Source: a virus
Reading direction: 5' to 3' (one strand)
DNA length: 61,408 nucleotides
IMG/VR virus record: IMGVR_UViG_3300049214_000177
Span: 1-61,408 of that record
The position numbers were made by a program, and so were the translations under genes. Below are positions 1 through 61,408 of this stretch, in pieces (positions within the stretch are counted from its first letter, which is position 1; each line of letters starts with the position of its first letter). The notes below the pieces were generated by a model that was given only the letters and a program-made list of their open reading frames with translations, did no database searches and was not told where the DNA came from.

Positions 1-138
1 AGAGAGCCGCGCGCCAGAACGCTCGCGTTTTTTGCGGAGTTTCTCGCGCTTCACGAGCTCGGCGTGCGCGGCGAGGCGATGTTTCGCGACGGCTTGCGGA
101 CCGTTGAACGGTCCCTCGCCGCAGGCTTTACAGTTCAT
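1..138 (-). CDS. Small CxxC/HxxxxH zinc-finger-like protein, partial at left edge
   Basis: The reading frame starts at ATG 138 and is open to the window edge, giving 46 codons. The N-terminus has a CxxC pair (Cys3, Cys6) followed by an His-x4-His pattern and then a strongly basic Lys/Arg helix, as in short zinc-finger DNA- or RNA-binding proteins. The start overlaps the stop of the upstream gene in an ATGA junction. The open frame at the opposite window edge (61408 to 61265) is in phase with this one, so the two pieces probably form one 93-residue protein in a circular genome. The specific function is not recognised. Confidence 0.6.
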   Translation of the reverse strand, partial: MNCKACGEGPFNGPQAVAKHRLAAHAELVKREKLRKKRERSGARLS

Positions 139-335
139 GGAGTCGTCGTGCTTTCTGCGAGCGGTAGCCACTCGCGAATATCAGAAACGGTCGCGCATCC
201 CGCGCATCGGTGCTGCCCGCTTTTCTGCTGCGGGTTCAGCGTCGAGAGCATCTTGGAATGGTTCGCGCACAGATCGTGCGCGCAAACCGGGCAGCGGCGC
301 TTCGCGCGCCGCGTGCAGAACGTGCAGCCGATCAC
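135..335 (-). CDS. Zinc-binding miniprotein (four CxxC-type motifs)
   Basis: This 66-residue protein starts at GTG 335, which overlaps the stop of the preceding gene in a GTGA junction; the longer ATG at 383 would give a 50-base overlap and is less likely. The sequence has a CxxC, then CPVC, LCxxH and CxxC, a B-box or zinc-ribbon-like spacing able to hold two zinc ions. It is the second of three consecutive, translationally coupled small zinc-motif proteins downstream of the helicase gene. The role is unknown; nucleic-acid or protein binding is an inference from the fold type. Confidence 0.6.
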   Translation of the reverse strand: MIGCTFCTRRAKRRCPVCAHDLCANHSKMLSTLNPQQKSGQHRCAGCATVSDIREWLPLAESTTTP

Positions 336-655
336 GCCGCACCGCGTTTCGAGCCGAAGAGATTCGCGCCGATGATCGCCCACAGACGCTCGGAGTCGAT
401 GTTGCCGCCGCGTACCGCAAACGATCGCGCCCGATCGACCGCCGCCTGTATGTCCGCCTCACGGTGGCGCATCCCGAGAATGCCGTGGACGCGGCGAAGA
501 TGCTGGCCGAGCCCGTTCGGCGTCGGATAGCTGGCTGCGCATCCGGATTCTTCGCAACGATACGCACACGCGGCCGCAGCGCGTTCGAGGATCGCTTTCG
601 CGCGACGTTCACGGCGTAACCGTTCCGCGCGTGCTTTGCTCGGCGCCATGCTCAT
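332..655 (-). CDS. C2H2-type zinc-finger protein
   Basis: This 107-residue protein starts at ATG 655, inside the stop of the helicase gene (ATGA overlap). A basic N-terminal helix is followed by a C2H2-like finger: CxxxxC then, after a 12-residue loop, HxxxxH. The C-terminal half is a short Ala/Arg-rich helical region. Such single-finger phage proteins are usually DNA-binding. Its coupling to the replicative helicase suggests an early function, but no family name can be given. Confidence 0.65.
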   Translation of the reverse strand: MSMAPSKARAERLRRERRAKAILERAAAACAYRCEESGCAASYPTPNGLGQHLRRVHGILGMRHREADIQAAVDRARSFAVRGGNIDSERLWAIIGANLFGSKRGAA

Positions 656-2016
656 GCGACACCTTCGTATTCAAACCACGGCCGGTCGTTTTCGCTCTGG
701 CGCCAAAGGTGACGCCAGCCCTCGAAATGCATCGGCACGATGCCCTCCTCGCCGTCGCGCGCTTTGGCAACGATGAACTCGCCGACACATCGCGTTGCGG
801 GATCGTCACTGGCCGGATCGGGACGGTACGGGAAAATGATCGCGTGCGCGTGCCCTTCGGGGTTTCCGCCGTCACGGATATTCGAAAGCGTCGGCCGGCC
901 GTTCATGCCCTGGCGATTCATGTGCTGCACGGCGAACGTCACCGTCTGGAAATCATCGCCGAGCGACAATAGCTTCCGGTACGTGCGATCGAGACGCTCG
1001 TGCTTGGTCGCGCGATCGCTGCCGGCATCGGCATCAGAGAGAAAATTCACGTGGTCGATGATCACCGCGCACACGTGCTGCTCGCGAGATAGCGCCGCGA
1101 CCTCACGCCGGATCTTGTCGACGCTCGCGCACTCGCGTCCAAAGAGCCGCACGCCGCGTTGTGCGATCCGAGAGATGGCGAGCGAAATATGCTCCCACTG
1201 ATCGTCGCGGACATAGCCGAGACGCTGCGTGCGCGCCGACACGCCCGAATGCATCGCGAGCCATCGCTGCGACATCGCGCGCTTGCTCATCTCGAGCGTG
1301 AAGAACGCAACGACACCTTGCCCAAGCGACGCCACGTAATCCGCGAGGTTGAGAACCATCGCCGTCTTACCCTGTGCGGGCGCGCTTGCGATCACGACGA
1401 GTTCGCCGGGAAAGAACCCGCCGGTCATGTCGTTCACGGCCTTCCAGGGTGTGCGCAGCGCCTTGATCTTTTGCTCACCGGCGGTCGCGCGTTCGATCTC
1501 GCTAAACACATCCCGCATTGCGGACATCATGGTCGTTCCACCAGTAGTCGCACGCGTCTGAGAAATCGCGTTGCGCAGCGCATCCTCGGCTGATGCGATC
1601 GCGGCTTCGACGTCCGACTCGCCGTGAAAACCTTGCTCTGCGATCGCGCTGCCTGCGGCGATCAAACGCCGAAGCTGAGCTTTCTCGGCGACAATCTCTG
1701 CGTAATACCGGACCGTCGATTCGGTCGCGATCGACACACTATTCGTGCAGCTCGCAAGATACGCCATGCCGCCGAACCGATCGAAATTCGGACGGCCGCG
1801 CAGATCCTCGGCGACGCTGATCATGTCGACCGGCTTGCCGGCGGCGACGAGTCGAAAAATCGCACCCGCAAGCCACTCGTGCGCCGGAGCGTAGAAATCT
1901 TTCGCGCCGACGATCGGCTCCGCAATCGCAACGAACTCCGGACTCGACATCATCGCGCCGAGTAGGCCCATCTCGCACTCGAGATTCGCGGGCGGAATGC
2001 GGTCGAAGTCGCTCAC
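652..2016 (-). CDS. Replicative DNA helicase, DnaB-like
   Basis: This 454-residue protein has the two-part DnaB layout: an N-terminal primase-interacting helical domain (about residues 1-110) and a RecA-like ATPase domain (about 175-430). The Walker A loop is APAQGKTA near residues 213-220, a variant of the family's ARPSMGKTA, and the Walker B strand is CAVIID ending at Asp321. Downstream are the QHMNRQG and NIRDGG segments typical of DnaB. The length matches the family. The start is GTG 2016, overlapping the stop of the upstream initiator gene in a GTGA junction, so initiator and helicase are co-translated. It would unwind phage DNA at the fork. No loader or polymerase is recognisable nearby, so host replisome recruitment is likely. 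Confidence 0.95.
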   Translation of the reverse strand: MSDFDRIPPANLECEMGLLGAMMSSPEFVAIAEPIVGAKDFYAPAHEWLAGAIFRLVAAGKPVDMISVAEDLRGRPNFDRFGGMAYLASCTNSVSIATESTVRYYAEIVAEKAQLRRLIAAGSAIAEQGFHGESDVEAAIASAEDALRNAISQTRATTGGTTMMSAMRDVFSEIERATAGEQKIKALRTPWKAVNDMTGGFFPGELVVIASAPAQGKTAMVLNLADYVASLGQGVVAFFTLEMSKRAMSQRWLAMHSGVSARTQRLGYVRDDQWEHISLAISRIAQRGVRLFGRECASVDKIRREVAALSREQHVCAVIIDHVNFLSDADAGSDRATKHERLDRTYRKLLSLGDDFQTVTFAVQHMNRQGMNGRPTLSNIRDGGNPEGHAHAIIFPYRPDPASDDPATRCVGEFIVAKARDGEEGIVPMHFEGWRHLWRQSENDRPWFEYEGVA

Positions 2017-2996
2017 GTGTCGCCCCCTGTCGTGGCGGCCGCGGCCTCACGGCGTGCTTTCCAGCCACCGTCGCGATCCTCGGCCCGAATCGTGCCGATC
2101 GCGGGCACGACGGCGAACGGCCGTTTTTTCGTCTCGGTCCGCACGCACCCAAAGTCCCACGACGCGAGTAGACCGCGAACGGTTGGTGCCGACTTGGTAA
2201 GTTCGCCGCTCTTGAGCGCGAGGAGATAGCGTCGGCCGCGTGTCTGGCACTCGTCGACGCCGTTTTGCAAAAGCGTCGACGCGGCGCGCAGCTCGCGAGT
2301 TACCCAGGCATCACGACGATCCGGCTCGTGAAAGCCGATGAGCCCGAGAGCGAACGACTCCGCGAAGAACCAATCGGCGAAACCGAACGGCTCCGTGAGG
2401 GGGCGAGGTATCCGTTGCGACTCAGCCCCCGGCCCCCTTGGGGGTTTGGGGGTATCCGAATCCGTATCCGAATCCGAATCCGATATACACGGGGGACTCC
2501 CGGAGTGCTCCTGGAGTGCTCCTGGAATACTCCCGGAGTCCCCCGGGGGACTCCCGGAGTACTCCTGTACTACTCCCGGAGTGCTCCCGGAATTTGACGA
2601 GAGAGACTTAGCGTTTTTTCGCATGTCGATAACGTCGCGGCCGTTGCGGACGTACCGTCTCGACGTGCCCGGCGGGTCCGGAAATTTCGACTCGTTGGGT
2701 TTGCTCGTCGACTGATGCCGGTGCCATGCCGGATGGTAACCGTACGATTTCCCGTCGACGGCGTAGACGCCGACCAGTTCTTGGGCCTCGATTTCGGCGA
2801 GCCACGCCCCGATATCGGCCGCGCTCGCGCCATCGGGCAGCACCCGGTTTCGGATCTGAACCGCGTTCCACTCGAAGCGGCCCTCGTCGTCAGCGATCGA
2901 GATCAGACCGATGTACAGAAGCCGCGCCGGCACGCTGAGTTGCGTCACCTTCGCGTCCGTCCAGAGGTCGGGATCGATCGTACGTTTACGGGCCAT
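2013..2996 (-). CDS. Phage replication initiator/replisome organiser
   Basis: This 327-residue protein is chosen to start at ATG 2996 (MARKRTIDPDLW), preceded by an AAAGG ribosome site; the frame opens further upstream but overlaps the previous gene. The N-terminal ~120 residues look like the winged-helix DNA-binding domain of lambda O-like or DnaD-like organisers, with LYIGLISIADDEGRF as a typical stretch. A Ser/Gly/Pro/Asp low-complexity linker (about 130-185) is encoded by 11-bp and 6-bp DNA repeats. The C-terminal region is helical. It sits directly upstream of, and overlaps, the DnaB helicase, the usual partner. The architecture of initiator plus intragenic iterons is known from lambda O and several Firmicutes phages. 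The family assignment is by architecture and context. Confidence 0.75.
   Translation of the reverse strand: MARKRTIDPDLWTDAKVTQLSVPARLLYIGLISIADDEGRFEWNAVQIRNRVLPDGASAADIGAWLAEIEAQELVGVYAVDGKSYGYHPAWHRHQSTSKPNESKFPDPPGTSRRYVRNGRDVIDMRKNAKSLSSNSGSTPGVVQEYSGSPPGDSGSIPGALQEHSGSPPCISDSDSDTDSDTPKPPRGPGAESQRIPRPLTEPFGFADWFFAESFALGLIGFHEPDRRDAWVTRELRAASTLLQNGVDECQTRGRRYLLALKSGELTKSAPTVRGLLASWDFGCVRTETKKRPFAVVPAIGTIRAEDRDGGWKARREAAAATTGGDT
2453..2482. repeat. Hexamer tandem repeat next to iterons
   Basis: Five 6-bp units alternate TATCCG and AATCCG from 2453 to 2482, followed by ATATAC. They encode alternating Asp/Ser in the initiator linker and flank the 11-bp iterons. They may be part of the origin or simple slippage repeats. 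Confidence 0.55.
2496..2593. repeat. Tandem 11-bp iterons, candidate replication origin
   Basis: Eight 11-bp units of consensus RCTCCYGGARTT-like form (core RCTCC[C/T]GGA[G/A]T) start at 2496, 2507, 2518, 2529, 2550, 2561, 2572 and 2583. The regular phasing is broken once by a 10-bp CCCCCGGGGG at 2540-2549. Most units are palindromic (ACTCCCGGAGT). The array lies in the linker-coding part of the initiator gene and is bordered downstream on the plus strand by a more AT-rich stretch near 2592-2635. This is what lambda-type origins look like. Confidence 0.7.
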
Positions 2997-3009
2997 GAAA
3001 CCTTTCGGG

Positions 3010-3231
3010 CTACGGTCGCAGCGATCGCAGCACGGACTGACGTCCGCGGATGCGCTCACGGAGGTATTTGATCTGCGATTTCTGGACGTCGAGATCGCGC
3101 TTCGCATTGCTCTGGCGTTGAATGAGCAGGGGAAGGCCCGACTCGAGTTCATCGAGCCGAGCCTGGGTCGCGATGATGTCCTTCGCGATGTCCTCTTCAA
3201 GCAGTTGATGCTCGGTATCGGAATCGTGCAT
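3010..3231 (-). CDS. Small coiled-coil protein
   Basis: This 73-residue protein starts at ATG 3231, two bases after the stop of the SSB-like gene, and ends 13 bases before the initiator start. It is acidic at the N-terminus, then a continuous charged heptad-like helix, then a basic tail. It looks like a single coiled coil. It lies between the candidate single-strand binding protein and the initiator, so a replication accessory role is plausible but unproven. Confidence 0.7.
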   Translation of the reverse strand: MHDSDTEHQLLEEDIAKDIIATQARLDELESGLPLLIQRQSNAKRDLDVQKSQIKYLRERIRGRQSVLRSLRP

Positions 3232-3233
3232 CG

Positions 3234-3893
3234 TCAGAACGGGATCGTATCGTCGGCGTCGTCGTATTCCGGCTCCGTGTCTTCGATCGAGCCGTTATCG
3301 CCGGGCGATTCATACTGCGTTTCGGGAGACGCGAGAAACCGAAGCCCGTTCTTGTCGTATTTAAATTCCGCTTTGTCGTAAATGAGCTTCGCGGCTTTGC
3401 GCATCGCCATGTCGGCCGGCTGAAATCCGCCGGCTTGCGTGTCGATTTGATTCGCGAAGATGCCGTCGCGATCGGGTTTTACGGCCGGTTTGACGAAAAG
3501 CATGGCCGGGTAGCCGATGAGATCGTCAAGATCGGGAAGGTCATCGTCGTCGCAGCTTGCGATGTCTTCGACCTTCATCTTGCCGTTGAGGAGCGCCGCG
3601 TAGAGGCGAACCATCGTAGTCGCGAGGTCTTTTGATCCGTCGTAAAAACGCTTCGTCCGGACGCCACAAAACGCTTCAGTGGCACGTGGTAACGGGCGAG
3701 CTCCGGCGTCATGCGTGATGAGAAACGTGACGAAAAACTTCTCTTCCATTTCGGTGGATTGAAACTTCGTGTATTGCTTGGGCATCGAATAACGCTTGAA
3801 GAGACCGCCGTAGATGCCGCGCTGTTTGAGGCGGACGGGTTGCTGGCGATCGTAGGATTCGTTCGATTCGGGCCGCGTGGTGGTCAGTTTCAT
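3234..3893 (-). CDS. Candidate SSB-like protein, short form from internal start
   Basis: ATG 3893 is preceded by a strong AGGAGA ribosome site seven bases upstream, better than that of the long-form GTG. The product is 219 residues: a basic N-terminus, a mixed alpha/beta body, a run of Asp at about 115-125, and the C-terminal DDTIPF tip. No classical OB-fold signature can be confirmed by eye. The two starts in one frame suggest that both a SWIM-fused and a free form are made, in an unknown ratio. Confidence 0.55.
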   Translation of the reverse strand: MKLTTTRPESNESYDRQQPVRLKQRGIYGGLFKRYSMPKQYTKFQSTEMEEKFFVTFLITHDAGARPLPRATEAFCGVRTKRFYDGSKDLATTMVRLYAALLNGKMKVEDIASCDDDDLPDLDDLIGYPAMLFVKPAVKPDRDGIFANQIDTQAGGFQPADMAMRKAAKLIYDKAEFKYDKNGLRFLASPETQYESPGDNGSIEDTEPEYDDADDTIPF

Positions 3894-4121
3894 TTGTGCT
3901 CTCCTGTCAGCGATATACTGACGAATGGCCGCGATGGAATGGGCGCATCGTTTGCCCGATGATGCGGCAATGCAGGTACATGAGGCACCGCGAGAATTGA
4001 TCGTCAGATCGTAGGTGCCAAGACGACCGACAATTTGATAACGCCCTTCCTCGACGCGGTAGGGCTTGAGTGAAAGCGCACGGATCGCAGGATCGTTTGC
4101 GAGAGTCGCAGATAACGGCAC
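3234..4121 (-). CDS. SWIM zinc-finger domain fused to candidate ssDNA-binding protein (long form)
   Basis: Reading from GTG 4121, with GGAG upstream and two bases after the previous stop, gives 295 residues. Residues 1-76 form a SWIM module: a beta hairpin followed by CTC-x8-CAH, the CxCx(n)CxH zinc signature. With no stop codon this runs straight into a 219-residue segment that also has its own start (ATG 3893). That segment ends in an acidic tail finishing DDTIPF, the tip found on bacterial SSB proteins (DDDIPF in E. coli), which binds replication and repair partners. I infer a phage single-strand DNA-binding protein with an optional zinc domain. Its position upstream of the initiator and helicase genes fits. 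Confidence 0.65.
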   Translation of the reverse strand: MPLSATLANDPAIRALSLKPYRVEEGRYQIVGRLGTYDLTINSRGASCTCIAASSGKRCAHSIAAIRQYIADRRAQMKLTTTRPESNESYDRQQPVRLKQRGIYGGLFKRYSMPKQYTKFQSTEMEEKFFVTFLITHDAGARPLPRATEAFCGVRTKRFYDGSKDLATTMVRLYAALLNGKMKVEDIASCDDDDLPDLDDLIGYPAMLFVKPAVKPDRDGIFANQIDTQAGGFQPADMAMRKAAKLIYDKAEFKYDKNGLRFLASPETQYESPGDNGSIEDTEPEYDDADDTIPF

Positions 4122-4123
4122 TG

Positions 4124-4336
4124 CTATGCTCCGTGAAATCTGAAATAAACAGCGGCCCCGATGATCGCGACCGTCACGAGCACGCCGCAGCCGAAAGCGA
4201 AGAGCCGCGCGATGAACTCGCGATCGCCGGCGTCGAGGTCCGGATCGGGATGCAGCCACCCCTCGGAGGCGACCCACTCGTCCTGCGCCTCGCGCCACGC
4301 GCGATCGTCGGACGGCGAATAGTCGGCGGACCTCAT
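4124..4336 (-). CDS. Small single-pass membrane protein
   Basis: This 70-residue protein starts at ATG 4336, in an ATGA overlap with the previous gene. An acidic soluble N-terminus of about 45 residues is followed by one hydrophobic segment (LFAFGCGVLVTVAIIGAAVY) and a five-residue tail. The predicted topology is cytoplasmic N-terminus with a C-terminal anchor. The function is not recognised. Confidence 0.65.
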   Translation of the reverse strand: MRSADYSPSDDRAWREAQDEWVASEGWLHPDPDLDAGDREFIARLFAFGCGVLVTVAIIGAAVYFRFHGA

Positions 4337-4626
4337 GACGCGACCGCCTCGTCGACGAGCTCGCCGCCCGTCCAAAGCTCGACGATCGTCCACTGCGGCG
4401 ATTCGGCCCAATGTTCGGCGCCGTCGTGGCCCGCGAATCGATTGCAGGCGCGACTTTGCGGCGATTGCGCGGCACAAAAGCCTTGCCGCATAAAGAGCTC
4501 GACGAGGGAGTCGAAATGTCGACGCGTGATCGCTTCGACGTCGCTCGGACGGTCGGTGATCTTGATGACGAATACGCCCGGCGGGATCGCATCGAACGCG
4601 GTCGATCGTACGGCAGGCGTTCTCAT
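4333..4626 (-). CDS. Hypothetical early protein (97 aa)
   Basis: The gene starts at ATG 4626, overlapping the stop of the zinc-finger gene above it (ATGA), and overlaps the membrane-protein start below it. The protein is a mixed alpha/beta globular sequence with two cysteines and a Trp-rich C-terminus (HWAESPQWTIVELW). I do not recognise the family. The coupling on both sides supports it being a real gene. Confidence 0.65.
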   Translation of the reverse strand: MRTPAVRSTAFDAIPPGVFVIKITDRPSDVEAITRRHFDSLVELFMRQGFCAAQSPQSRACNRFAGHDGAEHWAESPQWTIVELWTGGELVDEAVAS

Positions 4627-4781
4627 GATGCGCTCCGATGCGGGATCGCCGTGGCGTCGAACGCCGGGTGCTTGTGCGCGAGATGCTCCGCGAGCGACTT
4701 CTCGATGTAGATCCAATCGAGATTTGTGAATCGCTTCGCGCAGACGGGGCACGTGACGATGCGGATCGGCGGTGTCGTCAT
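4623..4781 (-). CDS. C2H2-type zinc-finger miniprotein
   Basis: This 52-residue protein starts at ATG 4781 with GAGGTG upstream, overlapping the KTSC gene stop (ATGA). It contains CPVC followed by HLAHKH, a single classical-looking C2H2 finger with an 18-residue interval. It is one of many small zinc-motif proteins in this early operon. The ligand is unknown. Confidence 0.65.
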   Translation of the reverse strand: MTTPPIRIVTCPVCAKRFTNLDWIYIEKSLAEHLAHKHPAFDATAIPHRSAS

Positions 4782-5026
4782 CGGCAAAACACCTCGGTAA
4801 TCGTCGCGACCTTGCGGCCAGGATACGCCGCCTTGATCGCGGCGAACGCGTGACCGAGCGATGCCGAAGCTCGAAAGTCTGCATAGACGTCGGCCGGCAC
4901 GTCTGCGTATTGCCAAACGACGGATACGCCGTTCTTATTCGGACGAAATTCAATCTCAAGAAGTCGAGCATCGGCATCGTAGCCGACGGCCGCGATGTTC
5001 GAGGAAGCGACCCCTTCGCGGATCAT
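4778..5026 (-). CDS. KTSC-domain protein
   Basis: This 82-residue protein is all one KTSC-like domain: SSNIAAVGYD, then LEIEFRPN, a tyrosine-containing VWQYADVPADVY segment, and an ASLGHAFAAIK helix. KTSC domains occur in small bacterial and phage proteins and next to RNA-associated domains; they are thought to bind nucleic acid, but the biochemical role is open. The start is ATG 5026, overlapping the preceding gene by ATGA. Confidence 0.75.
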   Translation of the reverse strand: MIREGVASSNIAAVGYDADARLLEIEFRPNKNGVSVVWQYADVPADVYADFRASASLGHAFAAIKAAYPGRKVATITEVFCR

Positions 5027-5898
5027 GACGCCACCTCGGTGGTCGCGATCGCCGGCTGCGGCACGATCGGGTCGACCCGCTTCGTGATCGTCTTCGGCCG
5101 AATCGTCGTGGTCGATCCCACGATGTTCCGCCGCACGCCCATCGCGACGATCTTCGCCCGCTCGCTGCCCGCGTTGCGCCGCAGCCACGCCAAGAGCGTC
5201 GCCGTGTTCCGCACGGCCATCGAGCCCGGCACGATGCGCCGATCGAGCAGCGTTTCGAGCGCCTCTGCGATCGGCGAGTCATCGCGCTCGCGCCGGTAAT
5301 CCGCGATGACGGCCATGAGCGCCGCAATCTGCGTGCGATCAAGCCCGTGCACGTACTCGACGCGCTCCGGCTCGATGCGCAGCAGCGCCGCGATCTCGTC
5401 GTCCGGCAGCCCGCGCAATCCCTCGAAGATCTGATCGACGTCGAACACGTACGGCTCGAAGTCGACCTTGTTCTCGATGAGGAGCGTCTCGTGCGGGATC
5501 GCGATCGGGCCGTGATCATCGGGCCCGCGCTCTTTGCGGCGCTCGACCATCTTCGCTTCGAGAGCGCGCTTCAAGACGTCGCGCGCCCAATACAGCCTGC
5601 CGGTCGTGTCGTCGATCTCGGACTGCGTCATCGCGTACAGCGTCGCGAGACGATCGGCCGAGAGCGACGCGATCGCGAGCGCAAACCCGGCGGGCAAGGT
5701 CGGCTGCGTACCGTCGCGCTCGGCGATCTCGGTCGCGGCGTCGTAGATGCGCGGGAGCGTCCAGACGGCCGCGCGTGCACGGGTTTCCGGCGTCAGGAAT
5801 TCATCGACGTCGGACGTCTTCTCGCCGAGTAGCTGCGCGAGAAGTTCGTCGGGGTTCTCGGGCTCGTACGCCGTCGTCACGTTCGTCGCGTCGATCAT
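5023..5898 (-). CDS. Hypothetical early protein (291 aa)
   Basis: This is the largest early gene upstream of the replication block. The sequence is mostly helical and acidic in the first 250 residues (repeated Leu/Glu/Arg-rich helices, for example LARDVLKRALE-like stretches), with a short basic, Ile/Val-rich tail. No catalytic motif is visible. It starts at ATG 5898 in an ATGA overlap and ends overlapping the KTSC gene. It might be a host-takeover or DNA-metabolism adaptor; no function can be assigned. Confidence 0.75.
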   Translation of the reverse strand: MIDATNVTTAYEPENPDELLAQLLGEKTSDVDEFLTPETRARAAVWTLPRIYDAATEIAERDGTQPTLPAGFALAIASLSADRLATLYAMTQSEIDDTTGRLYWARDVLKRALEAKMVERRKERGPDDHGPIAIPHETLLIENKVDFEPYVFDVDQIFEGLRGLPDDEIAALLRIEPERVEYVHGLDRTQIAALMAVIADYRRERDDSPIAEALETLLDRRIVPGSMAVRNTATLLAWLRRNAGSERAKIVAMGVRRNIVGSTTTIRPKTITKRVDPIVPQPAIATTEVAS

Positions 5899-6227
5899 CG
5901 TTGCGCGACCCCCATCTTCTCATCGTCGCGTTCGGAGCCGAGCGGCCAAACACGGCCGCACGCTTCGCACGACGCCTTGCGGGGTTCGCCTTCGCCGTCG
6001 TCCGCGAGCTCCGGGTTGTAGTAGTCATACGGGTGCTCGCAGAGCGTCTGTGCGAGCTTACGAATACTCGCGGCGTCAGTCTGAATCTGGAATAACGACG
6101 AGCGGTGATAGGGGTTCTTCGGCTTCTCGTACACGTCTAAATGCGTGCTGGCGAGTAGCGTGCGCTCTTGCTCCTCAAGCACCTCAACGGCTCTCATCAG
6201 CGCGTTGATCGGGGCATCTTTCATCAT
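5895..6227 (-). CDS. Hypothetical protein with a CxxC motif
   Basis: This 110-residue protein is helical for the first 70 residues and carries a single CEAC motif near residue 90 next to GRVWPLG. It starts at ATG 6227, overlapping the membrane-peptide gene (ATGA). A half zinc ribbon could dimerise around one metal. The function is not recognised. Confidence 0.65.
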   Translation of the reverse strand: MMKDAPINALMRAVEVLEEQERTLLASTHLDVYEKPKNPYHRSSLFQIQTDAASIRKLAQTLCEHPYDYYNPELADDGEGEPRKASCEACGRVWPLGSERDDEKMGVAQR

Positions 6228-6331
6228 CGCGATCTCCAATCGAGGATGTGTGCGATCGCGAGGCCCGCGATCGAGATCATGAGCCACACGCCGAAAAGCG
6301 TGACCAGCGTGTCGTTATCGGGAGCGCCCAT
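6224..6331 (-). CDS. Membrane miniprotein (35 aa)
   Basis: The gene starts at ATG 6331, sharing its first base with the previous stop (TGATG). A single hydrophobic segment (TLFGVWLMISIAGLAIAHIL) makes up most of the protein. It is flanked and coupled on both sides. A small inner-membrane peptide of unknown role. Confidence 0.55.
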   Translation of the reverse strand: MGAPDNDTLVTLFGVWLMISIAGLAIAHILDWRSR

Positions 6332-6585
6332 CACGCAGCCTCCATCAATTCGAAGAGTGAGGGGTGCGCGCTCAGCTCGTACTCGCGAATATCCATCGCG
6401 GTCGTCGCCGCGAGATGCAGCGCCTGAGCACGCGCCCAAAGGGATTCCGTCGTTTCACGCATGTACGCGAGCTTGACGCTATCCATCTGCGCGATCGGCA
6501 CCGATACGTCGAACTCGCGATCGACATAGATTGCGACGGTCGGCAGATCGAATGATCCGGGGTCGACGACGATATCGACCGCCAT
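6331..6585 (-). CDS. Hypothetical early protein (84 aa)
   Basis: The gene starts at ATG 6585 in a TAATG junction and ends in a TGATG junction. The N-terminal half is beta-rich and acidic (VAIYVDREFDVSVPI), the rest helical. The family is not recognised. Confidence 0.65.
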   Translation of the reverse strand: MAVDIVVDPGSFDLPTVAIYVDREFDVSVPIAQMDSVKLAYMRETTESLWARAQALHLAATTAMDIREYELSAHPSLFELMEAA

Positions 6586-6842
6586 TACGGATACACCGCC
6601 GGATAGGTCGCCGTCGCCGCGCGCTCGCGCATCTCCGCGCCGTTCGCTTCGAGCGCGTGGTTGCACGTCGCGCATAGGCGCTGGGATCGCACGGGCGACG
6701 CGGACGTCACTTCGGCGACCGAGTACGTGCGGCCGCACGCAAATCCGAGATAAGTGCCGGCGGCTCCGGTCGTGCGGTCCGTCGCAAAGTGCGCGATCGT
6801 CGAGACAGAGCCGACGAGGCGATACCACGATGCCGCGCTCAT
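6585..6842 (-). CDS. Hypothetical protein with CATC motif
   Basis: This 85-residue protein is coupled at both ends (TGATG start, TAATG stop). It has a Gly/Thr/Ser-rich N-terminal half with an isolated Cys and a CATC motif at about residues 57-60 followed by an His, a possible half zinc knuckle. The function is unknown. Confidence 0.6.
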   Translation of the reverse strand: MSAASWYRLVGSVSTIAHFATDRTTGAAGTYLGFACGRTYSVAEVTSASPVRSQRLCATCNHALEANGAEMRERAATATYPAVYP

Positions 6843-7006
6843 CAGTCTGCGCTCCGCGAGAGAACGCAGATCAGGTCGCGTTCGCCCGACGTGTCGGCGA
6901 CGAGCGACGTCGCGCCGTAGCTGCTCGAATAGATCAGGAGGGTCTTGGCGTTGCGGACCGCCCGTTCGAGGCGCTGCATCTGCCGGGCGGAAATATCAAC
7001 GCCCAT
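6842..7006 (-). CDS. Hypothetical miniprotein (54 aa)
   Basis: The gene starts at ATG 7006 in a TGATG junction. The sequence begins MGVDISARQMQRLERAVRN, a helix, and continues as a small alpha/beta unit (TLLIYSSSYGATSLVA). No family is recognised, but coupling on both sides supports translation. Confidence 0.6.
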   Translation of the reverse strand: MGVDISARQMQRLERAVRNAKTLLIYSSSYGATSLVADTSGERDLICVLSRSAD

Positions 7007-7545
7007 CAGACGGCACACTCGTTGACGCGCTCGACGATCGGCTCGTCCGAGATGGCGGGATCGATCGTCGTCGTCCGCAATACCCGGAGCTCGAACCGCA
7101 ACCGGCCGATCTCGAGTTCCAGCCGCGCGTTCTCGTTGCGTTTCTCCGCGAGCTGCATCCGAAGCGTGTCGATCGCGGCCTTGGGCTCTTTGAGGCGATC
7201 GTACTCGTGGCGATCGACGAGCACGTCGTCGCGCAGCTTCGCGAGCATCTCTGCCGCTTCGTGCGTGCCGCCGTGCGCGAGAAGCACGATCGCGCTTGCC
7301 GCGGCCAATTCTTTCTCGCACGTCTGGCACGCGGTGATCGTCCGGTAGATCATCGCCTTGCACGTGCTGACTTTCCAGCCTTGCGCGATGGTCGCGTCGA
7401 TGTTCGCGGGATCGACCGGGCGATACACGTCGACCTCACGCGACTCGTTGTCGTCGTGGATCGCGAGCTCGCAATTCTCGCAATCGCCGGTGACACCGCC
7501 GTCGATGTCGTCGTAGGAGACGCCCGCGGGAAGGCCGTGTGGCAT
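7006..7545 (-). CDS. Zinc-ribbon plus coiled-coil protein
   Basis: This 179-residue protein has CENC (about residues 22-25) and, after an insert, CQTC (about 73-76), so one four-Cys zinc site is plausible. The C-terminal third (about 115-160) is a charged heptad-like coiled coil. It starts at ATG 7545, one base after the stop of a small upstream gene. Possibly a transcription or replication adaptor; unassigned. Confidence 0.7.
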   Translation of the reverse strand: MPHGLPAGVSYDDIDGGVTGDCENCELAIHDDNESREVDVYRPVDPANIDATIAQGWKVSTCKAMIYRTITACQTCEKELAAASAIVLLAHGGTHEAAEMLAKLRDDVLVDRHEYDRLKEPKAAIDTLRMQLAEKRNENARLELEIGRLRFELRVLRTTTIDPAISDEPIVERVNECAV

Positions 7546-7546
7546 G

Positions 7547-7684
7547 TTACGCGACCTCCGGGGACGGCGACGGTGCGGGCGCGGCGACGGCCGCGATCGG
7601 GAGCTTGAGATAGATCACGCCACCGAGGACGAAATAGCGTCCGGTTGACGGCGACGGGGAAAGTGGGGTAGACTGCTGTTGCAA
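7547..7684 (-). CDS. Small protein with TTG start
   Basis: A 45-residue frame begins with TTG 7684, placed five bases after a perfect GGAGG. The sequence is a Pro/Ser-rich start, a hydrophobic stretch (RYFVLGGVIYLKLPIAAVAA) and a Pro/Ser tail. It ends one base before the next start (TAACATG), which favours co-translation. The rare start codon is the main doubt. Confidence 0.4.
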   Translation of the reverse strand: MQQQSTPLSPSPSTGRYFVLGGVIYLKLPIAAVAAPAPSPSPEVA

Positions 7685-7695
7685 GACGGCCTCCG

Positions 7696-7725
7696 AAACC
7701 CGGCGATTTACGGTCGCCGGGTTTT
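7696..7725 (-). terminator. Hairpin after the excisionase-like gene
   Basis: AACCCGGCGA at 7697-7706 pairs with TCGCCGGGTT at 7714-7723 around a seven-base loop. It begins just downstream of the minus-strand stop at 7727 and carries T runs on both strands (TTTT on plus, TTT on minus). It could partly terminate or process the early transcript. Confidence 0.5.
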
Positions 7726-7726
7726 C

Positions 7727-7981
7727 TTATTTGTGAGTGTGTTTAGGGGACGATGCGCGGCGAAGATAGCCGCTGTCGAAAAAGGCTTGGATCGCATCGC
7801 GCCGATAGCGCGGGAGCGATCGCGTGCCGCGCGCCGGCGGAATGCGATGCTCGCGAAGTAAGCCCGACTCGGCGTAGCGCACGACGCTGACGGTCGAGAT
7901 GCCGATGAGCTCGGCGACCTCGGCGCGCGTGTAGAGCCGCGCGTCGGTGTGACCCTCGGGCCACTTGATGACGGCGTTCAC
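7727..7981 (-). CDS. MerR/excisionase-like helix-turn-helix protein
   Basis: This 84-residue protein contains a winged helix-turn-helix of the MerR/excisionase (helix_turn_helix_17) type: LYTRAEVAELIGISTVSVVR, then a wing region and RRDAIQAFF. Such small proteins act as recombination directionality factors or transcription regulators. Its position near the beginning of the early operon, about 3 kb from the integrase, makes excisionase a good candidate role. It starts at ATG 7981 with an ATGA overlap. Alternatively it may be a DNA-binding regulator only. Confidence 0.65.
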   Translation of the reverse strand: MNAVIKWPEGHTDARLYTRAEVAELIGISTVSVVRYAESGLLREHRIPPARGTRSLPRYRRDAIQAFFDSGYLRRASSPKHTHK

Positions 7982-8217
7982 GCCGCTTCACCGAGATCGA
8001 GGCGGCGGTTCGCGATGACGAGCCGTGCGCGAATGTCCTCGATCGTCAGAACGAGATCGAGTTGACCCGCGCGCCGGGCCGCGTCGGAGACGAGATCGCA
8101 GTGCGCGATCGTCTCCATGAATTGCTCTTGGGTTGCTGCCAAGAGCGACTGCTCGAAGGTCCCGCGCGGTCCACGCGGCCTGGGATTCGTCGCTGGTACG
8201 ATTTCGTCGCCAGCCAT
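7978..8217 (-). CDS. Hypothetical early protein (79 aa)
   Basis: The gene starts at ATG 8217, one base after the stop of the Cro-like gene (TAACATG), and overlaps the next start by ATGA. A basic Pro/Arg/Gly N-terminus is followed by a helical domain. Second gene of the early operon; function not recognised. Confidence 0.65.
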   Translation of the reverse strand: MAGDEIVPATNPRPRGPRGTFEQSLLAATQEQFMETIAHCDLVSDAARRAGQLDLVLTIEDIRARLVIANRRLDLGEAA

Positions 8218-8218
8218 G

Positions 8219-8425
8219 TTACGCCGCGACACCGTTTGCCAGAAGTTCCGCAAAGCCGGGGATCGCGCGCTTCAGCGCCGAGACTGTCGTGCGCCGGGGG
8301 TTCTTCGAATAACCGAGCCGCAGATCGCGGATCGTGTAGATCGAGAGTTCGGACGCGATCGCGACGTGCTCGTCCAGCATGTTGTTCGCTGCCATCGCGT
8401 GCGCGAGAGCTTGATCGAAGGTCAT
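8219..8425 (-). CDS. Cro-like helix-turn-helix regulator
   Basis: This 68-residue protein is the first gene of the leftward operon and is divergent from the repressor. The region IYTIRDLRLGYSKNPRRTTV reads as a small XRE/Cro-type helix-turn-helix. Its start codon lies six bases after a -10 hexamer (TAAGAT), so the mRNA probably begins at the AUG with no ribosome site. By position and size it is the Cro-equivalent that shuts off the repressor. The assignment rests on context and a modest HTH match. Confidence 0.6.
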   Translation of the reverse strand: MTFDQALAHAMAANNMLDEHVAIASELSIYTIRDLRLGYSKNPRRTTVSALKRAIPGFAELLANGVAA

Positions 8426-8497
8426 GCCGCGATCTTACACCTAGGAGTTCTCTTTTGTAAACCCCTAAGCGTTCTCTTCTTTGTTTATTCTCGCTGA
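8426..8497. promoter_or_regulatory. Divergent lysis/lysogeny control region with operators
   Basis: Leftward promoter: TTTACA (complement of 8456-8461), 18-base spacer, TAAGAT (complement of 8432-8437), then six bases to the ATG at 8425. Rightward: TATTCT at 8486-8491, then six bases to the GTG at 8498, with no clear -35. Two direct repeats, CCTAGGAGTTCTCTT (8440-8454) and CCTAAGCGTTCTCTT (8464-8478), sit 24 bp apart and overlap the leftward promoter. They are the likely operators of the repressor and/or the Cro-like protein. Both transcripts appear leaderless. Confidence 0.7.
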
Positions 8498-9070
8498 GTG
8501 GGCGAGTTAGAGCGGGATGAGACCTTCACCGAGCGGTTCAATCGCCTGACGGCCAATATGACCGACGGCCAGTTGATGGACCAGCTCGGTTTGACGATGA
8601 CGGCCCTGAGAAAAATCAAAGACGGAACGACCCGGACCCTGAAGCTTCGCGGAGGGCTGCGTCTCGCGAGATACTTGGGCGTGTCGCCCTGGTATCTGAT
8701 TTGTGAACCCGAGCCTCGTGACGACGCTTCTCGCGACGCCGCTCTTGTCGATCAGCTTCACGATGATCTGGTCGAGGAAATGCTAGACGAAGCCGTTGCG
8801 GCGGCGCTCAAAAGGTCAGAGAAAAACGATCGACCGAATCGCAACGTCGGCCCAGTGATCCCGCTCGGCGCTATCGGGCGCGACGGAGCCGCGATAGAAG
8901 CCCGCCTTCGATCAGTTGAAGTGCTGACGGCGGAAATTCCGGGGATATCTGCCGATCTGGAAGCAACGGTTGCTGCCCTTGAAGAGCTTCTAGGCGAACT
9001 CGACGTGCGGCGCAACTTGCGCGAACTGATCCAATCGAAGCGTAAGCCCATACAAGGGGATCAGTCGTGA
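8498..9070 (+). CDS. Lysogeny repressor, N-terminal helix-turn-helix
   Basis: This 190-residue protein starts at GTG 8498. Residues about 20-65 (TDGQLMDQLGLTMTALRKIK through LARYLGVSPWYL) form an XRE-type helix-turn-helix, with the PWYL end common in repressor-like regulators. The rest is acidic and helical, with a leucine-rich C-terminus suited to dimerisation. There is no LexA-like Ser/Lys protease signature, so RecA-stimulated autocleavage is not supported. It is divergent from the Cro-like gene and upstream of the integrase, the usual place for the CI-equivalent. Confidence 0.75.
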   Translation: MGELERDETFTERFNRLTANMTDGQLMDQLGLTMTALRKIKDGTTRTLKLRGGLRLARYLGVSPWYLICEPEPRDDASRDAALVDQLHDDLVEEMLDEAVAAALKRSEKNDRPNRNVGPVIPLGAIGRDGAAIEARLRSVEVLTAEIPGISADLEATVAALEELLGELDVRRNLRELIQSKRKPIQGDQS

Positions 9071-9348
9071 TCGGCACGACGTTATTGCGCTGTCTCGTAA
9101 CGGCGTCGTCACCAGTTGCCCGGTCATCCATTGTGGACGGTTTCCTCGCTACCGGTCGGTCGCAACGTATAAGATCGGCTTTTGGATTGGGGTCCGCGAA
9201 AAATTGTTATCGGCAGTATAGGCCCCACATTCCTGGGACGCAAGTCATTGACATTTCGGTTAGTATTCGTTGCTTCGCTTGCCATGCCCCGACGGTAGCA
9301 CCGTTTTGTCGAGCGTGCCCAAACCCTAAGCGATCCACGCATGTCTGA
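9067..9348 (+). CDS. Doubtful small protein with C-terminal CxxC pair
   Basis: GTG 9067 overlaps the repressor stop (GTGA) and the frame runs to 9348, overlapping the next start. The last 30 residues contain CFAC and CRAC, a plausible zinc ribbon, but the first 60 residues look unlike the neighbouring proteins and the DNA here is less GC-rich. Either a coupled gene or a mostly noncoding 270-base spacer with a TTGACA at 9248-9253 lacking a convincing -10. Confidence 0.35.
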   Translation: MIGTTLLRCLVTASSPVARSSIVDGFLATGRSQRIRSAFGLGSAKNCYRQYRPHIPGTQVIDISVSIRCFACHAPTVAPFCRACPNPKRSTHV

Positions 9349-9856
9349 GTTTCTCGGATGGACCGCCGTGCTGGCGGCAATCGTGCTGGTCGCCTGCATC
9401 GGCAAAAAACAGAGTACCGGCGCAGGGGTCGCGTTCATCGTCCTGTGCGGCGCGTGGTTCGGAAGCGCGGCCATGTCCGACTCGCATTCCGGCGCAGGTG
9501 GATCCGTCGCGGCGGCCGTCGCAACGGACGCGCCTACCGATGCACCAGACGCGCCTGAACCCGGTACCCCGCCTCTAATCGGCCAAGAAGGCACGATCGG
9601 GGATAGCATTTCGGGTATGGCTTGCACGGCGACAAAAGACGAGTTGCACGCGATGCTCGACGCCATAACAAAAAACGACAACGACGGCTACCGAGAGGCG
9701 ACCGCCGACGCGATTCCACTGGCAGCCGGCGAGCGTGTCCTCGTGCTTGATCGCGACGGATTCGGTGGGCTCGAAATGCGTATGCGGATGCTCAGCGGCC
9801 CAGACGCGCACGCGGCGTGTTGGGTCGAAGCCGACACCCCGAACCTTTTCCGGTAA
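9341..9856 (+). CDS. Membrane protein in the lysogeny module
   Basis: This 171-residue protein has two adjacent hydrophobic segments at the N-terminus (WTAVLAAIVLVACIG and GVAFIVLCGAWFGSAAM), a Ser/Ala/Pro/Asp-rich spacer with repeated DAPTDAP-like units, and a mixed alpha/beta C-terminal domain. It lies between the repressor and integrase, where expression in lysogens is common. Superinfection exclusion or another lysogenic-conversion role is a contextual guess. The start ATG 9341 has no strong ribosome site. Confidence 0.65.
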   Translation: MSEFLGWTAVLAAIVLVACIGKKQSTGAGVAFIVLCGAWFGSAAMSDSHSGAGGSVAAAVATDAPTDAPDAPEPGTPPLIGQEGTIGDSISGMACTATKDELHAMLDAITKNDNDGYREATADAIPLAAGERVLVLDRDGFGGLEMRMRMLSGPDAHAACWVEADTPNLFR

Positions 9857-10180
9857 ATGCCGCAAACTGAAGCGCGATCAGCGAAAGCTACGGGCGCTAC
9901 CGTCGGGTGCCTCAGCGGCGCGTTGATGGCCGGACTCATCCTGCCAGGGGCGCTTCTCTGCCTGACCGGGATCGGGGCGATCATCGGAGTTCCCATGATC
10001 GTTATCGGTCTTTTCGGGCCGATCGTCGGGCCGCTCATGGGCCTGACGTCGATGACGGGACCGTGCCCATGGTGCGGAACGCAAGCGCTCTCGCCGCCCG
10101 GCACCCGCCTCGGCTTTGATTGCCCCGCTTGCAAACGGCGCATCGTCCTTCAGGGCACTCGTTTCGTCGGCATAGAGTAA
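9857..10180 (+). CDS. Membrane protein with C-terminal zinc ribbon
   Basis: This 107-residue protein begins directly after the preceding stop (TAAATG). Residues about 15-65 form two hydrophobic Gly-rich helices; the C-terminal domain has CPWC and CPAC spaced for a four-Cys zinc ribbon. It ends one base before the integrase start. Its coupling to the upstream membrane gene suggests a two-protein unit. The function is not recognised. Confidence 0.65.
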   Translation: MPQTEARSAKATGATVGCLSGALMAGLILPGALLCLTGIGAIIGVPMIVIGLFGPIVGPLMGLTSMTGPCPWCGTQALSPPGTRLGFDCPACKRRIVLQGTRFVGIE

Positions 10181-10181
10181 C

Positions 10182-11297
10182 GTGCCGCGTAAACCGCGGC
10201 AACGTGCCCGTGCCGGAGACGGTACCGTGTTCCAGGATTCCCTCGGCCGGTGGGTCGCGAAGATTTCGATCGGCGGTCGCGAGCACCGACGCCGCATCAC
10301 GCGATACGCAGACACCGAAGCCGCGGCCCGCGAGGCGCTGCGTCGGCTTCGGGCCGAGAATGTCGAGACGGTGGCGCACGACGGCGCGATGCTCACGCTC
10401 GAAGACGCGATCACCGCGTGGCTTAACGAGCAGAAACCGCGTATCCGCGCGAAGTCGTGGGTCGGCTACGAAGGGACGCTGCGCAAGCACGTGGTCGAGG
10501 CCGCGCCGGTTTTCGCGCAGATGCGACTCGATCGGATCAAGCCGATGCACGTGCGCGCGCATTTTGAGCGGCTCGAGCGGATCGGCACGTCGCCACGCGT
10601 CCGCGAGCTCGTCTTTCTGCGGCTGCGCAGCCTCTTCGCCCGGTGGATCGGCGCAGGCGTCCTACGAAACCCGGTCGAGCGATCGCACCGGCCGCGCGTC
10701 GAGCGAAAGACCATGGCGACGTGGACGCAGGAGCAAGCGCGCGCGTTCCTCGACGCGACGTCCGACGATTGGCTCGCACCGCTCTACCGTCTCGCGCTCT
10801 CGGTCGGGATGCGCCGCGGCGAGCTCCTCGGGCTACGGTGGAGCGACGTCGATCTCAAAGCGCATCGGATCCACGTGCAGCACACGGCCACCGAAGCGGG
10901 TGCGATCGCAGAGGCCAAGACGCACGGCAGCCGACGCACGATCGAGCTTCCCTCGCGAGCGGCCGCGGCGATCGCGAAGCAGCGCGCGACGCTGCTCGCA
11001 AAAGGGCTGCGCGCCACGCCGTGGGTCTTCCCGACGGAACAGGGAGAGCCGTATCTCGCGCGGCGTTTGACGCGCCAATTCGACGACGCGATCGCGCGCG
11101 CGAACGTGCCGCGCATACGTTTTCACGATCTTCGCCACACCGCCGCGACTTTGATGCTTCAGGCGGGCGTGAACGTCAAAGTCGTCTCGTCGATTCTCGG
11201 TCACGCTCAGTCGGACATCACCCTCAACCTCTACGCGCACGTGCTCCCCGGCATGGGTGCGGAGGCTGCCGATCGGATGGATTCGCTTCTGGGCTGA
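10182..11297 (+). CDS. Tyrosine-family integrase
   Basis: This 371-residue site-specific recombinase has the full phage integrase layout: an N-terminal arm-binding region (about 10-65), a SAM-like core-binding domain (about 70-165) and a catalytic domain (about 175-365). Catalytic residues are visible: Arg211 in GMRRGEL, Lys246, His315 and Arg318 in HDLRH, His341 in LGHAQ, and the nucleophile Tyr351 in LYAH. The start is GTG 10182. The gene ends next to the attP-like region with a tRNA-Gly 3' half and arm-type repeats, so it most likely integrates the phage into a host tRNA-Gly(TCC) gene. Confidence 0.95.
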   Translation: MPRKPRQRARAGDGTVFQDSLGRWVAKISIGGREHRRRITRYADTEAAAREALRRLRAENVETVAHDGAMLTLEDAITAWLNEQKPRIRAKSWVGYEGTLRKHVVEAAPVFAQMRLDRIKPMHVRAHFERLERIGTSPRVRELVFLRLRSLFARWIGAGVLRNPVERSHRPRVERKTMATWTQEQARAFLDATSDDWLAPLYRLALSVGMRRGELLGLRWSDVDLKAHRIHVQHTATEAGAIAEAKTHGSRRTIELPSRAAAAIAKQRATLLAKGLRATPWVFPTEQGEPYLARRLTRQFDDAIARANVPRIRFHDLRHTAATLMLQAGVNVKVVSSILGHAQSDITLNLYAHVLPGMGAEAADRMDSLLG

Positions 11298-11304
11298 GCG
11301 ATCC

Positions 11305-11507
11305 GTGGGTCCACCGGTGGGTCTACGATCGCGAATTTCGTAAGCGGGCGGCGGGAATCGAACCCGCGACTTCTGCTTGGAAGGCTTGTTTCACCGGAAA
11401 CGGCCTTTGTGCTCAGCGTTCCTGAGCGTATTCTCGCGATTTTCGTCCGAGTTGTATCCGGGTTTATGCAAGTTTTGTCACCCGGTGGGTTTACGTCGTG
11501 GGTCTAC
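11305..11507. other. attP site with tRNA-derived core and arm-type repeats
   Basis: The core lies about 11343-11381; its complement reads as the anticodon-loop-to-3'-end half of a tRNA-Gly with anticodon TCC: TTCCAAG, then the T-arm GCGGGTTCGATTCCCGC and acceptor strand CGCCCGC plus T, without CCA. No 5' half is present, so this is not a whole tRNA gene. Ten-base repeats GTGGGTCCAC (11305), GTGGGTCTAC (11317), GTGGGTTTAC (11485) and GTGGGTCTAC (11498) flank the core in pairs and are likely integrase arm sites. It starts just after the integrase stop. Confidence 0.8.
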
Positions 11508-11571
11508 AGGACCGGCACGATGTCGCCTTCGAATGGGCGCGCTCATCAGCCTTCCGGTGCGAGGAGCGTCG

Positions 11572-12342
11572 ATGAGCGTCCGGGATCACCAGCGAGCGCG
11601 TCTCTACGAGGAGCGGCCGTCTTTCGACGATCTCGCTGCCGGCCTTCCGGATTTCCCGCTCGATGCCGCGCTCGACGATCCCGACGCGAGCCCCACGCAC
11701 TACGTCGGTGAGTTCGGGGCCGTCGCGCTCGACGACGACATCCCGTGGACGCCGCGAGCGCTCGACGTCGCGCCCGATCTTCCGATCGCGGACGGTCGAC
11801 CGGACCGGTACCACTTCTTCCCGCAGCTCGACGAACCGAAGGGAGCCGACCCGAGATGGATCGTCGACGGCAAATTCGATTACCACGCGAACGACGTCGA
11901 CGAGCGAACCTTGCGGCCGAACTATACGATCGTCGGCAAGGGCGGCGGCTGCGATAGCGGCGGGAAGGCCAAGGCTAAGCGCGGCGGCGGCGGCGAGATG
12001 GCCGGCACGGCGACGGGCGGCATCGTCATTCCCGTGCGCTACGAGGTGCGCGGTCTCACGATCGGCGAGCTCGAATTTTACCACCGGCAGCCCGGCCTTG
12101 CCGTCGAAGTGCTGCGCGATCACGTCGCGGCGACGATCCGGCAGATGATCGCCGACCCGTCGTATCGAGCGGCGGTCGAACCGAAGCCGAAGAACGGGCG
12201 CGCGAAATCATTCGAGGTCTACGGGTTGTCCGAAGCGCACGTGCGCGTGCTCGGGTTCGATCCCGGCTCCGCGCGCACCGCGCTCTCGACGTACGCGCGC
12301 ACGAAAGACGGCGAGCGAATCCGGTATCGTGAGGCCGCGTGA
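11572..12342 (+). CDS. Hypothetical protein (256 aa) downstream of attP
   Basis: ATG 11572 is preceded by GAGGAG. The first 110 residues are acidic and Pro/Asp-rich; a Gly/Lys low-complexity segment (about 125-145) separates them from a C-terminal domain of alternating helices and strands with conserved-looking VRVLGFDPGSARTALS. The C-terminal part could bind nucleic acid or protein, but I do not recognise the family. It is the first rightward gene after attP. Confidence 0.7.
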   Translation: MSVRDHQRARLYEERPSFDDLAAGLPDFPLDAALDDPDASPTHYVGEFGAVALDDDIPWTPRALDVAPDLPIADGRPDRYHFFPQLDEPKGADPRWIVDGKFDYHANDVDERTLRPNYTIVGKGGGCDSGGKAKAKRGGGGEMAGTATGGIVIPVRYEVRGLTIGELEFYHRQPGLAVEVLRDHVAATIRQMIADPSYRAAVEPKPKNGRAKSFEVYGLSEAHVRVLGFDPGSARTALSTYARTKDGERIRYREAA

Positions 12343-12413
12343 TGCGGTATCTCATCGCCGGAATGATCCTCACCGTCGCGTTCGCCGCGCTCGTTGCGAT
12401 TTACGGCTCGTGA
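12342..12413 (+). CDS. Membrane microprotein (23 aa)
   Basis: ATG 12342 shares a base with the previous stop (TGATG). The whole peptide (MRYLIAGMILTVAFAALVAI then YGS) is one hydrophobic helix. Very short, so uncertain, but the junction is the same type used throughout this genome. Confidence 0.4.
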   Translation: MRYLIAGMILTVAFAALVAIYGS

Positions 12414-12429
12414 GCCGGGATGGTATAAT
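12401..12429 (+). promoter_or_regulatory. Sigma70-type promoter with extended -10
   Basis: TATAAT at 12424-12429 is preceded by TGG (extended -10 form TGnTATAAT), and TTACGG at 12401-12406 lies 17 bases upstream. It is the best consensus promoter seen on the plus strand and points at the HTH gene at 12538 and, beyond it, the packaging genes. About 100 bases of untranslated leader follow. Confidence 0.6.
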
Positions 12430-12537
12430 GGGCCTACGCCGACCCGAAGAATCGTCGATTTTTCAAACAGGCGCCGAACTTTCCGAGCCTGAGCCCTTCC
12501 CCCGCACGCGTACTGATGTCGTAACGGCAACGTCAAG

Positions 12538-12813
12538 ATGACGTCCAAAGCGACATCCGCTGCGGTCGCGCAGGTGCTCATCGCCGCCGCGCAAGGTTCA
12601 GGCAAAGCGGAATGCGCGAAGGCCGCCGGCATCAGTCGGCAGACGCTCGAGACGTGGCTGCGATCGTCACGCGCGGGGACGTTTGCGATCCCGGCGTTCC
12701 ACGAGATGTTCGAAGCGCAGCGCGCGCGACATCGTGAAGAGCAGGTGCGCACGCTGACCGCGCGATTTCTTACACCGAACAGACACGGATCGCGGGTCGT
12801 AGCGCGCGGCTAG
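12538..12813 (+). CDS. Small helix-turn-helix protein
   Basis: This 91-residue protein contains ECAKAAGISRQTLETWLRSS, a helix-turn-helix like those of terminase small subunits and transposase-type DNA-binding domains, followed by a basic helix. It lies downstream of the extended -10 promoter. It could be a late-gene activator or a second DNA-recognition subunit, but the clearer terminase small subunit is at 14711. No good ribosome site precedes ATG 12538. It converges on the minus-strand zinc-ribbon gene with a 4-base overlap. Confidence 0.6.
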   Translation: MTSKATSAAVAQVLIAAAQGSGKAECAKAAGISRQTLETWLRSSRAGTFAIPAFHEMFEAQRARHREEQVRTLTARFLTPNRHGSRVVARG

Positions 12814-12980
12814 AGCGACCCCTCCGCGCGCATGCGTTTGATCCGCTCGGCCGATGCCTCCGCGCACGGCTTGCACGTCGCCTTCCCCGCGCGCGGCTTG
12901 CGCTTCGTGCAGGCGATGCACATCCCGTTCGCCGCCGCTCGCGCGCGCTGCTGTCGTTTCCGCTCCGCTGCATCTGCCAT
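12810..12980 (-). CDS. Zinc-ribbon miniprotein
   Basis: This 56-residue basic protein starts at ATG 12980 with AGGAG upstream. It contains CIAC and, 13 residues on, CKPC, a compact four-Cys zinc site, flanked by Lys/Arg-rich helices. It is the last gene of a minus-strand three-gene unit inside an otherwise rightward region. Confidence 0.65.
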   Translation of the reverse strand: MADAAERKRQQRARAAANGMCIACTKRKPRAGKATCKPCAEASAERIKRMRAEGSL

Positions 12981-13015
12981 CACGGCTCCTTCGCCGTGAC
13001 AGTGACGCCTCCCGG

Positions 13016-13279
13016 TCATGCCGCGACGGCGCGATCCGCCACGATCCGCAGGTAGACCGCCGCCGCATGCCAGCATGCGACGCCGTTGATCCCCGCTTTG
13101 CAATCGCACGCCATCGTTTCGAGGTTGAAGACCTGAACGGTGTAGCGCGCTCCGGCGCGACCCTCGACCGTGTAGCGATCGTTCCCGCGCGGGATCGCGG
13201 CCGACGCACCGCCGTTGATCTTCGCGGCTTCGAGCCGCCCCTCGAGCTTCTCGCGCTCGGTCATCTTCGCCGCGGCCAT
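13016..13279 (-). CDS. SWIM zinc-finger protein
   Basis: This 87-residue protein ends in a clear SWIM module: a beta hairpin (RYTVEG, YTVQVFN) followed by CDCKAG and CWH, matching CxCx(n)CxH. SWIM domains bind DNA or proteins. The first base of ATG 13279 is shared with the preceding stop (TGATG), so it is co-translated with the upstream gene. A second SWIM module lies in the early operon at 3894-4121. Confidence 0.75.
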   Translation of the reverse strand: MAAAKMTEREKLEGRLEAAKINGGASAAIPRGNDRYTVEGRAGARYTVQVFNLETMACDCKAGINGVACWHAAAVYLRIVADRAVAA

Positions 13280-13458
13280 CAGAGGGCCACGACCGGGCTG
13301 ACGATGGTCACGGTGTAGCCGAGCGACTTCGCGTGCGCGATCGTGTCGCGGCGCAGCGTCTTCGTGCCGGCGATCGCGGCAAGGGTCTTCGCCGCTGCGT
13401 TGACCGGGTAGATCGCTTCGGTTCCGTAGTTGGACTTGATCTCGACTTCGATGTTCAC
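13279..13458 (-). CDS. Small protein paired with SWIM gene
   Basis: From GTG 13458 this is 59 residues: VNIEVEIKSNYG, then IYPVNAAAKTLAAIAGTKTL and a LGYTVTIVSP end. I have the impression that similar IYPVN/GTKTLT/LGYTV proteins are common hypothetical proteins in phages, but the function is unknown. An upstream in-frame ATG at 13509 is rejected because it lies inside the promoter. First gene of the minus-strand unit. Confidence 0.65.
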   Translation of the reverse strand: MNIEVEIKSNYGTEAIYPVNAAAKTLAAIAGTKTLRRDTIAHAKSLGYTVTIVSPVVAL

Positions 13459-13484
13459 GCTCGGCTCGCTTTCGTTTGGTGCGC

Positions 13485-13525
13485 TGTAACTGTCACAATA
13501 ATACGGCATGTAACTGTCACGGTCA
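13485..13525 (-). promoter_or_regulatory. Minus-strand promoter flanked by repeated operator
   Basis: On the minus strand TTGACC (complement of 13520-13525) is followed by a 17-base spacer and TATTAT. The 12-mer GTGACAGTTACA occurs twice, in the spacer (complement of 13509-13520) and just after the -10 (complement of 13485-13496), exactly 24 bp apart. These are probable repressor sites controlling the SWIM mini-operon and perhaps the divergent gene at 13558. Confidence 0.7.
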
Positions 13526-13557
13526 ACCCCTATCCGAAGAATTTTTCGGGAGGTCGC

Positions 13558-13734
13558 ATGGCACGTCGTCGGAGCGCAACCGGCCGCATCGTCCGTGAGG
13601 CGATCTACCATCGTCTCGTCACCGGCATTGACGATACAAATCGCCGCGCGACCGCCGAGGTCTACGGCCGCAAAGGCGCCGTCACCGCATTCGACCACGA
13701 GCAGGCCCAAGCGCAGCCGCGCCGCTCATCGTGA
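13558..13734 (+). CDS. Small basic protein (58 aa)
   Basis: ATG 13558 is preceded by GGGAGG at good spacing. The protein is rich in Arg at both ends with a central helix (IVREAIYHRLVTG). It is divergent from the SWIM unit and overlaps the next gene (GTGA). Possibly DNA-binding; unassigned. Confidence 0.6.
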   Translation: MARRRSATGRIVREAIYHRLVTGIDDTNRRATAEVYGRKGAVTAFDHEQAQAQPRRSS

Positions 13735-13946
13735 GCATTGGCGCGCTCGCCGCGGTTAGCGTGAACTACGAGCTCCGTCCCGGCGACATCACCTCGCCCG
13801 CCCAGTGGTACGCGTTTGAAACGCGAGCGTGGCACCGCGCATGGCGCAACGGCCTCTCGCTACGCTCGATGGATCCGGCCGACGCCGCCGCGGTCCGCGC
13901 GCTCGCGAACGTGCTACAGCCGCCGATCCCCAATCTCGACCGATAG
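13731..13946 (+). CDS. Hypothetical protein (71 aa)
   Basis: GTG 13731 overlaps the preceding stop (GTGA). The sequence has a Trp-containing helical centre (AQWYAFETRAWHRAWRNGLS) and an Ala-rich second helix. No family is recognised. Confidence 0.6.
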   Translation: MSIGALAAVSVNYELRPGDITSPAQWYAFETRAWHRAWRNGLSLRSMDPADAAAVRALANVLQPPIPNLDR

Positions 13947-13966
13947 CCGACGGAGACGACGATCGC

Positions 13967-14107
13967 ATGCCGAAGGGCCAGAAGACGAGAACGTGCGCGA
14001 ACCACGAGTGCGGCTCGTACGGAAAACCACAGATCGTGAACGCGCGCGTCACCGCATGTGGCTGCGGCAAAACGTTCCCGGTCCCCGGCCAAGAGCCGAT
14101 CGCATGA
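13967..14107 (+). CDS. Zinc-ribbon miniprotein
   Basis: This 46-residue protein has C-x4-C (CANHEC) near the start and CGCG near residue 31-34, giving four cysteines in a ribbon-like arrangement (an extra His lies between the first pair). GGAG lies nine bases before ATG 13967. It ends in an ATGA overlap with the membrane-protein gene. Confidence 0.6.
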   Translation: MPKGQKTRTCANHECGSYGKPQIVNARVTACGCGKTFPVPGQEPIA

Positions 14108-14397
14108 TCGTCGCCGATCTCATCGACGAGCCCGTCGTCTGGGCGATGCTCGCCGTGCTGCTCCTGGTCATCGCGATCCTCGTCGCCATCATCCTCGCCG
14201 GCAACGGCGTAAAGAAGCCGCCGAAGCCCAAGGCCGAGGTGCACGAGATGATCCCGTGGATCGATCGCGCGGGTCCGCCCGCCGTCGATCCCGACATCGT
14301 GCTCGCACCGCCCAAGCCGAAACGGAAAGCTCCGAGCGCAAAAGCGCCCACGAAGAAAACTTCGCCGATCCTGGTCGAGAAAAAGAAGAGGCGCTGA
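14104..14397 (+). CDS. Single-pass membrane protein with Pro/Lys-rich tail
   Basis: This 97-residue protein has one N-terminal hydrophobic segment (WAMLAVLLLVIAILVAIILA, about residues 13-32) and a Pro/Lys-rich tail ending in a run of Lys/Arg. It is coupled on both sides (ATGA and TGATG). The function is unknown. Confidence 0.65.
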   Translation: MIVADLIDEPVVWAMLAVLLLVIAILVAIILAGNGVKKPPKPKAEVHEMIPWIDRAGPPAVDPDIVLAPPKPKRKAPSAKAPTKKTSPILVEKKKRR

Positions 14398-14558
14398 TGT
14401 CCGTCGACTACGTGACCCCGCCACCACAACCCGTCACGCGCGAAATGTTCATCGCGTTCCTCGAGGTGCTCAAAGTCAAGGGCCTCCTGAGCGACGCCGA
14501 TCTCGCACCGTTCCTCGACGCGCCAAAGCCCGACCCGGAACAAAGCGTCGGCGCCTAG
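14397..14558 (+). CDS. Hypothetical miniprotein (53 aa)
   Basis: ATG 14397 shares a base with the preceding stop (TGATG). A Pro-rich start is followed by an amphipathic helix (REMFIAFLEVLKVKGLLSDA) and an acidic Pro tail. It resembles short head-region helper proteins only in size; unassigned. Confidence 0.55.
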   Translation: MSVDYVTPPPQPVTREMFIAFLEVLKVKGLLSDADLAPFLDAPKPDPEQSVGA

Positions 14559-14601
14559 CCGCGAGGCCAACAAGCCCGACCAAAGATTCCGGCGCGGCGA
14601 A

Positions 14602-14634
14602 GCGGCACGGATTTTCGTCCTTTCCCCGTGCCGA
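14602..14634 (+). other. Hairpin upstream of terminase genes
   Basis: CGGCACGG (14603-14610) and CCGTGCCG (14626-14633) form an eight-base-pair stem around a 15-base pyrimidine-rich loop, in the 150-base gap before the terminase small subunit. It may be a terminator for the accessory genes or part of the packaging (cos/pac) site, which often lies here. Nothing else is seen in this gap. Confidence 0.45.
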
Positions 14635-14710
14635 CGCTGAGGGGCCGTGTGGGCGGCGCGGCGCGTCGGATACCGCCCTTGACCGATTACCGAGACGGAG
14701 CACGTCGCCG

Positions 14711-15241
14711 ATGGCAGAGGATCGCAAACGGTCCGGTGGCCCGCGCGGTGTCAACTGGATCGCCGTTCGAACCGCGTATGTCGTCCGCGGCTACACATCG
14801 CAACAGTGCGCCGACGAATTCGGCATCGACGTTACCACGGTAAAAAAGCGCGCCTCCAAAGAGGGATGGACGCAAGAACGCCACCGTAACGCCACTCAAG
14901 GCGCCGAAGTGGTGTCCGAGGCGATGAAAGCCGCGGTGACGGCGCACATGGGCGGTCAAGCCGCGCGTGTCCAGCGCGCGCTCGATCTCCAAGACGCGAT
15001 CCAGGCGAAGATCGGCACGCTCATCGACGCGATCGACCTGACAAAGCCGGCGCAACTCCGTTCGATCGTCGAGATGAACCGGACGTCAGTCGAATCGCTC
15101 ACGCGGCTCGTCGAGTCCGATCGCCTCGTGCGTGGCATCACGACCGGGAAGCCGAGTGACGGCGAGGTCGAGCAGGCCGACGATGCGTTTACCTTCACCA
15201 TCGACGAAGAGGCGCTCGCGGAAGCCAAGCGCCTCGCGTGA
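14711..15241 (+). CDS. terS: Terminase small subunit
   Basis: This 176-residue protein has an N-terminal helix-turn-helix (WIAVRTAYVVRGYTSQQCADE, then IDVTTVKKRASKEGW), a central helical oligomerisation region and an acidic C-terminal tail. It immediately precedes and overlaps the large subunit (GTGA). It would recognise the packaging site and form the ring that loads the motor. The assignment is by domain pattern and position. Confidence 0.85.
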   Translation: MAEDRKRSGGPRGVNWIAVRTAYVVRGYTSQQCADEFGIDVTTVKKRASKEGWTQERHRNATQGAEVVSEAMKAAVTAHMGGQAARVQRALDLQDAIQAKIGTLIDAIDLTKPAQLRSIVEMNRTSVESLTRLVESDRLVRGITTGKPSDGEVEQADDAFTFTIDEEALAEAKRLA

Positions 15242-16713
15242 AGAAAGTCAAGCTCCTCCCGAAGCAGCTCCTGTTCATCGCGGACGATCGCAAGGTCGTC
15301 GCGGCGCGCGGCGGCATCGGTTCCGGCAAGACGTACTGCACGGCGTGGGGCCTCATCGAAGAACAGGCCGTACACCCGCTCGCATCCTTCGGCGCGATCG
15401 GCGCCTCGTTCACGCAGCTCCACAAAGGCTTCTTCAAGACGCTTCGCGGTCTGTGTGACGCGTACAACATCGCGTATCGCTACACGACGAGCCCGCGGCC
15501 GACGTTCAAATTCCTGAAGACCGGTGCCGTCGTCGAGAGTCTCTCCGCTGAACAGCGTGAGCAGATTCGTTCGCTCGAAATGGATTTCGTCGTCGTTGAA
15601 GAGCCGCAGACGTGGGAGTCGGGCCAAGAAACGTTCATCACGCTCGTCGGTCGCCTTCGTCCGTCGCCGAGCGCGATCGCGCATTATCCGGGGTTGCTGC
15701 CGAAGATCCGACTGACTTTCAATCCGCCGCCGGTCGGGCATTGGCTGTACGATCTCTTCGAAAAGCAGTGGGCCGGCATCTATCCGTGCTATCGGATGAG
15801 CCTCTGGGAGAACGTGATCCATCGACGGATCGATCCGTCGTATCTGCCGTTCCAGCTCGAGACGATTCCGAAAGAGCGTCACGCTCGTGAGATCGAGGGG
15901 CATTGGGGCACAATCGCGACCGGCGTGTATCGCGGGTTCGACGCGAACAAGAATACGATCGAGGGGCTGCGCGCCGCGTGCCCACAAGAGCCGATCCCGC
16001 CGCCGCTTCCACCGTTCTCGCTCGATCCAAGCAAGCCGCTGCGATGGGCGCTCGACTTCAACGTCTCGTGGATGGCATCGACCGTCTCACAGATTCACGC
16101 GCAGCCATCGATCACGCGCTTCGTGCCGACAGGCGTTCCCGGAAATACGAAGCGCATCGAAGAGCCGACGAACCCGGCTTATCAGCGGCGCGTGATCTAC
16201 GTCCTCGACGAGATATTCTTGCCCGACTCGGCGATCCAGAACGTCGTCGCGGAGTTCATTCGTCGTCACGGGGACTTCGCGCGGCGATCGGGGCTCGTCA
16301 TCTACGGAGACGCGTCCGGCGGCGGCCGATCGCAAACGATCGACGCGAACGAATCGGTGCGCAGCGTCTGGTCGATCCTTCGCCGCGAGCTTACCGCTGC
16401 GCGGATCAAATTCGACTGGAAGGTCCAGCGACGAAATCCGCCGGTCGTCGATCGCATCACGGCGGTGCGGGAATGGTTCAACGTCAACGGTCGCGTCGGG
16501 TTCGTCACCTCGAGCGAAACGTGCCCGCAGCTCGTAAACGACTTCAACCTCGTCCAATTCGTGCCGGGCAAGAACGAGATCGACAAGCGCGATACGTCCT
16601 CCGAAGAGGGCAAGAAGCGAACGCATCTTTCCGACGGCATCGGTTATCTCTGTTGGGTTGAAGCCGAACTCGCACGGCGTCCCGATTCGGTCGAATGGTC
16701 TCTCGTGAGGTAA
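15238..16713 (+). CDS. terL: Terminase large subunit
   Basis: This 491-residue packaging motor has an ATPase domain with Walker A GGIGSGKT (residues 25-32) and Walker B MDFVVVEE (115-122, catalytic Glu at the end). Its C-terminal nuclease domain shows acidic residues at the expected places: Asp273 (ALDFNVS), Asp358 (VIYGDASG) and Asp466 (HLSDGIGY). It translocates DNA into the prohead and cuts it. The start is GTG 15238, overlapping the small subunit. Confidence 0.95.
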   Translation: MKKVKLLPKQLLFIADDRKVVAARGGIGSGKTYCTAWGLIEEQAVHPLASFGAIGASFTQLHKGFFKTLRGLCDAYNIAYRYTTSPRPTFKFLKTGAVVESLSAEQREQIRSLEMDFVVVEEPQTWESGQETFITLVGRLRPSPSAIAHYPGLLPKIRLTFNPPPVGHWLYDLFEKQWAGIYPCYRMSLWENVIHRRIDPSYLPFQLETIPKERHAREIEGHWGTIATGVYRGFDANKNTIEGLRAACPQEPIPPPLPPFSLDPSKPLRWALDFNVSWMASTVSQIHAQPSITRFVPTGVPGNTKRIEEPTNPAYQRRVIYVLDEIFLPDSAIQNVVAEFIRRHGDFARRSGLVIYGDASGGGRSQTIDANESVRSVWSILRRELTAARIKFDWKVQRRNPPVVDRITAVREWFNVNGRVGFVTSSETCPQLVNDFNLVQFVPGKNEIDKRDTSSEEGKKRTHLSDGIGYLCWVEAELARRPDSVEWSLVR

Positions 16714-16717
16714 TCGT

Positions 16718-18358
16718 GTGGCGTTTCGCGAGCTCGTCGACGGTCTCGCCGCAACGCTGCCGGAAGGCGCGAGCGATCGGTTCGCGCGCCTCACGGCGCT
16801 CGAGAAGATGCTCAGAGGCGAGCTCTACGATCACCTGACCTGGTCGTTCGAAACCGAAAAGGCGCCGGGCCAAGGCTACGTGCCGATCCGGCAGCGGCGG
16901 CCGTCGGTCGACTTCAATCTCGCCTACGAGATCACGCAAGACACACTCGCCGAGCTCTTCGGCGATGAGCAATTCCCGACACTCGCCGTGCTCGTCAACG
17001 GCGATCAGGACGAAGACGCCTCGAAGGCCGTCTCCGATCTCGTCGGTCCGTACGGCTTGAATTTCGCATCGGTGATGGCCCAGGCGTACGAAGAGGGCGT
17101 CATCGGCGCGGTGGGCGTCGTCGTCCACAAAGGCGCGGACGGCTTGCCGTTCTACGACGTGTTGCCGGCGAAATGGTGCGAGCCCGTGTACGCGGAGCGA
17201 TCGAATCGCCTGCTCGCGCTCGTCGTGACGTATCCGATCACGGATGAGCAGGCCGAGCAGAAATTCCCCGGCATCACGCTCGAAATCGGGAACGAAGGCC
17301 AGAAGACGTACTGGTACCGGTACGTGGTCGGCCCGAACGCGATCATCGACTATCGTCCGCTCTCGGACGAAAAGTTCGCGCAGCTCGGCGAAAAAGACAA
17401 CCAGGGCAACGTCATCGAGTTCGCCGAGTTTCAAAAAGAATCGCACGGCTTCGGCGCGATGGTGCCGGCGGTGTACGTGAAGCATCCTGGCGGGAGGCAG
17501 CGCGACACGGAAGGGCCGTGCCTCTGGTGGCCGATCCGGAACATCTGCGTCGAGGTGGATTACACGCTTTCGCAAGCGGGTCGCGGGCTTCGGTACGCGG
17601 CCGATCCGATGCTCTTCATCAAGAAGTCGGGCCTCGTCGGGGACATGAACATCGGCCCCGGCGGCTACAACGACGCCTCGGAATTCGCAGCGGCTTCGTC
17701 TTCGCAGATCTCCGACGGTGGCGATCCGGTCCGCGGCGTGGGTCAAACGATCGTCGGCGACGACGCGAAGCTCCTCGAGATCTCCGCGAACGGAATTTCA
17801 GAAGAACGCGAATACGTTCGGGATTGCCGTGAGTACGCGCTCGAGGTGCTCGGCGGAACGAAGTCGCGCGCGGAGCACCTCAAGGGCGCACCGTCCGGGA
17901 CCGCGATCGACAAGAGTCTCAAGCCGCTGCGACGGCTCGTACGTCGTCTTCGCGGACCGTACGGCATCGGGCTCATGCTCGGTCTCCTCAATTTGACGAT
18001 ATATGGCATCCGTGCGGGCATCTTCGACTGCTCATCGCTTGGCATCGAAACGATCGCCATTCCGGACGACGCGCGCATCACGCTCGATTGGCCGAACGAC
18101 GAGACGCTCAAGGGCCAGGAGCTCTTCTATCACGTCGAGGGCCTGCAGCTCGCTGCGGGCGGCACGGTGCAAGCGCCGGTGCAGCTCATCGCTCCCGACG
18201 TCATCGGCGCGCGCCTTTCGGGCGATCTTGGATTCCACGACGCCTACGACACGATTAAAGGCGATCTGCAAACGGAAGCGGAGCGCAATCCGCCGCCGGC
18301 ACCGACGCCGACGAACGGCAATGTTCCGCCCGTCGGTCGCGGCAAACCAAAACCCTAA
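16718..18358 (+). CDS. Portal protein
   Basis: This 546-residue protein follows the terminase by four bases (GTG 16718). The length, position and mixed stem/wing/crown-like layout match SPP1 gp6-type portals; the middle has VYVKHPGG and WWPIRNICVEVDYTLSQ segments and the C-terminus is Pro/Asn-rich. It forms the dodecameric DNA channel at one vertex and docks terminase and connector. Confidence 0.85.
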   Translation: MAFRELVDGLAATLPEGASDRFARLTALEKMLRGELYDHLTWSFETEKAPGQGYVPIRQRRPSVDFNLAYEITQDTLAELFGDEQFPTLAVLVNGDQDEDASKAVSDLVGPYGLNFASVMAQAYEEGVIGAVGVVVHKGADGLPFYDVLPAKWCEPVYAERSNRLLALVVTYPITDEQAEQKFPGITLEIGNEGQKTYWYRYVVGPNAIIDYRPLSDEKFAQLGEKDNQGNVIEFAEFQKESHGFGAMVPAVYVKHPGGRQRDTEGPCLWWPIRNICVEVDYTLSQAGRGLRYAADPMLFIKKSGLVGDMNIGPGGYNDASEFAAASSSQISDGGDPVRGVGQTIVGDDAKLLEISANGISEEREYVRDCREYALEVLGGTKSRAEHLKGAPSGTAIDKSLKPLRRLVRRLRGPYGIGLMLGLLNLTIYGIRAGIFDCSSLGIETIAIPDDARITLDWPNDETLKGQELFYHVEGLQLAAGGTVQAPVQLIAPDVIGARLSGDLGFHDAYDTIKGDLQTEAERNPPPAPTPTNGNVPPVGRGKPKP

Positions 18359-18415
18359 CGCTCCGAGGACACGGGGCTCTCTAAAGATCTTCGCCTGGAC
18401 GGGCGAGGGGGATTC

Positions 18416-19117
18416 ATGCCTGTCGAACTGACCGCCGAAGAGCAAGCGAAATTCGATGCTCACCTCAAAGAGCTCGGCGTCGAGAAGGGTCTCGACGTCG
18501 TAAAGACGCTCAACGCCGAGGCGAAAGCCAGCCGCGAGCGCGCCGAGAAAGCCGAGGCCGAGGCGAAGACGCTGCGTGACGCCGAGACGGCGCGCAAAGC
18601 CGAGGACGACAAGCGCAAGGCGGACGAGCAAAAGGCGAAGGACGATGCCGAGAAGGCAAAGCTGACGATGGATCAGCGGCTCGAGTCGCTTGAGAAAAAG
18701 CTCGCGGCGGCGATCGAGAGCGGCGACAAGGCCGCGAAGAAGGCGGCCGAGGACGCGCGCGCCGAGCTCGCGGACAAGATCGCGAAACGCGACGCGCGGC
18801 TGACGATGCAAGCGCTACGCGCCGCAGCGAAAGAGCGCGGCATCATCGACGCCGACCTCGTGGACATGCTCGACGTGTCCAAGGTCAAGGTCGACGACGG
18901 CGAAGTCGATGCTGAAGCCGTGAACGCGCTCATCGAAGAGCACGCCAAGGCGAAGCCGCATCTCTATCCGGAAGCCGACGAGCGCGCGCGCGACGAGAAC
19001 GGCCGATTCACACGGCCGAACCCGACGGGCAAGCCCGCGAAGGGCATCGATTGGAACGCACTCTCGGACAAAGAGTTCGAGGAGAAGCGCGCGGCGCTCC
19101 GGAGCGGTCGGCTCTAA
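18416..19117 (+). CDS. Capsid scaffolding protein
   Basis: This 233-residue protein is Lys/Glu/Ala-rich with a long coiled coil (about residues 35-135) and a short basic/aromatic C-terminus. These are the features of phage scaffolding proteins, and it sits between portal and major capsid protein. No protease domain is fused and none is seen nearby. GAGGGG precedes ATG 18416. Confidence 0.8.
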   Translation: MPVELTAEEQAKFDAHLKELGVEKGLDVVKTLNAEAKASRERAEKAEAEAKTLRDAETARKAEDDKRKADEQKAKDDAEKAKLTMDQRLESLEKKLAAAIESGDKAAKKAAEDARAELADKIAKRDARLTMQALRAAAKERGIIDADLVDMLDVSKVKVDDGEVDAEAVNALIEEHAKAKPHLYPEADERARDENGRFTRPNPTGKPAKGIDWNALSDKEFEEKRAALRSGRL

Positions 19118-19252
19118 CCGAAGATTTCCCAACGCGCGACGATCGCGCAAAACGCCTGTGGCGCCTGCGGACGCGGTGGCCGGGTGTAGTTCTCACCGGA
19201 CGGTCGAGGGCTGTATTCGACACATCTCACTCGCATCCAACGGGAGGCCATC

Positions 19253-20725
19253 GTGGCAATCAACTCAGGAGCAGCCGGCAATGGTCTGCCGAATGCGATC
19301 ATCAATGTCATCGAGCAACAGAACTATCTCGATCGACTCCTCCGTAAAGCGCTTCGCGCGAAACGCGTTTTGCGCGCGGCTGCGGCGCAGCGTTCGCTCG
19401 AATACTTCGACGCGCGGATCGGCGAATCGAAGACCTTCACGCGGACCGGCGCGATCACGCCGAGCACGACGGCGCTCAATCCGGCGAACAACACCGGTCT
19501 CGACAACGGCCTGACGCCGGTCACGCGCGGTTTCGAGCAGTGGGTCTCGTTCCTCAACGAATGGGCGGGCGCGGTCAACCTCAACGTCCTCGGCAACGAG
19601 ACGCTGCTCGGCGATCTCTACGAAGACGACATGGTCGAACTCGCGGAAGCCGCCGAAACGTCGCTCGAAAACGTGTGCTGGCTGCGCGCGATGGCCGCGT
19701 ACGATTCCGGCGACACGTGGGCGACCGCAGCGGCGGCCGCTGCGAATTCCGTCCACGTCGACAACATCACGGGCTTCTCGACGGCGTATCCGACGGCGAA
19801 CGTCCCGTCGTACGGCCTGCCGCAGCCAGTCTCAACGACCAACAAACTCGCGATCCTCGTGATCAGCGGGTCGTCCGGCGCCGTCATCGGGTCGGCAAAC
19901 GTCACTGGCGCAACCGCGGACGGCTCGAACGCAAGCTACATGCAGACCGGCGCGACCGCGTACGGTTTCTCGGGCGTCCTCACGCTCGACGCCAACATCA
20001 CGTGCGCCCTCGGCGATCGCATCGTCGCGATGGACCCGAACAATCCGTCGACGACGACCTTCAACCCGACGTACAAAGACGGCTCGTACGTCGTGCGTCC
20101 GCTCAACGCGGGCGTCATGGTGCAGGACGCGTATCGCATGGCGGCGACCAACATCGTCGCCCCGTCGATCCAGATCCCGCAGATGGTCGCGCTCCTCTCT
20201 CGCCGACGCGTGCCGCGCCTCTCGAACGGTCTCTACGGCGTGGCGATCGACGCGACGCTCTTGGGCGCGTTCTACAGCGATCAGGGTTTCCAGATCGCCA
20301 CGCAGGGCACGTTCGACCGTTCGCCCGTGTTCGAGAACGGCATCATCGCCAAGGGCTGGGGCGTCGAGTTTGTCGAGTGCTCTCAGGTCCCGGTGTACCA
20401 AGCGCCGACCGGCGGATTCGCGCTGCGGCACGCGTTCGCGTTCGGAGCGGACGTCATCAGCGAGCACCCGTTCATCGGTGCAAAAAACGCGCAGACCGTC
20501 GCGGCGCGCGCGGGCGACATCACCGACTCGCGGTGGATCGATCGTATCCGGATGATCACGCAAGCGCCGCTCGATCGCGCAAACGAAGTCGTGAAGATGA
20601 CGTACAAATACGTCGGCGATTTCCAGCCCGGCACCGACAAGGCGTCGAATCCGTACATCATCAACACGTCGGATTTCGCGCGGTACAAGCGCGGCGTGCT
20701 GCTTCAGGCCGCATCGTCGTTCTAG
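19253..20725 (+). CDS. Major capsid protein
   Basis: This 490-residue protein follows the scaffold and starts at GTG 19253 with GGGAGG upstream. It begins with a helical arm, and about residues 140-270 are Ser/Thr/Gly-rich, probably an inserted surface domain. The C-terminal half has the helical/beta pattern expected of an HK97-fold coat protein (QIPQMVALLSRRRVPRLSNG, FALRHAFAFGAD). A strong hairpin follows the stop. The assignment is by gene order, size and composition. Confidence 0.85.
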   Translation: MAINSGAAGNGLPNAIINVIEQQNYLDRLLRKALRAKRVLRAAAAQRSLEYFDARIGESKTFTRTGAITPSTTALNPANNTGLDNGLTPVTRGFEQWVSFLNEWAGAVNLNVLGNETLLGDLYEDDMVELAEAAETSLENVCWLRAMAAYDSGDTWATAAAAAANSVHVDNITGFSTAYPTANVPSYGLPQPVSTTNKLAILVISGSSGAVIGSANVTGATADGSNASYMQTGATAYGFSGVLTLDANITCALGDRIVAMDPNNPSTTTFNPTYKDGSYVVRPLNAGVMVQDAYRMAATNIVAPSIQIPQMVALLSRRRVPRLSNGLYGVAIDATLLGAFYSDQGFQIATQGTFDRSPVFENGIIAKGWGVEFVECSQVPVYQAPTGGFALRHAFAFGADVISEHPFIGAKNAQTVAARAGDITDSRWIDRIRMITQAPLDRANEVVKMTYKYVGDFQPGTDKASNPYIINTSDFARYKRGVLLQAASSF

Positions 20726-20730
20726 CATTG

Positions 20731-20773
20731 GAAAGGGTGTTGCGGGGTACAAGCCTCGCAACACCCTTTCTCT
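20731..20773 (+). terminator. Strong hairpin after major capsid gene
   Basis: GAAAGGGTGTTGCG (20731-20744) pairs perfectly with CGCAACACCCTTTC (20757-20770) over 14 bp, followed by TCT rather than a long U tract. It could be a partial terminator that sets capsid above downstream gene expression, or an mRNA-stabilising structure. Confidence 0.65.
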
Positions 20774-20805
20774 AAACGCGGCAGCCGCGAAGGAAAACGA
20801 TTAGC

Positions 20806-21330
20806 ATGTATCTTCACAACGATCGCGCGATCTCCGACGCCAAAGCTCTCGCGAACACCGCCGTCCGCGGAGCGATCCTGATCGCGTGGCAGCTCATCGA
20901 CGGCGCGCAAAACCCCGTGACGCCCGTCATCACGCCCGCGCTCCCCAAAGAATCGGTTCGCAAGAGCGAGGACGATCCAACCGGTCGCGGTGGCATCGCG
21001 GGTGGCGCGCATGAGGGCGTCGTCCCGAGCGGCGCTGAGAAGAACGTCGATGTCGCGCTCAAGGATCGCGAGTCGGCCCCAAAAGTCGAGTACGCGAAAA
21101 AGCGGATGGCTCGTATCGATGGGGCGGCGTACAGCGTGCTCAAGAGCTTCGTGCCGGCCGAATACAAAGACGCGTTCGAACGGTTCGACGCGCTCGTTCT
21201 CGATCCTGAGAAAAGCGCGGACGAGCAAGAAGATCTCGAGATCGAAGACCTCGACATGAAAACGCGCGCGGACGTTCAGTTCGGTGCCGGCGTCGCGCTG
21301 ATCTACCTCGAATCGGTTCTCCGCGCGTAG
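20806..21330 (+). CDS. Hypothetical head-region protein (174 aa)
   Basis: The gene follows the capsid hairpin, with AAGGA eleven bases before ATG 20806. The sequence is helical, with an N-terminal Ala-rich part, a Gly/His centre and an acidic C-terminal half (EDLEIEDLDM). Its position suggests a head completion or head-tail protein; the family is not recognised. Confidence 0.65.
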   Translation: MYLHNDRAISDAKALANTAVRGAILIAWQLIDGAQNPVTPVITPALPKESVRKSEDDPTGRGGIAGGAHEGVVPSGAEKNVDVALKDRESAPKVEYAKKRMARIDGAAYSVLKSFVPAEYKDAFERFDALVLDPEKSADEQEDLEIEDLDMKTRADVQFGAGVALIYLESVLRA

Positions 21331-21364
21331 CTTCGAGGCGTTCCAAACGAAACGAGGGTAGTCG

Positions 21365-22195
21365 ATGTTGACGCAGCACCAGCGGATCGCGGTACGGCGT
21401 CACCTCAACATCGGATTCGCGGGAACCGGGCAGGCGGGACGTCTCGCCGGTTGGCGGTTCTCGCGATTCTTCGAAGACCTCGAATACAAGATGAGCAACA
21501 TGCAGCCGAGTGAGGAGCAGATCCTCACCGGCAACGCGATGGGCTCGTACGCGATCAACGGCGCCCCGGCCGTCGGCGACGTGCTGACGTACACGCTCGC
21601 GCCCGCGTCGGGTTCGCCGATCGCCGCGAGCTACACCGTCACTTCGAACGATCTCAACCCCGCGTCGAATCCGGTGAATCCGTCCGAAGCGGCGCCGACG
21701 TTCTCGATCGCTTTGAATTCGGCGCTCGCGTTCAACGCCGCGGCTCAGGCTGCGGGATACAGTGCGGTCGGCGCGATGCCGGCGGACCTATTCTCGCCGC
21801 AATATCTGCCGCCGTACTTCGCCGAGCTGATCGTCACGGGACCGTCGTCGACGCCGTTCGCTCTCTCCGGGAGCGTCGTCGGCCGCACGAACCTCGTCGT
21901 CGAGGATCCGGGCTCGGTCTGTCCGGTCCAGGCGACGTTCACCAATCCAACGACCAACGTCTCGGAAACCGTGTACGGACTGATCGCGATCTGCGACTTC
22001 TTGGCGAACGCGATGACCCAGGCGTCACTGAGCTTGTGGCTCACGAAGGCGGATGTGATCGCATTCCGGCCCGATGAGGTCGGCGCGCGGCGTGGCCTCT
22101 ACCGCGAATACTGCATGCAGCTCGCGAAGGCGATCGGCGGCGACGAATACATCCGCAAATTCAGCGGTGCGTCCGGCGGCGGTGCGTGCGCGTGA
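21365..22195 (+). CDS. Probable head-tail connector region protein
   Basis: This 276-residue protein begins MLTQHQRIAVRRHLNIGFAG, similar in flavour to the N-terminus of phage head-tail adaptor proteins, followed by a Ser/Thr/Pro-rich beta region (about 70-200) and a C-terminal helical end. GAGGG precedes ATG 21365. It overlaps the next gene by GTGA. The role is inferred from position. Confidence 0.6.
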   Translation: MLTQHQRIAVRRHLNIGFAGTGQAGRLAGWRFSRFFEDLEYKMSNMQPSEEQILTGNAMGSYAINGAPAVGDVLTYTLAPASGSPIAASYTVTSNDLNPASNPVNPSEAAPTFSIALNSALAFNAAAQAAGYSAVGAMPADLFSPQYLPPYFAELIVTGPSSTPFALSGSVVGRTNLVVEDPGSVCPVQATFTNPTTNVSETVYGLIAICDFLANAMTQASLSLWLTKADVIAFRPDEVGARRGLYREYCMQLAKAIGGDEYIRKFSGASGGGACA

Positions 22196-22452
22196 CGCGC
22201 GAAGAGATCGGGCTCGTCGTCGACGGCGTCTGCGAGACGTGCTCGCAAGCGATTCAGGCCGACGAGAGTGTCGCGGTCCTCGGGAAGCCGTCGCTCACGA
22301 TGATCGCGTTGCAAATGGGATCGACGGCGCTTTGGCTGCTCGGGCTCATCGCGATGTCTCTGCACGCCGAGCCGGTCGATGTTCCGCTGCCACTCACCGC
22401 CGAGCCTGAACCGGAACCGCGCCGAAGGCGGTCTTCGAAAGCCGCCCCGTGA
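22192..22452 (+). CDS. Small membrane protein with CxxC
   Basis: GTG 22192 overlaps the preceding stop (GTGA). The 86-residue product has CETC near residue 15, one hydrophobic helix (MIALQMGSTALWLLGLIAMS) and a Pro/Glu then Arg-rich tail. It is coupled to another membrane peptide. Unknown role; such genes inside head operons are often morons. Confidence 0.6.
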   Translation: MTREEIGLVVDGVCETCSQAIQADESVAVLGKPSLTMIALQMGSTALWLLGLIAMSLHAEPVDVPLPLTAEPEPEPRRRRSSKAAP

Positions 22453-22568
22453 CGGCGATCGGCAGCGACGATTTCGAATACATCGTCGTCGTGGTCGTCG
22501 TCGCCATGATCGCGATCGCGCTGATCTCCCTCATCTTCGGTCCCGACATCGATCCTCACAACCATTGA
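22449..22568 (+). CDS. Membrane miniprotein (39 aa)
   Basis: GTG 22449 overlaps the previous stop (GTGA). The peptide is one long Val/Ile-rich hydrophobic helix (YIVVVVVVAMIAIALISLIF) with short polar ends. It pairs with the membrane protein before it. Confidence 0.5.
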   Translation: MTAIGSDDFEYIVVVVVVAMIAIALISLIFGPDIDPHNH

Positions 22569-22583
22569 GCTAAGGAGCCGCAG

Positions 22584-23090
22584 ATGGCCGCACCCACGCT
22601 CGTCCTCAGCGAGACGAATACCGCTGCGGCGACGGTGACGGATAACGTGCCGACCGTCGCGTTCGCTTCCGTCGACGCCGCATCGACGAATACGCTCTCG
22701 GGACTCAACGCGGTCGCCGTCGGCAACAACAGCTTCGAGAAATACGAGCGCTTCAAAGTCACGGGCGTCGCGCCGAACAACATCAGCGCGATGGGCATAG
22801 CGTACTCGGCGACGGCCGCAACCGATTCGGGCGGCTCTTCGTCGACCGTGGCGGCCAAGTACGCAGCGAACGTCTCGTACGCGACGCCCGTCGCGACGAC
22901 GTCCACGGTTGCGACAAATGCGGTCACGGGGGACACGGGCACGCCGGGAACGAGTCTCACGGCGCCGGCGAACACGGTCGGCTCGTACAGCGCGTATTTC
23001 TGCATGCAGTTCCAGTCGACGAGCGGCGCGGCCGGCGGCAACGCGATCTTCCCGAGCCCCTTCGTGACGGGTAACTACACGTGGAGCTAA
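22584..23090 (+). CDS. Probable structural/decoration protein (168 aa)
   Basis: This protein is Ala/Thr/Ser/Val-rich and beta-predicted throughout, with a repeated pattern of short strands and no charged helices, as in phage decoration or minor head proteins. AAGGAG lies just upstream of ATG 22584. The role is inferred from composition and position. Confidence 0.6.
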   Translation: MAAPTLVLSETNTAAATVTDNVPTVAFASVDAASTNTLSGLNAVAVGNNSFEKYERFKVTGVAPNNISAMGIAYSATAATDSGGSSSTVAAKYAANVSYATPVATTSTVATNAVTGDTGTPGTSLTAPANTVGSYSAYFCMQFQSTSGAAGGNAIFPSPFVTGNYTWS

Positions 23091-23092
23091 CC

Positions 23093-23743
23093 ATGCTGGA
23101 TCATCTCGATGCCCCGGCTCCGGCCGGTTCCGAACTCGTCGCGCCGATCAAATCCGTGGCGCAGTCGCATCGTGACGAGATCGCGTGGCGGAACGCGTGG
23201 ATCAACGACGATCGCGTCGCGTCGTACTTCTGGGCCGTCACGCGCGACAAGAAAGTCGTCGTGCAAGAGTACGATCCGTGCGACTGCCAGGACGAACCCA
23301 CGAGTCCGACCGCGCACCGCAATCATTTCGTCGACATCCCCGGCGTGTGGAAGCCGATCGTGATCGGGCAAGCCGACGCGGCGGACTACGCGCACAACCC
23401 GGTCAAGGTCGACGTCACGATCCCGGCGTTCGAGGCGACCACGGACTTCGCGCCGTTCATGTTCCACGCGGTCCCGAAGACGCTCCACCACCAATCGCTC
23501 GCGTCGCTCTCGGTCGAAATCGAGCCCGGGATGGCGATCGTGTACGGGCACCGCACCGTGACGAATCGCCACGACGGCGGCTCCCATTACATGGAGTCGC
23601 TCGTCTTTGGCCGCGTGCTCGCGGACAAGACCGAAGAAGTCACGCAGGTCTATCCAAACGGCGACGTCGTGACGCACGCATCGCTCGCCGAGGCGCTCGC
23701 GCACGAGCACGAAACGCGCGGGCCCTCGAGAGTGCCGGCCTAA
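23093..23743 (+). CDS. Hypothetical structural-region protein (216 aa)
   Basis: ATG 23093 is preceded by TGGAG; a GTG at 23081 in frame is less likely because it lies within the preceding gene. The protein has a helical N-terminus, CDCQ at about residue 62, then a beta-rich body (TIPAFEATTDFAPFMFHAV) and an His-rich C-terminus. The family is not recognised; it probably belongs to the virion. Confidence 0.6.
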   Translation: MLDHLDAPAPAGSELVAPIKSVAQSHRDEIAWRNAWINDDRVASYFWAVTRDKKVVVQEYDPCDCQDEPTSPTAHRNHFVDIPGVWKPIVIGQADAADYAHNPVKVDVTIPAFEATTDFAPFMFHAVPKTLHHQSLASLSVEIEPGMAIVYGHRTVTNRHDGGSHYMESLVFGRVLADKTEEVTQVYPNGDVVTHASLAEALAHEHETRGPSRVPA

Positions 23744-23758
23744 CCCGGAGGGTAGCTC

Positions 23759-25786
23759 GTGGCGATTTCGGCCCCGGTGCACACCCCGGCGTCTTCGGGG
23801 TTCTCGACCGCGGGCACGGGCACGAGCCTGTCGATCCCCTGCACGGGTTCGACGAGCGGCAACCAGCTGTACGCGGTCGTCGGCTGGGCCACGACAACGG
23901 GGATCACGGCGACGCCGTCGTCGGGCTGGACGCTGGCCGCGAACACGAGCAATTCTCCGAATAATCAATCGGTCTACACGCGCACGGCGACCGGCTCCGA
24001 TACGCTGACGATCACGTTCTCCGCGAACGTGAATCGTGCAACGATCGTGGCGTTCGAGTATTCCGGCTCCGGCTTGGATCAGGTCGTCTTCAACTCGCCG
24101 TCGCAAAGCACGTCGCAGGCGGGTCCGAGCTGCACGCCCACGGATACAAACTCCGTCTCGCTGTATCTTTTCTGCGCGTTCGACACGTCCCCGACGCTCG
24201 TCGGCGTTGCGACAAATCCGAGCGTCGGCACGTACGTCAACGACGTCTCGGGCGGCACGGCGTCGAGCTACACAATTCAGACGGCGTCGGCGACGTACGC
24301 GAACACCTCGGGTGCCGCGTCGACGATCGTGTGGTCGAGTGCGGCAAACTCGCCGATCAACACGCAGATCGTCCTCGCGCCGCTGGTCACGCAAGCGACG
24401 GGGACGGCGACCGCGAGGCTTGCCGTCACGGCCGCAAAGACGCGGAACGCAACGGCGCAGCTCGGAACGCGCGCCGCGAAGACGGCAACGGCCACAGCCG
24501 ACCTTGCGGCATCGGCGTCGATCTCAAGTAGCGGGTCGGCGGCGGTCTCGAATCCGGCCACCGCGCCCACGCCCGCGAGCGCCACGATCGCGAAGCCCGC
24601 ATCGCAAACGGCATCGGCGTCGGGAACACTCGCGGCGCCAAGCGCCTCTGCGCGTTCGGCATCCGGTGCGATCGCGATACCGGCGACGAAGTCCTCGGGC
24701 GCCGCGGCCACGATCGCGACGCGAAGCGCGGACGGCGTTCCCGCCTCGGCGACGATCGCGCGACCGGCGAGTCAATCTTCGGCAGCGACGGCGCGCCTTG
24801 CGGCCTCCGCGACGTCGCCAACGCCCGCGACCGGCGCGCTCTCTTTGCCCGCGGCAAAGCCGTCTGGGGCGACGGCGACCCTCTCGACCTTGGGAGCGGA
24901 TGCGATCCCGGCGTCCGCGAGCGTCGCGCGCACCGCGAGCCAATCCGCGACTGCGACCACTAGGCTTTCCGCGGCGGCCGCAGCGACATCCCCCGCAAGC
25001 GCCGATCTCGCCACGCCGTCGAACAACAGCGCCTCGGCGTCCGCACGGCTCACGAAATCCGCATCGCAGCCTGCGGGCGCGTCTGCGACGATCGCGGCAA
25101 AAGCGAACGCGTCGAGCCCGGCGAGCGCGGCTCTGCGCGCGAGCGCCACGCAGGCATCCGGCGCGACCGCAGCCCTTGCAAAGAGCGGCGCTGCCCCGGT
25201 CGGCGCAAGCGCGGATATCTCGACGCCGGCTGCGGCAAGCACGACGGCGAGCGCGCGTCTCTCGCTGCACGGATCGGTCCCGCGCGGCGCGTCGGCAGCC
25301 GTCGCTGATCCGGCGTCGATCGGAACCGGCGCGTCGGCCGACATCTCCAAACCCGCCGCTCTGGTGTCGGGCGCCGCAGCGCGCCTTTCCGTTCCCGCAG
25401 GCGTCTCCGCTTCCGCGTCCGGCGCGATCGCAGCTCGGTCGGCGCGTGGATCCGGTGCCGCGCTGACGATCGCGCGCCCGGCGCAAGCCACGCTCTCGGC
25501 AAGCGCGCATCTCGCTCGCGTGGCGCTGTTCGCGGCGCTTGCGACCGGAGCACTCTCGCTCCCGGCCGCAGCAGATGCGAACGCGAGCGCGACGATCGCA
25601 CGTCCGGCCGGTGTCGCGGTCGGCGCGTCGTTCGTGCTGCTCGAGGTCGCGGGTCGCGTCACGTGCGGCATCGCGGTGACGCAGCCGCTCATTTCGCTTG
25701 GCATCGTGGCGGACCAAGCTGTGACGATCGCGACGCCGATCGCGGCGAATCCGACGACCTCGATCGTGCTACCCGTAGGAGCGTGA
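23759..25786 (+). CDS. Beta-module plus 29 x 14-residue repeat protein
   Basis: This 675-residue protein starts at GTG 23759 with GGAGGG upstream. Residues about 10-212 form a beta-sandwich of the same kind as five domains in the giant protein at 40480 (GNQLYAVVGW, PSSGWTLA, FEYSGSGLDQ). Residues 219-624 are 29 consecutive 14-residue units without a single insertion or deletion, consensus A-x-[L/I/V]-[A/S]-x-x-A-x-x-x-x-x-A-[S/T]. The last 51 residues are a hydrophobic cap. The composition is Ala/Ser/Thr with few charges. It lies between head and tail genes, so a virion fibre or decoration with a repetitive shaft is the best guess. I know of no named family for the repeat. Confidence 0.8.
   Translation: MAISAPVHTPASSGFSTAGTGTSLSIPCTGSTSGNQLYAVVGWATTTGITATPSSGWTLAANTSNSPNNQSVYTRTATGSDTLTITFSANVNRATIVAFEYSGSGLDQVVFNSPSQSTSQAGPSCTPTDTNSVSLYLFCAFDTSPTLVGVATNPSVGTYVNDVSGGTASSYTIQTASATYANTSGAASTIVWSSAANSPINTQIVLAPLVTQATGTATARLAVTAAKTRNATAQLGTRAAKTATATADLAASASISSSGSAAVSNPATAPTPASATIAKPASQTASASGTLAAPSASARSASGAIAIPATKSSGAAATIATRSADGVPASATIARPASQSSAATARLAASATSPTPATGALSLPAAKPSGATATLSTLGADAIPASASVARTASQSATATTRLSAAAAATSPASADLATPSNNSASASARLTKSASQPAGASATIAAKANASSPASAALRASATQASGATAALAKSGAAPVGASADISTPAAASTTASARLSLHGSVPRGASAAVADPASIGTGASADISKPAALVSGAAARLSVPAGVSASASGAIAARSARGSGAALTIARPAQATLSASAHLARVALFAALATGALSLPAAADANASATIARPAGVAVGASFVLLEVAGRVTCGIAVTQPLISLGIVADQAVTIATPIAANPTTSIVLPVGA
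24413..25630 (+). repeat. 29 tandem 42-bp (14-codon) units
   Basis: The DNA encoding residues 219-624 of the 675-residue protein is divisible into 29 in-phase 42-bp units. The units are diverged at DNA level (for example ATIARPASQSSAAT versus ADISTPAAASTTAS), which argues for long selection on the repeat fold rather than recent expansion. Confidence 0.8.
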
Positions 25787-25787
25787 G

Positions 25788-26117
25788 ATGCAAGCTGGAG
25801 AGTCCGGCCTGCTCTTTACGATCGATTCGCTTGCCGGTCAGCCCGGTCAGATCACGACGGCGTCACTCGCGACGGCCACGTGCACGCTCACGGTCGCCGG
25901 GCAGATGCGCGGCCCGAACGGCGAGTTTCCGCGCGTCGTCGTCCCGACATCTCGGCTCACGCCGACGGGCGACGGCCGTACGTTCCTCTGGCACCAGCTC
26001 GCGACGGACACGCCGTATCCCGGCACGTACGAGCTCGCACTCGTTGCTACGTTCCCTGACGGCGTCACGGTGCGTATGTCGACGCCCGGCTTTTTAACCG
26101 TCGACCCGAGCCCGTAG
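25788..26117 (+). CDS. Small beta-rich structural protein
   Basis: This 109-residue protein starts two bases after the repeat-protein stop (GTGAGATG). It is an all-beta, Ig-like sequence (TCTLTVAGQMRGPNGEF, TPYPGTYELALVATFPDGV), like short baseplate or neck proteins that resemble receptor-binding adaptor domains. It may partner the repeat protein. Confidence 0.65.
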   Translation: MQAGESGLLFTIDSLAGQPGQITTASLATATCTLTVAGQMRGPNGEFPRVVVPTSRLTPTGDGRTFLWHQLATDTPYPGTYELALVATFPDGVTVRMSTPGFLTVDPSP

Positions 26118-26127
26118 GAGATGCGCG

Positions 26128-26901
26128 ATGAGCTATCGGTCGCAGCTCGCGGGCGTCGTGCAGCTCGGTCGCGGTGTCGTCGGCACGATCCTCGGCGACA
26201 ACTTCTCGGTCTTTCGGCTCGCCGTCACGACCAACGGCGCGATCTTTGCACAGTCGCCGATCATCCCGCTCTACAACGCGAAACTCGCGAAAGCCAAGAA
26301 GCAAGATATCGAGAGCACGACGTTCGATCTCGAGATTTTCGAGGCGAAGGCTGATAACCGGACGCTGCAGCTCGGTGACGTGCTCGTCGGACTCGGGCAA
26401 GACGATCCGGCCACCTATGTCTTCGCCCAGGCGCGAGACTTCAAGCCGACGCTCTTCGTCCGCACCGAGTTCCTCGGCACGATCTCGCGGCCGGGTGGCC
26501 TGCTGGGAACGCTCGCGGATCAGCCGACGAGCGGCGCGGTCTCCGATATCGGCTGGATCGGCGCCACGATCGCGAGCGGCACGACGCCGTCGGATGCGCT
26601 GGTGCTCACGCTCGCCGCAGGCTCGTATGCCTTCGCCGCGACGGGCGCATCCGCAGTCGTGCCGATCGGGCTCGCGCAAACGCGTCGAAACAAAGCGTCG
26701 AACACGCCCGCGCTGCCGGCGACGGAGTACGTCGATGATTTCGTCGGCTACACGCCGCCGCTGCCCGGCGTGACGCTGCAACAGTTCGACGTGCTTGATC
26801 TCGGTGTCGAGGGTCGCTTCCAGGTGATCTCGCTCTTCGAGAGCCAAGGCAACGTCGGGCTCGTCGGCAACGTCCTTATCCTGCAAAAGCTGCCGTCGTG
26901 A
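26128..26901 (+). CDS. Hypothetical neck/head-tail protein (257 aa)
   Basis: Alternating strands and short helices, with GDVLVGLGQDDPATYVFAQA and a Gly/Ala/Ser-rich centre. GGAG precedes ATG 26128. It overlaps the next gene (GTGA). Located between the repeat protein and tail genes; probably a virion neck or minor head protein. No family is recognised. Confidence 0.6.
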   Translation: MSYRSQLAGVVQLGRGVVGTILGDNFSVFRLAVTTNGAIFAQSPIIPLYNAKLAKAKKQDIESTTFDLEIFEAKADNRTLQLGDVLVGLGQDDPATYVFAQARDFKPTLFVRTEFLGTISRPGGLLGTLADQPTSGAVSDIGWIGATIASGTTPSDALVLTLAAGSYAFAATGASAVVPIGLAQTRRNKASNTPALPATEYVDDFVGYTPPLPGVTLQQFDVLDLGVEGRFQVISLFESQGNVGLVGNVLILQKLPS

Positions 26902-27764
26902 TCGCGAGCGTCCCGCGGCTCCAGGACGTGCTCCAGACGCTCCAGGCGGCGGTGACGGCAGCGATCAACGCGGCCGGCATCGCGGCACCCGTTCAGGTCG
27001 CGCTCGGGTGGCCGATGGAAACGCAACTCGAACCGATCCTCGTTTCGGGCGGCTATTCCGTGACGCTCTACCCGCGACCGAACACGGCGCGCAGCGAAGC
27101 GCGCTACAGTGTGCGGGATTCGCTCTTCACGATCACTCCGGCGTCGTCGACGCTCATCGCGACGATCTCGGATGACGACATCACCTTCTCGGGCACGATC
27201 ACGGCGGGCGACGTCGTGCACGCGTTCTGCGGAGCGGGCGAAGCCGTCTACACGGTGCAGTCGGCCGATACGCTCGCCTCGATCGCGGCAGCCGTCGCAG
27301 CGGCGATCAACGCGCTCGGCGGCGTGCGCGCGACCGTTTTTCAGACGACCGTCACGCTGAGCTCGACGCCGTTTCTCTACTGCAACGTCTCAAGCGCGAA
27401 CGGCGTGATGGCCGAAGAAGTGCAGCGTGTCGCGCGCAGCATTCAGGTCTCGATTTGGTCCGCATCGCCCGCGCTTCGGCTGCAGGTCGCAGACGCGATC
27501 GGAAGCGGCGTCGGCACGCACGATACGCCGCTGCTCACGCTCTCGGACGGCTCGCCGATGCTCTGCCTCTTCTCGGCGGCGCACAGCGCGGACAACCTCT
27601 CGGATCAATCGGAGATCCTCGCCGGGATCTACGAAGAGCACATCGTTTTCGACGTCGAGTACGGCGTGCTCAAACGCTTCCCGGCGACCAACATCGGCTC
27701 GGTCGAAAACATCGTCACGGTCAACGACGACGCATCTCTCACCCTGCACACCGGAGGTCCCTGA
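26898..27764 (+). CDS. Probable tail completion/neck protein
   Basis: This 288-residue protein starts at GTG 26898. An N-terminal helix (LQDVLQTLQAAVTAAINAAG) precedes a beta domain (YSVTLYPRP), and a LysM-like segment (VYTVQSADTLASIAAAVAAA) lies in the middle. It lies two genes upstream of the sheath, where Mu-like phages carry the tail terminator. The role is inferred from order. Confidence 0.6.
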   Translation: MIASVPRLQDVLQTLQAAVTAAINAAGIAAPVQVALGWPMETQLEPILVSGGYSVTLYPRPNTARSEARYSVRDSLFTITPASSTLIATISDDDITFSGTITAGDVVHAFCGAGEAVYTVQSADTLASIAAAVAAAINALGGVRATVFQTTVTLSSTPFLYCNVSSANGVMAEEVQRVARSIQVSIWSASPALRLQVADAIGSGVGTHDTPLLTLSDGSPMLCLFSAAHSADNLSDQSEILAGIYEEHIVFDVEYGVLKRFPATNIGSVENIVTVNDDASLTLHTGGP

Positions 27765-28033
27765 TGTACCTGTACGTGGTCGGCAAACTCGGGTTGCCGT
27801 GGCCTCCGACGCCCGATCGCCCGAACGGTCTCAAATGCGGCGATCGGCTCACCGGTGAGGACGCGAAGGCGTTCGAGGCAAAGCCGCATCTGTCGCATCT
27901 CGCGACGCGGCATCTCGATCCGGATTACGTCGCGCCGAAAGACGCCGCTCCGAAAGACGCGGCCGCGAAGCCGGCCTCACCCGCACCATCCGCGGCCGCC
28001 GCGGCGAGTGCCGCTGTCGACGGGGTAAAATAA
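27764..28033 (+). CDS. Small protein before the sheath
   Basis: ATG 27764 shares a base with the previous stop (TGATG). The 89-residue protein has an N-terminal beta segment (MYLYVVGKLGLPWPP) and a low-complexity Ala/Pro/Lys tail with the repeat PKDAA. A short gene in this position before the sheath is common in Mu-like tails. Unassigned. Confidence 0.6.
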   Translation: MYLYVVGKLGLPWPPTPDRPNGLKCGDRLTGEDAKAFEAKPHLSHLATRHLDPDYVAPKDAAPKDAAAKPASPAPSAAAAASAAVDGVK

Positions 28034-28034
28034 G

Positions 28035-29609
28035 ATGCCGATTCTGACCTCGGCTCAGCCGAGCAACTTCGTCATCCCGGGTTCGTACATCACCGAAGTC
28101 GCCGCGACGCCGACGTCGCCGTCGAACCAACCGCAGACCTCGCTGATCGCCGTAAACGGTACGGGACAGTGGGGCGCACCGAATGTGCCGATCCCGGTGA
28201 CGGGCGGCGCTGCGGGCATCGTCGCAGCGATCGGCTCGAACACGCAGCTCCCGCACTCGATCGCGGACGCGGTGCTCAACGGCACGCTCCCCGAATGCCA
28301 AAACTATCTGCTCAACCGCGTCACGGACGGCACGGATACCGGCGCGTCGTGGAACCTCAACGATAACCTCGGCAACATCTCCGGCACGTTCTACGCGAAC
28401 TCGACGGGGTCGCTCGCGAACAACACGCCGACGTCGTCGGCCGGCGGCCGCTGCGATCAGATTACGCCTAACGGCTCGATGTCGCCCGTCTATCGCATCA
28501 CGACGTTCTTTCCGGGCATCACCGAAGTGTTCACCGTCGCGGCGTACGCGGTTCCCGGTGGCGGGTTCAACGAGGCGGCATTCCAAGCGAACCTCTCGGC
28601 CGCGATCAACTATGGCACGAAGACGCGTGGGCCGAGCGCCGTGTGGATCTATTCGTCGGGCAACTCGACGACGACCCCGATGACGGGCACGTTCTTCCCC
28701 GCGGCGGGCGGTACGGACGGCGCGGAGGGCGTCGGCACGCAGCAGCTCATCGGCCAGGACGGCACCGTGGGTCGCACGGGCATCTACGCGCTGCGCAACA
28801 TGGTCCAGGGCGGAACCGTCCTCATCGCGGGGATGCTCGATTGCTCGATCACGCAGATCCTCGCGACGTTCTGCCAAGAAGAGGCGTGCATCTCCGGAAT
28901 CGCGCTCGGACCCGCGGGCACGACGCCGGATCAAGGCGCGACGACGATCGCAGCGGACAACGTCGTCTCGCGATTCGTCTTCACGGCGATGGGCTGGGGC
29001 TACGTCATCGACCCGACGACGACGCAGCAGCAGCTCGAGGATCCCGCGCACGCGATCGCGGGCGTCATCTCGTCACTCGATCCGTGGGCGAGCCCGCTCA
29101 ACAAACCGACGGCGGGCGGCAAAGGCAATCTCATCGGCACGGAGTGGTCCGTCTCGCAGATGCCCGACGAGACCGAGCTCCAAGAGAACAACGTCTGCTA
29201 CATCAAGCAGTACGGCGGTCAATACGTGGTCTTCAACGATCGCATGTCCGATGGGACGCCGATCGCCGATACGCGGATGCTCAACTATCTCGCGGTCGAG
29301 ATCGAGAACATCGGCACGAAATATCTCGGTCAGAGCCAGCCGGCGATGATGAACAACGCCATCATCACCGACTATCTCAACGACGTCAAAGCGCTGCTCG
29401 AACCGTTCGTAAACCCGAAAAATCAGCGCATCACGGCCTATAGCGTGAGCGGATCGGCGGACACCGTCTCGTCGACCGAGCAGGGCTTCCTGATCGGCTC
29501 GACGTCGGTGCAAACGCTTTCGGGCATCCGCTACATCCTCAACATCCTCCAGGTCGGGAACTCCCTCCAAGTCCAACAGCCGACGACTCCGGCGGTCCTC
29601 GCCGCGTAA
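28035..29609 (+). CDS. Contractile tail sheath protein
   Basis: This 524-residue protein starts one base after the previous stop. The N-terminus (FVIPGSYITEVAA) and the C-terminal half (ENNVCYIKQYGGQYVVFNDR, DTRMLNYLAVEIENIGTKYL) match phage sheath proteins; the C-terminal segment makes the strands that link neighbouring subunits. This identifies the particle as a contractile-tailed (myovirus-like) phage. A hairpin follows the gene. Confidence 0.9.
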   Translation: MPILTSAQPSNFVIPGSYITEVAATPTSPSNQPQTSLIAVNGTGQWGAPNVPIPVTGGAAGIVAAIGSNTQLPHSIADAVLNGTLPECQNYLLNRVTDGTDTGASWNLNDNLGNISGTFYANSTGSLANNTPTSSAGGRCDQITPNGSMSPVYRITTFFPGITEVFTVAAYAVPGGGFNEAAFQANLSAAINYGTKTRGPSAVWIYSSGNSTTTPMTGTFFPAAGGTDGAEGVGTQQLIGQDGTVGRTGIYALRNMVQGGTVLIAGMLDCSITQILATFCQEEACISGIALGPAGTTPDQGATTIAADNVVSRFVFTAMGWGYVIDPTTTQQQLEDPAHAIAGVISSLDPWASPLNKPTAGGKGNLIGTEWSVSQMPDETELQENNVCYIKQYGGQYVVFNDRMSDGTPIADTRMLNYLAVEIENIGTKYLGQSQPAMMNNAIITDYLNDVKALLEPFVNPKNQRITAYSVSGSADTVSSTEQGFLIGSTSVQTLSGIRYILNILQVGNSLQVQQPTTPAVLAA

Positions 29610-29632
29610 TCTCGCGCACCCTACAAACCCTG

Positions 29633-29665
29633 AGCCGATCGTGCGCAAGCGCGGTCGGCTTTCTT
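29633..29665 (+). terminator. Hairpin between sheath and tube genes
   Basis: AGCCGATCG (29633-29641) pairs with CGGTCGGCT (29652-29660) around a ten-base loop, followed by TTCTT. It may partly terminate or process mRNA between the two most abundant tail proteins. Confidence 0.55.
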
Positions 29666-29679
29666 CATGAGGAGCCGCC

Positions 29680-30135
29680 GTGGCGACAGCACCCGGACGC
29701 TATTCTCTCGGTCCCGGGCACTCCCTGACGATCGTGCGTAACGATAACGGCGCAACGGTCACGCTCGATGGGCAGCGCTCGAAGTTCGAATCGAAAGAAG
29801 AAGACGAGCTCGTCAAGAGTTCGCCGATCGACAACGGCGGCCGCGTGACCGGGCTGCGGGTGCCGGCGGGGATCAGCGGGTCGATCGACGTCGAGAAGGG
29901 CTCGGACGATTTCAACCAGCTCATGATGTTTCTCGACTCGAACTACTACAACAACAACCAGCAGCAGATCTATTTCACGATGACGGAGACGTATCTGAAC
30001 CCAATCGACGGAACGACGTCATCGAATCAATTCCAAGAAGTGCAATTCCACGGATACTCTCGCGGTACGTGGGAGCGCGCGTCTATCGTGAAAACGATGG
30101 TCTCCTTCTTCGCTACGGAAGTGGTACCGGTTTAA
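29680..30135 (+). CDS. Tail tube protein
   Basis: This 151-residue protein directly follows the sheath, as in most contractile-tail operons, and starts at GTG 29680 with GAGGAG upstream. The small beta-barrel-like sequence includes SGSIDVEKGSDDFNQLMMFL and an aromatic Asn-rich loop (YYNNNQQQIYF). It stacks as the inner tube through which DNA passes. Confidence 0.85.
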   Translation: MATAPGRYSLGPGHSLTIVRNDNGATVTLDGQRSKFESKEEDELVKSSPIDNGGRVTGLRVPAGISGSIDVEKGSDDFNQLMMFLDSNYYNNNQQQIYFTMTETYLNPIDGTTSSNQFQEVQFHGYSRGTWERASIVKTMVSFFATEVVPV

Positions 30136-30503
30136 TGATTGGTGAACCCCAGGAACTCGTCTTGAGCGATCGCGTGACCGTCACGGTCGCCGAGCTTGAC
30201 GGTTTCGAACTCGAAAAAGCCGAGCTCCTGATGTGCGATCTCACGGGCGCCAATTTCGACCCGGCGAACGCGGGCCTTGCGACGATGAAAATGGCGATGT
30301 TCCAGCTTCCGGTCTTTGCGAAGTGTTCGATCCGCTCGCTCAACGGCCAGCCGGTGAATCCGCTCGCGAACGTCGCCGAATACTCTCGCGTCTCGAAGCA
30401 GATCGGAACGCGCGAGCGCACGCCGCTCTACGTCTGGGCGCGACCGATCTACGTGATCGACGAGGACGAGGTAAAAAACTTGGTCAGCGCCCAACTGCCG
30501 TAG
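30135..30503 (+). CDS. Tail assembly chaperone (zero-frame product)
   Basis: ATG 30135 shares a base with the tube stop (TAATG). The 122-residue protein lies between tube and tape measure, the place of lambda G. Near its end the codons GTA AAA AAC contain the slippery heptamer A AAA AAC, and the -1 frame is open beyond it. It would bind the tape measure protein before tube polymerisation. Confidence 0.8.
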   Translation: MIGEPQELVLSDRVTVTVAELDGFELEKAELLMCDLTGANFDPANAGLATMKMAMFQLPVFAKCSIRSLNGQPVNPLANVAEYSRVSKQIGTRERTPLYVWARPIYVIDEDEVKNLVSAQLP

Positions 30504-30664
30504 CGGTTGCGGCGCTGATGATCGGGACCAAAGGCGGCGTCTCGTACGATCGCGCGATGATGATGTCGAGCAAGACGCGGCGCGTGATCCTGTATTCGGT
30601 CGGATACGTGCACGATCTCGCTCAAGAGTACGCTCGCGACAACGCGGATGAGGCGCCGACGTAA
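30135..30664 (+). CDS. Tail assembly chaperone, -1 frameshift fusion
   Basis: Slippage at 30473-30479 moves ribosomes into the -1 frame, which continues KLGQRPTAVAVAALMIGTKG and ends at 30664, giving a protein of about 176 residues (115 zero-frame plus 61). This mirrors lambda gpG/gpGT. An ATG at 30518 in the second frame could alternatively start a separate 48-residue protein, but it has no clear ribosome site. The extension ends immediately before the next gene (TAAATG). Confidence 0.75.
30473..30479 (+). promoter_or_regulatory. -1 ribosomal frameshift slippery site
   Basis: The heptamer A AAA AAC is in register with the zero frame (GTA AAA AAC TTG). After slipping, both tRNAs re-pair on AAA AAA. 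It lies nine codons before the zero-frame stop, as expected for G/GT-type tail chaperone genes. Confidence 0.8.
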
Positions 30665-31156
30665 ATGGAACTCGTCTTTGCGGGCATCGACGCGTTCGAG
30701 AAATTCACCCGGTTTCTCGAAAAGCAGACGGCGATCGCGGAGCTTCCGTTCGTTGCCGGTGCCGAGGCGTCGTCGCACGTCATCTACCGAAACGTGCGTA
30801 AAGTGTTCGGCGACAACACGAAGCTCGCCGATCTTGCCCAGGCGACCCAGGACGAACGTACCGCGCTCGGCTTCACGCCGAACGATCCACTCAAACGTGA
30901 CGGCACGCTGCTTCTCGCGAGCGTCAAGCGGTTCCACGAAGGACTCGAAGCCGGAGCGGGATCAAACGAGCCGATCATGCTTTACTCCGAAACGGGCTTC
31001 GTGAACGCGCGCACGGGGAGACCGGTGCCGCCGCGGCCGGCATTCGAGGTCGGTATGCGCGATTCGCTCGCCGAGATCGAGCTGATCCTCGACGCGGCAA
31101 TTGACGTCGCCCTCGGCGCGAACATCTCGAACGTGACGCAGCACATCAATCCGTAA
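30665..31156 (+). CDS. Hypothetical tail-region protein (163 aa)
   Basis: ATG 30665 directly follows the chaperone extension stop (TAAATG). The sequence is helical and charged, ending with RPAFEVGMRDSLAEIELIL, a pattern seen in HK97 gp10-like and other virion morphogenesis proteins. That match is weak. It lies between chaperone and tape measure. Confidence 0.6.
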   Translation: MELVFAGIDAFEKFTRFLEKQTAIAELPFVAGAEASSHVIYRNVRKVFGDNTKLADLAQATQDERTALGFTPNDPLKRDGTLLLASVKRFHEGLEAGAGSNEPIMLYSETGFVNARTGRPVPPRPAFEVGMRDSLAEIELILDAAIDVALGANISNVTQHINP

Positions 31157-31168
31157 GGAGCATCCCGC

Positions 31169-33244
31169 ATGGCGATGAGCTGGCTAGTCAGCGCCGTCGT
31201 GCGTCTCAACGCGTCCGGGTTCACCGCGGGCATGGCGCGCGTTACGGCGTCGACGAGCGCGGCGAACCTGCAGCTCCGCAACCAGCTCGGGCAACTGAAC
31301 AAGAACCAGTACGCGATGGAGCGCTACCGTCTTCGGATGGACGCGCTCAAGACCGCAAGCATCCAACTTGGCGCGCAGCTCGCGGGGCTCGGCTCGGCGA
31401 TCGGCGGCACGTTCCTGACGAAATCCGTTGAAGACGCCGCGAAGCTCCAGCAGATTCTCCTGTCGATCAAGAACGAGACGGGTGCGTCTCAGCGGCAGAT
31501 CGAGGGGTTTTACCGCACCGCGTTCACGATCGCGAACCAGAACGGCATGACGCCCGTCGAGGCGGGCGAGATCCTACGCTCGATCTCACGTCTGACCGCC
31601 GGTCAGTTTTCCGTCGCGATGATGCAACAGGTCGCACCAACCGTCGCGGCTTTCGCGTCCTCGGTGCACTTCAACCGGCCGGAAATCAGCGTCGACGAAG
31701 CCGCCAAGACCGGCATTCAGACCGCGCACCTTTTCCGTGCGTACACGCCGGCGGCGCTCAACACGTTGCTTGACTCGGTCTATCGCCTCTCTGGCCTCAT
31801 GTCGGAGCGGCCGGATCAAGCGCTGCGGCAGATGTCGTATTACGTGCCGATGTTCAAGCTGCTCGGCATCGGGAACGAGACGTCGATCGCGACGATGGCG
31901 CTCCTCGACCGCGCGGGCTTCCGAAATAAAGTCGGCACGAACGTTCGCGCCGAGGTGCTCGAAGCGCTCGGCCCGTTGCAACTCACGGCGCACGCGCAGA
32001 CCGGCAAGCTCGGGCTGCTCGAGCAAATGGGCATCTTCGGCTCGAACGGAAAGTTCGCGTGGAATAACCGAGACGGCTCGGTCAACTTCTTCGGCGAGCT
32101 CGCGCAGATCGGAAAATGGGCCGCTGCCGAGATCAAGAAAGGCTTCACGCGCGGGCAGATCGCCAACGACATGTTCGGCGCGTTCGGCAAGCAGGGCGGC
32201 ACGATCGCGGCGCTCTTCGCCGATCCGCAGATGACCGGCATTCTCGCGGGCATCGAAAAGTATCTCAAAGATGCGAACGTCGGGCTCAAGGCGGCAAGCC
32301 GGAATCGCGACCTCGGGCTCGGCTACCAGTTTTCGCGCGCGATGGACAACTTCACCGCGGTGATGACGGAACTCGGCTATCCGTGGCTGACGGACCTCAC
32401 GAACTTCTTCCGCGGCGTCGGGAACTCGCTTCATGATTTTCAGGCGTGGCTGCATGCGAATCGTGACGCCGAGAAATACATCGGGATGGCCGTTGCGAGC
32501 ATGACGGTGCTGCTCGGCGGACTTGCCGCCGTCGGTGCGGTCGCGCTCGCGTTCTCGGGTGCCGGCGCGATCGGCCTCGGGCTTTCCGGGATCGCAGCCG
32601 GAATCGCGGGGTTCGGCGCAGCGATTTCGACATTCATGCTCGGCACGTACGTGAGTCTCACGTCCGCGATTCCGATCGCGCTCAACTCGCTGCGGGCCGC
32701 GATCTTCAGCTTCGCGCTGACGATGAACACAAGTGCTGTCGCGGGGCTGCCGGCCGCGTTCGCGCGCCTCGGCTTGTCGATGCTCGCGATCGCCGGCCCG
32801 GTGGCCGTCTTCACCGCCGTCGTTGCTGGCCTCGTCGCGTTCATTCGGACGGCGGCCGGCGACGCCGCAGAGGGCACCGTGCGACCCGGCAAAGGCAAGG
32901 GGACGTACGGGAGCTACGACTACTGGCTCGACTACGCGAAGAAGCACGGTGCGAACGCGCTGCCGTCGCATGACCTTCGCGCGGAGTTCGGTCCGCTCGT
33001 GGGCGGGCATCGTCGAACGCGAACGCGCGAGGTCGCCGAGGGTCAGACGCCGGTCAACGTCGGCACGATCGAGTTTCACTTCGGGAACGACGTCTCACCG
33101 AAGTCAGCCGGTCAGCACGCGGCCGAGGTACTCGCGGCGCTCAAGAGCCATCCCAAGATCGCGCTCTCACGGGGTAGCGCGTTCCGCACCGCTGCGGGGC
33201 TCTCGATGGGCGATTCCGTCGGCGGGATGGCCTTCGGGAAATAG
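31169..33244 (+). CDS. Tape measure protein
   Basis: This 691-residue protein has the family layout: an N-terminal helical region (LRNQLGQLNKNQYAMERYRL), a TMP_2-like core (TKSVEDAAKLQQILLSIKNE), a hydrophobic block (about 435-575, several membrane-like segments) and a Gly-rich C-terminus. It sets tail length and leaves the tail with the DNA. At about 0.15 nm per residue the tail would be roughly 100 nm. GGAG precedes ATG 31169. Confidence 0.9.
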   Translation: MAMSWLVSAVVRLNASGFTAGMARVTASTSAANLQLRNQLGQLNKNQYAMERYRLRMDALKTASIQLGAQLAGLGSAIGGTFLTKSVEDAAKLQQILLSIKNETGASQRQIEGFYRTAFTIANQNGMTPVEAGEILRSISRLTAGQFSVAMMQQVAPTVAAFASSVHFNRPEISVDEAAKTGIQTAHLFRAYTPAALNTLLDSVYRLSGLMSERPDQALRQMSYYVPMFKLLGIGNETSIATMALLDRAGFRNKVGTNVRAEVLEALGPLQLTAHAQTGKLGLLEQMGIFGSNGKFAWNNRDGSVNFFGELAQIGKWAAAEIKKGFTRGQIANDMFGAFGKQGGTIAALFADPQMTGILAGIEKYLKDANVGLKAASRNRDLGLGYQFSRAMDNFTAVMTELGYPWLTDLTNFFRGVGNSLHDFQAWLHANRDAEKYIGMAVASMTVLLGGLAAVGAVALAFSGAGAIGLGLSGIAAGIAGFGAAISTFMLGTYVSLTSAIPIALNSLRAAIFSFALTMNTSAVAGLPAAFARLGLSMLAIAGPVAVFTAVVAGLVAFIRTAAGDAAEGTVRPGKGKGTYGSYDYWLDYAKKHGANALPSHDLRAEFGPLVGGHRRTRTREVAEGQTPVNVGTIEFHFGNDVSPKSAGQHAAEVLAALKSHPKIALSRGSAFRTAAGLSMGDSVGGMAFGK

Positions 33245-33249
33245 GCGCG

Positions 33250-33591
33250 CTACTTCGGAATCTCGATCGGTGCGTGCACCTCAAGGTTCGCGACAAACGC
33301 GTTGAAGAGCGCGATCGCGGCCGACATCCCGAAGCCGACGCTCACCAACCACGCGAGTGATCCGAGATGAAGGATCGCAAGAAACGCGACGACCCCATAC
33401 AGCGCGCGGAACGGCACAACGCGAAGCGCGCGGCCGCGGCGTTCGCGCGCCCGTTCTTGCTGCTCTTCGTACCACGCGAGCAGCTCGGCACGTTCAGCGC
33501 CGACGAAAGCTGAGCGGCCGGGCGTCACGTTCCGCGGTTCGTCCGGCTCGTCGTCGACGAACGGGTACGCCCACGGGCTCACGTCTTTCAC
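33250..33591 (-). CDS. Antisense membrane protein inside tail operon (moron)
   Basis: This 113-residue minus-strand protein starts at GTG 33591. It has a polar N-terminus with Arg/Glu-rich helices and two hydrophobic segments (VVAFLAILHLGSLAWLVSVG and MSAAIALFNAFVA). A TATCGT hexamer lies six bases before the start, the same leaderless arrangement as at the lysogeny switch. No plus-strand gene overlaps it. It is the only minus-strand gene between 13.5 and 55 kb, so independent expression, perhaps in lysogens, is likely. Confidence 0.65.
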   Translation of the reverse strand: MKDVSPWAYPFVDDEPDEPRNVTPGRSAFVGAERAELLAWYEEQQERARERRGRALRVVPFRALYGVVAFLAILHLGSLAWLVSVGFGMSAAIALFNAFVANLEVHAPIEIPK

Positions 33592-33628
33592 GTGCTCACG
33601 ATAGCATGATTTCGGCCGGAGGTGCGTG

Positions 33629-34594
33629 GTGGCCGTCAACCTCCCCGTCGTCACCCAGCCGATCACGTATCCGTCCGCCCCCGCGCCGACGCCGCCCGTC
33701 GCGGCCAGTGGCCCGAACCTGCCGGGTGCCGATCCGCTCTCAATCGGCGCCGTCACCTTCACGAGTCTCGAGTGCCCCGACGGCATCTCGTTCTCGGCCG
33801 GCGAGGCGCAGGTCGTCGTCGTGAAGATCCCGGGCGGCTCACGAAGCGTTCAGAATTTCGGTCCGCAGATGGACCCGATCTCGTGGTCGGGGACGATCTG
33901 GCAGCCGAACGTCGATTCGCGCACCGAGGCGCTCCTCGCGATGATGGTCGGCGGCCAAGAGCAGCTCATCACCTGGCGTAGCCAGCGCTACTACGGTTAC
34001 GTCGCGAAATTCAAGCCGACGTTCCGCAACAAGAACCGCTGCAACTACGACATCACGATCGAGCTCACGCGCGACGGCAACGGCGCGTACAGCTCGACCG
34101 CACCGCCGAGCCTCGACTCACAGGTCTCCGCGTATCTCGCGAACGCGCAGACCGCATACACGTCGGTCGTAAGCCTCGATACGACTGCGGCGAGCTACAT
34201 CAACCCGAACGTCCTCACGAGCCTGAGCTCGGCGATCTCGAGCGGTACCCCGCTCGCGCAGAACGTCGGCACGTCGATCGGCGCGCAGATCCTCGGGTTC
34301 GCGAATCAGGCGATCTCCGGCGTGAACCAGTACATCGGCACGCTCGCATCGTTCGCGCCGTCGCTCGTGCCCGCGAACCAGCTCCTCAACGCGCTGACCC
34401 TCATCGGCCGGAACGTGCAGCAGGGCCAGAGCCCGACGACGATCTCGACGATCAACACCTCGGCGTACGAGCTCGCGCTCAGTAACGGCGGCACGATCGA
34501 CGACGCGTTCGGGATCGCGTCTGCGAACAATCTCATCTCGATGCGGCCGCCGTCGACCGTATTGCAGACGCTCACGATCCCGCCGTTCCCGTAG
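33629..34594 (+). CDS. Baseplate/tail protein following tape measure
   Basis: GTG 33629 has GGAGG six bases upstream; GTG 33626 is also possible. The 321-residue protein has a Pro-rich start, a beta domain (SISFSAGEAQ-like, KIPGGSRSVQNFGP, GYVAKFKPTFRNKNRCNYDI) and a helical C-terminus. The beta domain resembles LysM/gp53-type baseplate proteins that sit between tape measure and hub. Assigned by order. Confidence 0.65.
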   Translation: MAVNLPVVTQPITYPSAPAPTPPVAASGPNLPGADPLSIGAVTFTSLECPDGISFSAGEAQVVVVKIPGGSRSVQNFGPQMDPISWSGTIWQPNVDSRTEALLAMMVGGQEQLITWRSQRYYGYVAKFKPTFRNKNRCNYDITIELTRDGNGAYSSTAPPSLDSQVSAYLANAQTAYTSVVSLDTTAASYINPNVLTSLSSAISSGTPLAQNVGTSIGAQILGFANQAISGVNQYIGTLASFAPSLVPANQLLNALTLIGRNVQQGQSPTTISTINTSAYELALSNGGTIDDAFGIASANNLISMRPPSTVLQTLTIPPFP

Positions 34595-34602
34595 GCAAAG
34601 CG

Positions 34603-35985
34603 ATGTATCAAGCGAGCTTCGGCGGTGCGGCGAGCATCGTGCCGTTCGCATCGGTCCCGGCGTTCACCGAGACGAATCCGCGCTCCGTCGTGCAGATCAA
34701 CGGCACATCGTATCTGCCGACGACGTGGAGCACGACGCGCAACGGTCACGGCGCGACCGACGACGCGACGATCACGCTGCCGATCAAAGGCAACCCCGAT
34801 TTCTCGATCGAGCTCTTCAATGGGCCGCTCACGACGGATTCGAGCCCGGCGAACAGCGGCACGACGGCGCCCGACGACACGCCCGTCTACGCGCAGATCT
34901 TCGCAGGCTATCCACAGGACCTCACGCCGGGCTCGCTGACGACTCAGGGCATGACGACGCGCTTCCTCGGCGTCGTCGATCTCTACACCGTGCAATGCGA
35001 CGACAACACGGTGTCGTTCACGTGCCGGTCGCTCGCGGCACCGCTCGTCGACAACAAGATCACGAACGTCGCGCTCGGTATGACGAGCGTCCAGTTCGCC
35101 CAGGCGCTCGCGAACGCGCTCAACCTCAACACGGCGATCACGAATTTCGCCCAGTACGGCCTCACACCGATCACGCTTCAGGAGATGCTCGGGCGCGAAT
35201 TCATCGGCGGCTCGAATTTCAACACGGCGCTCTACAATCTCAAACCGTGGGACGTGCTGCTCCAATGCGCGCAGTTCGACGACGCGGACGTGTGGGTTGA
35301 CGGCGACACGCTCAACTATCAGGTCGCCGATTTCGTCCAGCGCAAGAAGATCGCGCTCGGGTACGGATCGGGCGGGATCGCGCAGATCGTCAAGCCGGTC
35401 CTCACGCACTCGATCCAGTTCTCGAAGAACATTCGGGTCGAGGTGCGCTCCTACCAACGTAAGACGCGACTCTCGACCGTCACGCGCACGGATACGGCCG
35501 CGAACGGCGGCGTGATCCTCACACAAAGCTCGAAGACCGTGACGTCCGCGCCGATCTTCGGAACGCCGAACACGGTGTCGTCGTCGACGAATCCAGCGAC
35601 CGGCATCACCTCGACGACCGAGTCGAGCTCGAGTGGCGGAAACGTGTCGAGCGGGTTCACGTCGCCGGGTTCCGAGAGCGGCAAAGAGACGTACAAGATC
35701 TACCGCCCGAACATCTCGCCCGCGGCTGCGAACGCGCTCGCGCAAGCGCTCTGGCGGAAATACTCCGAGCAGGAATACGCGCTCTCGTTCTCCGTGCCGA
35801 TGTCGCCCGCGCTCTTTTCGTCCTGGTCGATCACGGCGTTGCTCGAGATCACGGGGCTGCCGTACAGCGAGTTCAACACGGAATTCTATCCGCGGCGCTA
35901 CACGGAGTCGTGGAATCCCGAGGGTGACGGCTGGATGCTCAGTCCGGAGTGCGTGAATCACGTGCTCGCGCAGGGCAGCGTCTGA
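34603..35985 (+). CDS. Baseplate hub protein, gpD-like
   Basis: This 460-residue protein occupies the hub position. It contains SCLAAPLVDN-like and WDVLLQCAQFDDADVWVDGD segments typical of late-control gene D (T4 gp27-like) proteins, with a Ser/Thr/Gly-rich linker (about 310-365) before a C-terminal domain. It would form the trimeric ring between tube and spike. ATG 34603 follows a short spacer and the gene overlaps the spike gene (TGATG). Confidence 0.8.
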   Translation: MYQASFGGAASIVPFASVPAFTETNPRSVVQINGTSYLPTTWSTTRNGHGATDDATITLPIKGNPDFSIELFNGPLTTDSSPANSGTTAPDDTPVYAQIFAGYPQDLTPGSLTTQGMTTRFLGVVDLYTVQCDDNTVSFTCRSLAAPLVDNKITNVALGMTSVQFAQALANALNLNTAITNFAQYGLTPITLQEMLGREFIGGSNFNTALYNLKPWDVLLQCAQFDDADVWVDGDTLNYQVADFVQRKKIALGYGSGGIAQIVKPVLTHSIQFSKNIRVEVRSYQRKTRLSTVTRTDTAANGGVILTQSSKTVTSAPIFGTPNTVSSSTNPATGITSTTESSSSGGNVSSGFTSPGSESGKETYKIYRPNISPAAANALAQALWRKYSEQEYALSFSVPMSPALFSSWSITALLEITGLPYSEFNTEFYPRRYTESWNPEGDGWMLSPECVNHVLAQGSV

Positions 35986-36812
35986 TGGCCGGCGGCATGT
36001 GGATGGATAGCGCGACGTTCGGGCAGATCCTCGAATGGCACACCGGCATGGTACTCTCGCAGGTGTCCGCGATGCTCGCCGATCGCGAGCCGCCGATCGC
36101 GCGCGAGGGCGTCGTCGTCGGGGGCTCGTTCGATCCGACCGATGGGACCGCCGAGGTGATCCTCGGCGACACGTACGCGATCGTCGGCGACGACAACATC
36201 ATCCCCGATAGCGGCACGACGGTGCGCCGGCTGCCGATGCTCACGACGCATCTCGGCGATCAATACGGCCCGGTCGGCAACGAGCGCGCGCTCCTGATCC
36301 CGTCCCAGTCCGGATACCACGTCCTCCTCCATCACGACGAGGACGACGCGCAGGCGGCACTGCCCGCCGGCGAGCGGTGGATCTCGCATCGCAACGCGAG
36401 CGGCGAGATCGACGCGTATCTGCGGCTCACGAACAACGGGGCGACGTCCAGCGACGCCGCAGGCGGCCTTTCCGCGCTCGCGGGGACGCTCCTGAGCTTG
36501 ACGACAGCTGGCGGGCTCTCGATCACCGCCGACGACGCGACGCAGCGCGTTACGCTCAAGGCAGGCGGCATTCTGCTCATTTTGGACGGCCAGAAGAACG
36601 TGCTGGAGCTCGGCGCCGACTCTCTGACGCTCGCCAACGACGCCGTGGTCACCGAATCGAAGGCACAGGCGCTCGCAAACGCGATCATCGCAAGCGTTCA
36701 AACCGCGTTCACGACTTTTGCCGCGCACGTGCAATCCGGCACCGGAACGGCACCGCCGACCGTCGGTCCCGTGACGGCGACGGGCTCGAGCGAAGTGGAG
36801 AGCAAGGAGTAG
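35985..36812 (+). CDS. Baseplate spike/assembly protein, gpV-like
   Basis: ATG 35985 shares a base with the hub stop. This 275-residue protein has an OB-fold-like N-terminal half (REGVVVGGSFDPTDGTAEVI, LGDQYGPVGNERALLIPS) followed by a repetitive beta segment (GGLSITADDATQRVTLKAGG) that would form the trimeric beta-helix spike, and a helical C-terminal end. Order and layout match gpV/gp45-type membrane-piercing spikes. Confidence 0.8.
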   Translation: MAGGMWMDSATFGQILEWHTGMVLSQVSAMLADREPPIAREGVVVGGSFDPTDGTAEVILGDTYAIVGDDNIIPDSGTTVRRLPMLTTHLGDQYGPVGNERALLIPSQSGYHVLLHHDEDDAQAALPAGERWISHRNASGEIDAYLRLTNNGATSSDAAGGLSALAGTLLSLTTAGGLSITADDATQRVTLKAGGILLILDGQKNVLELGADSLTLANDAVVTESKAQALANAIIASVQTAFTTFAAHVQSGTGTAPPTVGPVTATGSSEVESKE

Positions 36813-36815
36813 CGC

Positions 36816-37265
36816 ATGGCCGTCGGTCGCGCGGAAGTCCAGATGCCCTGGGGCGGCCATCTCGCGCTCACGCCGCAAGGCGATCTCGCGCTCGTCCAGG
36901 ACACACCGTTTTCCGCCGCGGCGACGCAACAGCGACTCGTTCAGCTCGTACAGACGAATGCGCAAGCCCAGATCGTTCGCTCGGACGGGTCGACCGTCTA
37001 TCTGCGCCCGGACGATCTTTTCAACCCGACCTACGGCTCAAGCATCCGCCGCACGATCGGCGAGCTTCCGACGTCGCAACTCCTCGCGACGGTGCGCGCG
37101 CGTGTGCTCGCGGGGATCGCGCTCGATCCCGGCATCGCGCAGAGTCCGGCGCCGGTCGTCACCGTGACGCTCGTTGCGACGAGTGTCGTCGAGGTCGTCG
37201 GCAGCGTCTACGACATCACGGGCCGGTACATCCCGATCCCGCCGACGCAGGTCCTCATTTTCTAG
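36816..37265 (+). CDS. Baseplate wedge protein, gp25/gpW-like
   Basis: This 149-residue protein contains the gp25-like core: RLVQLVQTNAQAQIVR, LFNPTYGSSIRR and VRARVLAGIALDPGI. Proteins of this family couple the baseplate wedge to the first sheath ring. It begins three bases after the spike stop and is followed by the J-like gene, the usual order. The stop TAG lies in the TTTTTCTAG repeat. Confidence 0.85.
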   Translation: MAVGRAEVQMPWGGHLALTPQGDLALVQDTPFSAAATQQRLVQLVQTNAQAQIVRSDGSTVYLRPDDLFNPTYGSSIRRTIGELPTSQLLATVRARVLAGIALDPGIAQSPAPVVTVTLVATSVVEVVGSVYDITGRYIPIPPTQVLIF

Positions 37266-37286
37266 ATTTTTCTAGGTTTTTCTAGA
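37257..37286 (+). repeat. Three tandem ~10-bp TTTTTCTAG repeats
   Basis: ATTTTCTAG, ATTTTTCTAG and GTTTTTCTAG run in series across the stop of the gp25-like gene and the spacer to the next gene. This is the most AT-rich spot in the tail operon. The role is unknown (slippage repeat, regulator site or RNA processing site). Confidence 0.6.
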
Positions 37287-37309
37287 TTTCGTTCCCGGAG
37301 GTGCTGCGC

Positions 37310-38524
37310 GTGGCGTTCTTAACGCAGCTCACCCGCGCACAGCTTCGCTCGATCGCGGTCGACGCGTACAACGCGGGCGCGACGATCCCCGCAGCGACCG
37401 ATGCCGGTTCCTCGTTCGGATCAACGTTCGACGGCCTCTCGCTGATGGCGATGGAGCTGCAGCGGCAGATCGCCTACAACGTCGCGATTGACCGGCTCTC
37501 GACGATCATCCCGAACGCGGACGGTTCGCCGAACCCCGACGTCGATTCGTATTGCGCGCCGTTCAATGTGCTCCGCGGCGGCACGCAGTACGCGAGTGGC
37601 TCGGTCACGCTCTCGGCGCCGTCGCCCGTCACGAGCAACCTCATCATCCCGGTCGGCGGGATCGTCACGACGCAGAGCGGCCTCCAATTTGCGATCGTCC
37701 CCGATACGAATCAGTCCGCGTTCAACGCGGTCGACAACGGCTACGTGCTCGCGACCGGGCAAACGTCCGTCACCGTCACGGTGAAGTGCCTCACGGGCGG
37801 TACGATCGGCAACGTCCAAGCGGGCCAGATCCAAAATCTCTACGGCGGCCCCGGTGCGATTGTCATCTCCGGGATCACGACGGTCAGCAACCCCGGTGCG
37901 TTCACCAACGGCTCGGCGTACGAATCCGACGCAGCGTACATCGCGCGTTTCGCGCTCGCCGTCTCGACGGGCCGCACCGCGACGTACAGCGCACTCGGCG
38001 CCGCGATTCTTGCGCTCCAGACGGGCCTCACGTACTCGATCGGCGATCGTCTCAACGCGGACGGCTCGGCGCACGCTGCGTACTTCACCGCGGTCGTCGC
38101 CGAACTCGGACAGAGCGGCGCGACGTCGCCGTCGCTACTCGCCGCGGCACGAACCGCGCTCGAGGGCAATCCCGCCGCAGGCATTCCGCCGGTGCGCGGG
38201 ATCGGCATCTCGTATCAGGTCATCTCGCCGACGATTCTGACGGTCACGCCGAGTGCGACGATCGCCGCCGCGCCGGGCTACACGAAATCGATCGTCCAGA
38301 GCAACGCTGCCGCGGCATACGTGTCACTCGTTGAAGCGATCGGACTCGACCCGCAAGGGAATCCCACCGTCCTTCCGTACGGCCAGGTGTACGCAACGCT
38401 CTACGGCATTCCGGGTGTGCTTCGCGTCGATTACCTCGCGCTCAACGGCGCAGAGAACGCCGACATTTCGGCGGGATTCGGCGTTTTGCTCGCCCCCGGT
38501 ACGCCCGCGTTCACGATGGCGTAA
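37310..38524 (+). CDS. Baseplate J-like protein
   Basis: GTG 37310 has GGAGG at the proper spacing; GTG 37301 would overlap the ribosome site. The 404-residue protein matches the baseplate J family: DGLSLMAMELQRQIAYNVAID, SVTLSAPSPV, CLTGGTIGNVQAGQIQ, ESDAAYIARFALA. It forms the wedge around the hub together with gp25- and I-like proteins. Confidence 0.85.
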   Translation: MAFLTQLTRAQLRSIAVDAYNAGATIPAATDAGSSFGSTFDGLSLMAMELQRQIAYNVAIDRLSTIIPNADGSPNPDVDSYCAPFNVLRGGTQYASGSVTLSAPSPVTSNLIIPVGGIVTTQSGLQFAIVPDTNQSAFNAVDNGYVLATGQTSVTVTVKCLTGGTIGNVQAGQIQNLYGGPGAIVISGITTVSNPGAFTNGSAYESDAAYIARFALAVSTGRTATYSALGAAILALQTGLTYSIGDRLNADGSAHAAYFTAVVAELGQSGATSPSLLAAARTALEGNPAAGIPPVRGIGISYQVISPTILTVTPSATIAAAPGYTKSIVQSNAAAAYVSLVEAIGLDPQGNPTVLPYGQVYATLYGIPGVLRVDYLALNGAENADISAGFGVLLAPGTPAFTMA

Positions 38525-38527
38525 CCG

Positions 38528-39469
38528 ATGCTCCAATTCTTCGACGAGCTCGCGATCGCGGCGGTCCCCGCACAGAACCCGCTGCCGGCGGGCATCGTCG
38601 TGACCGTCGTCGATACGCTCGGCAACGTCACGGGAAGCGCCTACACGCAGGCGGGTGGGACGTGCGCGATCGACGTCGTCGCCGGAACGTCCTACACCGC
38701 TTCGTTCTACGGGACGCGCGCGCCGCAAAGCTCCCAGAGCTTCGTCGGCGGCTCGTCCGATCCGACCCAGGTGACGGTGCTCAACTACCGCTCGCCGTCG
38801 CTCTCGGCCGCGGGCTACCAGCTCGCGCAGGCCGACGTCTTTCCGCTCGGCCGAGTCGATCCGTCCGAGCTCCTGCCCGGCGGCATCCTCTACGATCTCG
38901 AGATGGCCCACGGCGGCGTGCTCGCGGCGCTCGACGCGCAGGTGCAGCTCGCGCTTGGCGCTGAGCGGCTCGACTCGTCGATCGGCGTCGCGATCGATTC
39001 CTGGGCCGACGATTTCATCGGGCCGGGCGTGTGGCCGCGCGCGGCAGACGAATCCGATGCGACCTATATCGCGCGAATCAAGCTCTGGTTCAGCGTTCCG
39101 ATGGCGACGCTCTACGCGATGCAGACGCTCGTGGGCGCGTACATCGACGCGTACGTCGATCTCGCGTCGCTACCGGGCACGTTCGGCGCGCTCATCGTCT
39201 TCGATTGCCACAGCGATCCCGTGCTTGCGGCCGACGTCGGGCTCGTCGCCGCAGACGCGGATTTCGCGATCTTGTTTTTCTACTCGGACATCTATCCGCT
39301 GCCGTCATTCTACTTCGATCAGGCGTACCTCAATCAGTCGACCTATTTCGTGACGCCGACGTATTACGAGATTTCGGCGCTCGATGCTGGCATGAGCGCA
39401 CTCGTCGACAAGATCAAGCTCGCCGGTTCGAACCCGCGCTACTTCACCAACTACCCGCCGTCGTCGTAA
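38528..39469 (+). CDS. Baseplate protein after J (tail protein I-like position)
   Basis: This 313-residue protein starts four bases after the J-like stop. The N-terminal ~100 residues are a beta sandwich; the middle (LEMAHGGVLAALDAQVQLAL, SWADDFIGPGVWPRAADESD, YIARIKLWF) resembles the helical part of tail protein I/YmfQ-like baseplate proteins. The C-terminus is aromatic-rich. It would link the wedge to the fibres. Confidence 0.65.
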   Translation: MLQFFDELAIAAVPAQNPLPAGIVVTVVDTLGNVTGSAYTQAGGTCAIDVVAGTSYTASFYGTRAPQSSQSFVGGSSDPTQVTVLNYRSPSLSAAGYQLAQADVFPLGRVDPSELLPGGILYDLEMAHGGVLAALDAQVQLALGAERLDSSIGVAIDSWADDFIGPGVWPRAADESDATYIARIKLWFSVPMATLYAMQTLVGAYIDAYVDLASLPGTFGALIVFDCHSDPVLAADVGLVAADADFAILFFYSDIYPLPSFYFDQAYLNQSTYFVTPTYYEISALDAGMSALVDKIKLAGSNPRYFTNYPPSS

Positions 39470-39479
39470 AGGAACACGC

Positions 39480-40424
39480 ATGGGCTTTCTCGTTCCGACG
39501 ATTCCGGATACGGTTCTTCCGCCTCCCGTTCCGGGCCAAGAAGTCGACGCGGCCGACTGGACCACGCTGCAGGACAACATCGATGCGGCCAGAGCGCAGG
39601 TGCTGCTCGCCGTCTGTGGATCGGCGAACGCGAATCTCCCCTTTACGCCGTTCAGCATTACGGCGCGCGGCGGATTCTATCTCTCACCTCTGCAGTTCGT
39701 TCTCGAAGACAACAGCGACGGATCGTACGGCATCGTCATCGGCGGACCGAACAACGCCGTATTTTGCCAAGGGCTCTTCCTCGACCAGTGCGGCGCACAG
39801 ACGTTCCGCATGGGCTATCCGCCGAACGGCCAGACGCAGCTCGACGCGATCTACATTCAGGCGATCCGGCATCCGGGTCCGAACCCCGTGACGATCAACC
39901 GGAAAATCCGTTCCGCGACCGTCGCGAGTTTCGTGTCGACGATGGTCGTGCAGCTGCAGAACGGAACGGCGACTGTCGTCTTCCCGTCAACGTATCTCTC
40001 AACGCCGCAGGTTTTTGCTCAGGCCATCACCGGCAGCTCGATCGCGGCGGCCGAGGCGCCGATCACCGTGTCGAATCGCACGACGACCGGGTGTGTCGTC
40101 ACGAGCAGCGATCCAACCGACGCACGGACGATCGAGCTCGAAATCACGGGCGACGTCGTGCAGTACGACGGCGTCGCGACGAACATCGAGCTCAACGTGT
40201 CGTCGCCGACGATCGTGGTGGTTGCCGGGACGCCGGTGCCGATCGGGCAGACGCCGGCGGTGTCGCCGCCACCGAACGACGGCACGAATTACGAGCTGTT
40301 TGCGACGGTTCTGAACACGCTGCAAAACAACTTGAGCACGGTCGTCGGCACGTACAAATTCCCGACGATCGTACCGCCGATCACGTTTACGAGCCCGGCC
40401 GTCTCGGTCATCACCGGCCCCTAA
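39480..40424 (+). CDS. Tail fibre or appendage protein
   Basis: This 314-residue protein lies at the end of the tail operon and is almost entirely beta-structured, with a Pro/Val N-terminus and Thr/Val/Pro-rich C-terminal half. Such sequences are common in baseplate-proximal fibres and receptor-binding proteins. It directly precedes the giant hydrolase gene. The exact role is inferred. Confidence 0.65.
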   Translation: MGFLVPTIPDTVLPPPVPGQEVDAADWTTLQDNIDAARAQVLLAVCGSANANLPFTPFSITARGGFYLSPLQFVLEDNSDGSYGIVIGGPNNAVFCQGLFLDQCGAQTFRMGYPPNGQTQLDAIYIQAIRHPGPNPVTINRKIRSATVASFVSTMVVQLQNGTATVVFPSTYLSTPQVFAQAITGSSIAAAEAPITVSNRTTTGCVVTSSDPTDARTIELEITGDVVQYDGVATNIELNVSSPTIVVVAGTPVPIGQTPAVSPPPNDGTNYELFATVLNTLQNNLSTVVGTYKFPTIVPPITFTSPAVSVITGP

Positions 40425-40479
40425 TTCGCGCCTAGCGCGCTGATCGCGCTTTTCCACTCGTCACCGCTAGGAGCATCTC

Positions 40480-43400
40480 ATGCACGCTCGGCAACGCGCG
40501 TTTCTTTTGCTATGCGCGCTCATCGTGATGCTCTGCGGCATCGGCACGAGTCGATACGCACCCGCAACGGCCGGAGCACCCCCGACGCGCCCGCCCGCAC
40601 CCTCGCCGACGCCGTACGTGCTGCCCTCGGGATACTGTTACGCGTACGTGACGTTCCCGACCGTCACGATCGTCTACACGCAGCCGACGTCCGGTTCGTA
40701 CGTTCGCATCGTGCTCCCGTGCCAGGGTTCTCCGACGTCGTCGCCGTCGATCGCGCCATCCGTCGCACCGAGCGCCTCGGCCTCCGCAAGTGTTGCTCCC
40801 TCCGCGAGCGCTTCGGCCAGCGTGCCGCCGACGTCAACGCCAACGCCCGTACCGTTGCCAAGCGCTTCGGGGCTGCTCATTCCGCCCGCCGGGCAGATCT
40901 ATCTCGGCGCGCGCGTCAATCCCGGGAGCGCCTGCTCGAATACCAATCCATCATGTCTCGACACTGCGATCAAAACGCTCGAATCGTCGATCGGACGCAC
41001 GCTCTCGATCGCGAGCTCGTTCTTCTCGTGGTCGAATCTCGGCGCCACCTTCCCGACGTCCCTCGAAACCGACGACGTCACGACCGGCCGCTATCCGGTC
41101 CTCGCGTGGGATTGCGCATATTCCGACGCGTCGGTTGCCGCGGGCTCGCACGACGTCGACATCGACTCGGCCGCGCGCGCGATCAAAGCGTACGACCATC
41201 CGGTTTTCGTGCGGTGGTTCTGGGAATTCAATCTCCCGAACACGGCGAACAATCGTGCGTCGTCGTGCTACAACCCCGGCGTCGGTCCGGCCGATCCCAC
41301 GGCCGACGGCGTCAACAGCCCGGACAATCTGACCAACCCGGGTGAGGTGCCCGCGAACTTCTTCAGCCCGAAAAATTTCGTTGCGGCGTGGCAGCACATC
41401 CATGCGCGCTTCGTCGCCGACGGCGTGACGAACGTCATCTGGGTGTGGTGCCCGGGTAACGGCACGGCCGGCCCCGCGATCAACTACTACTACCCCGGCG
41501 ACACGTATGTCGATTGGCTCGGCTACGACGCGTACGATACGGCTGGTTCGCCGACCGCGACGTATCTCGCGACGCCGTACCAGAAGATCACGGGCGTTAC
41601 GTCCGGCAAGCCGATCATCTTCACCGAGACGGGCGTTCCGGCGGCGAACCAGGTGTCGGTCTTCGCCGCGACCGCGACGACGCTGCAGCAGATGTTCCCG
41701 CTCATCCGCGGTTACGTGTATTTCGACGCGAGCGGTCCGGCGGGATCGTGGTCGTTCTCGACGAGCACGCCGCCGCCGAACGGCCTGACCGCGTTCACGA
41801 CGCTCGCGGGCACGTCGTATCTCGGCGCTCCGGGCCCGTCTCCGAACGCAACGGGTCTGCCCACGCCGACCCCGACGCCGACCCAGGCTCCCACGGCCAC
41901 GCCGAGCCCCACCGCGACGCCCACGGCCACGCCGACGAATACGCCGACCGCGTCGCCGAGCCCGAGCCCGAGCGCGAGCGCGACGGCCACCGCAACGGCC
42001 ACGGCAACCGCTACGGCCACGGCGACCGCCACGGCCAGCGCGAGCCCGAGCGCAAGCCCGTCTCCCACGGTTTCGCCCGCCGTCCTCAAGACGGGTGCCC
42101 CGTTCCTCGATGCGTCCGCGACCGGTTCGCAATCGGTCGTGATCCCGATCTCCGCGACGATCGGCGACACGCTGATCTACGCGGCCGCGTACTCAACCGT
42201 CGGCGCGACGCGCACCGTCACCGCTCCGAGCGGCTGGACGCCGTTCGTCAACTGCCAAAACAAGACCAACGGGAACGTCGGCATCGCGCCGTTCCAGCAC
42301 GTGGTCGCCTCGGGCGATCCCGGCTCGACGGTCACGTTCACGGTAACGACAACCGGCACGTCCTTGCCGTCCTCGGGCGTGCTGTACGACATCGGCAACG
42401 GCGGCACGACGACATCGACGTATCTCGCGGGTGCGGCCCCCACGACGCCGGGCGCGCTCGTCGGCTCGGGAATCTCCGGTGCTTCGACCGCCGTATTCCT
42501 CGCCTTCTACGGCGTTGCGGACGGTACGTCGGCAGGCGACGTCACGCCGGTTTCCGTTACGGTCCCCTTCGGTTCCGCAGTCGTTGCCGAGCCCGCGACG
42601 ACGACGATGATCGGCACGTCCGCCACGAACACGGGCGGTGCGTCGATCACGCCGGGCGCGACGGTCGGCACGTACGCGCAAACGTACGTCGCGTGCACGG
42701 TGCGCGTGGCGAGCGCTTCCGCACCGACGCCGTCGCCGTCACCCTCCGCAACGGCGAGCCCGACCGCGACGCCGTCGCCGACCGCGAGCCCCACGGCGAC
42801 GCCGACGGCTACCGCCACGCCCACGAGCACGGCAACGCCGACCACGGCGCCGACGAGCACGCCGACGCCGACGATCCCCGGCATCGCCGCGCCACCGATC
42901 GCGGGCTCGAACGCGATCTCGCGCGCTCAGAACCTCGTCGACTCGATCGGCATGAACACGCATCTCACCGCGGGCGACATCTACGCGTCGACGTCGACCG
43001 TCGAAGCGATGCTCGCGCTCACGGGCGTGCGCCACATCCGCGACGGCGAGCACGTCTCGACGTCGATCATGTCGGCGCTCTATCTCACCAACGGCGCGAA
43101 GCTCGACGCAATCATCGACGGTAGCTCCACGACCTCAACCGTGACGACCGCGCTCTCGCCGTTGCAGAACTACCTCGACGGCGCCGAGGACGTCAACGAG
43201 TGCGACATCTCGGGCATCCAAGGCTGCACGACCTCGAACTACTACTCGGTCGAAGCGACGACGCTCGAAGCCGCATATCCGGCGGTAAAAGGTCTGTCGA
43301 CGGGCTTCTTCATGCTCGGGCCCGCGAACACGTCGCAAGCCGCATACGCTGCGGTCGCGTGCGATGGTCCGGCCGGTAGCTGTACGCAGACGCCCGGCTA

Positions 43401-46400
43401 TCTCTATCCGGCGTATCTCGACGCGTGCAACATGCACGACTACGTGAACAACTACCGCGAAGAGAATAGCGGGTTCGGCGGCTACATCGGCAGCCCGATC
43501 AACGCCACGTACGGCACGCTGCTCTACAACATCAACAATTCACTTCAGGTCTGCGGCGGTCCCGGTGCGCCGATCGTCTCGACCGAATACGGCTGGGGCG
43601 ATTACGGCGGCGTCGATTCGGGCAACGACTCCGTCGGTCAATCCGTCTCACCCGCGGTCAAAGCGGATTACGTCGGATCATCGTTCCTTTTCGGTTGGTC
43701 GCAAGGCGTCTCGCGATCGTACTATTTTCAACTCGCCGACGATGGAACGCCCGGCAACGCGGGCGTGACGCCGGGATACGGCGCGCACGGCGTGTTCGAT
43801 ACGACGGGTGCCGCGAAGCCGGCTGCCGTCGAGATCGGCAATCTCACGCGCCTCTTCTCGGATAGCGGCTCGACCGCCAACACGTTCGCGGCGACCGATT
43901 CCGTCGGCGTGTCGCTGGCCGATCCGAGCGGCATGCACCATCTCCTTGTCCAAAAATCGGACGGCAGCGAGTGGCTCGCGTACTGGAACGGCTGCAGCGA
44001 GTGGAACGTCAACACGAACGCGCCGCAGTCGTGCTCGCCGATCTCGACGGCGACCGCCACGTTCACGCATGCGCCGACGAGCGTTGCGCTTTGGACAATC
44101 AACCAAAACGGCGACGGCAAGATGACGACCGCGAGCGTTGCGCCCGCATCGTCGATCACGCTGACGTACGAGCCGTACATCCAAGTGCTGCAGCTCAACG
44201 CGTCGAGCGCCGTGACGCCGGTCGTCGCGCCGACGCCGACGAGCGGCCCGACGACGACGCCCGCTCCGACCGCAACGCCGACGACCCCACCGAACACGAC
44301 GGGCTCCGGTACCGTCTCGTACGTCCAATCGAATTCGCTCGACGGCAACACGGCGAATTACAACATCACGCTCGCCGCGACGCCGTCCGCGGGCGATGCG
44401 CTGCTCTCGTACGCGGCGCTCGCGACCGGACGCGCTCTCGCGTCGACGACGCCGGGCGCGCTCGCATCGACCGCGACGGGCTACCTGCTCAACACGTACG
44501 CGGGATCGAACGGCGAAGTGGTGTCGTTCGAAGGCGGGATCGTTCCGAGCTCGCCGCCGGCGACGTACAACGTGCAGACCTCGGGCGGATTCGCCTGGGG
44601 CACCGATGCGATCGCCGAATACACGAACGTCGATCAGACGACGCCGTTCTCATTCGTCGGCACCGGCACGACGGGTACGGGTCCGGAGGCGATCGGCTTC
44701 CCGGCGGTGAGCATCTACCGCACGGGATCGATGGTCGAGTGCGCCGTCATGGTCAACGTCGGCGGCGCGACGAATAACGACTTCGTGTCGAGCCCGACGC
44801 CGCCGAGCGGCTGGGCGTTCGATACGATCAACTACGCGGGCTCGAATCAGGCGCTCTTCGCGATGCACACCACGGGTGCGCCCGCACAAGGCTCGCTCTC
44901 GATCCCGACGATCAACGTCGAGACCAACACGTACAACGTGTGGGACTCGAATTGCGTCGTGATCCAGCCGCCGCTTTCGGTTCTGCCGTCGCCGACGCCG
45001 AGCCCGACGAGCACGGCCACGAGCACGCCGACCCCGTCCCCTTCTCCGTCCGCCACCGCCACCGCAACCGCAACCGCGACGGCAACGCCGACTCCGACGC
45101 CGACGCCGACGGCCACGGCAACCGCCACGGCTACGGCGACGGCCACCGCCACCCCGACTCCGACGGCCACGCCGACGATCGCGGCACTCTTCACGAAGAT
45201 CGCAAACGGCAACTCATCGGCGCCGCAGGCATCGACCTCGCTCACGATGTCCGGCAATTACGCGAACACGACGCTCTACGTCATCGCAGCCGGCGCGACC
45301 TCATCGGCGAGCCTCACGTCGAACTCGACCGGATTCACGCTCGTCGGAAGCTCACCGCCCCAGGCGGCAAACGGATTCGTCGTCTACTCGATCCCATCCA
45401 ACGGCGGCGAAACGTACACGTTCACGGTCACCGGTCCGACGACGAACATCAGCCTTTCCGCGTACGAGACGAATATGACCGTGCAAGACGCACAGTCGTA
45501 TATCGACTCGACGGTTATCTCGGCAGGGCCGCTCACGCCGTCCGTCGCGAACGATTTCGCCTGGTTCTTCGGCTCGTACACGGCTCCCACGACGACCGCA
45601 CAAGCTCCGGCGTGCACGCCGCAATCCGGATGGACTCCGGTCTACGCGTTCGTCGGCCCGACGCCGACCGTGACGAGCTCGCCCGACGTCGCCTTCGAAA
45701 CGCAAACGCTCGCGAACGTGCCGATCGCGGCGACGACGGGATCGTGCACGCTCTCGAGCGCGCTGACCGGATCGGCCGGCCTCGTACTCTTCAAGACCAC
45801 CTCGCTCGCATCGCCAGCGCCGACGCCCACCCCCGCACCGACGGCGTCGAACGCGCCGACCGTCTTCCAGACGCCGGGCTCCGATAACACGTTCACGACC
45901 GCGGGCGGTGCAAACGGCACGCTCCCGGCCACGACGACCGCGGGCCACACGCTCCTCGCCTTTGCGGTCGGCTCGAGCCTCACCGCGCCCGTCGGCTGGA
46001 ACAACGGCATCACGGGCAGCGGCACGCAGCTCTCCGTGTTCTGGTGCTACGTCGGCACGGGTCTCGGGCAGTGCGCTCCCGCATCGACCTGGAACTTCGG
46101 CGGATCGTCTGCGGGCGGCATCGTGCGCGTCGTGGAATACGCGGGCGTTCTCGGCGCACCGATCTTCCCCGCGGCGACGTCGATCTCGCTAGCGAGCGGC
46201 AGCGATACGCTCACGCCGTCGCTAAACATCCCGGGCACGAACGGCCTCACGATCCTCGCGGACGGCGCGACGGAAACCGGAACCGCAACGATCACCTCGT
46301 TCAACGATTCGTTCGTCGGCGGGTATTCGGATGTGTCCGGCGATTCGAACCGAAACAAGTCGCTCTCGACGGGCAACATCGATTCGCTGCGGATCGATTA

Positions 46401-49400
46401 TGTGACGGGTGACGCGCACGCCGGAACGCAGCCGTTCACCGTCACGCAGACGACGACGGCGAGCGCGAGCGGCATCGCGATCAGCCCGTACCTGATCTTC
46501 CTTTCGGGTGCGTCGACCGTCCCGGCACCGAGCGCGACGCCGGTGCCCACGGCGACGCCGACGCCGGTACCCACGGCCACGCCGACCGCGTCGCCGACTC
46601 CGCTACCGCAAGCGACGATGCCGTACACGGTGATGCTCGGCCAGGATTTCGCGTGTGGATCGAGCTCAAACGGCTCGCTCGCGAATCCGACGGCGGCGAG
46701 TCCCTCGCTCAACCCGAGTGCCGCGCCGGCGCTCAACGGCACGCATCCGATCATCATCGTCGACGAAAACGCGGGCGCGCAGACGACGCCGTACGCGCCG
46801 AGCTGCACGGCGCCACCCGCGTGGGGTGCGCAATATCTGCTGCGGTTCGCGTCGTACGCCGATCTGCAATCGGCCGCGACGACGCCCGGCGTCATTCCGA
46901 CGACGTCACCGGGCGTGCCGCTTTTCAAATACGTGATGTACGACAACGAAGTGAACACGCAGCCCTCGACGCCGCCGAGCGAGCTTCCGTCGGTCGGATC
47001 TAACTCCGTTCCCGCGTACTATTACTACGAAGCCTCACAAGCCGTCGCGGCTTTGCCCGGGTCGCCGATCTTCATCGCGACGGCCGGACTCTCGGGCACG
47101 ACGACGCAAAATAACGAGCTCTGGGCGACGGCCGGATACTGGGGTGCGTGGGACGCGCAATCGCAGACCGCCGGCTCATCGGTTTCGAATTGGAGCAGCT
47201 CGTGGGGCGCGAACGTCGCGAATCTTTTCGCGTACAACACGTCGCTTCAGGTGTTCCTCGGCGTCGGCCAAGTGCTGAGCGGCGGCACCGAAGCGACGCA
47301 GGCGCAACTCGATGCGGTAATGGCCGCCGTTCCGCCGAATTTCCGCGGCGTCTGGATAAATCTCGGGCAACAAACGGTCGGCAGCAATCCGCCCGTCACG
47401 ATCCCGAATGCGTATGGCCTCGGAGCGCAAGCGATCGTCGACACGGCAAACGCGGGCGTATCCGCGACGCCATACCCGATCCCGACATCGACCACGGCCG
47501 CGACGCCACCGCCAGCGCCGACCCCCACGCCTCCGGCTACGCCGACGCCCGCGCCGACGCCGACCGCGACCGCGACCGCAACGGCCACGCCGACGCCGTC
47601 GCCGACCGGCACGATCGCAGGCGTCGCTCCGGCGACGCTCTGCATCGGTCAGCCGAACGGTCCCGCGCTCACGTACAATCTCGTCTACGACGACGAATTC
47701 GCAAACGATACGAGTCTCAACACCGGTACGCCGACAGCGGGCGCGTTCAACGTGAGCGATACCACGAACGTCGCGCCCGTTTCAGTCAGCGCGGGGAGCT
47801 CGCCGAACGGATCTGCGTACCAGCAGGTCGTGTGGAGCACGTGCTACTGGTCTTTCGGGTGCACGAACGAGGGCCTCGACGGATCGGACGACTCGCGCTA
47901 TCTCAAGCGTACCGAAGTCGCGAGCATTCAGGCGAATCACGGTTCGACGCGCTATCCCGACGTGATCGCGCTTGTGCCTGGCACCGGATTGCAGATCAAG
48001 GCATATCCGGCGAGCGGCGTTGGATCAAACACGTACTCGACGACGAGCTCGACGTACACATTCAACTCGTCGACGATCACCCTGGCAGCCGTTCCGTCAC
48101 CGATCGCGACCGGAGATACACTCTTCATCCGCGGCGACGGCAACGAACCGACCGTCGCGAGCGTCTCCGGCAACACCGTCACGCTCTTGACCGAGAACGT
48201 CTCGACGACGACCTCCGCATCGTACACGTCCGGCGCGACGACGATCACCGTCGCGAGCGCGTCCGGCATCGTCGCATCGAATTCGACGAAGGCGCAAATC
48301 TCAGGTGATGGCGCGTCGCCGACCGTCGTCTCGGTGTCCGGCAACACGGTCACGCTCGACGAAGGCTTCAACTCGAACCATGCGAGCGGCGCGACGATCA
48401 CGTTCGTCGCGAACGCGTTCACGGGCCCGGGTTATAACTCGAGCTATCCGTCGGGTACGACCGTATCGGATATTCCGGCTGACGTGCAGACGATCATGTG
48501 CCACGCGGGCGGTTACGAGATCGGCTGCCGCCACAACGTTGCAGCACTGATCGATGCTGGAGATCAGACCGCAAAACGGCAAGGCTATTGGGTCTGGTCC
48601 GCGATGATTCCTGACGGATCGTCGTCGCTTCCCGGATACTGGCCTTCGGACTGGGAAAATTGCGAAGGCAACGGCTGCACCGGCGGCAACACGCTCTATC
48701 AAGAGCACGACAATTTCGAGGTCTTTTCGACCGTCGAAGGCGAGGGAAGCGGCCACCAGACGATCCAGCCCGAGAACGGTGAATACTGCCCCGGCGCGGG
48801 CGCCGGCTGCCCGATCTCGGTGCAGCTTGTCGGCCCCGGACCCGTAACCGGGCCGCAGTACAACTTCATGAAGAGCACGACGCTCGCGACGCAGTTCCAT
48901 CAGTACGCGACGATCGGCAACGGCACGTACGCGGGCTTCTGGTTCGACGGCGTTCCGGGCTCGACCGCGATGAACGATGTGCCGGTCGCGACGAACACCT
49001 CGATCCCCGGCCAAAACGCGCTCGCGACGGCACAGACGACCGAGAACGGTGCGGGCTCGCCGACCGTCGCGGGTGAGGCGCCGGGCGTCATCACCGAGCA
49101 ATATTTCCGCTATTACGCAGCGACGACGAACACGTGCAGCACCGTCGCCGTGACGGCCATCCCGCCGAGCCCGAGCCCGCCGCCGACCGTTGCGCCGAGC
49201 GCGGGGCCGTACATGCCGTTCCCGGCGAACGCCGATACGGTTGCGACGGCATCCAACATCGTCGTCACGGCAACCTCGTCGCCCGCGATCGGCGATTATC
49301 AGGTCGCGCACATCGTGAGCAACGCCGGAGGCGGGGGCTCAGGGCCGAGCGGATGGACCGCCGCGATCCCACCTGCGAACGGTCAGCATCTCGCGGTGTG

Positions 49401-49923
49401 GTATTGCCAGGTCGCAACGACCGGCGGCTGCACGCCGTCGACCCATTCGTTCACCTTCACCAGCTCGAACTACGGCGGGGTCGGGCGGCTCGAGACGTGG
49501 CGCAATCTCACGGGGCCACCGGTCGGCGGTAGCGTGGGAAGCGCGACGTTCCCGGGGGGTCAGTCGACCACGCAAGCGCAGCAGGTCGTCGCATCGCTCG
49601 TCATCCCGTCTGCGGGCGGCGTGACGCTCGTCGATGGCGACGTCGCGAACGTCACGGGAACCGCGACCATCGCCGCAGGCGCGATCGCGGACCTCATGAC
49701 GTGGGGCACGACCGCAACGACAGGCCCGGAAGCGGACGACCTCAACGCGGCCGGCGGTGCCGGTGCGCTTTGGTCGCTGCATGAAGCGCAGGTCGTTCAA
49801 GACGCGTTCCTGACGGAAGTTTCGACGTTCGGCGACGCGCTTTACGATCAAGGCAACATCACGGTGCCGCAGACCGCGAGCAACGGCTTTGCGAACGATC
49901 GTGCGTTCGTGTTCCTCCCGTGA
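40480..49923 (+). CDS. Giant secreted multi-domain glycoside hydrolase (3147 aa)
   Basis: ATG 40480 follows AGGAG. Residues 1-32 look like a Sec signal peptide (LLLCALIVMLCGIG), then a Pro/Ser linker. Domains: 131-450 GH26-like barrel with WFWEFN (Glu249, acid/base) and IFTETG (Glu383, nucleophile); 808-1240 clan-A-type barrel with VNE (Glu907) and VSTEYGW (Glu1036); 2047-2326 a further barrel-like domain (YVMYDNEV, GVWINLG) of uncertain activity; 2385-2893 a GH16-like jelly roll with ExDxxE (Glu2742, Asp2744, Glu2747) holding an inserted tandem beta repeat (about 2525-2647). Five beta-sandwich modules (about 534-747, 1278-1502, 1568-1778, 1796-2012, 2911-3147) alternate with Pro/Thr/Ser/Ala linkers. 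It probably degrades complex polysaccharide outside the cell. A signal peptide is odd for a virion protein, so it may be secreted. Domain families are assigned by motif only. Confidence 0.85.
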   Translation: MHARQRAFLLLCALIVMLCGIGTSRYAPATAGAPPTRPPAPSPTPYVLPSGYCYAYVTFPTVTIVYTQPTSGSYVRIVLPCQGSPTSSPSIAPSVAPSASASASVAPSASASASVPPTSTPTPVPLPSASGLLIPPAGQIYLGARVNPGSACSNTNPSCLDTAIKTLESSIGRTLSIASSFFSWSNLGATFPTSLETDDVTTGRYPVLAWDCAYSDASVAAGSHDVDIDSAARAIKAYDHPVFVRWFWEFNLPNTANNRASSCYNPGVGPADPTADGVNSPDNLTNPGEVPANFFSPKNFVAAWQHIHARFVADGVTNVIWVWCPGNGTAGPAINYYYPGDTYVDWLGYDAYDTAGSPTATYLATPYQKITGVTSGKPIIFTETGVPAANQVSVFAATATTLQQMFPLIRGYVYFDASGPAGSWSFSTSTPPPNGLTAFTTLAGTSYLGAPGPSPNATGLPTPTPTPTQAPTATPSPTATPTATPTNTPTASPSPSPSASATATATATATATATATATASASPSASPSPTVSPAVLKTGAPFLDASATGSQSVVIPISATIGDTLIYAAAYSTVGATRTVTAPSGWTPFVNCQNKTNGNVGIAPFQHVVASGDPGSTVTFTVTTTGTSLPSSGVLYDIGNGGTTTSTYLAGAAPTTPGALVGSGISGASTAVFLAFYGVADGTSAGDVTPVSVTVPFGSAVVAEPATTTMIGTSATNTGGASITPGATVGTYAQTYVACTVRVASASAPTPSPSPSATASPTATPSPTASPTATPTATATPTSTATPTTAPTSTPTPTIPGIAAPPIAGSNAISRAQNLVDSIGMNTHLTAGDIYASTSTVEAMLALTGVRHIRDGEHVSTSIMSALYLTNGAKLDAIIDGSSTTSTVTTALSPLQNYLDGAEDVNECDISGIQGCTTSNYYSVEATTLEAAYPAVKGLSTGFFMLGPANTSQAAYAAVACDGPAGSCTQTPGYLYPAYLDACNMHDYVNNYREENSGFGGYIGSPINATYGTLLYNINNSLQVCGGPGAPIVSTEYGWGDYGGVDSGNDSVGQSVSPAVKADYVGSSFLFGWSQGVSRSYYFQLADDGTPGNAGVTPGYGAHGVFDTTGAAKPAAVEIGNLTRLFSDSGSTANTFAATDSVGVSLADPSGMHHLLVQKSDGSEWLAYWNGCSEWNVNTNAPQSCSPISTATATFTHAPTSVALWTINQNGDGKMTTASVAPASSITLTYEPYIQVLQLNASSAVTPVVAPTPTSGPTTTPAPTATPTTPPNTTGSGTVSYVQSNSLDGNTANYNITLAATPSAGDALLSYAALATGRALASTTPGALASTATGYLLNTYAGSNGEVVSFEGGIVPSSPPATYNVQTSGGFAWGTDAIAEYTNVDQTTPFSFVGTGTTGTGPEAIGFPAVSIYRTGSMVECAVMVNVGGATNNDFVSSPTPPSGWAFDTINYAGSNQALFAMHTTGAPAQGSLSIPTINVETNTYNVWDSNCVVIQPPLSVLPSPTPSPTSTATSTPTPSPSPSATATATATATATPTPTPTPTATATATATATATATPTPTATPTIAALFTKIANGNSSAPQASTSLTMSGNYANTTLYVIAAGATSSASLTSNSTGFTLVGSSPPQAANGFVVYSIPSNGGETYTFTVTGPTTNISLSAYETNMTVQDAQSYIDSTVISAGPLTPSVANDFAWFFGSYTAPTTTAQAPACTPQSGWTPVYAFVGPTPTVTSSPDVAFETQTLANVPIAATTGSCTLSSALTGSAGLVLFKTTSLASPAPTPTPAPTASNAPTVFQTPGSDNTFTTAGGANGTLPATTTAGHTLLAFAVGSSLTAPVGWNNGITGSGTQLSVFWCYVGTGLGQCAPASTWNFGGSSAGGIVRVVEYAGVLGAPIFPAATSISLASGSDTLTPSLNIPGTNGLTILADGATETGTATITSFNDSFVGGYSDVSGDSNRNKSLSTGNIDSLRIDYVTGDAHAGTQPFTVTQTTTASASGIAISPYLIFLSGASTVPAPSATPVPTATPTPVPTATPTASPTPLPQATMPYTVMLGQDFACGSSSNGSLANPTAASPSLNPSAAPALNGTHPIIIVDENAGAQTTPYAPSCTAPPAWGAQYLLRFASYADLQSAATTPGVIPTTSPGVPLFKYVMYDNEVNTQPSTPPSELPSVGSNSVPAYYYYEASQAVAALPGSPIFIATAGLSGTTTQNNELWATAGYWGAWDAQSQTAGSSVSNWSSSWGANVANLFAYNTSLQVFLGVGQVLSGGTEATQAQLDAVMAAVPPNFRGVWINLGQQTVGSNPPVTIPNAYGLGAQAIVDTANAGVSATPYPIPTSTTAATPPPAPTPTPPATPTPAPTPTATATATATPTPSPTGTIAGVAPATLCIGQPNGPALTYNLVYDDEFANDTSLNTGTPTAGAFNVSDTTNVAPVSVSAGSSPNGSAYQQVVWSTCYWSFGCTNEGLDGSDDSRYLKRTEVASIQANHGSTRYPDVIALVPGTGLQIKAYPASGVGSNTYSTTSSTYTFNSSTITLAAVPSPIATGDTLFIRGDGNEPTVASVSGNTVTLLTENVSTTTSASYTSGATTITVASASGIVASNSTKAQISGDGASPTVVSVSGNTVTLDEGFNSNHASGATITFVANAFTGPGYNSSYPSGTTVSDIPADVQTIMCHAGGYEIGCRHNVAALIDAGDQTAKRQGYWVWSAMIPDGSSSLPGYWPSDWENCEGNGCTGGNTLYQEHDNFEVFSTVEGEGSGHQTIQPENGEYCPGAGAGCPISVQLVGPGPVTGPQYNFMKSTTLATQFHQYATIGNGTYAGFWFDGVPGSTAMNDVPVATNTSIPGQNALATAQTTENGAGSPTVAGEAPGVITEQYFRYYAATTNTCSTVAVTAIPPSPSPPPTVAPSAGPYMPFPANADTVATASNIVVTATSSPAIGDYQVAHIVSNAGGGGSGPSGWTAAIPPANGQHLAVWYCQVATTGGCTPSTHSFTFTSSNYGGVGRLETWRNLTGPPVGGSVGSATFPGGQSTTQAQQVVASLVIPSAGGVTLVDGDVANVTGTATIAAGAIADLMTWGTTATTGPEADDLNAAGGAGALWSLHEAQVVQDAFLTEVSTFGDALYDQGNITVPQTASNGFANDRAFVFLP
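41830..42078 (+). repeat. Low-complexity Pro/Thr and (Ala-Thr)n linker 1 of giant gene
   Basis: This segment encodes Pro-Thr repeats followed by ten consecutive Ala-Thr-type dipeptides, built from CCACGGCNAC-like DNA units. It joins the GH26-like domain to the first beta module and is the longest of the linkers. Confidence 0.75.
42721..42880 (+). repeat. Pro/Thr/Ser linker 2 of giant gene
   Basis: Tandem ACGCCGACG/GCCACGCCC-type units encode a Pro-Thr-Ala-Ser linker between the first beta module and the second barrel. Related, shorter linkers lie at about 44214-44310, 45808-45864, 46516-46617 and 49159-49209. Confidence 0.65.
44986..45180 (+). repeat. Pro/Thr and (Ala-Thr)n linker 4 of giant gene
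   Basis: Pro-Ser-Pro-Thr units followed by two Ala-Thr runs separate two adjacent beta modules. The DNA is close in sequence to linkers 1 and 7, giving several near-identical stretches within one gene. Confidence 0.7.
47461..47625 (+). repeat. Pro/Thr and (Ala-Thr)n linker 7 of giant gene
   Basis: This linker joins the third barrel-like domain to the GH16-like domain and again contains Pro-Thr and Ala-Thr repeats built from the same kind of DNA units. Confidence 0.7.
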
Positions 49924-50083
49924 TTTTCGCAACAGCCCTCCCGTTAAAAAGCGAGATGACGATGATGCCCACTTCTTTGAGATCGATCATCCTGGACTAT
50001 CCGCGAAAGGATTCGCTATGCGCACGTGCAGAGGCAGCGGTCTAACGTGGTCGCTCGATCGATCACGACCGCGCAGCACCTGA

Positions 50084-50470
50084 GTGCGCAACCGGGAGAA
50101 TGCGCGCGTCTGGCTATCCGACTTGTCGCAGGGCCTTGGGATTGCACTTGGATTCTCGGGGATCGTCTACGAGTTCGGGTTCGACCATCTCGCGCATTGG
50201 CCGATTCTCATTACTCTTTTTGGGGCAATGGGCATTTCCATCGGGAACTGGTCGGTGCTCACGCCGGTCATGGCGATGCTCGCGCGCAACGAACGCCTGA
50301 GCCTCTCGATCGGACCGGTACGCTTCGAGATGATGCAGGCGCACGACGATCAACCGTCGCCGGCGGTCATCCGCGTGCCTTCGGAACTCCCCGCGGCGGA
50401 CGAGACGCCTTCGTCACCGTCGGATCGGAACCACCCGAGTACGCGGCTCGACGCCGACACGCCGCCATAG
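50084..50470 (+). CDS. Membrane protein upstream of lysis genes (128 aa)
   Basis: The N-terminal 70 residues contain two hydrophobic segments (LGIALGFSGIVYEFGF; ILITLFGAMGISIGNW) and the C-terminal half is polar and Pro/Asp-rich. GTG 50084 directly follows a TGA and lacks a clear ribosome site, so the start is uncertain. It might be a holin-like or antiholin protein; not assigned. The 160 bases before it hold no convincing gene. Confidence 0.55.
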   Translation: MRNRENARVWLSDLSQGLGIALGFSGIVYEFGFDHLAHWPILITLFGAMGISIGNWSVLTPVMAMLARNERLSLSIGPVRFEMMQAHDDQPSPAVIRVPSELPAADETPSSPSDRNHPSTRLDADTPP

Positions 50471-50493
50471 TTTCCCAGACGATCGGTTTCGCG

Positions 50494-50679
50494 ATGCTCA
50501 TCTGCACCGCGATCATCGGCTCGTATGCGTATTTCGACCGCTCGCAAGAGCACTACAATTTTTGGCTGCACACGACGCTCTGGTTCGTGCTCCTCGGTGT
50601 CGTGGACCGCATCATTCGGTGGCGCATCCTTCACGAAAGCGATTCGCCCGTCGAAGACGCGCGAGACATTGCGCCGTGA
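50494..50679 (+). CDS. Two-segment membrane protein (61 aa)
   Basis: From ATG 50494 the protein has two hydrophobic stretches (MLICTAIIGSYAYF; FWLHTTLWFVLLGVVDRII) and an acidic tail, the general shape of a small holin. The start is not certain because no ribosome site is evident. It overlaps the next gene (GTGA). Confidence 0.5.
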   Translation: MLICTAIIGSYAYFDRSQEHYNFWLHTTLWFVLLGVVDRIIRWRILHESDSPVEDARDIAP

Positions 50680-51173
50680 CGCCGCGCGTCGTCGCGATCC
50701 ACCCGTTCCGGGCCGCAAACGCGTACGTGCAGAGAAATCTGATGTGGTTCGTGCTTGGGCTCGGGCTCGCGTGCGCGTACACGTTTTTTTCGGTGCGTAA
50801 CGAGAACGATCGGCTCAAAGTCGCGCTCGATGAAAATGCCGCGAAGCATGCGCTGTCGTGCGGCACCGCTCGCGCGCGCGCGCAAACGATGCTCAATTTC
50901 TGGTCGCGCACGGCGCTCGCGCGAGCGTCCCACGCCGGACACGAGCTCCAGGCGCAAACGCTCTGGGGCAAGATCGCGAACGAGATGGCGCGCGATCGCA
51001 TCGGCACACGCGCGCTCACGGGCGAGATCGGCGACGTTGCGGCCACGTGGGGCCAACTTGCCACGGACGATACGACGAACGCCGGGCTCGCGCGCACGTT
51101 CGTGACGTCGCTCCAAGGCGAGTACGACAAGACGTGCGGCACGCCGCCGACCCCGCAACCGCAACACATCTAG
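50676..51173 (+). CDS. Membrane-anchored protein, possible spanin-like
   Basis: GTG 50676 overlaps the preceding stop. The 165-residue protein has an N-terminal anchor (LMWFVLGLGLACAYTFFSV) and a helical, probably periplasmic domain of about 130 residues with two Cys. Inner-membrane spanins look like this and lie in lysis cassettes, but no nested outer-membrane lipoprotein partner was found, so the role is tentative. Confidence 0.55.
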   Translation: MTPRVVAIHPFRAANAYVQRNLMWFVLGLGLACAYTFFSVRNENDRLKVALDENAAKHALSCGTARARAQTMLNFWSRTALARASHAGHELQAQTLWGKIANEMARDRIGTRALTGEIGDVAATWGQLATDDTTNAGLARTFVTSLQGEYDKTCGTPPTPQPQHI

Positions 51174-51213
51174 CCTCGACCCACAAACCCGCTTCCGCTC
51201 ACCGGAGGACGCT

Positions 51214-51372
51214 ATGTCGCTTCGTTATTTGCTTTTAGTCGTGATCGCGATCTACGTCGTCGTCGTGCTCTTCGTTCCGGCGATGCAGTCGGTTTTCGGC
51301 TACGGCTTCGGCACGCTGCTCGCGCTCGTCGTCCTGTATTTTTTCCTTGCCGGTGGCCGCGAACGGTTATGA
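51214..51372 (+). CDS. Holin candidate (52 aa)
   Basis: ATG 51214 has a good GGAGG site. The peptide consists of two hydrophobic helices (YLLLVVIAIYVVVVLFVPAM; FGTLLALVVLYFFLAGG) with a short turn and a basic C-terminus, the layout of class II holins. It overlaps the endolysin-type peptidase gene by ATGA, which strongly supports a lysis role. Confidence 0.7.
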   Translation: MSLRYLLLVVIAIYVVVVLFVPAMQSVFGYGFGTLLALVVLYFFLAGGRERL

Positions 51373-51776
51373 GCGCCGCAATCCGCCAATGGGTGTGCGA
51401 GCAGCTCGTGTTCACCGACGATCTGCAGAAAGCCGATCTGCTCGACGAATCGCGGACCAGCACCGAGCTCATCGAGTTTCTGCGGCAGATCCTCACGATC
51501 CGCGCCGGCGTCTGGGCAAACGGCAAGCTCGAGGTGCTCGCGGTACGCGGCGACCATCCGACTTTTGACGGACCGGCTGGGCATTCGGGCGGGAACGCGA
51601 TCGACTTCGCACCGATCGTCGACGACGCCGACCTTCATCTCTTCGAAGACCTCGGCAACTGCCCGCAAGCCAAAGGCATCGGCCTCGGCGGCATCTACCA
51701 AAAATACTCGAGCACGCCGCGCAGTTTCTGCGATAACGCCTCGGATCACATCCACGTCCAGGTGTTGAATTTCTAA
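51369..51776 (+). CDS. M15-family peptidase, candidate endolysin
   Basis: This 135-residue protein carries the zinc ligands of peptidase M15 enzymes: HSGGNAIDF (His72, Asp79) and DHIHVQV (His127, His129 region). M15 phage enzymes (L-Ala-D-Glu or D,D-peptidases) cut peptidoglycan stem peptides. There is no signal peptide, so release through the holin encoded just upstream fits. The family's usual length is about 130-160. Confidence 0.75.
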   Translation: MSAAIRQWVCEQLVFTDDLQKADLLDESRTSTELIEFLRQILTIRAGVWANGKLEVLAVRGDHPTFDGPAGHSGGNAIDFAPIVDDADLHLFEDLGNCPQAKGIGLGGIYQKYSSTPRSFCDNASDHIHVQVLNF

Positions 51777-51777
51777 C

Positions 51778-52512
51778 ATGAGCAGCGACTTCAATCCGCT
51801 CGGCTCGTTCGCGATCGATGCGCCGCTCAATCCGAAAGCGCTCTCGGCCGGGATCGCGTTTCGACACACGCTGCCGGTGCTGCCGCCGAACGACGTCGAC
51901 CGCATCTATCTGCACCAGAGCGCCGAAGAATACGGCTGCGTCGACGATGCGTACCATGCGGTCGTGCGGCTCGATACGGCGGTCGCTCCGGACGCGTGGG
52001 AGATCGCGCCGAGCCACGACGTGCACGACAACGCGCGCTCGACGTTCTCGGTCACGGACTATGCCGAGCACACGTACTGCCGCAACGAAGGCGCGGTCGC
52101 GATCGCGCTCGACGGCCTCATCGGTGCGCAGGTCAGCCCGAACGATTTCGGGAGCGAGCCGATCCAGATGCACGAGGTCGAGTTCTTGTGCGCGGGCGCG
52201 GCCGCATTCGCCGTTACGTTTGGGATCGACACGGGCGGTTTTTCGCGGTCGCTCGGTGACGCGCGCTCGAGAGCGTACGTCGGCGAGCCGAACATCCTCA
52301 CGCACGCGGAGGCCGCGAATCTTCCGGGATCACCCGTGCAGTACGCGAGTTACGGGCCCGCTCCGATCGGGACGGTCGAGCGGTGGGATCTCGCGACGCT
52401 GATCGCGGCGCCGGCGGGCGTGCTCGTGACGGCGACGCACGCGTCGATCGTCGGCATCGCGCTGCGCAAACGGATCCATCTCTACGCCGCTGCCATGAAA
52501 GGCGCGCGATGA
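51778..52512 (+). CDS. Probable N-acetylmuramoyl-L-alanine amidase
   Basis: This 244-residue protein resembles the amidase_2/peptidoglycan-recognition fold: IYLHQSA near the start (first zinc His), a HTYCRNEGAVAIALDG segment like the family's GxIGIal core, and EPIQMHEVEFLCAGAAAFAV, the helix following it. The C-terminal ~80 residues are a separate domain. It would cleave the glycan-peptide bond. The match is by pattern only. It overlaps the next gene (ATGA). Confidence 0.55.
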   Translation: MSSDFNPLGSFAIDAPLNPKALSAGIAFRHTLPVLPPNDVDRIYLHQSAEEYGCVDDAYHAVVRLDTAVAPDAWEIAPSHDVHDNARSTFSVTDYAEHTYCRNEGAVAIALDGLIGAQVSPNDFGSEPIQMHEVEFLCAGAAAFAVTFGIDTGGFSRSLGDARSRAYVGEPNILTHAEAANLPGSPVQYASYGPAPIGTVERWDLATLIAAPAGVLVTATHASIVGIALRKRIHLYAAAMKGAR

Positions 52513-53261
52513 AGAATTTCTGGTCGTTCCTCGGGTCGCTCGTTCAGGATTTGTTCGTGATCCTCACACGGCCGACGCCACCGCTCGCGCCGGTCGTGAC
52601 GCCCGCGACGCCGAGCTCGCCCGCGAAGCCCGACGTGCTCGCGACACTCACCCAACTGATCCTCTCGCAGACGGAATCGCTCGGCCCGATGCCCGGGACC
52701 GGAGGCGTGATCCACACGGTGTCGGCAACGACCGCGGCGACGATCGCATCGCTCATCGTCGAGGACGCGCAGCTCTTCGGCATCAAAGTGTCGCTCGTCG
52801 CGTCGCTGATCCGCGGGGAGAGCGATTTCGACCCCGCGGCGATCGACCCGAACGATCAGGATGCGAAGCCCGGCGAGACGGCCGCGCAAGCCGTGGCGCA
52901 CACGGATTTCGGCATCGAACAGGAAGACGGCGCGACGGCGATCGGCGATCCGCAGTTCGCGGGCTTCTCGCTCTCAGCGATCGAGGCGAAGCTCTTGGAT
53001 CCGGTCTACGGCGTCCGGTACGTCGTGCAGACACTCGCGGACAACATCAATTTCGCTCAAGCCGCGTTCGTCGCCGATCCGTCGCTCGCGAAGAAGGTGC
53101 CGAACGGCGATCCGACCGTGCTCGCGTGCGAGGCGTACAACGCGGGCCAGACGGGCGCGCTTCACATCGCGCACACGGCCGGCGCGGTCGCGAGCGCGTG
53201 GGCGTACGGCCTCGGCGTCGTGACGCGGGCCGCTACGTGGTCCCCCTTACTCGACGTCTAG
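52509..53261 (+). CDS. Lytic transglycosylase (SLT-like)
   Basis: From ATG 52509 this is a 250-residue protein with an N-terminal hydrophobic/Pro-rich segment and an SLT domain (about 85-235). The catalytic Glu104 lies in IRGESDFDP, with DFGIEQ and CEAYNAGQ as the later family motifs. It would cut glycan strands. It is either a lysis enzyme or a virion-associated muramidase. Confidence 0.75.
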   Translation: MKNFWSFLGSLVQDLFVILTRPTPPLAPVVTPATPSSPAKPDVLATLTQLILSQTESLGPMPGTGGVIHTVSATTAATIASLIVEDAQLFGIKVSLVASLIRGESDFDPAAIDPNDQDAKPGETAAQAVAHTDFGIEQEDGATAIGDPQFAGFSLSAIEAKLLDPVYGVRYVVQTLADNINFAQAAFVADPSLAKKVPNGDPTVLACEAYNAGQTGALHIAHTAGAVASAWAYGLGVVTRAATWSPLLDV

Positions 53262-53271
53262 GAGTTTTCGC

Positions 53272-54066
53272 GTGAGATATTACGGTCGAAAAGACGGCAT
53301 CAGCCGTCATTTTTCGTTGCGCCCGTTCGAGCCCGAAGCGAAAACGTCGCTACCGGTTTCGGTGAGTTACGAAAGCTACGCGCCCCCGGTGTTCAACCAG
53401 GGCGCGTACGGAACGTGCGTCGCGAACGCGACGGCGTCGGTCCAGATGCTCTACGCGAAAAAGCGCGGCCGCGCCGTCGGCACGATCTCGCGATCGGCGA
53501 TCTATTCGCAGGCGAAGCATTCGTACGAGCCCACGGACATCGCGGACGACGGCTTGATGGTCACGGACGGCTTGTTGGTGCCGAAAAACTTCGGCTACGT
53601 CATCGAGCCCGACTGGCCGTACCCGAGCGACCCGAGCGGCCGGAACACGGGCGATCTGCTGCTGCCCGTGCCCGCTACGCTGTGGAACGTGTCGTTCGAG
53701 GAAGCGTCGTACCTCGCGGTCGACACGTCGAGCGTCGAGACGATGATGCGCGCGCTCGACGCCCACGGTCCGTGCATCATCGGCCTATCGTTCGCCCTTG
53801 AATGGGAAGGCATCGGCCCCGACGGCTTCATGAATCCGGCGATCGCGAAGACCGCCGCCGGCGGCCATTGCATCTACATCCTCGGCTTCGATCGGAATCA
53901 CTTCGGCGGCGCGTTTCGCATCCGGAACTCCTGGGGCCCCGAATGGGGCGCGAACGGCGACGGCTGGCTGCCGTTCGATGCCCTCACGACGTGCCCGTCG
54001 TTCTGGCCCTCCGAATGCTACACGGTCTCGTTCCCGCCGTCTGCCGCGGCGGTCGGCGCTTCGTGA
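53272..54066 (+). CDS. Papain-like (C1A) cysteine protease
   Basis: This 264-residue protein starts at GTG 53272. All C1 catalytic elements are visible: FNQGAYGTCVANA (oxyanion Gln43, nucleophile Cys49), GGHCIYILGFD (His199) and IRNSWGPEWGANGDGW (Asn219). There is no propeptide or obvious signal peptide. Papain-like proteases are uncommon in phages; here the gene lies in the lysis cassette and overlaps a membrane-protein gene. It may process virion proteins or attack host surface proteins. Confidence 0.85.
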   Translation: MRYYGRKDGISRHFSLRPFEPEAKTSLPVSVSYESYAPPVFNQGAYGTCVANATASVQMLYAKKRGRAVGTISRSAIYSQAKHSYEPTDIADDGLMVTDGLLVPKNFGYVIEPDWPYPSDPSGRNTGDLLLPVPATLWNVSFEEASYLAVDTSSVETMMRALDAHGPCIIGLSFALEWEGIGPDGFMNPAIAKTAAGGHCIYILGFDRNHFGGAFRIRNSWGPEWGANGDGWLPFDALTTCPSFWPSECYTVSFPPSAAAVGAS

Positions 54067-54386
54067 CACACATAGAACCAGCCGTTCCCATCGATCTGAG
54101 CGCGCCTAGCCCCCTCACGCGTCTGAACACCCACGGCGTTGGCTACGCAGCCCTCACGGGCGGCTCTGTCGGCCTTTCCGCGATCCTCATCGCCGGGGCG
54201 CGTTTCGTGCAGGTCGTCTCGGATGGCGGGTTTGTGTTGACGCTCTACGGCGAGCACCGCGGCCACGTCTTCGGTCCGGCCCACGCGCAGCTCGTCGGGC
54301 TCGGGCTCGGCGTCGTCGGCGCGGTCGTGCTCACCGCGATCTCCGGCGTCGCTGCGTACTTCGGTCGACCGCGCACGATCGCATAA
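54063..54386 (+). CDS. Small membrane protein, second holin candidate
   Basis: GTG 54063 overlaps the protease stop (GTGA). The 107-residue protein has two hydrophobic regions (YAALTGGSVGLSAILIAGA; LVGLGLGVVGAVVLTAISGV) separated by a polar loop. It could be a holin or antiholin to the candidate at 51214. Confidence 0.55.
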   Translation: MTHIEPAVPIDLSAPSPLTRLNTHGVGYAALTGGSVGLSAILIAGARFVQVVSDGGFVLTLYGEHRGHVFGPAHAQLVGLGLGVVGAVVLTAISGVAAYFGRPRTIA

Positions 54387-54390
54387 CGCC

Positions 54391-54558
54391 ATGATGTTCG
54401 GCGCGACGAATTATCTCTGCGAGCGGTGTGGCCTCGTCTTCTGGATTCGCTCGCTCCACGAGCCGCACTGCAAAGGCATCGGCTCCGCGGCCGCGCGCCA
54501 GCGCCTCGCGCCGTTCTTTGCGGGCCTGCGCGACCACCTGAACCGCCCGACGACCTAA
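54391..54558 (+). CDS. Zinc-finger miniprotein (55 aa)
   Basis: The frame MMFGATNYLCERCG continues to SLHEPHCKG, giving CxxC and HxxxC ligands for one zinc, then a basic helical tail. It starts four bases after the previous stop. One of the few zinc-motif miniproteins on the late strand. Confidence 0.55.
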   Translation: MMFGATNYLCERCGLVFWIRSLHEPHCKGIGSAAARQRLAPFFAGLRDHLNRPTT

Positions 54559-54651
54559 CGCGCGCGCGCGCCGCGCATCGTCCGTGACCCATGAACGCCG
54601 ATGCTGCAGCTCGGCGTGCCGTCGGCATGTGCCGACAAGGAGACTCCTCAC

Positions 54652-54999
54652 GTGAACCTATCCGGAATCTGGGCGTGGCTCGCCCCGCTCCTCAAACCGT
54701 CGATCGACGATCTGCTCAAGAACCTCACCGCGGACGAAGCGGGCTTCATCGCCGCGATCAACGGGCTCGTGACCAAGGACGAACCGTCGGTCCTCGCGGT
54801 CGTGACGAAATGGGTCGGCGAGATCCCGATCCCCGGCTTCATCGGCTCGATCTTCGGCAGCGAAGTGCGATCGGTCGTGATCGCATACGTGACGTCGACG
54901 ATCGTCAAGCTGATCGGCGAAGGCGAATCGCTCGAACAGCCCGCGTTCGACGAGCTCGTCGCGAAGCTCGAACAGGAAGTCGCGAGCGTCGGCCTCTAA
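54652..54999 (+). CDS. Last late gene, helical protein (115 aa)
   Basis: GTG 54652 is preceded by AAGGAG. The protein is amphipathic helical with a Gly/Pro/Ile-rich hydrophobic middle (VGEIPIPGFIGSIFGS) and an acidic C-terminus. It might associate with membranes. It is followed immediately by the strong bidirectional terminator. The family is not recognised. Confidence 0.65.
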   Translation: MNLSGIWAWLAPLLKPSIDDLLKNLTADEAGFIAAINGLVTKDEPSVLAVVTKWVGEIPIPGFIGSIFGSEVRSVVIAYVTSTIVKLIGEGESLEQPAFDELVAKLEQEVASVGL

Positions 55000-55023
55000 C
55001 CAGCGCGCAACAGACAGGTGCTC

Positions 55024-55073
55024 AAAAGCCCCCGTCGCCATCGCTTCGTGCGGTGTGCGGCGGGGGCTTTTTT
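55024..55073. terminator. Bidirectional terminator between convergent operons
   Basis: AAAAGCCCCCG (55024-55034) pairs perfectly with CGGGGGCTTTT (55061-55071), with a T run to 55073 on the plus strand and a matching A-run on the other side, so it can act for both strands. It separates the end of the late operon from the end of the early operon. Confidence 0.9.
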
Positions 55074-55389
55074 ATTTCCCGGCGGCGCCGTTCACGACGC
55101 GCGCGAGAATCTGCGCATGGCAGATCGCGGGCTCGCTCGTCGCGTCGATGCCGCCGAAGGGCGCGCACCAGCACACAAGATCAAGCCCGGCGAGCTCCCG
55201 GCGCGCACGATCGCGCAGCTCGCGCTGCTCCGGTGCGTACATCCACTCTTCGTAGGCATCGAGCACGTCGTCGATCGTGCCGTCTCGGCCGACGACGAAC
55301 GGGTTGCCAAAGATGCTCGGGCGGCCGACGTAGCGCGTCAGCACGCCTTCGGGGATTGGATGCCGCTTCGACCAAACACGGATGTTCAC
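55072..55389 (-). CDS. DUF4326-family protein
   Basis: This 105-residue protein starts at GTG 55389 in a GTGA overlap. It shows the family pattern: GRPSIFGNPF near the N-terminus, YEEWMYAPEQ, and CWCAPFGG with a final CHAQIL motif. DUF4326 proteins are frequent in phages and have no established function; the Cys/His set may bind metal. It is the last gene of the early operon. Confidence 0.8.
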   Translation of the reverse strand: MNIRVWSKRHPIPEGVLTRYVGRPSIFGNPFVVGRDGTIDDVLDAYEEWMYAPEQRELRDRARRELAGLDLVCWCAPFGGIDATSEPAICHAQILARVVNGAAGK

Positions 55390-55613
55390 GCTTCGTCCCC
55401 GCCGTCGAGCCACGATTGGCCGTGAAGGTGACGCAGATCGAACGGCGTGTGCGCGGCCCGATACGCGGACTCGATCTCTTCGACGAAGCGGTCCGCGAAC
55501 ATCTTGGCCTCGCATCGCGCGTGGAACGCAACGTGACCGTATCGCTCGACGTTAGCGACGAGCGGCTGCGAGGATCGCCCGCAGGCGGGACAGGTGCCGG
55601 TCACGGGCGTCAT
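55386..55613 (-). CDS. Small zinc-finger protein (75 aa)
   Basis: ATG 55613 overlaps the acyltransferase stop (ATGA). The protein begins MTPVTGTCPACGRSSQPLVA and has an HARCE motif later, giving CxxC...HxxC zinc ligands, then a helical tail ending in an His-rich segment. The function is unknown. Confidence 0.65.
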   Translation of the reverse strand: MTPVTGTCPACGRSSQPLVANVERYGHVAFHARCEAKMFADRFVEEIESAYRAAHTPFDLRHLHGQSWLDGGDEA

Positions 55614-56689
55614 GTCGGCACCGCTTTTCGAGCGATGAGCGGCCGCCACGTTTTCGCGCGCCGTAGGATCGGACGTTCGATGAGATACGTCACGGCGGTC
55701 GAGATCGCAAACGTGACGGGCCATCCGATCGCAATCTGCGCGACGCCACCGATGCCGTGGTCTCGTAGCCAGATGAGCACGATCGTGTGCCAGAGATAGA
55801 CGTTGTACGAGATCACCGAGACGAACGAGAGCGCCGGGTTCGCGATCGCACGTCGTAGCCAGGGACTCGAAAAACAAGCCGACGCCATCGTCGACGCGGC
55901 CGCGAGCCCGAACCACGTGCGGCCGGCGACGAACCAGCCGAACGCGGCCATGTCGGCACTGCGCATGATGCCGATGATCGCAAAGACCTGGACGATCGTG
56001 AGGTACGCGCACCACGGTGCCCACCGCGCGCTCCTCTGCGCATAATCGTCTCGCGACTGCAAGAGCGCAACGAGATACGCCGAGAGCATCCCGGCCGCGA
56101 AGAGATCGAGGTACGACGGGAGCTCGCGCATGACGCTCTCGGTCGCGACGCAGCAGGGCGCTTCGGCGTAGCGGTACGCGAGCGCCGTCATGGTCATCGC
56201 GACGGCCGTCACGATCGGTTCGCGGCGAAACACGGGCGCGATGAGCGGGAAAAGCACGTAGAACTGCACCTCGATCGCCAGGCTCCAGAACACCGAGATG
56301 GTCGGTCCGAATCCGTCGACGAACGCGTTCTGCGTAAAGGTGAGGTGCGCGACGAGGTTCGTCGCAATCTCGCCGGGCCCGAGGTAGCTGACGGCCACGA
56401 TCGCAACGACGCCAAGCGTGATGAGGTAGCTCGGAAGAATCTTCGCGGCTCGCGCGATCGCGAACGCCCATACGGTCGGAGGCGGTTCGTTCGCAAGCGC
56501 GGCGCGCGCATGCGGCAAGAATAAGCAGAAGCCGCTGATGACGAAGAACAGATCGACGCCGAGGTTCCCGGTGCGGGCGATGACGCCGAACGGTTCGGGC
56601 GGCATGACGCCGGAAAAAATGGCGGTGTGGAACGCGAGTACGAGCAGGACGGCGAGCCCGCGAAAGCCGTTGATCGGTGCGGTCGTCAT
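55610..56689 (-). CDS. Acyltransferase 3 family membrane O-acyltransferase
   Basis: This 359-residue protein has about ten hydrophobic segments and the acyltransferase_3 signatures: FRGLAVLLVLAFHTAIF (Arg10, His21) and GVDLFFVISGF. Enzymes of this family (OafA-like) transfer acetyl or other acyl groups to surface glycans across the inner membrane. In phages they change O-antigen or capsule and so block re-infection (serotype conversion). Lying near the end of the early operon with coupled neighbours, it is probably expressed early. Its substrate is unknown. Confidence 0.9.
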   Translation of the reverse strand: MTTAPINGFRGLAVLLVLAFHTAIFSGVMPPEPFGVIARTGNLGVDLFFVISGFCLFLPHARAALANEPPPTVWAFAIARAAKILPSYLITLGVVAIVAVSYLGPGEIATNLVAHLTFTQNAFVDGFGPTISVFWSLAIEVQFYVLFPLIAPVFRREPIVTAVAMTMTALAYRYAEAPCCVATESVMRELPSYLDLFAAGMLSAYLVALLQSRDDYAQRSARWAPWCAYLTIVQVFAIIGIMRSADMAAFGWFVAGRTWFGLAAASTMASACFSSPWLRRAIANPALSFVSVISYNVYLWHTIVLIWLRDHGIGGVAQIAIGWPVTFAISTAVTYLIERPILRRAKTWRPLIARKAVPT

Positions 56690-56895
56690 CGGGATCGCGC
56701 TCCGGGACGATAGCCGCGCTTTGCGAGGATCGCGTGGCGTCGGCGGCGGGCTTCGCTCTGACGCTGCTGCGGCGTCGGCGGAAGTCGGTTGCCGTGCTGA
56801 TCTTCGATGGCCGGGTCGTAAAACACGACCGTCGGATATCGGCCGACGTGAAACGCCATCGCGCGCGGATTCTCGCCGGTGATGCCCTTCTTCAC
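56686..56895 (-). CDS. Hypothetical basic protein (69 aa)
   Basis: GTG 56895 overlaps the preceding stop (GTGA) and the gene overlaps the acyltransferase start (ATGA). The sequence has a short beta part (MAFHVGRYPTVVFYDP) and an Arg/Gln-rich helical tail. Not recognised. Confidence 0.6.
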   Translation of the reverse strand: MKKGITGENPRAMAFHVGRYPTVVFYDPAIEDQHGNRLPPTPQQRQSEARRRRHAILAKRGYRPGARSR

Positions 56896-57308
56896 TTCGC
56901 GTCTCCGATCTCGCGCGTGCAACTGCAGTTTTGCGTGCGGCAGATGCGGGTCATCGTTTGGCCTTGCGTCGCCGTGTAATGGAGATCGAGCGCATGATCG
57001 CATCGCACGCAAAGTGCGGGAGCGCTGGCAGCGTCTGCGATGGCGGCTCTCGTACGTTTGTTAATCTGATCGACGACCCCGCAACCGTAACACCATGATT
57101 CCTCGTCGATTCCGTGCTCTTCGCAGCGAATCGCTTTGACGCGCTCCAACGTCTCGCGTAGCTCCCGGTTCTCGCGTAGAGCGCGGCGAGCGATGGCGAC
57201 GGATTCTTTGAACGACCGTCCCCAGATTCCCGCCGCAATCAGCGCCTCAGCCGCCGCGAGCGCCGCATCGTCAGCAGCACGCGCCGCTTCTTTGTCGGGG
57301 GTGTTCAT
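56892..57308 (-). CDS. Multi-CxxC zinc protein with coiled coil
   Basis: This 138-residue protein starts at ATG 57308 with GGAG upstream. An Ala-rich and charged helix (about 1-65) leads to CYGC, then CVRC and a C-terminal CRTQNCSC, enough Cys for one or two zinc sites. Similar helix-plus-ribbon proteins recur in this operon. The function is unknown. Confidence 0.65.
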   Translation of the reverse strand: MNTPDKEAARAADDAALAAAEALIAAGIWGRSFKESVAIARRALRENRELRETLERVKAIRCEEHGIDEESWCYGCGVVDQINKRTRAAIADAASAPALCVRCDHALDLHYTATQGQTMTRICRTQNCSCTREIGDAK

Positions 57309-57346
57309 GATTCTCCACGCGTCTCGGCGTTTAGCAAAACAGTCAT
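57305..57346 (-). CDS. Possible 13-residue coupling peptide
   Basis: ATG 57346 overlaps the stop of the gene before it, and its TGA overlaps the ATG of the gene after it. The product would be 13 residues. It bridges an otherwise untranslated gap and may serve translational coupling rather than encode a functional peptide. Confidence 0.3.
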   Translation of the reverse strand: MTVLLNAETRGES

Positions 57347-57738
57347 CGCACGCCCTCCGTGGTAGCCGTCGCACGGGTGAGAGCGGCTTCGAGCCGGGCC
57401 GAGAAAACAAAATCGTGCGGCTCACGCTCGCCAATGTTGCGAGTCGGATGACGGTCACGGCGAGCATTGCAACGATCGCAAGGCGCGTCTTCCAGCACCG
57501 CCCCTAGCGCGTTCGCGGCCCACTCTAAGCTCTCGGCTCGGCGCTCGTTATACGCGGCATGCTCCGTGTCGGGGCCGTCGATGTCGTCTCGCCATCCTGC
57601 GGCGCTCACGCGGTCTTCTGCGGCAGCCGAGCGCATTTCTGCGATCCGCTCGCGCACGGCGGCTAGGGGGTCCTGACTCACGGCAAACACTTGGGATTTG
57701 TCGCGCGCGCGCCTCTCGATCTCGTTCATGTCGCTCAT
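57343..57738 (-). CDS. Helical protein with CxxC (131 aa)
   Basis: ATG 57738 overlaps the upstream stop (ATGA). It begins with a Glu/Arg-rich helix, then a long helical region (AAYNERRAESLEWAANALGA), and carries a CDRC motif near residue 88 followed by His/Arg residues. A phage ORFan; possibly nucleic-acid associated. Confidence 0.65.
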   Translation of the reverse strand: MSDMNEIERRARDKSQVFAVSQDPLAAVRERIAEMRSAAAEDRVSAAGWRDDIDGPDTEHAAYNERRAESLEWAANALGAVLEDAPCDRCNARRDRHPTRNIGEREPHDFVFSARLEAALTRATATTEGVR

Positions 57739-57929
57739 TCGGAGACGCCTCCCAGCGTCGTCTGCACCGGCTCCGGTGTGGTGTTCGAGGATGCGAGCCG
57801 CGCAATGTTCTTCGAACGCGCGCGCTCGTGGAGGATGCCGTCGTGGAACGCCTTGGCGATCTGCTCTTCGTGCGGCTTGCCGGCGGCGACGGTGCGCGCG
57901 TACGATCGCGCGTCGGGCGTCAGTTTCAT
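57735..57929 (-). CDS. Hypothetical protein (64 aa)
   Basis: ATG 57929 overlaps the winged-helix gene stop (ATGA). The protein is helical with the repeated His/Glu/Arg stretch KAFHDGILHERARSKNIARL. Not recognised. Confidence 0.65.
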   Translation of the reverse strand: MKLTPDARSYARTVAAGKPHEEQIAKAFHDGILHERARSKNIARLASSNTTPEPVQTTLGGVSE

Positions 57930-58627
57930 AACCGAACCTTTCCGGTCGGGAAGAGCTCGTCGACGAGGCGGATCGTGTCGCCCTTACGCTCGATGAGCTG
58001 CGCGGACGAAAGCGTCGAAAGGTAGCGCGCGAACGAGCCGCCCGAGGCTTCATAGCCGGACGCCGTCGCGAGCTGACCCCGCGTGAGACCACTCGGCCAG
58101 CGCATCGCGAGCTCGTCGAACATCTTGCGCGGTCCGCCGCCGAGCTTCGAGCGGAACATCGAAATCACGCCCTGCGAGGTCATCGGCCGTGTCGGAACGT
58201 CGCCGAGCATCTGCATGCCGCGATCGGTGATGCTGATCTTTCCGTCGTCGCGATCGACGATCGCGGATTCGCTTCGCAGCGTCGACAGATAGCGGGCGTA
58301 GCTGCCACCGCCGTGCGCGAACCCGGAAAGGAACGCGAGCTGCACGCGTGTCGCGGCGCGATCGCGGGTCAACGCGAGCGCCTGCAAGATGCGAAGCGGA
58401 CCGCTGCCGATCTTCGCGTCCGGCGATGAAGATGGTGAGGCCGTGGAAGGGCGGGTGCGTTGTGCGTTTTCCGTGGTCGTCGACGCGCGTTCCCGGCGTC
58501 GAGCACGTACTGAGCCCACCGGGCCGCTATCACGAGCGACACCCTGCTCCGATTCGCTCGGAGCGGCCTCGTTCGAGGTGCGGCCGAAGCGTGCCAGACC
58601 GGCCCGCCATATCCTTGCTCGATTCAT
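57926..58627 (-). CDS. Tandem winged-helix DNA-binding protein
   Basis: This 233-residue protein starts at ATG 58627 (ATGA overlap). After a basic Ser/Arg/Thr-rich N-terminus (1-70) come two related winged-helix domains: about 73-145 (RILQALAL, GGGSYARYLSTLRSESAIVD) and about 165-225 (KMFDELAMRWP, GGSFARYLSTLSSAQLIERK). The duplicated GGxxARYLSTL motif shows an internal duplication. It lies between RuvC-like and other early genes, so a transcription or replication DNA-binding role is likely. Confidence 0.75.
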   Translation of the reverse strand: MNRARIWRAGLARFGRTSNEAAPSESEQGVARDSGPVGSVRARRRERASTTTENAQRTRPSTASPSSSPDAKIGSGPLRILQALALTRDRAATRVQLAFLSGFAHGGGSYARYLSTLRSESAIVDRDDGKISITDRGMQMLGDVPTRPMTSQGVISMFRSKLGGGPRKMFDELAMRWPSGLTRGQLATASGYEASGGSFARYLSTLSSAQLIERKGDTIRLVDELFPTGKVRL

Positions 58628-58791
58628 TCGTAACCGCTGTTCACGGAGAGCACGATGCTGTAGCCGTCCTTCGCGTGTGCAAACTGCGGGTGCGCGGTCT
58701 CGCCCGCGAGGCGACAATGTTTTTGGATTGCGACGCGCTGCTCGCGGGTCATCGCGACGCGGCGCGACGTGTCGGTCTTCGGCTCGCTCAT
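58624..58791 (-). CDS. Hypothetical basic protein (55 aa)
   Basis: ATG 58791 overlaps the RuvC-like stop (ATGA). The basic helix MTREQRVAIQKHCRLAGETA dominates, with a short beta end. Possibly DNA-associated; not recognised. Confidence 0.6.
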   Translation of the reverse strand: MSEPKTDTSRRVAMTREQRVAIQKHCRLAGETAHPQFAHAKDGYSIVLSVNSGYE

Positions 58792-59345
58792 CCCACGCCC
58801 GCCATCGTGCGCGCGGTCTTGCGTATCCGCGCCTTCGCATGGCGACCTTGCCCGCGCGGCTTCGGTGCCGCGTGCTCGATCTCGCCCGCGAGCAGCGCCA
58901 CGCCGTACCGATGCAGGCAGTACGCCATCAGCTTGTCGCAGCCGGGATCGCGATCGAACTCGATCTTCCACTTCTTGAAGACACGCAGGGCCATCTCGGC
59001 CTTCGGCGTGTTGCCCTTGCCGGTCACGAATTTCTTCAGCGTCGACGGTGGCACGACGTAGACCGTCGCACCGTACTCCTCGGCGAGCAAATCGAAATGC
59101 GCCATCAGATAGCCGGCGTCGACCTGAGCGGATGCGGATGCCATTCCGAACGCCGCACCCTCGACGACGAAGACCATCGTGTCGCCAGGCGTATCGGCGA
59201 TGATCTGCCGGATGATGGCGAAGATCGAGCGCGCGCGGGTCAGCGACGGGAGGCCGGCGGGCGTCTCGACACGATGGTGCAGCGTGCCGTTGCTCACGCC
59301 GTACGACGTCATCGAGGGGTCGAAACCGATTACTGCGATATCCAC
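58788..59345 (-). CDS. RuvC-like Holliday junction resolvase
   Basis: From GTG 59345, one base after the previous stop, this is a 185-residue RNase H-fold nuclease: IGFDPSMTSYGVS (Asp9), VFVVEGAAF (Glu62), the VPPSTLKKFVTGKGN segment and a C-terminal acidic set around Asp133 and Asp137 (CDKLMAYCLHRYG). Phage RuvC-like enzymes resolve branched DNA before packaging. The match to the family's motifs and length is good. Confidence 0.85.
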   Translation of the reverse strand: MDIAVIGFDPSMTSYGVSNGTLHHRVETPAGLPSLTRARSIFAIIRQIIADTPGDTMVFVVEGAAFGMASASAQVDAGYLMAHFDLLAEEYGATVYVVPPSTLKKFVTGKGNTPKAEMALRVFKKWKIEFDRDPGCDKLMAYCLHRYGVALLAGEIEHAAPKPRGQGRHAKARIRKTARTMAGVG

Positions 59346-59346
59346 G

Positions 59347-59619
59347 TCAGCATGCCATGTCCTTGTCGAACGCGATCGTAAAATAAGAACCACGATTCCA
59401 CGCGATCCTGACTCCGGCGTTCCGGCACGCCCGAAGATCGCGGCGAAAGCTACTCATTTCTGTGCCGAATCGACGACGATAGTCTTCGAACGTGAAACCC
59501 GTCGAGGTCTCGCCCACGCGGATCATCCACATGCAGCGCACAATCCGCGTCGCGTCGCTTTCGACTTTTCGCGGGTATCCAGGACGCGCGGCCGTCAAAA
59601 TCTGCACCGCGACGCTCAC
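59347..59619 (-). CDS. Small helix-turn-helix-like protein (90 aa)
   Basis: GTG 59619 overlaps the preceding stop (GTGA). The region FEDYRRRFGTEMSSFRRDLR resembles the recognition half of a winged helix as in HTH_11/WYL-type regulators, followed by a beta wing (RIAWNRGSYFTIAF). It is next to the resolvase gene. Regulatory or DNA-handling role likely; unproven. Confidence 0.6.
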   Translation of the reverse strand: MSVAVQILTAARPGYPRKVESDATRIVRCMWMIRVGETSTGFTFEDYRRRFGTEMSSFRRDLRACRNAGVRIAWNRGSYFTIAFDKDMAC

Positions 59620-59735
59620 GGCGCACTCTCGTGATCGATGCGCGCGTGCTCGACCACGTACGCGACGAAGATCATGAACGCGACAAGGCACGGAGCGACG
59701 ATGCCCGCGAGGAACCCGCCGACGAACGCCTTCAC
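59616..59735 (-). CDS. Membrane miniprotein (39 aa)
   Basis: GTG 59735 overlaps the previous stop (GTGA). One hydrophobic helix (GFLAGIVAPCLVAFMIFVAY) with an acidic His-containing tail. Coupled on both sides; unknown function. Confidence 0.5.
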   Translation of the reverse strand: MKAFVGGFLAGIVAPCLVAFMIFVAYVVEHARIDHESAP

Positions 59736-59893
59736 TGGCGCACCGCCCAGAACACGGCGACGACGATCGCCGCGACGTAACCGACGAGTAGCGCGGTCGC
59801 GAACGGCGTCGCCCACCGCACTTCGCTCGGCAGATGCGGGTCGACGAGCGGCTTCGGCGCGGACTTCTGCGCGCGGCGCTGGTTGCGCGTCAT
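59732..59893 (-). CDS. Small membrane protein (53 aa)
   Basis: ATG 59893 overlaps the preceding stop (ATGA). A basic N-terminus is followed by one C-terminal hydrophobic helix (TPFATALLVGYVAAIVVAVF). It is coupled to the next membrane miniprotein, so the two may act together. Confidence 0.55.
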   Translation of the reverse strand: MTRNQRRAQKSAPKPLVDPHLPSEVRWATPFATALLVGYVAAIVVAVFWAVRQ

Positions 59894-60150
59894 GGCGCCT
59901 CCGTAAAGACAATGATCGTCTTGTTTTCGGGGGCCGCGCAAAATGCCGCCATCGTCTCGTTCAACAGCTTGCCAAGTCGAAGGCACGTCTCTCTATCCGC
60001 CGCGACGGCCTTAAAGCAGCCGTCGTCGAGCACATCTCCGTTTACGTAATACCCGTCGTCAACGCTCGCTTCTGTACGGCAGTCGACGTACACGACGGCG
60101 GGATATTTTTCGTGAAGGTTTCCGTTCACGTGAATGCTCCATCCGTTCAT
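59890..60150 (-). CDS. Hypothetical protein (86 aa)
   Basis: ATG 60150 overlaps the preceding stop (ATGA). The protein begins WSIHVNGNLHEKYPAVVYVD and continues as an alpha/beta sequence with several acidic residues. Not recognised. Confidence 0.6.
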   Translation of the reverse strand: MNGWSIHVNGNLHEKYPAVVYVDCRTEASVDDGYYVNGDVLDDGCFKAVAADRETCLRLGKLLNETMAAFCAAPENKTIIVFTEAP

Positions 60151-60251
60151 TGCGATCGCCTGTAAATCTCTTTGAGCACGCGCTTCATCGCGGCCACCGG
60201 AGCGCGAGTGCAGCTCCAATCAGCCACGGCGGCGCGTCGAACCAAAACCAT
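60147..60251 (-). CDS. Basic miniprotein (34 aa)
   Basis: ATG 60251 shares a base with the previous stop (TAATG). The peptide is Val/Ala/Arg/Lys-rich, a basic amphipathic helix (VAAMKRVLKEIYRRSQ). Small but coupled at both ends. Confidence 0.45.
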   Translation of the reverse strand: MVLVRRAAVADWSCTRAPVAAMKRVLKEIYRRSQ

Positions 60252-60508
60252 TACGTGATAGTCGTCCAAAACTCGTATAAACGCGTCCCAAACGGCCACC
60301 CCATCTGAATGCGCTGAACGCTGCGTGCGATTTCGAGCGCCGATGCCCGACACTCGGGGTCAAGCATTGACTGAGCGAATCGCCTCTCAAACTTCGAGAG
60401 AACGCCCCACGTAACGAGTTTAGGCTGCGTTACGCCGCCGTAGACGACCATCCAACCCTTAGAGTCATTCCCGGTGTTCGCGTTAACGGAAATTATCGGC
60501 TCGTTCAT
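60251..60508 (-). CDS. Hypothetical protein (85 aa)
   Basis: ATG 60508 shares a base with the previous stop (TGATG). An N-terminal beta part (SVNANTGNDSKGWMVVYGGV) is followed by a helical, Arg-rich half. Not recognised. Confidence 0.6.
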   Translation of the reverse strand: MNEPIISVNANTGNDSKGWMVVYGGVTQPKLVTWGVLSKFERRFAQSMLDPECRASALEIARSVQRIQMGWPFGTRLYEFWTTIT

Positions 60509-60786
60509 CAGTGTATCGTCCGACAAATCTTGCCGCCAATCCACAATGGATCGTCGCACGTACCGGCCCCGACCATCAAGGCGTGCCGCGTCGTGTTGCG
60601 CGGGATGCCGCACGACCAACAGCGCCACATCGGGTGGCCCGCGGCGTCGAGTGCGGGTTTGCCAAGCGGGTACTCCTCGGGGTCGAGACGCTCCGCGATC
60701 GCGCGTAGAACGCTCGCGACGGCATCGGAGCCACGTTCCACGATGCGGTTCAGCATCGCGTGCGGGGACTTCTGTAGATCGCTCAT
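60508..60786 (-). CDS. Hypothetical CxxC protein (92 aa)
   Basis: ATG 60786 overlaps the DUF6527-like stop (ATGA). A helical N-terminal half is followed by HPMWRCWSCGIPRNTTRH, with later single Cys residues, a possible zinc ribbon. Unknown role. Confidence 0.6.
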   Translation of the reverse strand: MSDLQKSPHAMLNRIVERGSDAVASVLRAIAERLDPEEYPLGKPALDAAGHPMWRCWSCGIPRNTTRHALMVGAGTCDDPLWIGGKICRTIH

Positions 60787-61106
60787 TTGAGTTGCGCCGT
60801 CGTGTCGTCAAGCATCTGCAGTTCGCCGTTGTGGACGAAGTAGTGACACATCGAGATGTCGCCGAGGCGCACGCGCACCGACGGGTCAAGATGCACGGGG
60901 TCGCGCGACGTGAGACTCCAAACATTCGGGCCATTCGGGCCCTCAATCCGTATCACATCAATATCGCCGCACGCGCATCGGATGTACGCACGCAGGATGC
61001 CGTCGGGATAGTCGCGCGTCACGGCGACGTCGCCGACATTGGGAACGCCGTCCCATGCGCCGGACAGGTCGAACTCGCCGACGAAGCGCGCCGGATAGGT
61101 TTTCAT
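60783..61106 (-). CDS. DUF6527-like zinc protein
   Basis: This 107-residue protein has a CAC motif (IRCACGD), a VWSLT strand, HLDPSVRV and CHYFVHNGEL, the order seen in DUF6527 proteins (CxC...W.L...PSv...CxxHyfI), which probably bind one metal. The family has no established function and occurs in phages. ATG 61106 overlaps a possible 14-codon upstream frame. Confidence 0.65.
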   Translation of the reverse strand: MKTYPARFVGEFDLSGAWDGVPNVGDVAVTRDYPDGILRAYIRCACGDIDVIRIEGPNGPNVWSLTSRDPVHLDPSVRVRLGDISMCHYFVHNGELQMLDDTTAQLK

Positions 61107-61147
61107 CGAATCATACTCCGCTCGACATTCACGATGCGCCTCAGCAT
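61103..61147 (-). CDS. Possible 14-residue coupling peptide
   Basis: ATG 61147 lies in the end of the lipoprotein-like gene and the TGA overlaps the next ATG (61106). The 14-residue product has no recognisable feature. It resembles the bridging frame at 57305-57346. Confidence 0.3.
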   Translation of the reverse strand: MLRRIVNVERSMIR

Positions 61148-61263
61148 CGGCGCAGCTCCACGCCGCTCGCGCCCGGCCCGACGTTCCCGCACGGACCTTT
61201 GCACGCGGGCAGCCCGAGGGTGACGATGGCGAGAGCGATGCACGCCGTAATCCTTGCTAGCAT
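61141..61263 (-). CDS. Small lipoprotein-like peptide (40 aa)
   Basis: ATG 61263 follows the preceding stop by one base. A short basic start, a hydrophobic stretch (ITACIALAIVTLGLPAC) ending in an LPAC lipobox-like motif, and a Cys/Gly-rich remainder suggest a small secreted lipoprotein. Length and lipobox fit only loosely. Its role is unknown. Confidence 0.5.
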   Translation of the reverse strand: MLARITACIALAIVTLGLPACKGPCGNVGPGASGVELRRC

Positions 61264-61264
61264 C

Positions 61265-61408
61265 TTATTCTGTCTCCAATGCGCCGAAGCGCTCGTGCAG
61301 ATAGGTGATGACGCGGGAGTTGGTCGCGGCGTCGAGGCCGGCGTCGGCGAACATGCGACTCGACGCGATCACAAGCTCGGTCTCCGCGTCGTGCTCAGGA
61401 TCGGGGGG
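61265..61408 (-). CDS. C-terminal part of a gene cut by right window edge
   Basis: The frame enters from the right edge as PPDPEHDAETELVIASSR and ends at TAA 61267-61265, giving 47 residues, acidic then helical. It is in phase with the basic zinc-finger frame leaving the left edge (138 to 1), so together they likely form one 93-residue protein in a circular molecule. Confidence 0.55.
   Translation of the reverse strand, partial: PPDPEHDAETELVIASSRMFADAGLDAATNSRVITYLHERFGALETE

Follow-up and report, generated by a model that had tools for sequence, protein, structure and literature searches.

Genomic setting of the repeat gene

The window, a 61,408-base IMG/VR virus record, is the genome of a contractile-tailed phage and carries, between its head and tail genes, a gene for a 675-residue protein with a long array of 14-residue repeats (Table 1). 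Together with the genes starting at 22584, 23081 and 25788, the repeat gene at 23759 forms a cassette of four genes that spans 22584-26117.

Table 1. Features of the repeat gene, its cassette and the surrounding virion genes; positions are those of the window and L002 is the best related phage found
Feature	Position	Strand	Remarks
Terminase	15238		
Portal	16718		Weak Pfam match and position
Scaffold-like	18416		
Major capsid	19253-20725		36% identity to the corresponding L002 gene
Left boundary gene of the cassette, head-connector position	21365-22195	+	Conserved in L002, 30% identity
Cassette gene, 168 aa	22584-23090	+	Thr/Ser/Ala-rich; no family match
Cassette gene, 220 aa	23081-23743	+	No confident family
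Repeat-protein gene, 675 residues	23759-25786	+	GTG start; GGAGG-type RBS ~9 bases upstream
N-terminal region, residues 1-216	23759-24406	+	Residues ~15-105 predicted beta-sandwich, pLDDT ~72
29 gapless 14-residue units, residues 217-622	24407-25624	+	By lag self-identity and column composition
Degenerate 30th unit and C-terminal tail of ~39 residues	25625-25783	+	
Cassette gene, 109 aa, small Ig/Rib-like	25788-26117	+	Weak PF08428 match, E 0.024, below cut-off
Right boundary gene of the cassette, neck position	26128-26901	+	Conserved in L002, 34% identity
phrog_13532 gene	26898		
Sheath-like protein	28035		Weak Pfam match and position
Tape measure	31169		
Baseplate J	37301		

The phage L002 shares 30-64% identity with the window from terminase to tape measure. 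Its homologues of the boundary genes 21365 and 26128 lie side by side, at 6581-7363 and 7440-8198, and none of the four cassette genes has a tblastn match in L002. A search of the L002 record (a 34 kb piece) with the repeat profile A5, described below, also found nothing. Since L002 has the flanking homologues adjacent and without the cassette genes, the repeat protein belongs to an accessory insertion between the head and neck genes. The original prediction had located the protein among virion genes, which is borne out by the surrounding terminase, capsid, tape measure and baseplate genes. Between two neck genes, L002 has an ORF for a response-regulator-like receiver (8460-8822) that the window does not have there.

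Two further features of the window are recorded here. Firstly, short direct repeats of ACTCCCGGAGT (11 nt, near-palindromic, about nine copies) and five copies of ATCCGA are found at 2454-2591, inside a replication-initiator gene on the minus strand (2013-3200), directly behind its conserved domain. Their appearance is that of origin iterons within an initiator gene, an arrangement known from lambda O. Secondly, 40480-49923 encodes a 3147-residue protein that has several low-complexity tracts rich in Pro and Thr and, at residues 304-361, a short match to glycosyl hydrolase 26 (E 2e-6). This giant protein is probably part of the tail or serves in adsorption.

An old 14-residue repeat that recurs in unrelated viral proteins

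The original prediction counted 29 units of exactly 14 residues without indel at residues 219-624 (24413-25630), and its coordinates, unit length and count were all correct; this is the same array as that in Table 1, in a phase shifted two residues later than the motif-first phase used here. The degenerate 30th unit covers residues 623-636 (ASFVLLEVAGRVTC). Self-identity of the protein peaked at multiples of 14 only (z = 8.2, 11.5, 10.8 and 10.9 at lags 14, 28, 42 and 56) and was negative at lags 13 and 15, which confirms the predicted period. The 29 units have the consensus A-[ST]-[AG]-x-[LIV]-[AS]-x-[PSR]-A-[AS]-x-x-x-[GSP]. One phase holds [LIV] in 29/29 units, against a maximum of 13 in 2000 shuffles; Ala occupies column 0 in all units but one (28/29), Pro occupies column 7 in 14/29, and there is no conserved Gly column, with Gly in at most 10 of the 29 units at any column. 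No convincing superperiod, odd/even or three-fold, was seen among the units.

Unit-to-unit identity exceeded that expected from composition at codon position 1 (0.449 versus 0.314) and position 2 (0.587 versus 0.451) and was near chance at position 3 (0.359 versus 0.327), and DNA identity between units reaches 69% at most. Therefore, the repeat is old and conserved at the protein level, and the reading frame of 23759-25786 is correct. Codon-position conservation and codon use rule out a wrong frame or a low-complexity DNA artefact. A recent DNA tandem array is ruled out by the limited DNA identity of the units, by the weak third-position signal and by Tandem Repeats Finder, which reported nothing over the array.

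A tblastn search of 50,697 phage records, with low-complexity filter, gave no relative of the window protein, a peptide-pattern search of IMG/VR gave no direct relative and a search with alignment A3 gave no PDB chain. IMG/VR was also scanned with a degenerate DNA pattern in which four A-[ST-like]-A-x-[ILMV] motifs follow one another at a spacing of exactly 42 nt; it matched 46 stretches. With near-identical DNA repeats and non-coding frames taken out and diverged copies in long ORFs kept, 11 distinct proteins were left: L004, L009, L017, L018, L019, L021, L022, L033, L038, L044/L046 (one protein spread over two contigs) and L048. The unit A-[ST]-A-x-[LIV]-x9 is thus present in 11 unrelated viral proteins, with 6 to ~70 units each and the pooled consensus A-[ST]-A-x-[LIV]-x-A-[AP]-[VIA]-x-x-[TAS]-x-[TSP]. 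Spacing is 14 in 68/71 cases in L018, 18/18 in L004 and 36/41 in L033, with occasional spacings of 13, 15, 16 or 17. The notion of diverged units with a fixed length therefore holds for the window array, which combines low DNA identity with the absence of indels, but is too strict for the relatives. Control patterns of 13 and 15 residues matched 10 and 18 IMG/VR stretches but contained only 0 and 1 diverged arrays, respectively. The single 15-residue array, L062 (2221-6615, upstream of a head-tail adaptor gene), mixes spacings of 14 and 15 residues in alternation, 13 of each, which suggests that the unit tolerates one extra residue in the turn. The longest array seen is that of L018 (1-3840), with ~70 units in one viral ORF; the tail behind the array shows the pattern EYxxxTxTxEY.

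Profile A5 was built from in-register blocks as an ungapped alignment of 126 columns and 18 rows, including window rows and leaving out L021 as well as L018, whose units MAFFT had aligned out of register. Both proteins left out were detected by it, L021 with E 9e-14 and L018 with E 6.5e-10, as was the window protein, whose rows are part of the profile (E 6.3e-25). We define here the class of A-[ST]-A-x-[LIV] 14-residue viral repeats, to which the window array belongs as an in-phase diverged array detected by A5. A second degenerate pattern, with Gly allowed at column 2, matched chiefly frames that were antisense or rich in Ala, and no clear new member. At E 1e-9, A5 matched none of 760 bacterial genomes, a sample of the three bacterial classes to which Paraburkholderia, Pseudooceanicola and Streptomyces belong; prophages are a small part of these genomes. 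In GTDB genomes the 14-residue pattern matched at least 117 stretches. Among the matches listed, DNA tandem repeats with nearly identical copies prevailed, and unit identity was lowest in L162 (0.50), L077 (0.57) and L116 (0.58). L018, L048, L038 and L033 gave no match among phage isolates (tblastn with low-complexity filter, 50,697 records). From these searches the arrays look virus-associated, the cellular side being represented by the three sampled bacterial classes.

The relatives share unit and period with the window protein, but their heads and tails are unrelated to its own and some of their arrays contain indels. Most consist of a beta-rich head, the array and a short tail. The head is a TIG domain in L004 and Laminin_G in L038, and the other heads are beta-rich without significant resemblance to the window N-terminal region, which had no significant match when searched alone either. 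Many relatives lie in virion modules: terminase, portal, capsid, tape measure and fibre assembly genes are among the neighbours of L004, L009, L017, L022, L038 and L048, and family-matched neighbours are mostly head, packaging or tail genes. The neighbours of L033 and L046 have no family match, and the family-matched neighbour of L018 is a glycosyltransferase. Overall, the neighbour genes support a virion role of the repeat proteins.

Predicted structure of the repeat

The mean-unit hydropathy of the window array has its largest power share at period 2.0 (36%, p = 0.014), and this beta-type alternation was also significant in L033 (p = 0.002), L038 (0.011), L009 (0.016), L004 (0.018), L017 and L021. 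The helical harmonic of 3.5 was significant in no array tested. A helical repeat or coiled coil, in which the 14 residues would be two heptads, has in its favour that 14 is a multiple of 7 and that the units of L004, L009 and L038 (ATASLDAAIQxARS) look compatible with a helix. With Pro at column 7 in almost half of the window units, a beta-type pattern in the Thr-rich L022 and no helix in the structural model described next, we consider it hardly credible.

AlphaFold2 without an alignment modelled only residues ~15-105, as a beta-sandwich, and left the repeats unmodelled with pLDDT below ~30. The nearest structures to this N-terminal domain, all of middling score (best Z 7.2), were jelly-roll, CBM and phage RBP-head folds of a generic kind. 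With A5, nine units gave nine strands, each on motif columns 0-7 (pLDDT 60, pTM 0.56), and this low-confidence model implies two units per solenoid rung. Since sequence alternation and model agree, one strand per unit is better supported than the fold topology, which is hypothetical and taken from the model. The solenoid or fibre that had been proposed thus stands as a regular beta structure with a fixed step, while its topology depends on a model with pLDDT 60. One turn or strand pair per 14 residues, as originally envisaged, is not what this low-confidence model shows. AlphaFold tends to stack repeats into solenoids, which counts against the A5 model, and a monomer prediction cannot reveal a trimer.

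The composition rich in Ala, Ser, Thr and Pro, together with the failure of AlphaFold2 to model the region without an alignment, could also indicate a disordered spacer, a flexible linker with residual periodicity. Such a linker has no reason to keep a period or a face, whereas the array keeps [LIV] in every unit, has no indel over 406 residues and alternates between two sides. Moreover, the unit recurs in unrelated phages and the control periods do not. Therefore, disorder seems improbable.

The structure nearest to the A5 model was CsgA in Foldseek (E 0.4, not significant) and SufD in VIA (Z 8.4, 125 residues, 2.7 Angstrom), and BFVD gave no significant match. CsgA and SufB-SufD are narrow, flat two-sheet solenoids with two strands per rung, as the modelled repeat would be, but there is no sequence relationship and the match is weak. 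The rung would comprise 28 residues in the repeat model, and that of CsgA comprises ~22.

The best reading of these results is that the accessory protein would be a virion component with a scalable beta-solenoid or beta-fibre stalk. In its specific form, to which we assign a probability of about 45%, the N-terminal beta-sandwich is carried by a beta-solenoid stalk with two units per rung and serves in binding to the host surface. Each unit would form one beta-strand (A-[ST]-A-x-[LIV]-[AS]-x-[P]) followed by a Ser/Gly/Pro-rich turn of 6-7 residues, with the small and hydrophobic residues (A, A, L/I/V) facing inward and Ser, Thr and polar residues facing outward. A narrow two-sheet beta-solenoid would arise from the stacking of consecutive units, two to a rung, and the number of units would set the length of the stalk: with a rise of 4.8 Angstrom for each rung, the 29 units of the window would measure ~7 nm and the ~70 units of L018 ~17 nm. 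On head, neck or tail, the C-terminal repeats would then be the stalk that carries or spaces the N-terminal domain, a probable binding or docking domain. Its most plausible use would be to bind the host surface or host glycans weakly.

Shafts of phages and other viruses are usually trimers, and three chains might instead intertwine into a beta-fibre in which the unit is one shaft strand and the A/A/[LIV] face is buried between chains. Odd and even units do not differ in unit identity, so all units appear equivalent; the solenoid model needs this, but it is equally expected of an intertwined trimer, which fits one strand per unit just as well. In addition, the structural neighbours of the N-terminal domain include the trimeric phage RBP head, the C1q head and the Bd2439 fibre tip. 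No phage-shaft or adenovirus-shaft family was recognised in the arrays, and we regard the trimer as a serious, if rather unlikely, alternative to the solenoid stalk. Adenovirus and phage triple beta-spirals and triple beta-helices are similar in that tandem short beta repeats form a virion shaft next to a globular domain. Their units have ~15 or 8 residues and other motifs, and no triple beta-spiral shaft profile in Pfam, PHROGs or NCBIfam matched the window protein.

Relation to named repeats and meaning of the finding

In the beta-roll of YadA type, column 3 is a small core residue. A left-handed parallel beta-roll of this kind, with one 14-residue unit per turn, deserves consideration since the YadA-type head repeat has a unit of equal length and its motif, GxNSVAIGAxSxAx, also places a Ser three residues before an Ile (PMC9543794). 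YadA-type head arrays vary in length as well, with 42 units in BpaC (PMC9543794). Window array and YadA-type head (PF05658) thus share a 14-residue unit, gapless stacking, variable array length, a part in surface adhesion, which is putative here, and an Ala/Ser-rich beta repeat. However, YadA needs a conserved Gly and SVAIG, whereas the window unit is A-[ST]-A-x-[LIV], without the (N)SVAIG motif or a conserved Gly. YadA repeats are found in trimeric autotransporters and window-type repeats in phage proteins, where the low-confidence model has one strand per unit and not two. The window protein matched 0 Pfam families at an E threshold of 1, and PF05658 was not matched by any of nine relatives at 0.1 either. 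Because motif and Gly are absent and column 3 is charged in 20% of family units, we reject membership of the YadA-head family. A roll of this type is very unlikely, and a stacking stalk similar to that of YadA is possible.

The window protein had no match in Pfam, PHROGs or NCBIfam, the relatives tested had no repeat match there, and the literature searched contained no paper on such a phage repeat. The original remark that no named family with this repeat was known is thus consistent with the libraries, but it overlooked the YadA-type head, a named 14-residue beta repeat (PMC9543794) whose motif is absent here; no other named 14-residue beta repeat was found. Since it is missing from these libraries and has no tblastn relative in the phage records, the repeat is invisible to current annotation, and profile A5 could find further members.

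Repetitive beta stalks of viruses are a known kind of structure, of which the A-[ST]-A-x-[LIV] repeat, unnamed, recurrent and length-variable, is a probable instance in virion modules of uncultured phages. We tentatively propose that uncultured tailed phages use this virus-restricted beta repeat as a modular stalk of adjustable length, joined to many different lectin-like heads, and that its fold, either an intertwined trimer or a stack with two units per rung, matches no solved phage fibre. Host range and particle retention are determined in phages by fibres and decoration proteins. If the proposal is true, an exact short repeat with 6 to ~70 copies across unrelated phages would act naturally as a ruler-like stalk and would be a candidate for a designable beta scaffold.

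Follow-up and report, generated by a model that had tools for sequence, protein, structure and literature searches.

What a tailed phage would gain from a single gene of more than 9 kb, encoding several putative glycoside hydrolase domains behind a signal peptide, is the question raised by this locus. The window analysed here is the whole IMG/VR record IMGVR_UViG_3300049214_000177 (61,408 bp), which comes from an environmental metagenome. It contains the tailed-phage genes terminase (phrog_2), tape measure (phrog_1272) and baseplate J (phrog_6). The features outside the giant gene to which we refer below are the following.

10227-11297, + strand: tyrosine integrase (Pfam PF00589, 1.6e-28)
about 11344-11390, - strand: tRNA-Gly(TCC)-like 3' half, probable attP by sequence, ~47 bp past the integrase stop
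23759-25786, + strand: 675-aa protein, a virion protein by position
37310..38524, + strand: baseplate J-like wedge protein upstream of the giant gene (phrog_6, 2.3e-30; Komagataeibacter phage phiKX1, 9e-18)
39480..40424, + strand: 314-aa gene just upstream of the giant gene, probably tail-fibre-like by position
52509..53261, + strand: candidate SLT-type transglycosylase of the lysis module, downstream (PF01464, 0.0019, under the curated cut-off)
53362..54066, + strand: papain-family peptidase in the presumed lysis region, downstream (PF00112, 3.1e-7; phrog_16701, 4e-12)
55610-56689, - strand: membrane acyltransferase near the giant gene (PF01757, 2.8e-28)

The tyrosine integrase and the adjacent tRNA half, which resembles the E. 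coli gene for tRNA-Gly(TCC), point to a probable attP and thus to a temperate phage with a predictable integration site. We regard the source phage as temperate and myovirus-like. A sheath-like gene at 28035 has one relative, with 50% identity, in another viral contig, and a DnaB helicase lies near the end of the window opposite the downstream side of the giant gene. The acyltransferase is a candidate lysogenic-conversion O-acetyltransferase. In the 675-aa protein, the middle and C-terminal parts are homologous to each other (hhalign, 1.3e-9) and carry Ala/Ser/Thr-rich repeats. The ends of the window (1 and 61408) carry no terminal repeat. Across the joined ends runs a minus-strand open frame of 108 codons whose beginning resembles a zinc finger (MNCKACGEGPFNGPQAVAKHRLAAH), which suggests, without proving it, that the record covers almost all of a permuted genome. 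As to the host, a scan of genomes with the GH26 domain gave only distant matches in Sorangium and Chitinivibrionales; searches with the integrase, acyltransferase and baseplate proteins gave weak and mixed hints.

The giant ORF runs uninterrupted from the ATG at 40480 to the stop at 49923, within the late tail cluster, and has the ribosome binding site AGGAG 6-7 bases 5' of its start codon. When the window was shuffled 30 times (Markov-2), no stretch free of stops exceeded 848 codons, against 3147 in the giant gene. Its codon usage follows that of the phage tail genes (r = 0.98), and a single 300-bp block, which falls in a Pro/Thr linker, prefers another frame. No perfect tandem array was found in the gene, the linker repeats being about 63-92% alike. 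With the frame intact over 9.4 kb and the codon usage phage-like throughout, an assembly artefact was rejected, and the single uninterrupted gene of the original prediction stands. Viral genes occur on both sides of it, without host metabolic genes, which is the context that marks a virus-encoded glycoside hydrolase with high confidence: terminase, tape measure and baseplate J are upstream, and the PHROG-matching peptidase is downstream. The gene had also been placed right after the tail fibre. The 314-aa gene does end 55 bp upstream, but it is probably fibre-like by position, with no family match in PHROG and Pfam searches. The 55-bp gap has no terminator-like site, which points to late expression of the giant gene. 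Its parts are as follows.

40480..49923, + strand: gene for a 3147-aa multi-domain, probably exported glycoside hydrolase
40480..40572, + strand: Sec-type signal peptide, aa 1-31, probable cleavage between ATA and G (site chosen by eye)
40870..41830, + strand: Domain 1, GH26 barrel, aa ~131-450, acid/base E249, nucleophile E383
42062..42714, + strand: module M1, aa ~528-745, predicted beta-rich, between Pro/Thr linkers
42880..44214, + strand: Domain 2, PslG/GH39-like clan-A barrel with C-terminal beta domain, aa ~801-1245, acid/base E907, nucleophile E1036
44302..44979, + strand: module M2, aa ~1275-1500, linker-bounded
45181..45849, + strand: module M3, aa ~1568-1790, linker-bounded
45832..46524, + strand: module M4, aa ~1785-2015, homologous to M5
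46600..47455, + strand: Domain 3, barrel-like by eye, aa ~2041-2325, YDNE at 2153-2156
47620..49149, + strand: Domain 4, possible GH16-like sandwich, aa ~2381-2890, motif E2742-x-D2744-x-x-E2747
48031-48420, + strand: beta-repeat insert inside the GH16-like domain, aa 2518-2647
49132..49923, + strand: module M5, C-terminal, aa ~2885-3147, homologous to M4

The N-terminus of the protein (MHARQR-AFLLLCALIVMLCGIG-TSRYAPATA) has two Arg residues, an 11-residue stretch with a mean hydropathy of 3.34, and then A-T-A. By a simple hydropathy score, which is not SignalP, it has the highest signal-peptide-like value among the large soluble proteins of the window, in agreement with the signal peptide predicted earlier. 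The Pro/Thr linkers were likewise found: seven linkers rich in Pro, Thr and Ala divide the protein into domains. The residues proposed as catalytic, E249, E383, E907, E1036, E2742, D2744 and E2747, are all present at these positions.

Domain 1 matched the GH26 model PF02156 with 31.4 bits, above the cut-off of 20.2. Against PDB sequences it matched CtLic26A (1.6e-10), with E249 aligned to the RPLHE motif of Lic26A. When Domain 1 is aligned with three further members of GH26, of which phage GX15bay supplies two, R245, E249 and E383 are invariant. The membership of Domain 1 in GH26 is thus confirmed at the level of sequence, with Glu249 and Glu383 as its predicted catalytic pair. As a single-domain query against viral contigs, Domain 1 found no relatives. 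Phage GX15bay (MK557849.1, mangrove soil) carries two adjacent GH26 genes at 8441-10888 among several glycosyltransferase genes.

Domain 2 alone had no match in Pfam, the GH39 model included. A tblastn search found plasmid-borne proteins of Granulicella (29%, 2e-21) and Roseomonas. N906-E907 (in ExxNE) and T1035-E1036 are invariant across the 7 sequences of the Domain 2 alignment. When profiles of Domain 2 were compared with solved structures, PslG came first (8.3e-8 to 2e-8), followed by the GH39 enzyme 5jvk (2.6e-7). E276 of PslG presumably lies opposite E1036, counted on the profile alignment with an assumed construct offset. An AlphaFold model of Domain 2 built on six phage sequences was of low confidence (pLDDT 47, pTM 0.53). 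In the PDB its best three matches were all PslG (1.7e-10 to 4.3e-10), and behind these came a beta-glucuronidase and enzymes of GH30 and GH39. Among predicted viral structures its best match was a Caudovirales protein (5.5e-14). The profile and fold comparisons draw on overlapping alignments and are different kinds of comparison, and their rankings agree. Sequence and model together confirm the clan-A barrel with Glu907 and Glu1036 of the original prediction, and Domain 2 is a predicted hydrolase of this clan with PslG (GH39-like) as its nearest known enzyme.

A search of viral contigs with the single Domain 2 sequence found none with such a domain. With the Domain 2 alignment as query, three contigs with PslG-like domains appeared in the viral collection. 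One (L011) encodes a 749-aa protein with a signal peptide, close to genes for a major head protein and a tail fibre; another (L010) encodes a 423-aa protein with a shorter signal-peptide-like N-terminus, near a phage primase. The third, L009 (IMGVR_UViG_3300046706_000011, 7526-12313), encodes a 1595-aa protein that lacks a leader and carries three PslG-like domains in tandem; its gene is located between tail-fibre and tailspike genes. The leaderless form and tail-gene setting of this protein suggest that a virion-bound version of the PslG-like domain probably exists. In its third copy the N-E acid/base motif is gone, as seen by eye, and this may be a binding copy. The PslG-like domain is accordingly a recurrent and rare phage enzyme, with forms predicted to be exported and tail-borne, the four proteins being too few for a rule. 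Tail depolymerases had been said normally to carry one catalytic domain and no signal peptide; the L009 protein, with its three domains in a tail cluster, calls for a caveat to the view that multi-domain phage enzymes are unusual.

Domain 3, which had been proposed as a fourth barrel-like domain, looks like a barrel by eye; searches of Pfam, NCBIfam and PDB gave nothing for it, and neither did phages, plasmids or 284 Sorangium-phylum genomes. Neither Domain 3 nor the GH16-like domain found relatives among viral contigs as single queries. In Domain 4 the motif reads E2742-H-D2744-N-F-E2747, with H and N where hydrophobic residues are usual. Compared by hhalign with 12 GH16 proteins from Sorangium-phylum genomes, Domain 4 aligned over 112 columns with its E/D/E on the GH16 motif at E = 0.15, and 0/300 shuffles equalled both this score and this length. 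Searches of Pfam, NCBIfam and PDB sequences gave no GH16 match for Domain 4, the last also after removal of the insert, and a search of the phylum of Chitinivibrionales gave no match at all. A single-sequence model had a pLDDT of 31 and was unusable for judging a jelly-roll fold. We regard GH16 as plausible for Domain 4 and leave the domain unassigned: the positions of Glu2742, Asp2744 and Glu2747 and the motif register speak for the earlier assignment, while the Pfam and PDB results and the E value speak against it. The one genomic match of Domain 4 is to its inserted beta repeat, not to the catalytic part; over 75 residues, a portion of this insert shares 37% identity with an open frame in a Sorangium-phylum genome (L012).

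Five beta-sandwich modules had also been described. M4 and M5 are the only pair demonstrably homologous (hhalign, P = 3e-6, probability 88%). M1, M2 and M3 had no homolog (for M1, in Pfam, NCBIfam and PHROGs), and the sandwich fold of all five modules is a prediction. A link between the beta modules and the N-terminus of the 675-aa protein was considered and dropped, as hhalign gave it no support.

We consider it probable that the product of the giant gene is an exported, modular endo-hydrolase of polysaccharide which is expressed late and loosens the host matrix. Transcription would take place in the late phase along with that of the tail genes, and the protein would leave the cytoplasm via Sec, the signal peptide arguing for export rather than tail assembly. 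Predicted export is supported by this signal peptide and by the signal-peptide-bearing relatives in other phage contigs. The enzyme might reach the surface or the medium through host secretion or at lysis. GH26 and the PslG/GH39-like families point to endo-cleavage of beta-linked glucan- or mannan-like polymers; an exopolysaccharide of this type would be cut around the infected cell and its neighbours, and progeny would spread. With the GH16-like domain and Domain 3 the enzyme would cut a broader set of linkages, and the repeated beta-rich modules would bind polysaccharide, with the catalytic domains on flexible Pro/Thr linkers. The free or surface-attached polysaccharide-degrading enzyme originally envisaged is thus backed by two domains that are real relatives of glycoside hydrolases and by the export signal, its other two catalytic domains being candidates. 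Both uses offered for it, clearing of exopolysaccharide and benefit to the lysogen, fit the resemblance to PslG, the place of the gene in the late operon and a temperate lifestyle, and both the substrate and the party that benefits are our inference.

Among the alternatives, the one with most weight, though rather unlikely in our judgement, is that the gene serves the lysogen as a lysogenic-conversion or auxiliary metabolic gene, the host feeding on or moving through soil or plant polysaccharide such as mannan or beta-glucan. Secreted bacterial CAZymes likewise combine a signal peptide with Pro/Thr linkers. The integrase and the tRNA-Gly-like attP mark the phage as temperate, and a conversion-type acyltransferase gene lies near the giant gene. 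Soil viruses are moreover known to encode hydrolases of plant polymers, including an active endomannanase (PMC6786970). Against a service to the lysogen, the giant gene is co-directional with the late structural cluster, following closely on a tail-region gene with no terminator-like site between, and a scan for sigma-70 promoters found none near its start.

Less likely still is a depolymerase bound to the virion, that is, a receptor- or matrix-degrading appendage on the tail. The position of the gene straight after the baseplate and fibre-like genes, taken with the leaderless L009 protein among tail-fibre and tailspike genes, makes attachment possible. A canonical signal peptide, however, would take the protein out of the cytoplasm, where tails assemble; none of its domains matches the PHROGs tail families, and it has no recognisable tail-attachment domain. 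We give very little credence to the view that the gene is decayed or chimeric cargo of no use to the phage, joined to it from a bacterial gene cluster by assembly error or recent acquisition. The best relatives of Domain 2 in annotated collections are indeed bacterial plasmid genes (Granulicella, Roseomonas), and the sole relative of the phage backbone (L002) stops short of the giant-gene region. The phage-matching codon usage along the whole intact frame, the conserved catalytic residues and the phage genes on both flanks all stand against it. Exported matrix clearing ranks ahead of a service to the lysogen, and this ahead of attachment to the virion.

A wider proposal, which we put forward tentatively and hold to be somewhat doubtful, is that exported multi-catalytic matrix-clearing enzymes are a recurrent phage strategy distinct from virion-bound depolymerases, with PslG-like domains switching between exported forms (the window, L010, L011) and a tail-borne form (L009). 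As the giant gene suggests, large matrix-clearing enzymes may in some phages be exported and not only mounted on the virion. If so, 15% of a phage genome would be spent on one exported enzyme attacking polysaccharide by several chemistries, phage depolymerase biology would extend beyond the particle, and phages would be direct remodellers of biofilm and soil matrix. The PslG-like and GH26 domains are a set available for trials on bacterial exopolysaccharides.

Viral glycoside hydrolases are already known as a kind. A soil viral GH5 endomannanase is active and is a single-family gene (PMC6786970), and a soil viral chitosanase is also known (PMC9485262); like the giant gene, both are virus-encoded with viral genes on both sides. 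The giant protein differs from the GH5 enzyme in having two confirmed and possibly four catalytic domains and a signal peptide. In a limited search of the literature and phage records, no single phage protein combined two or more unrelated catalytic domains with a signal peptide and a length above 3000 residues. Domain 1 has the fold family and both catalytic Glu residues in common with GH26 endo-glucanases, mannanases and xylanases such as Lic26A of Clostridium thermocellum, but it is phage-carried and fused to other catalytic domains, and its specificity is not predictable. The L009 triple protein is likewise phage-borne and of the same domain family as Domain 2, but has tandem copies, lacks a signal peptide and lies among tail-fibre and tailspike genes. 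WceF of Pantoea is a biofilm-modifying bacterial enzyme with a tailspike-like fold (PMC7949094). It and the giant protein both illustrate the overlap of host biofilm enzymes and phage enzymes from opposite sides, WceF being a bacterial enzyme with a phage-like fold and the giant gene a phage gene with domains like those of host biofilm enzymes. The closest comparison is PslG of Pseudomonas aeruginosa (PDB 5bx9, 4zn2, 9g17), the top profile and fold match of Domain 2. PslG has a signal peptide, disperses biofilms and uses E165 and E276 as its catalytic residues (PMC7237758). Domain 2 and PslG have in common an aligned STE-x-GW nucleophile segment and a barrel followed by a C-terminal beta domain, and PslG and the giant protein both carry a signal peptide. 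However, PslG is a 442-aa single-enzyme host protein, whereas Domain 2, about 14% identical to it, is part of a 3147-aa phage protein.
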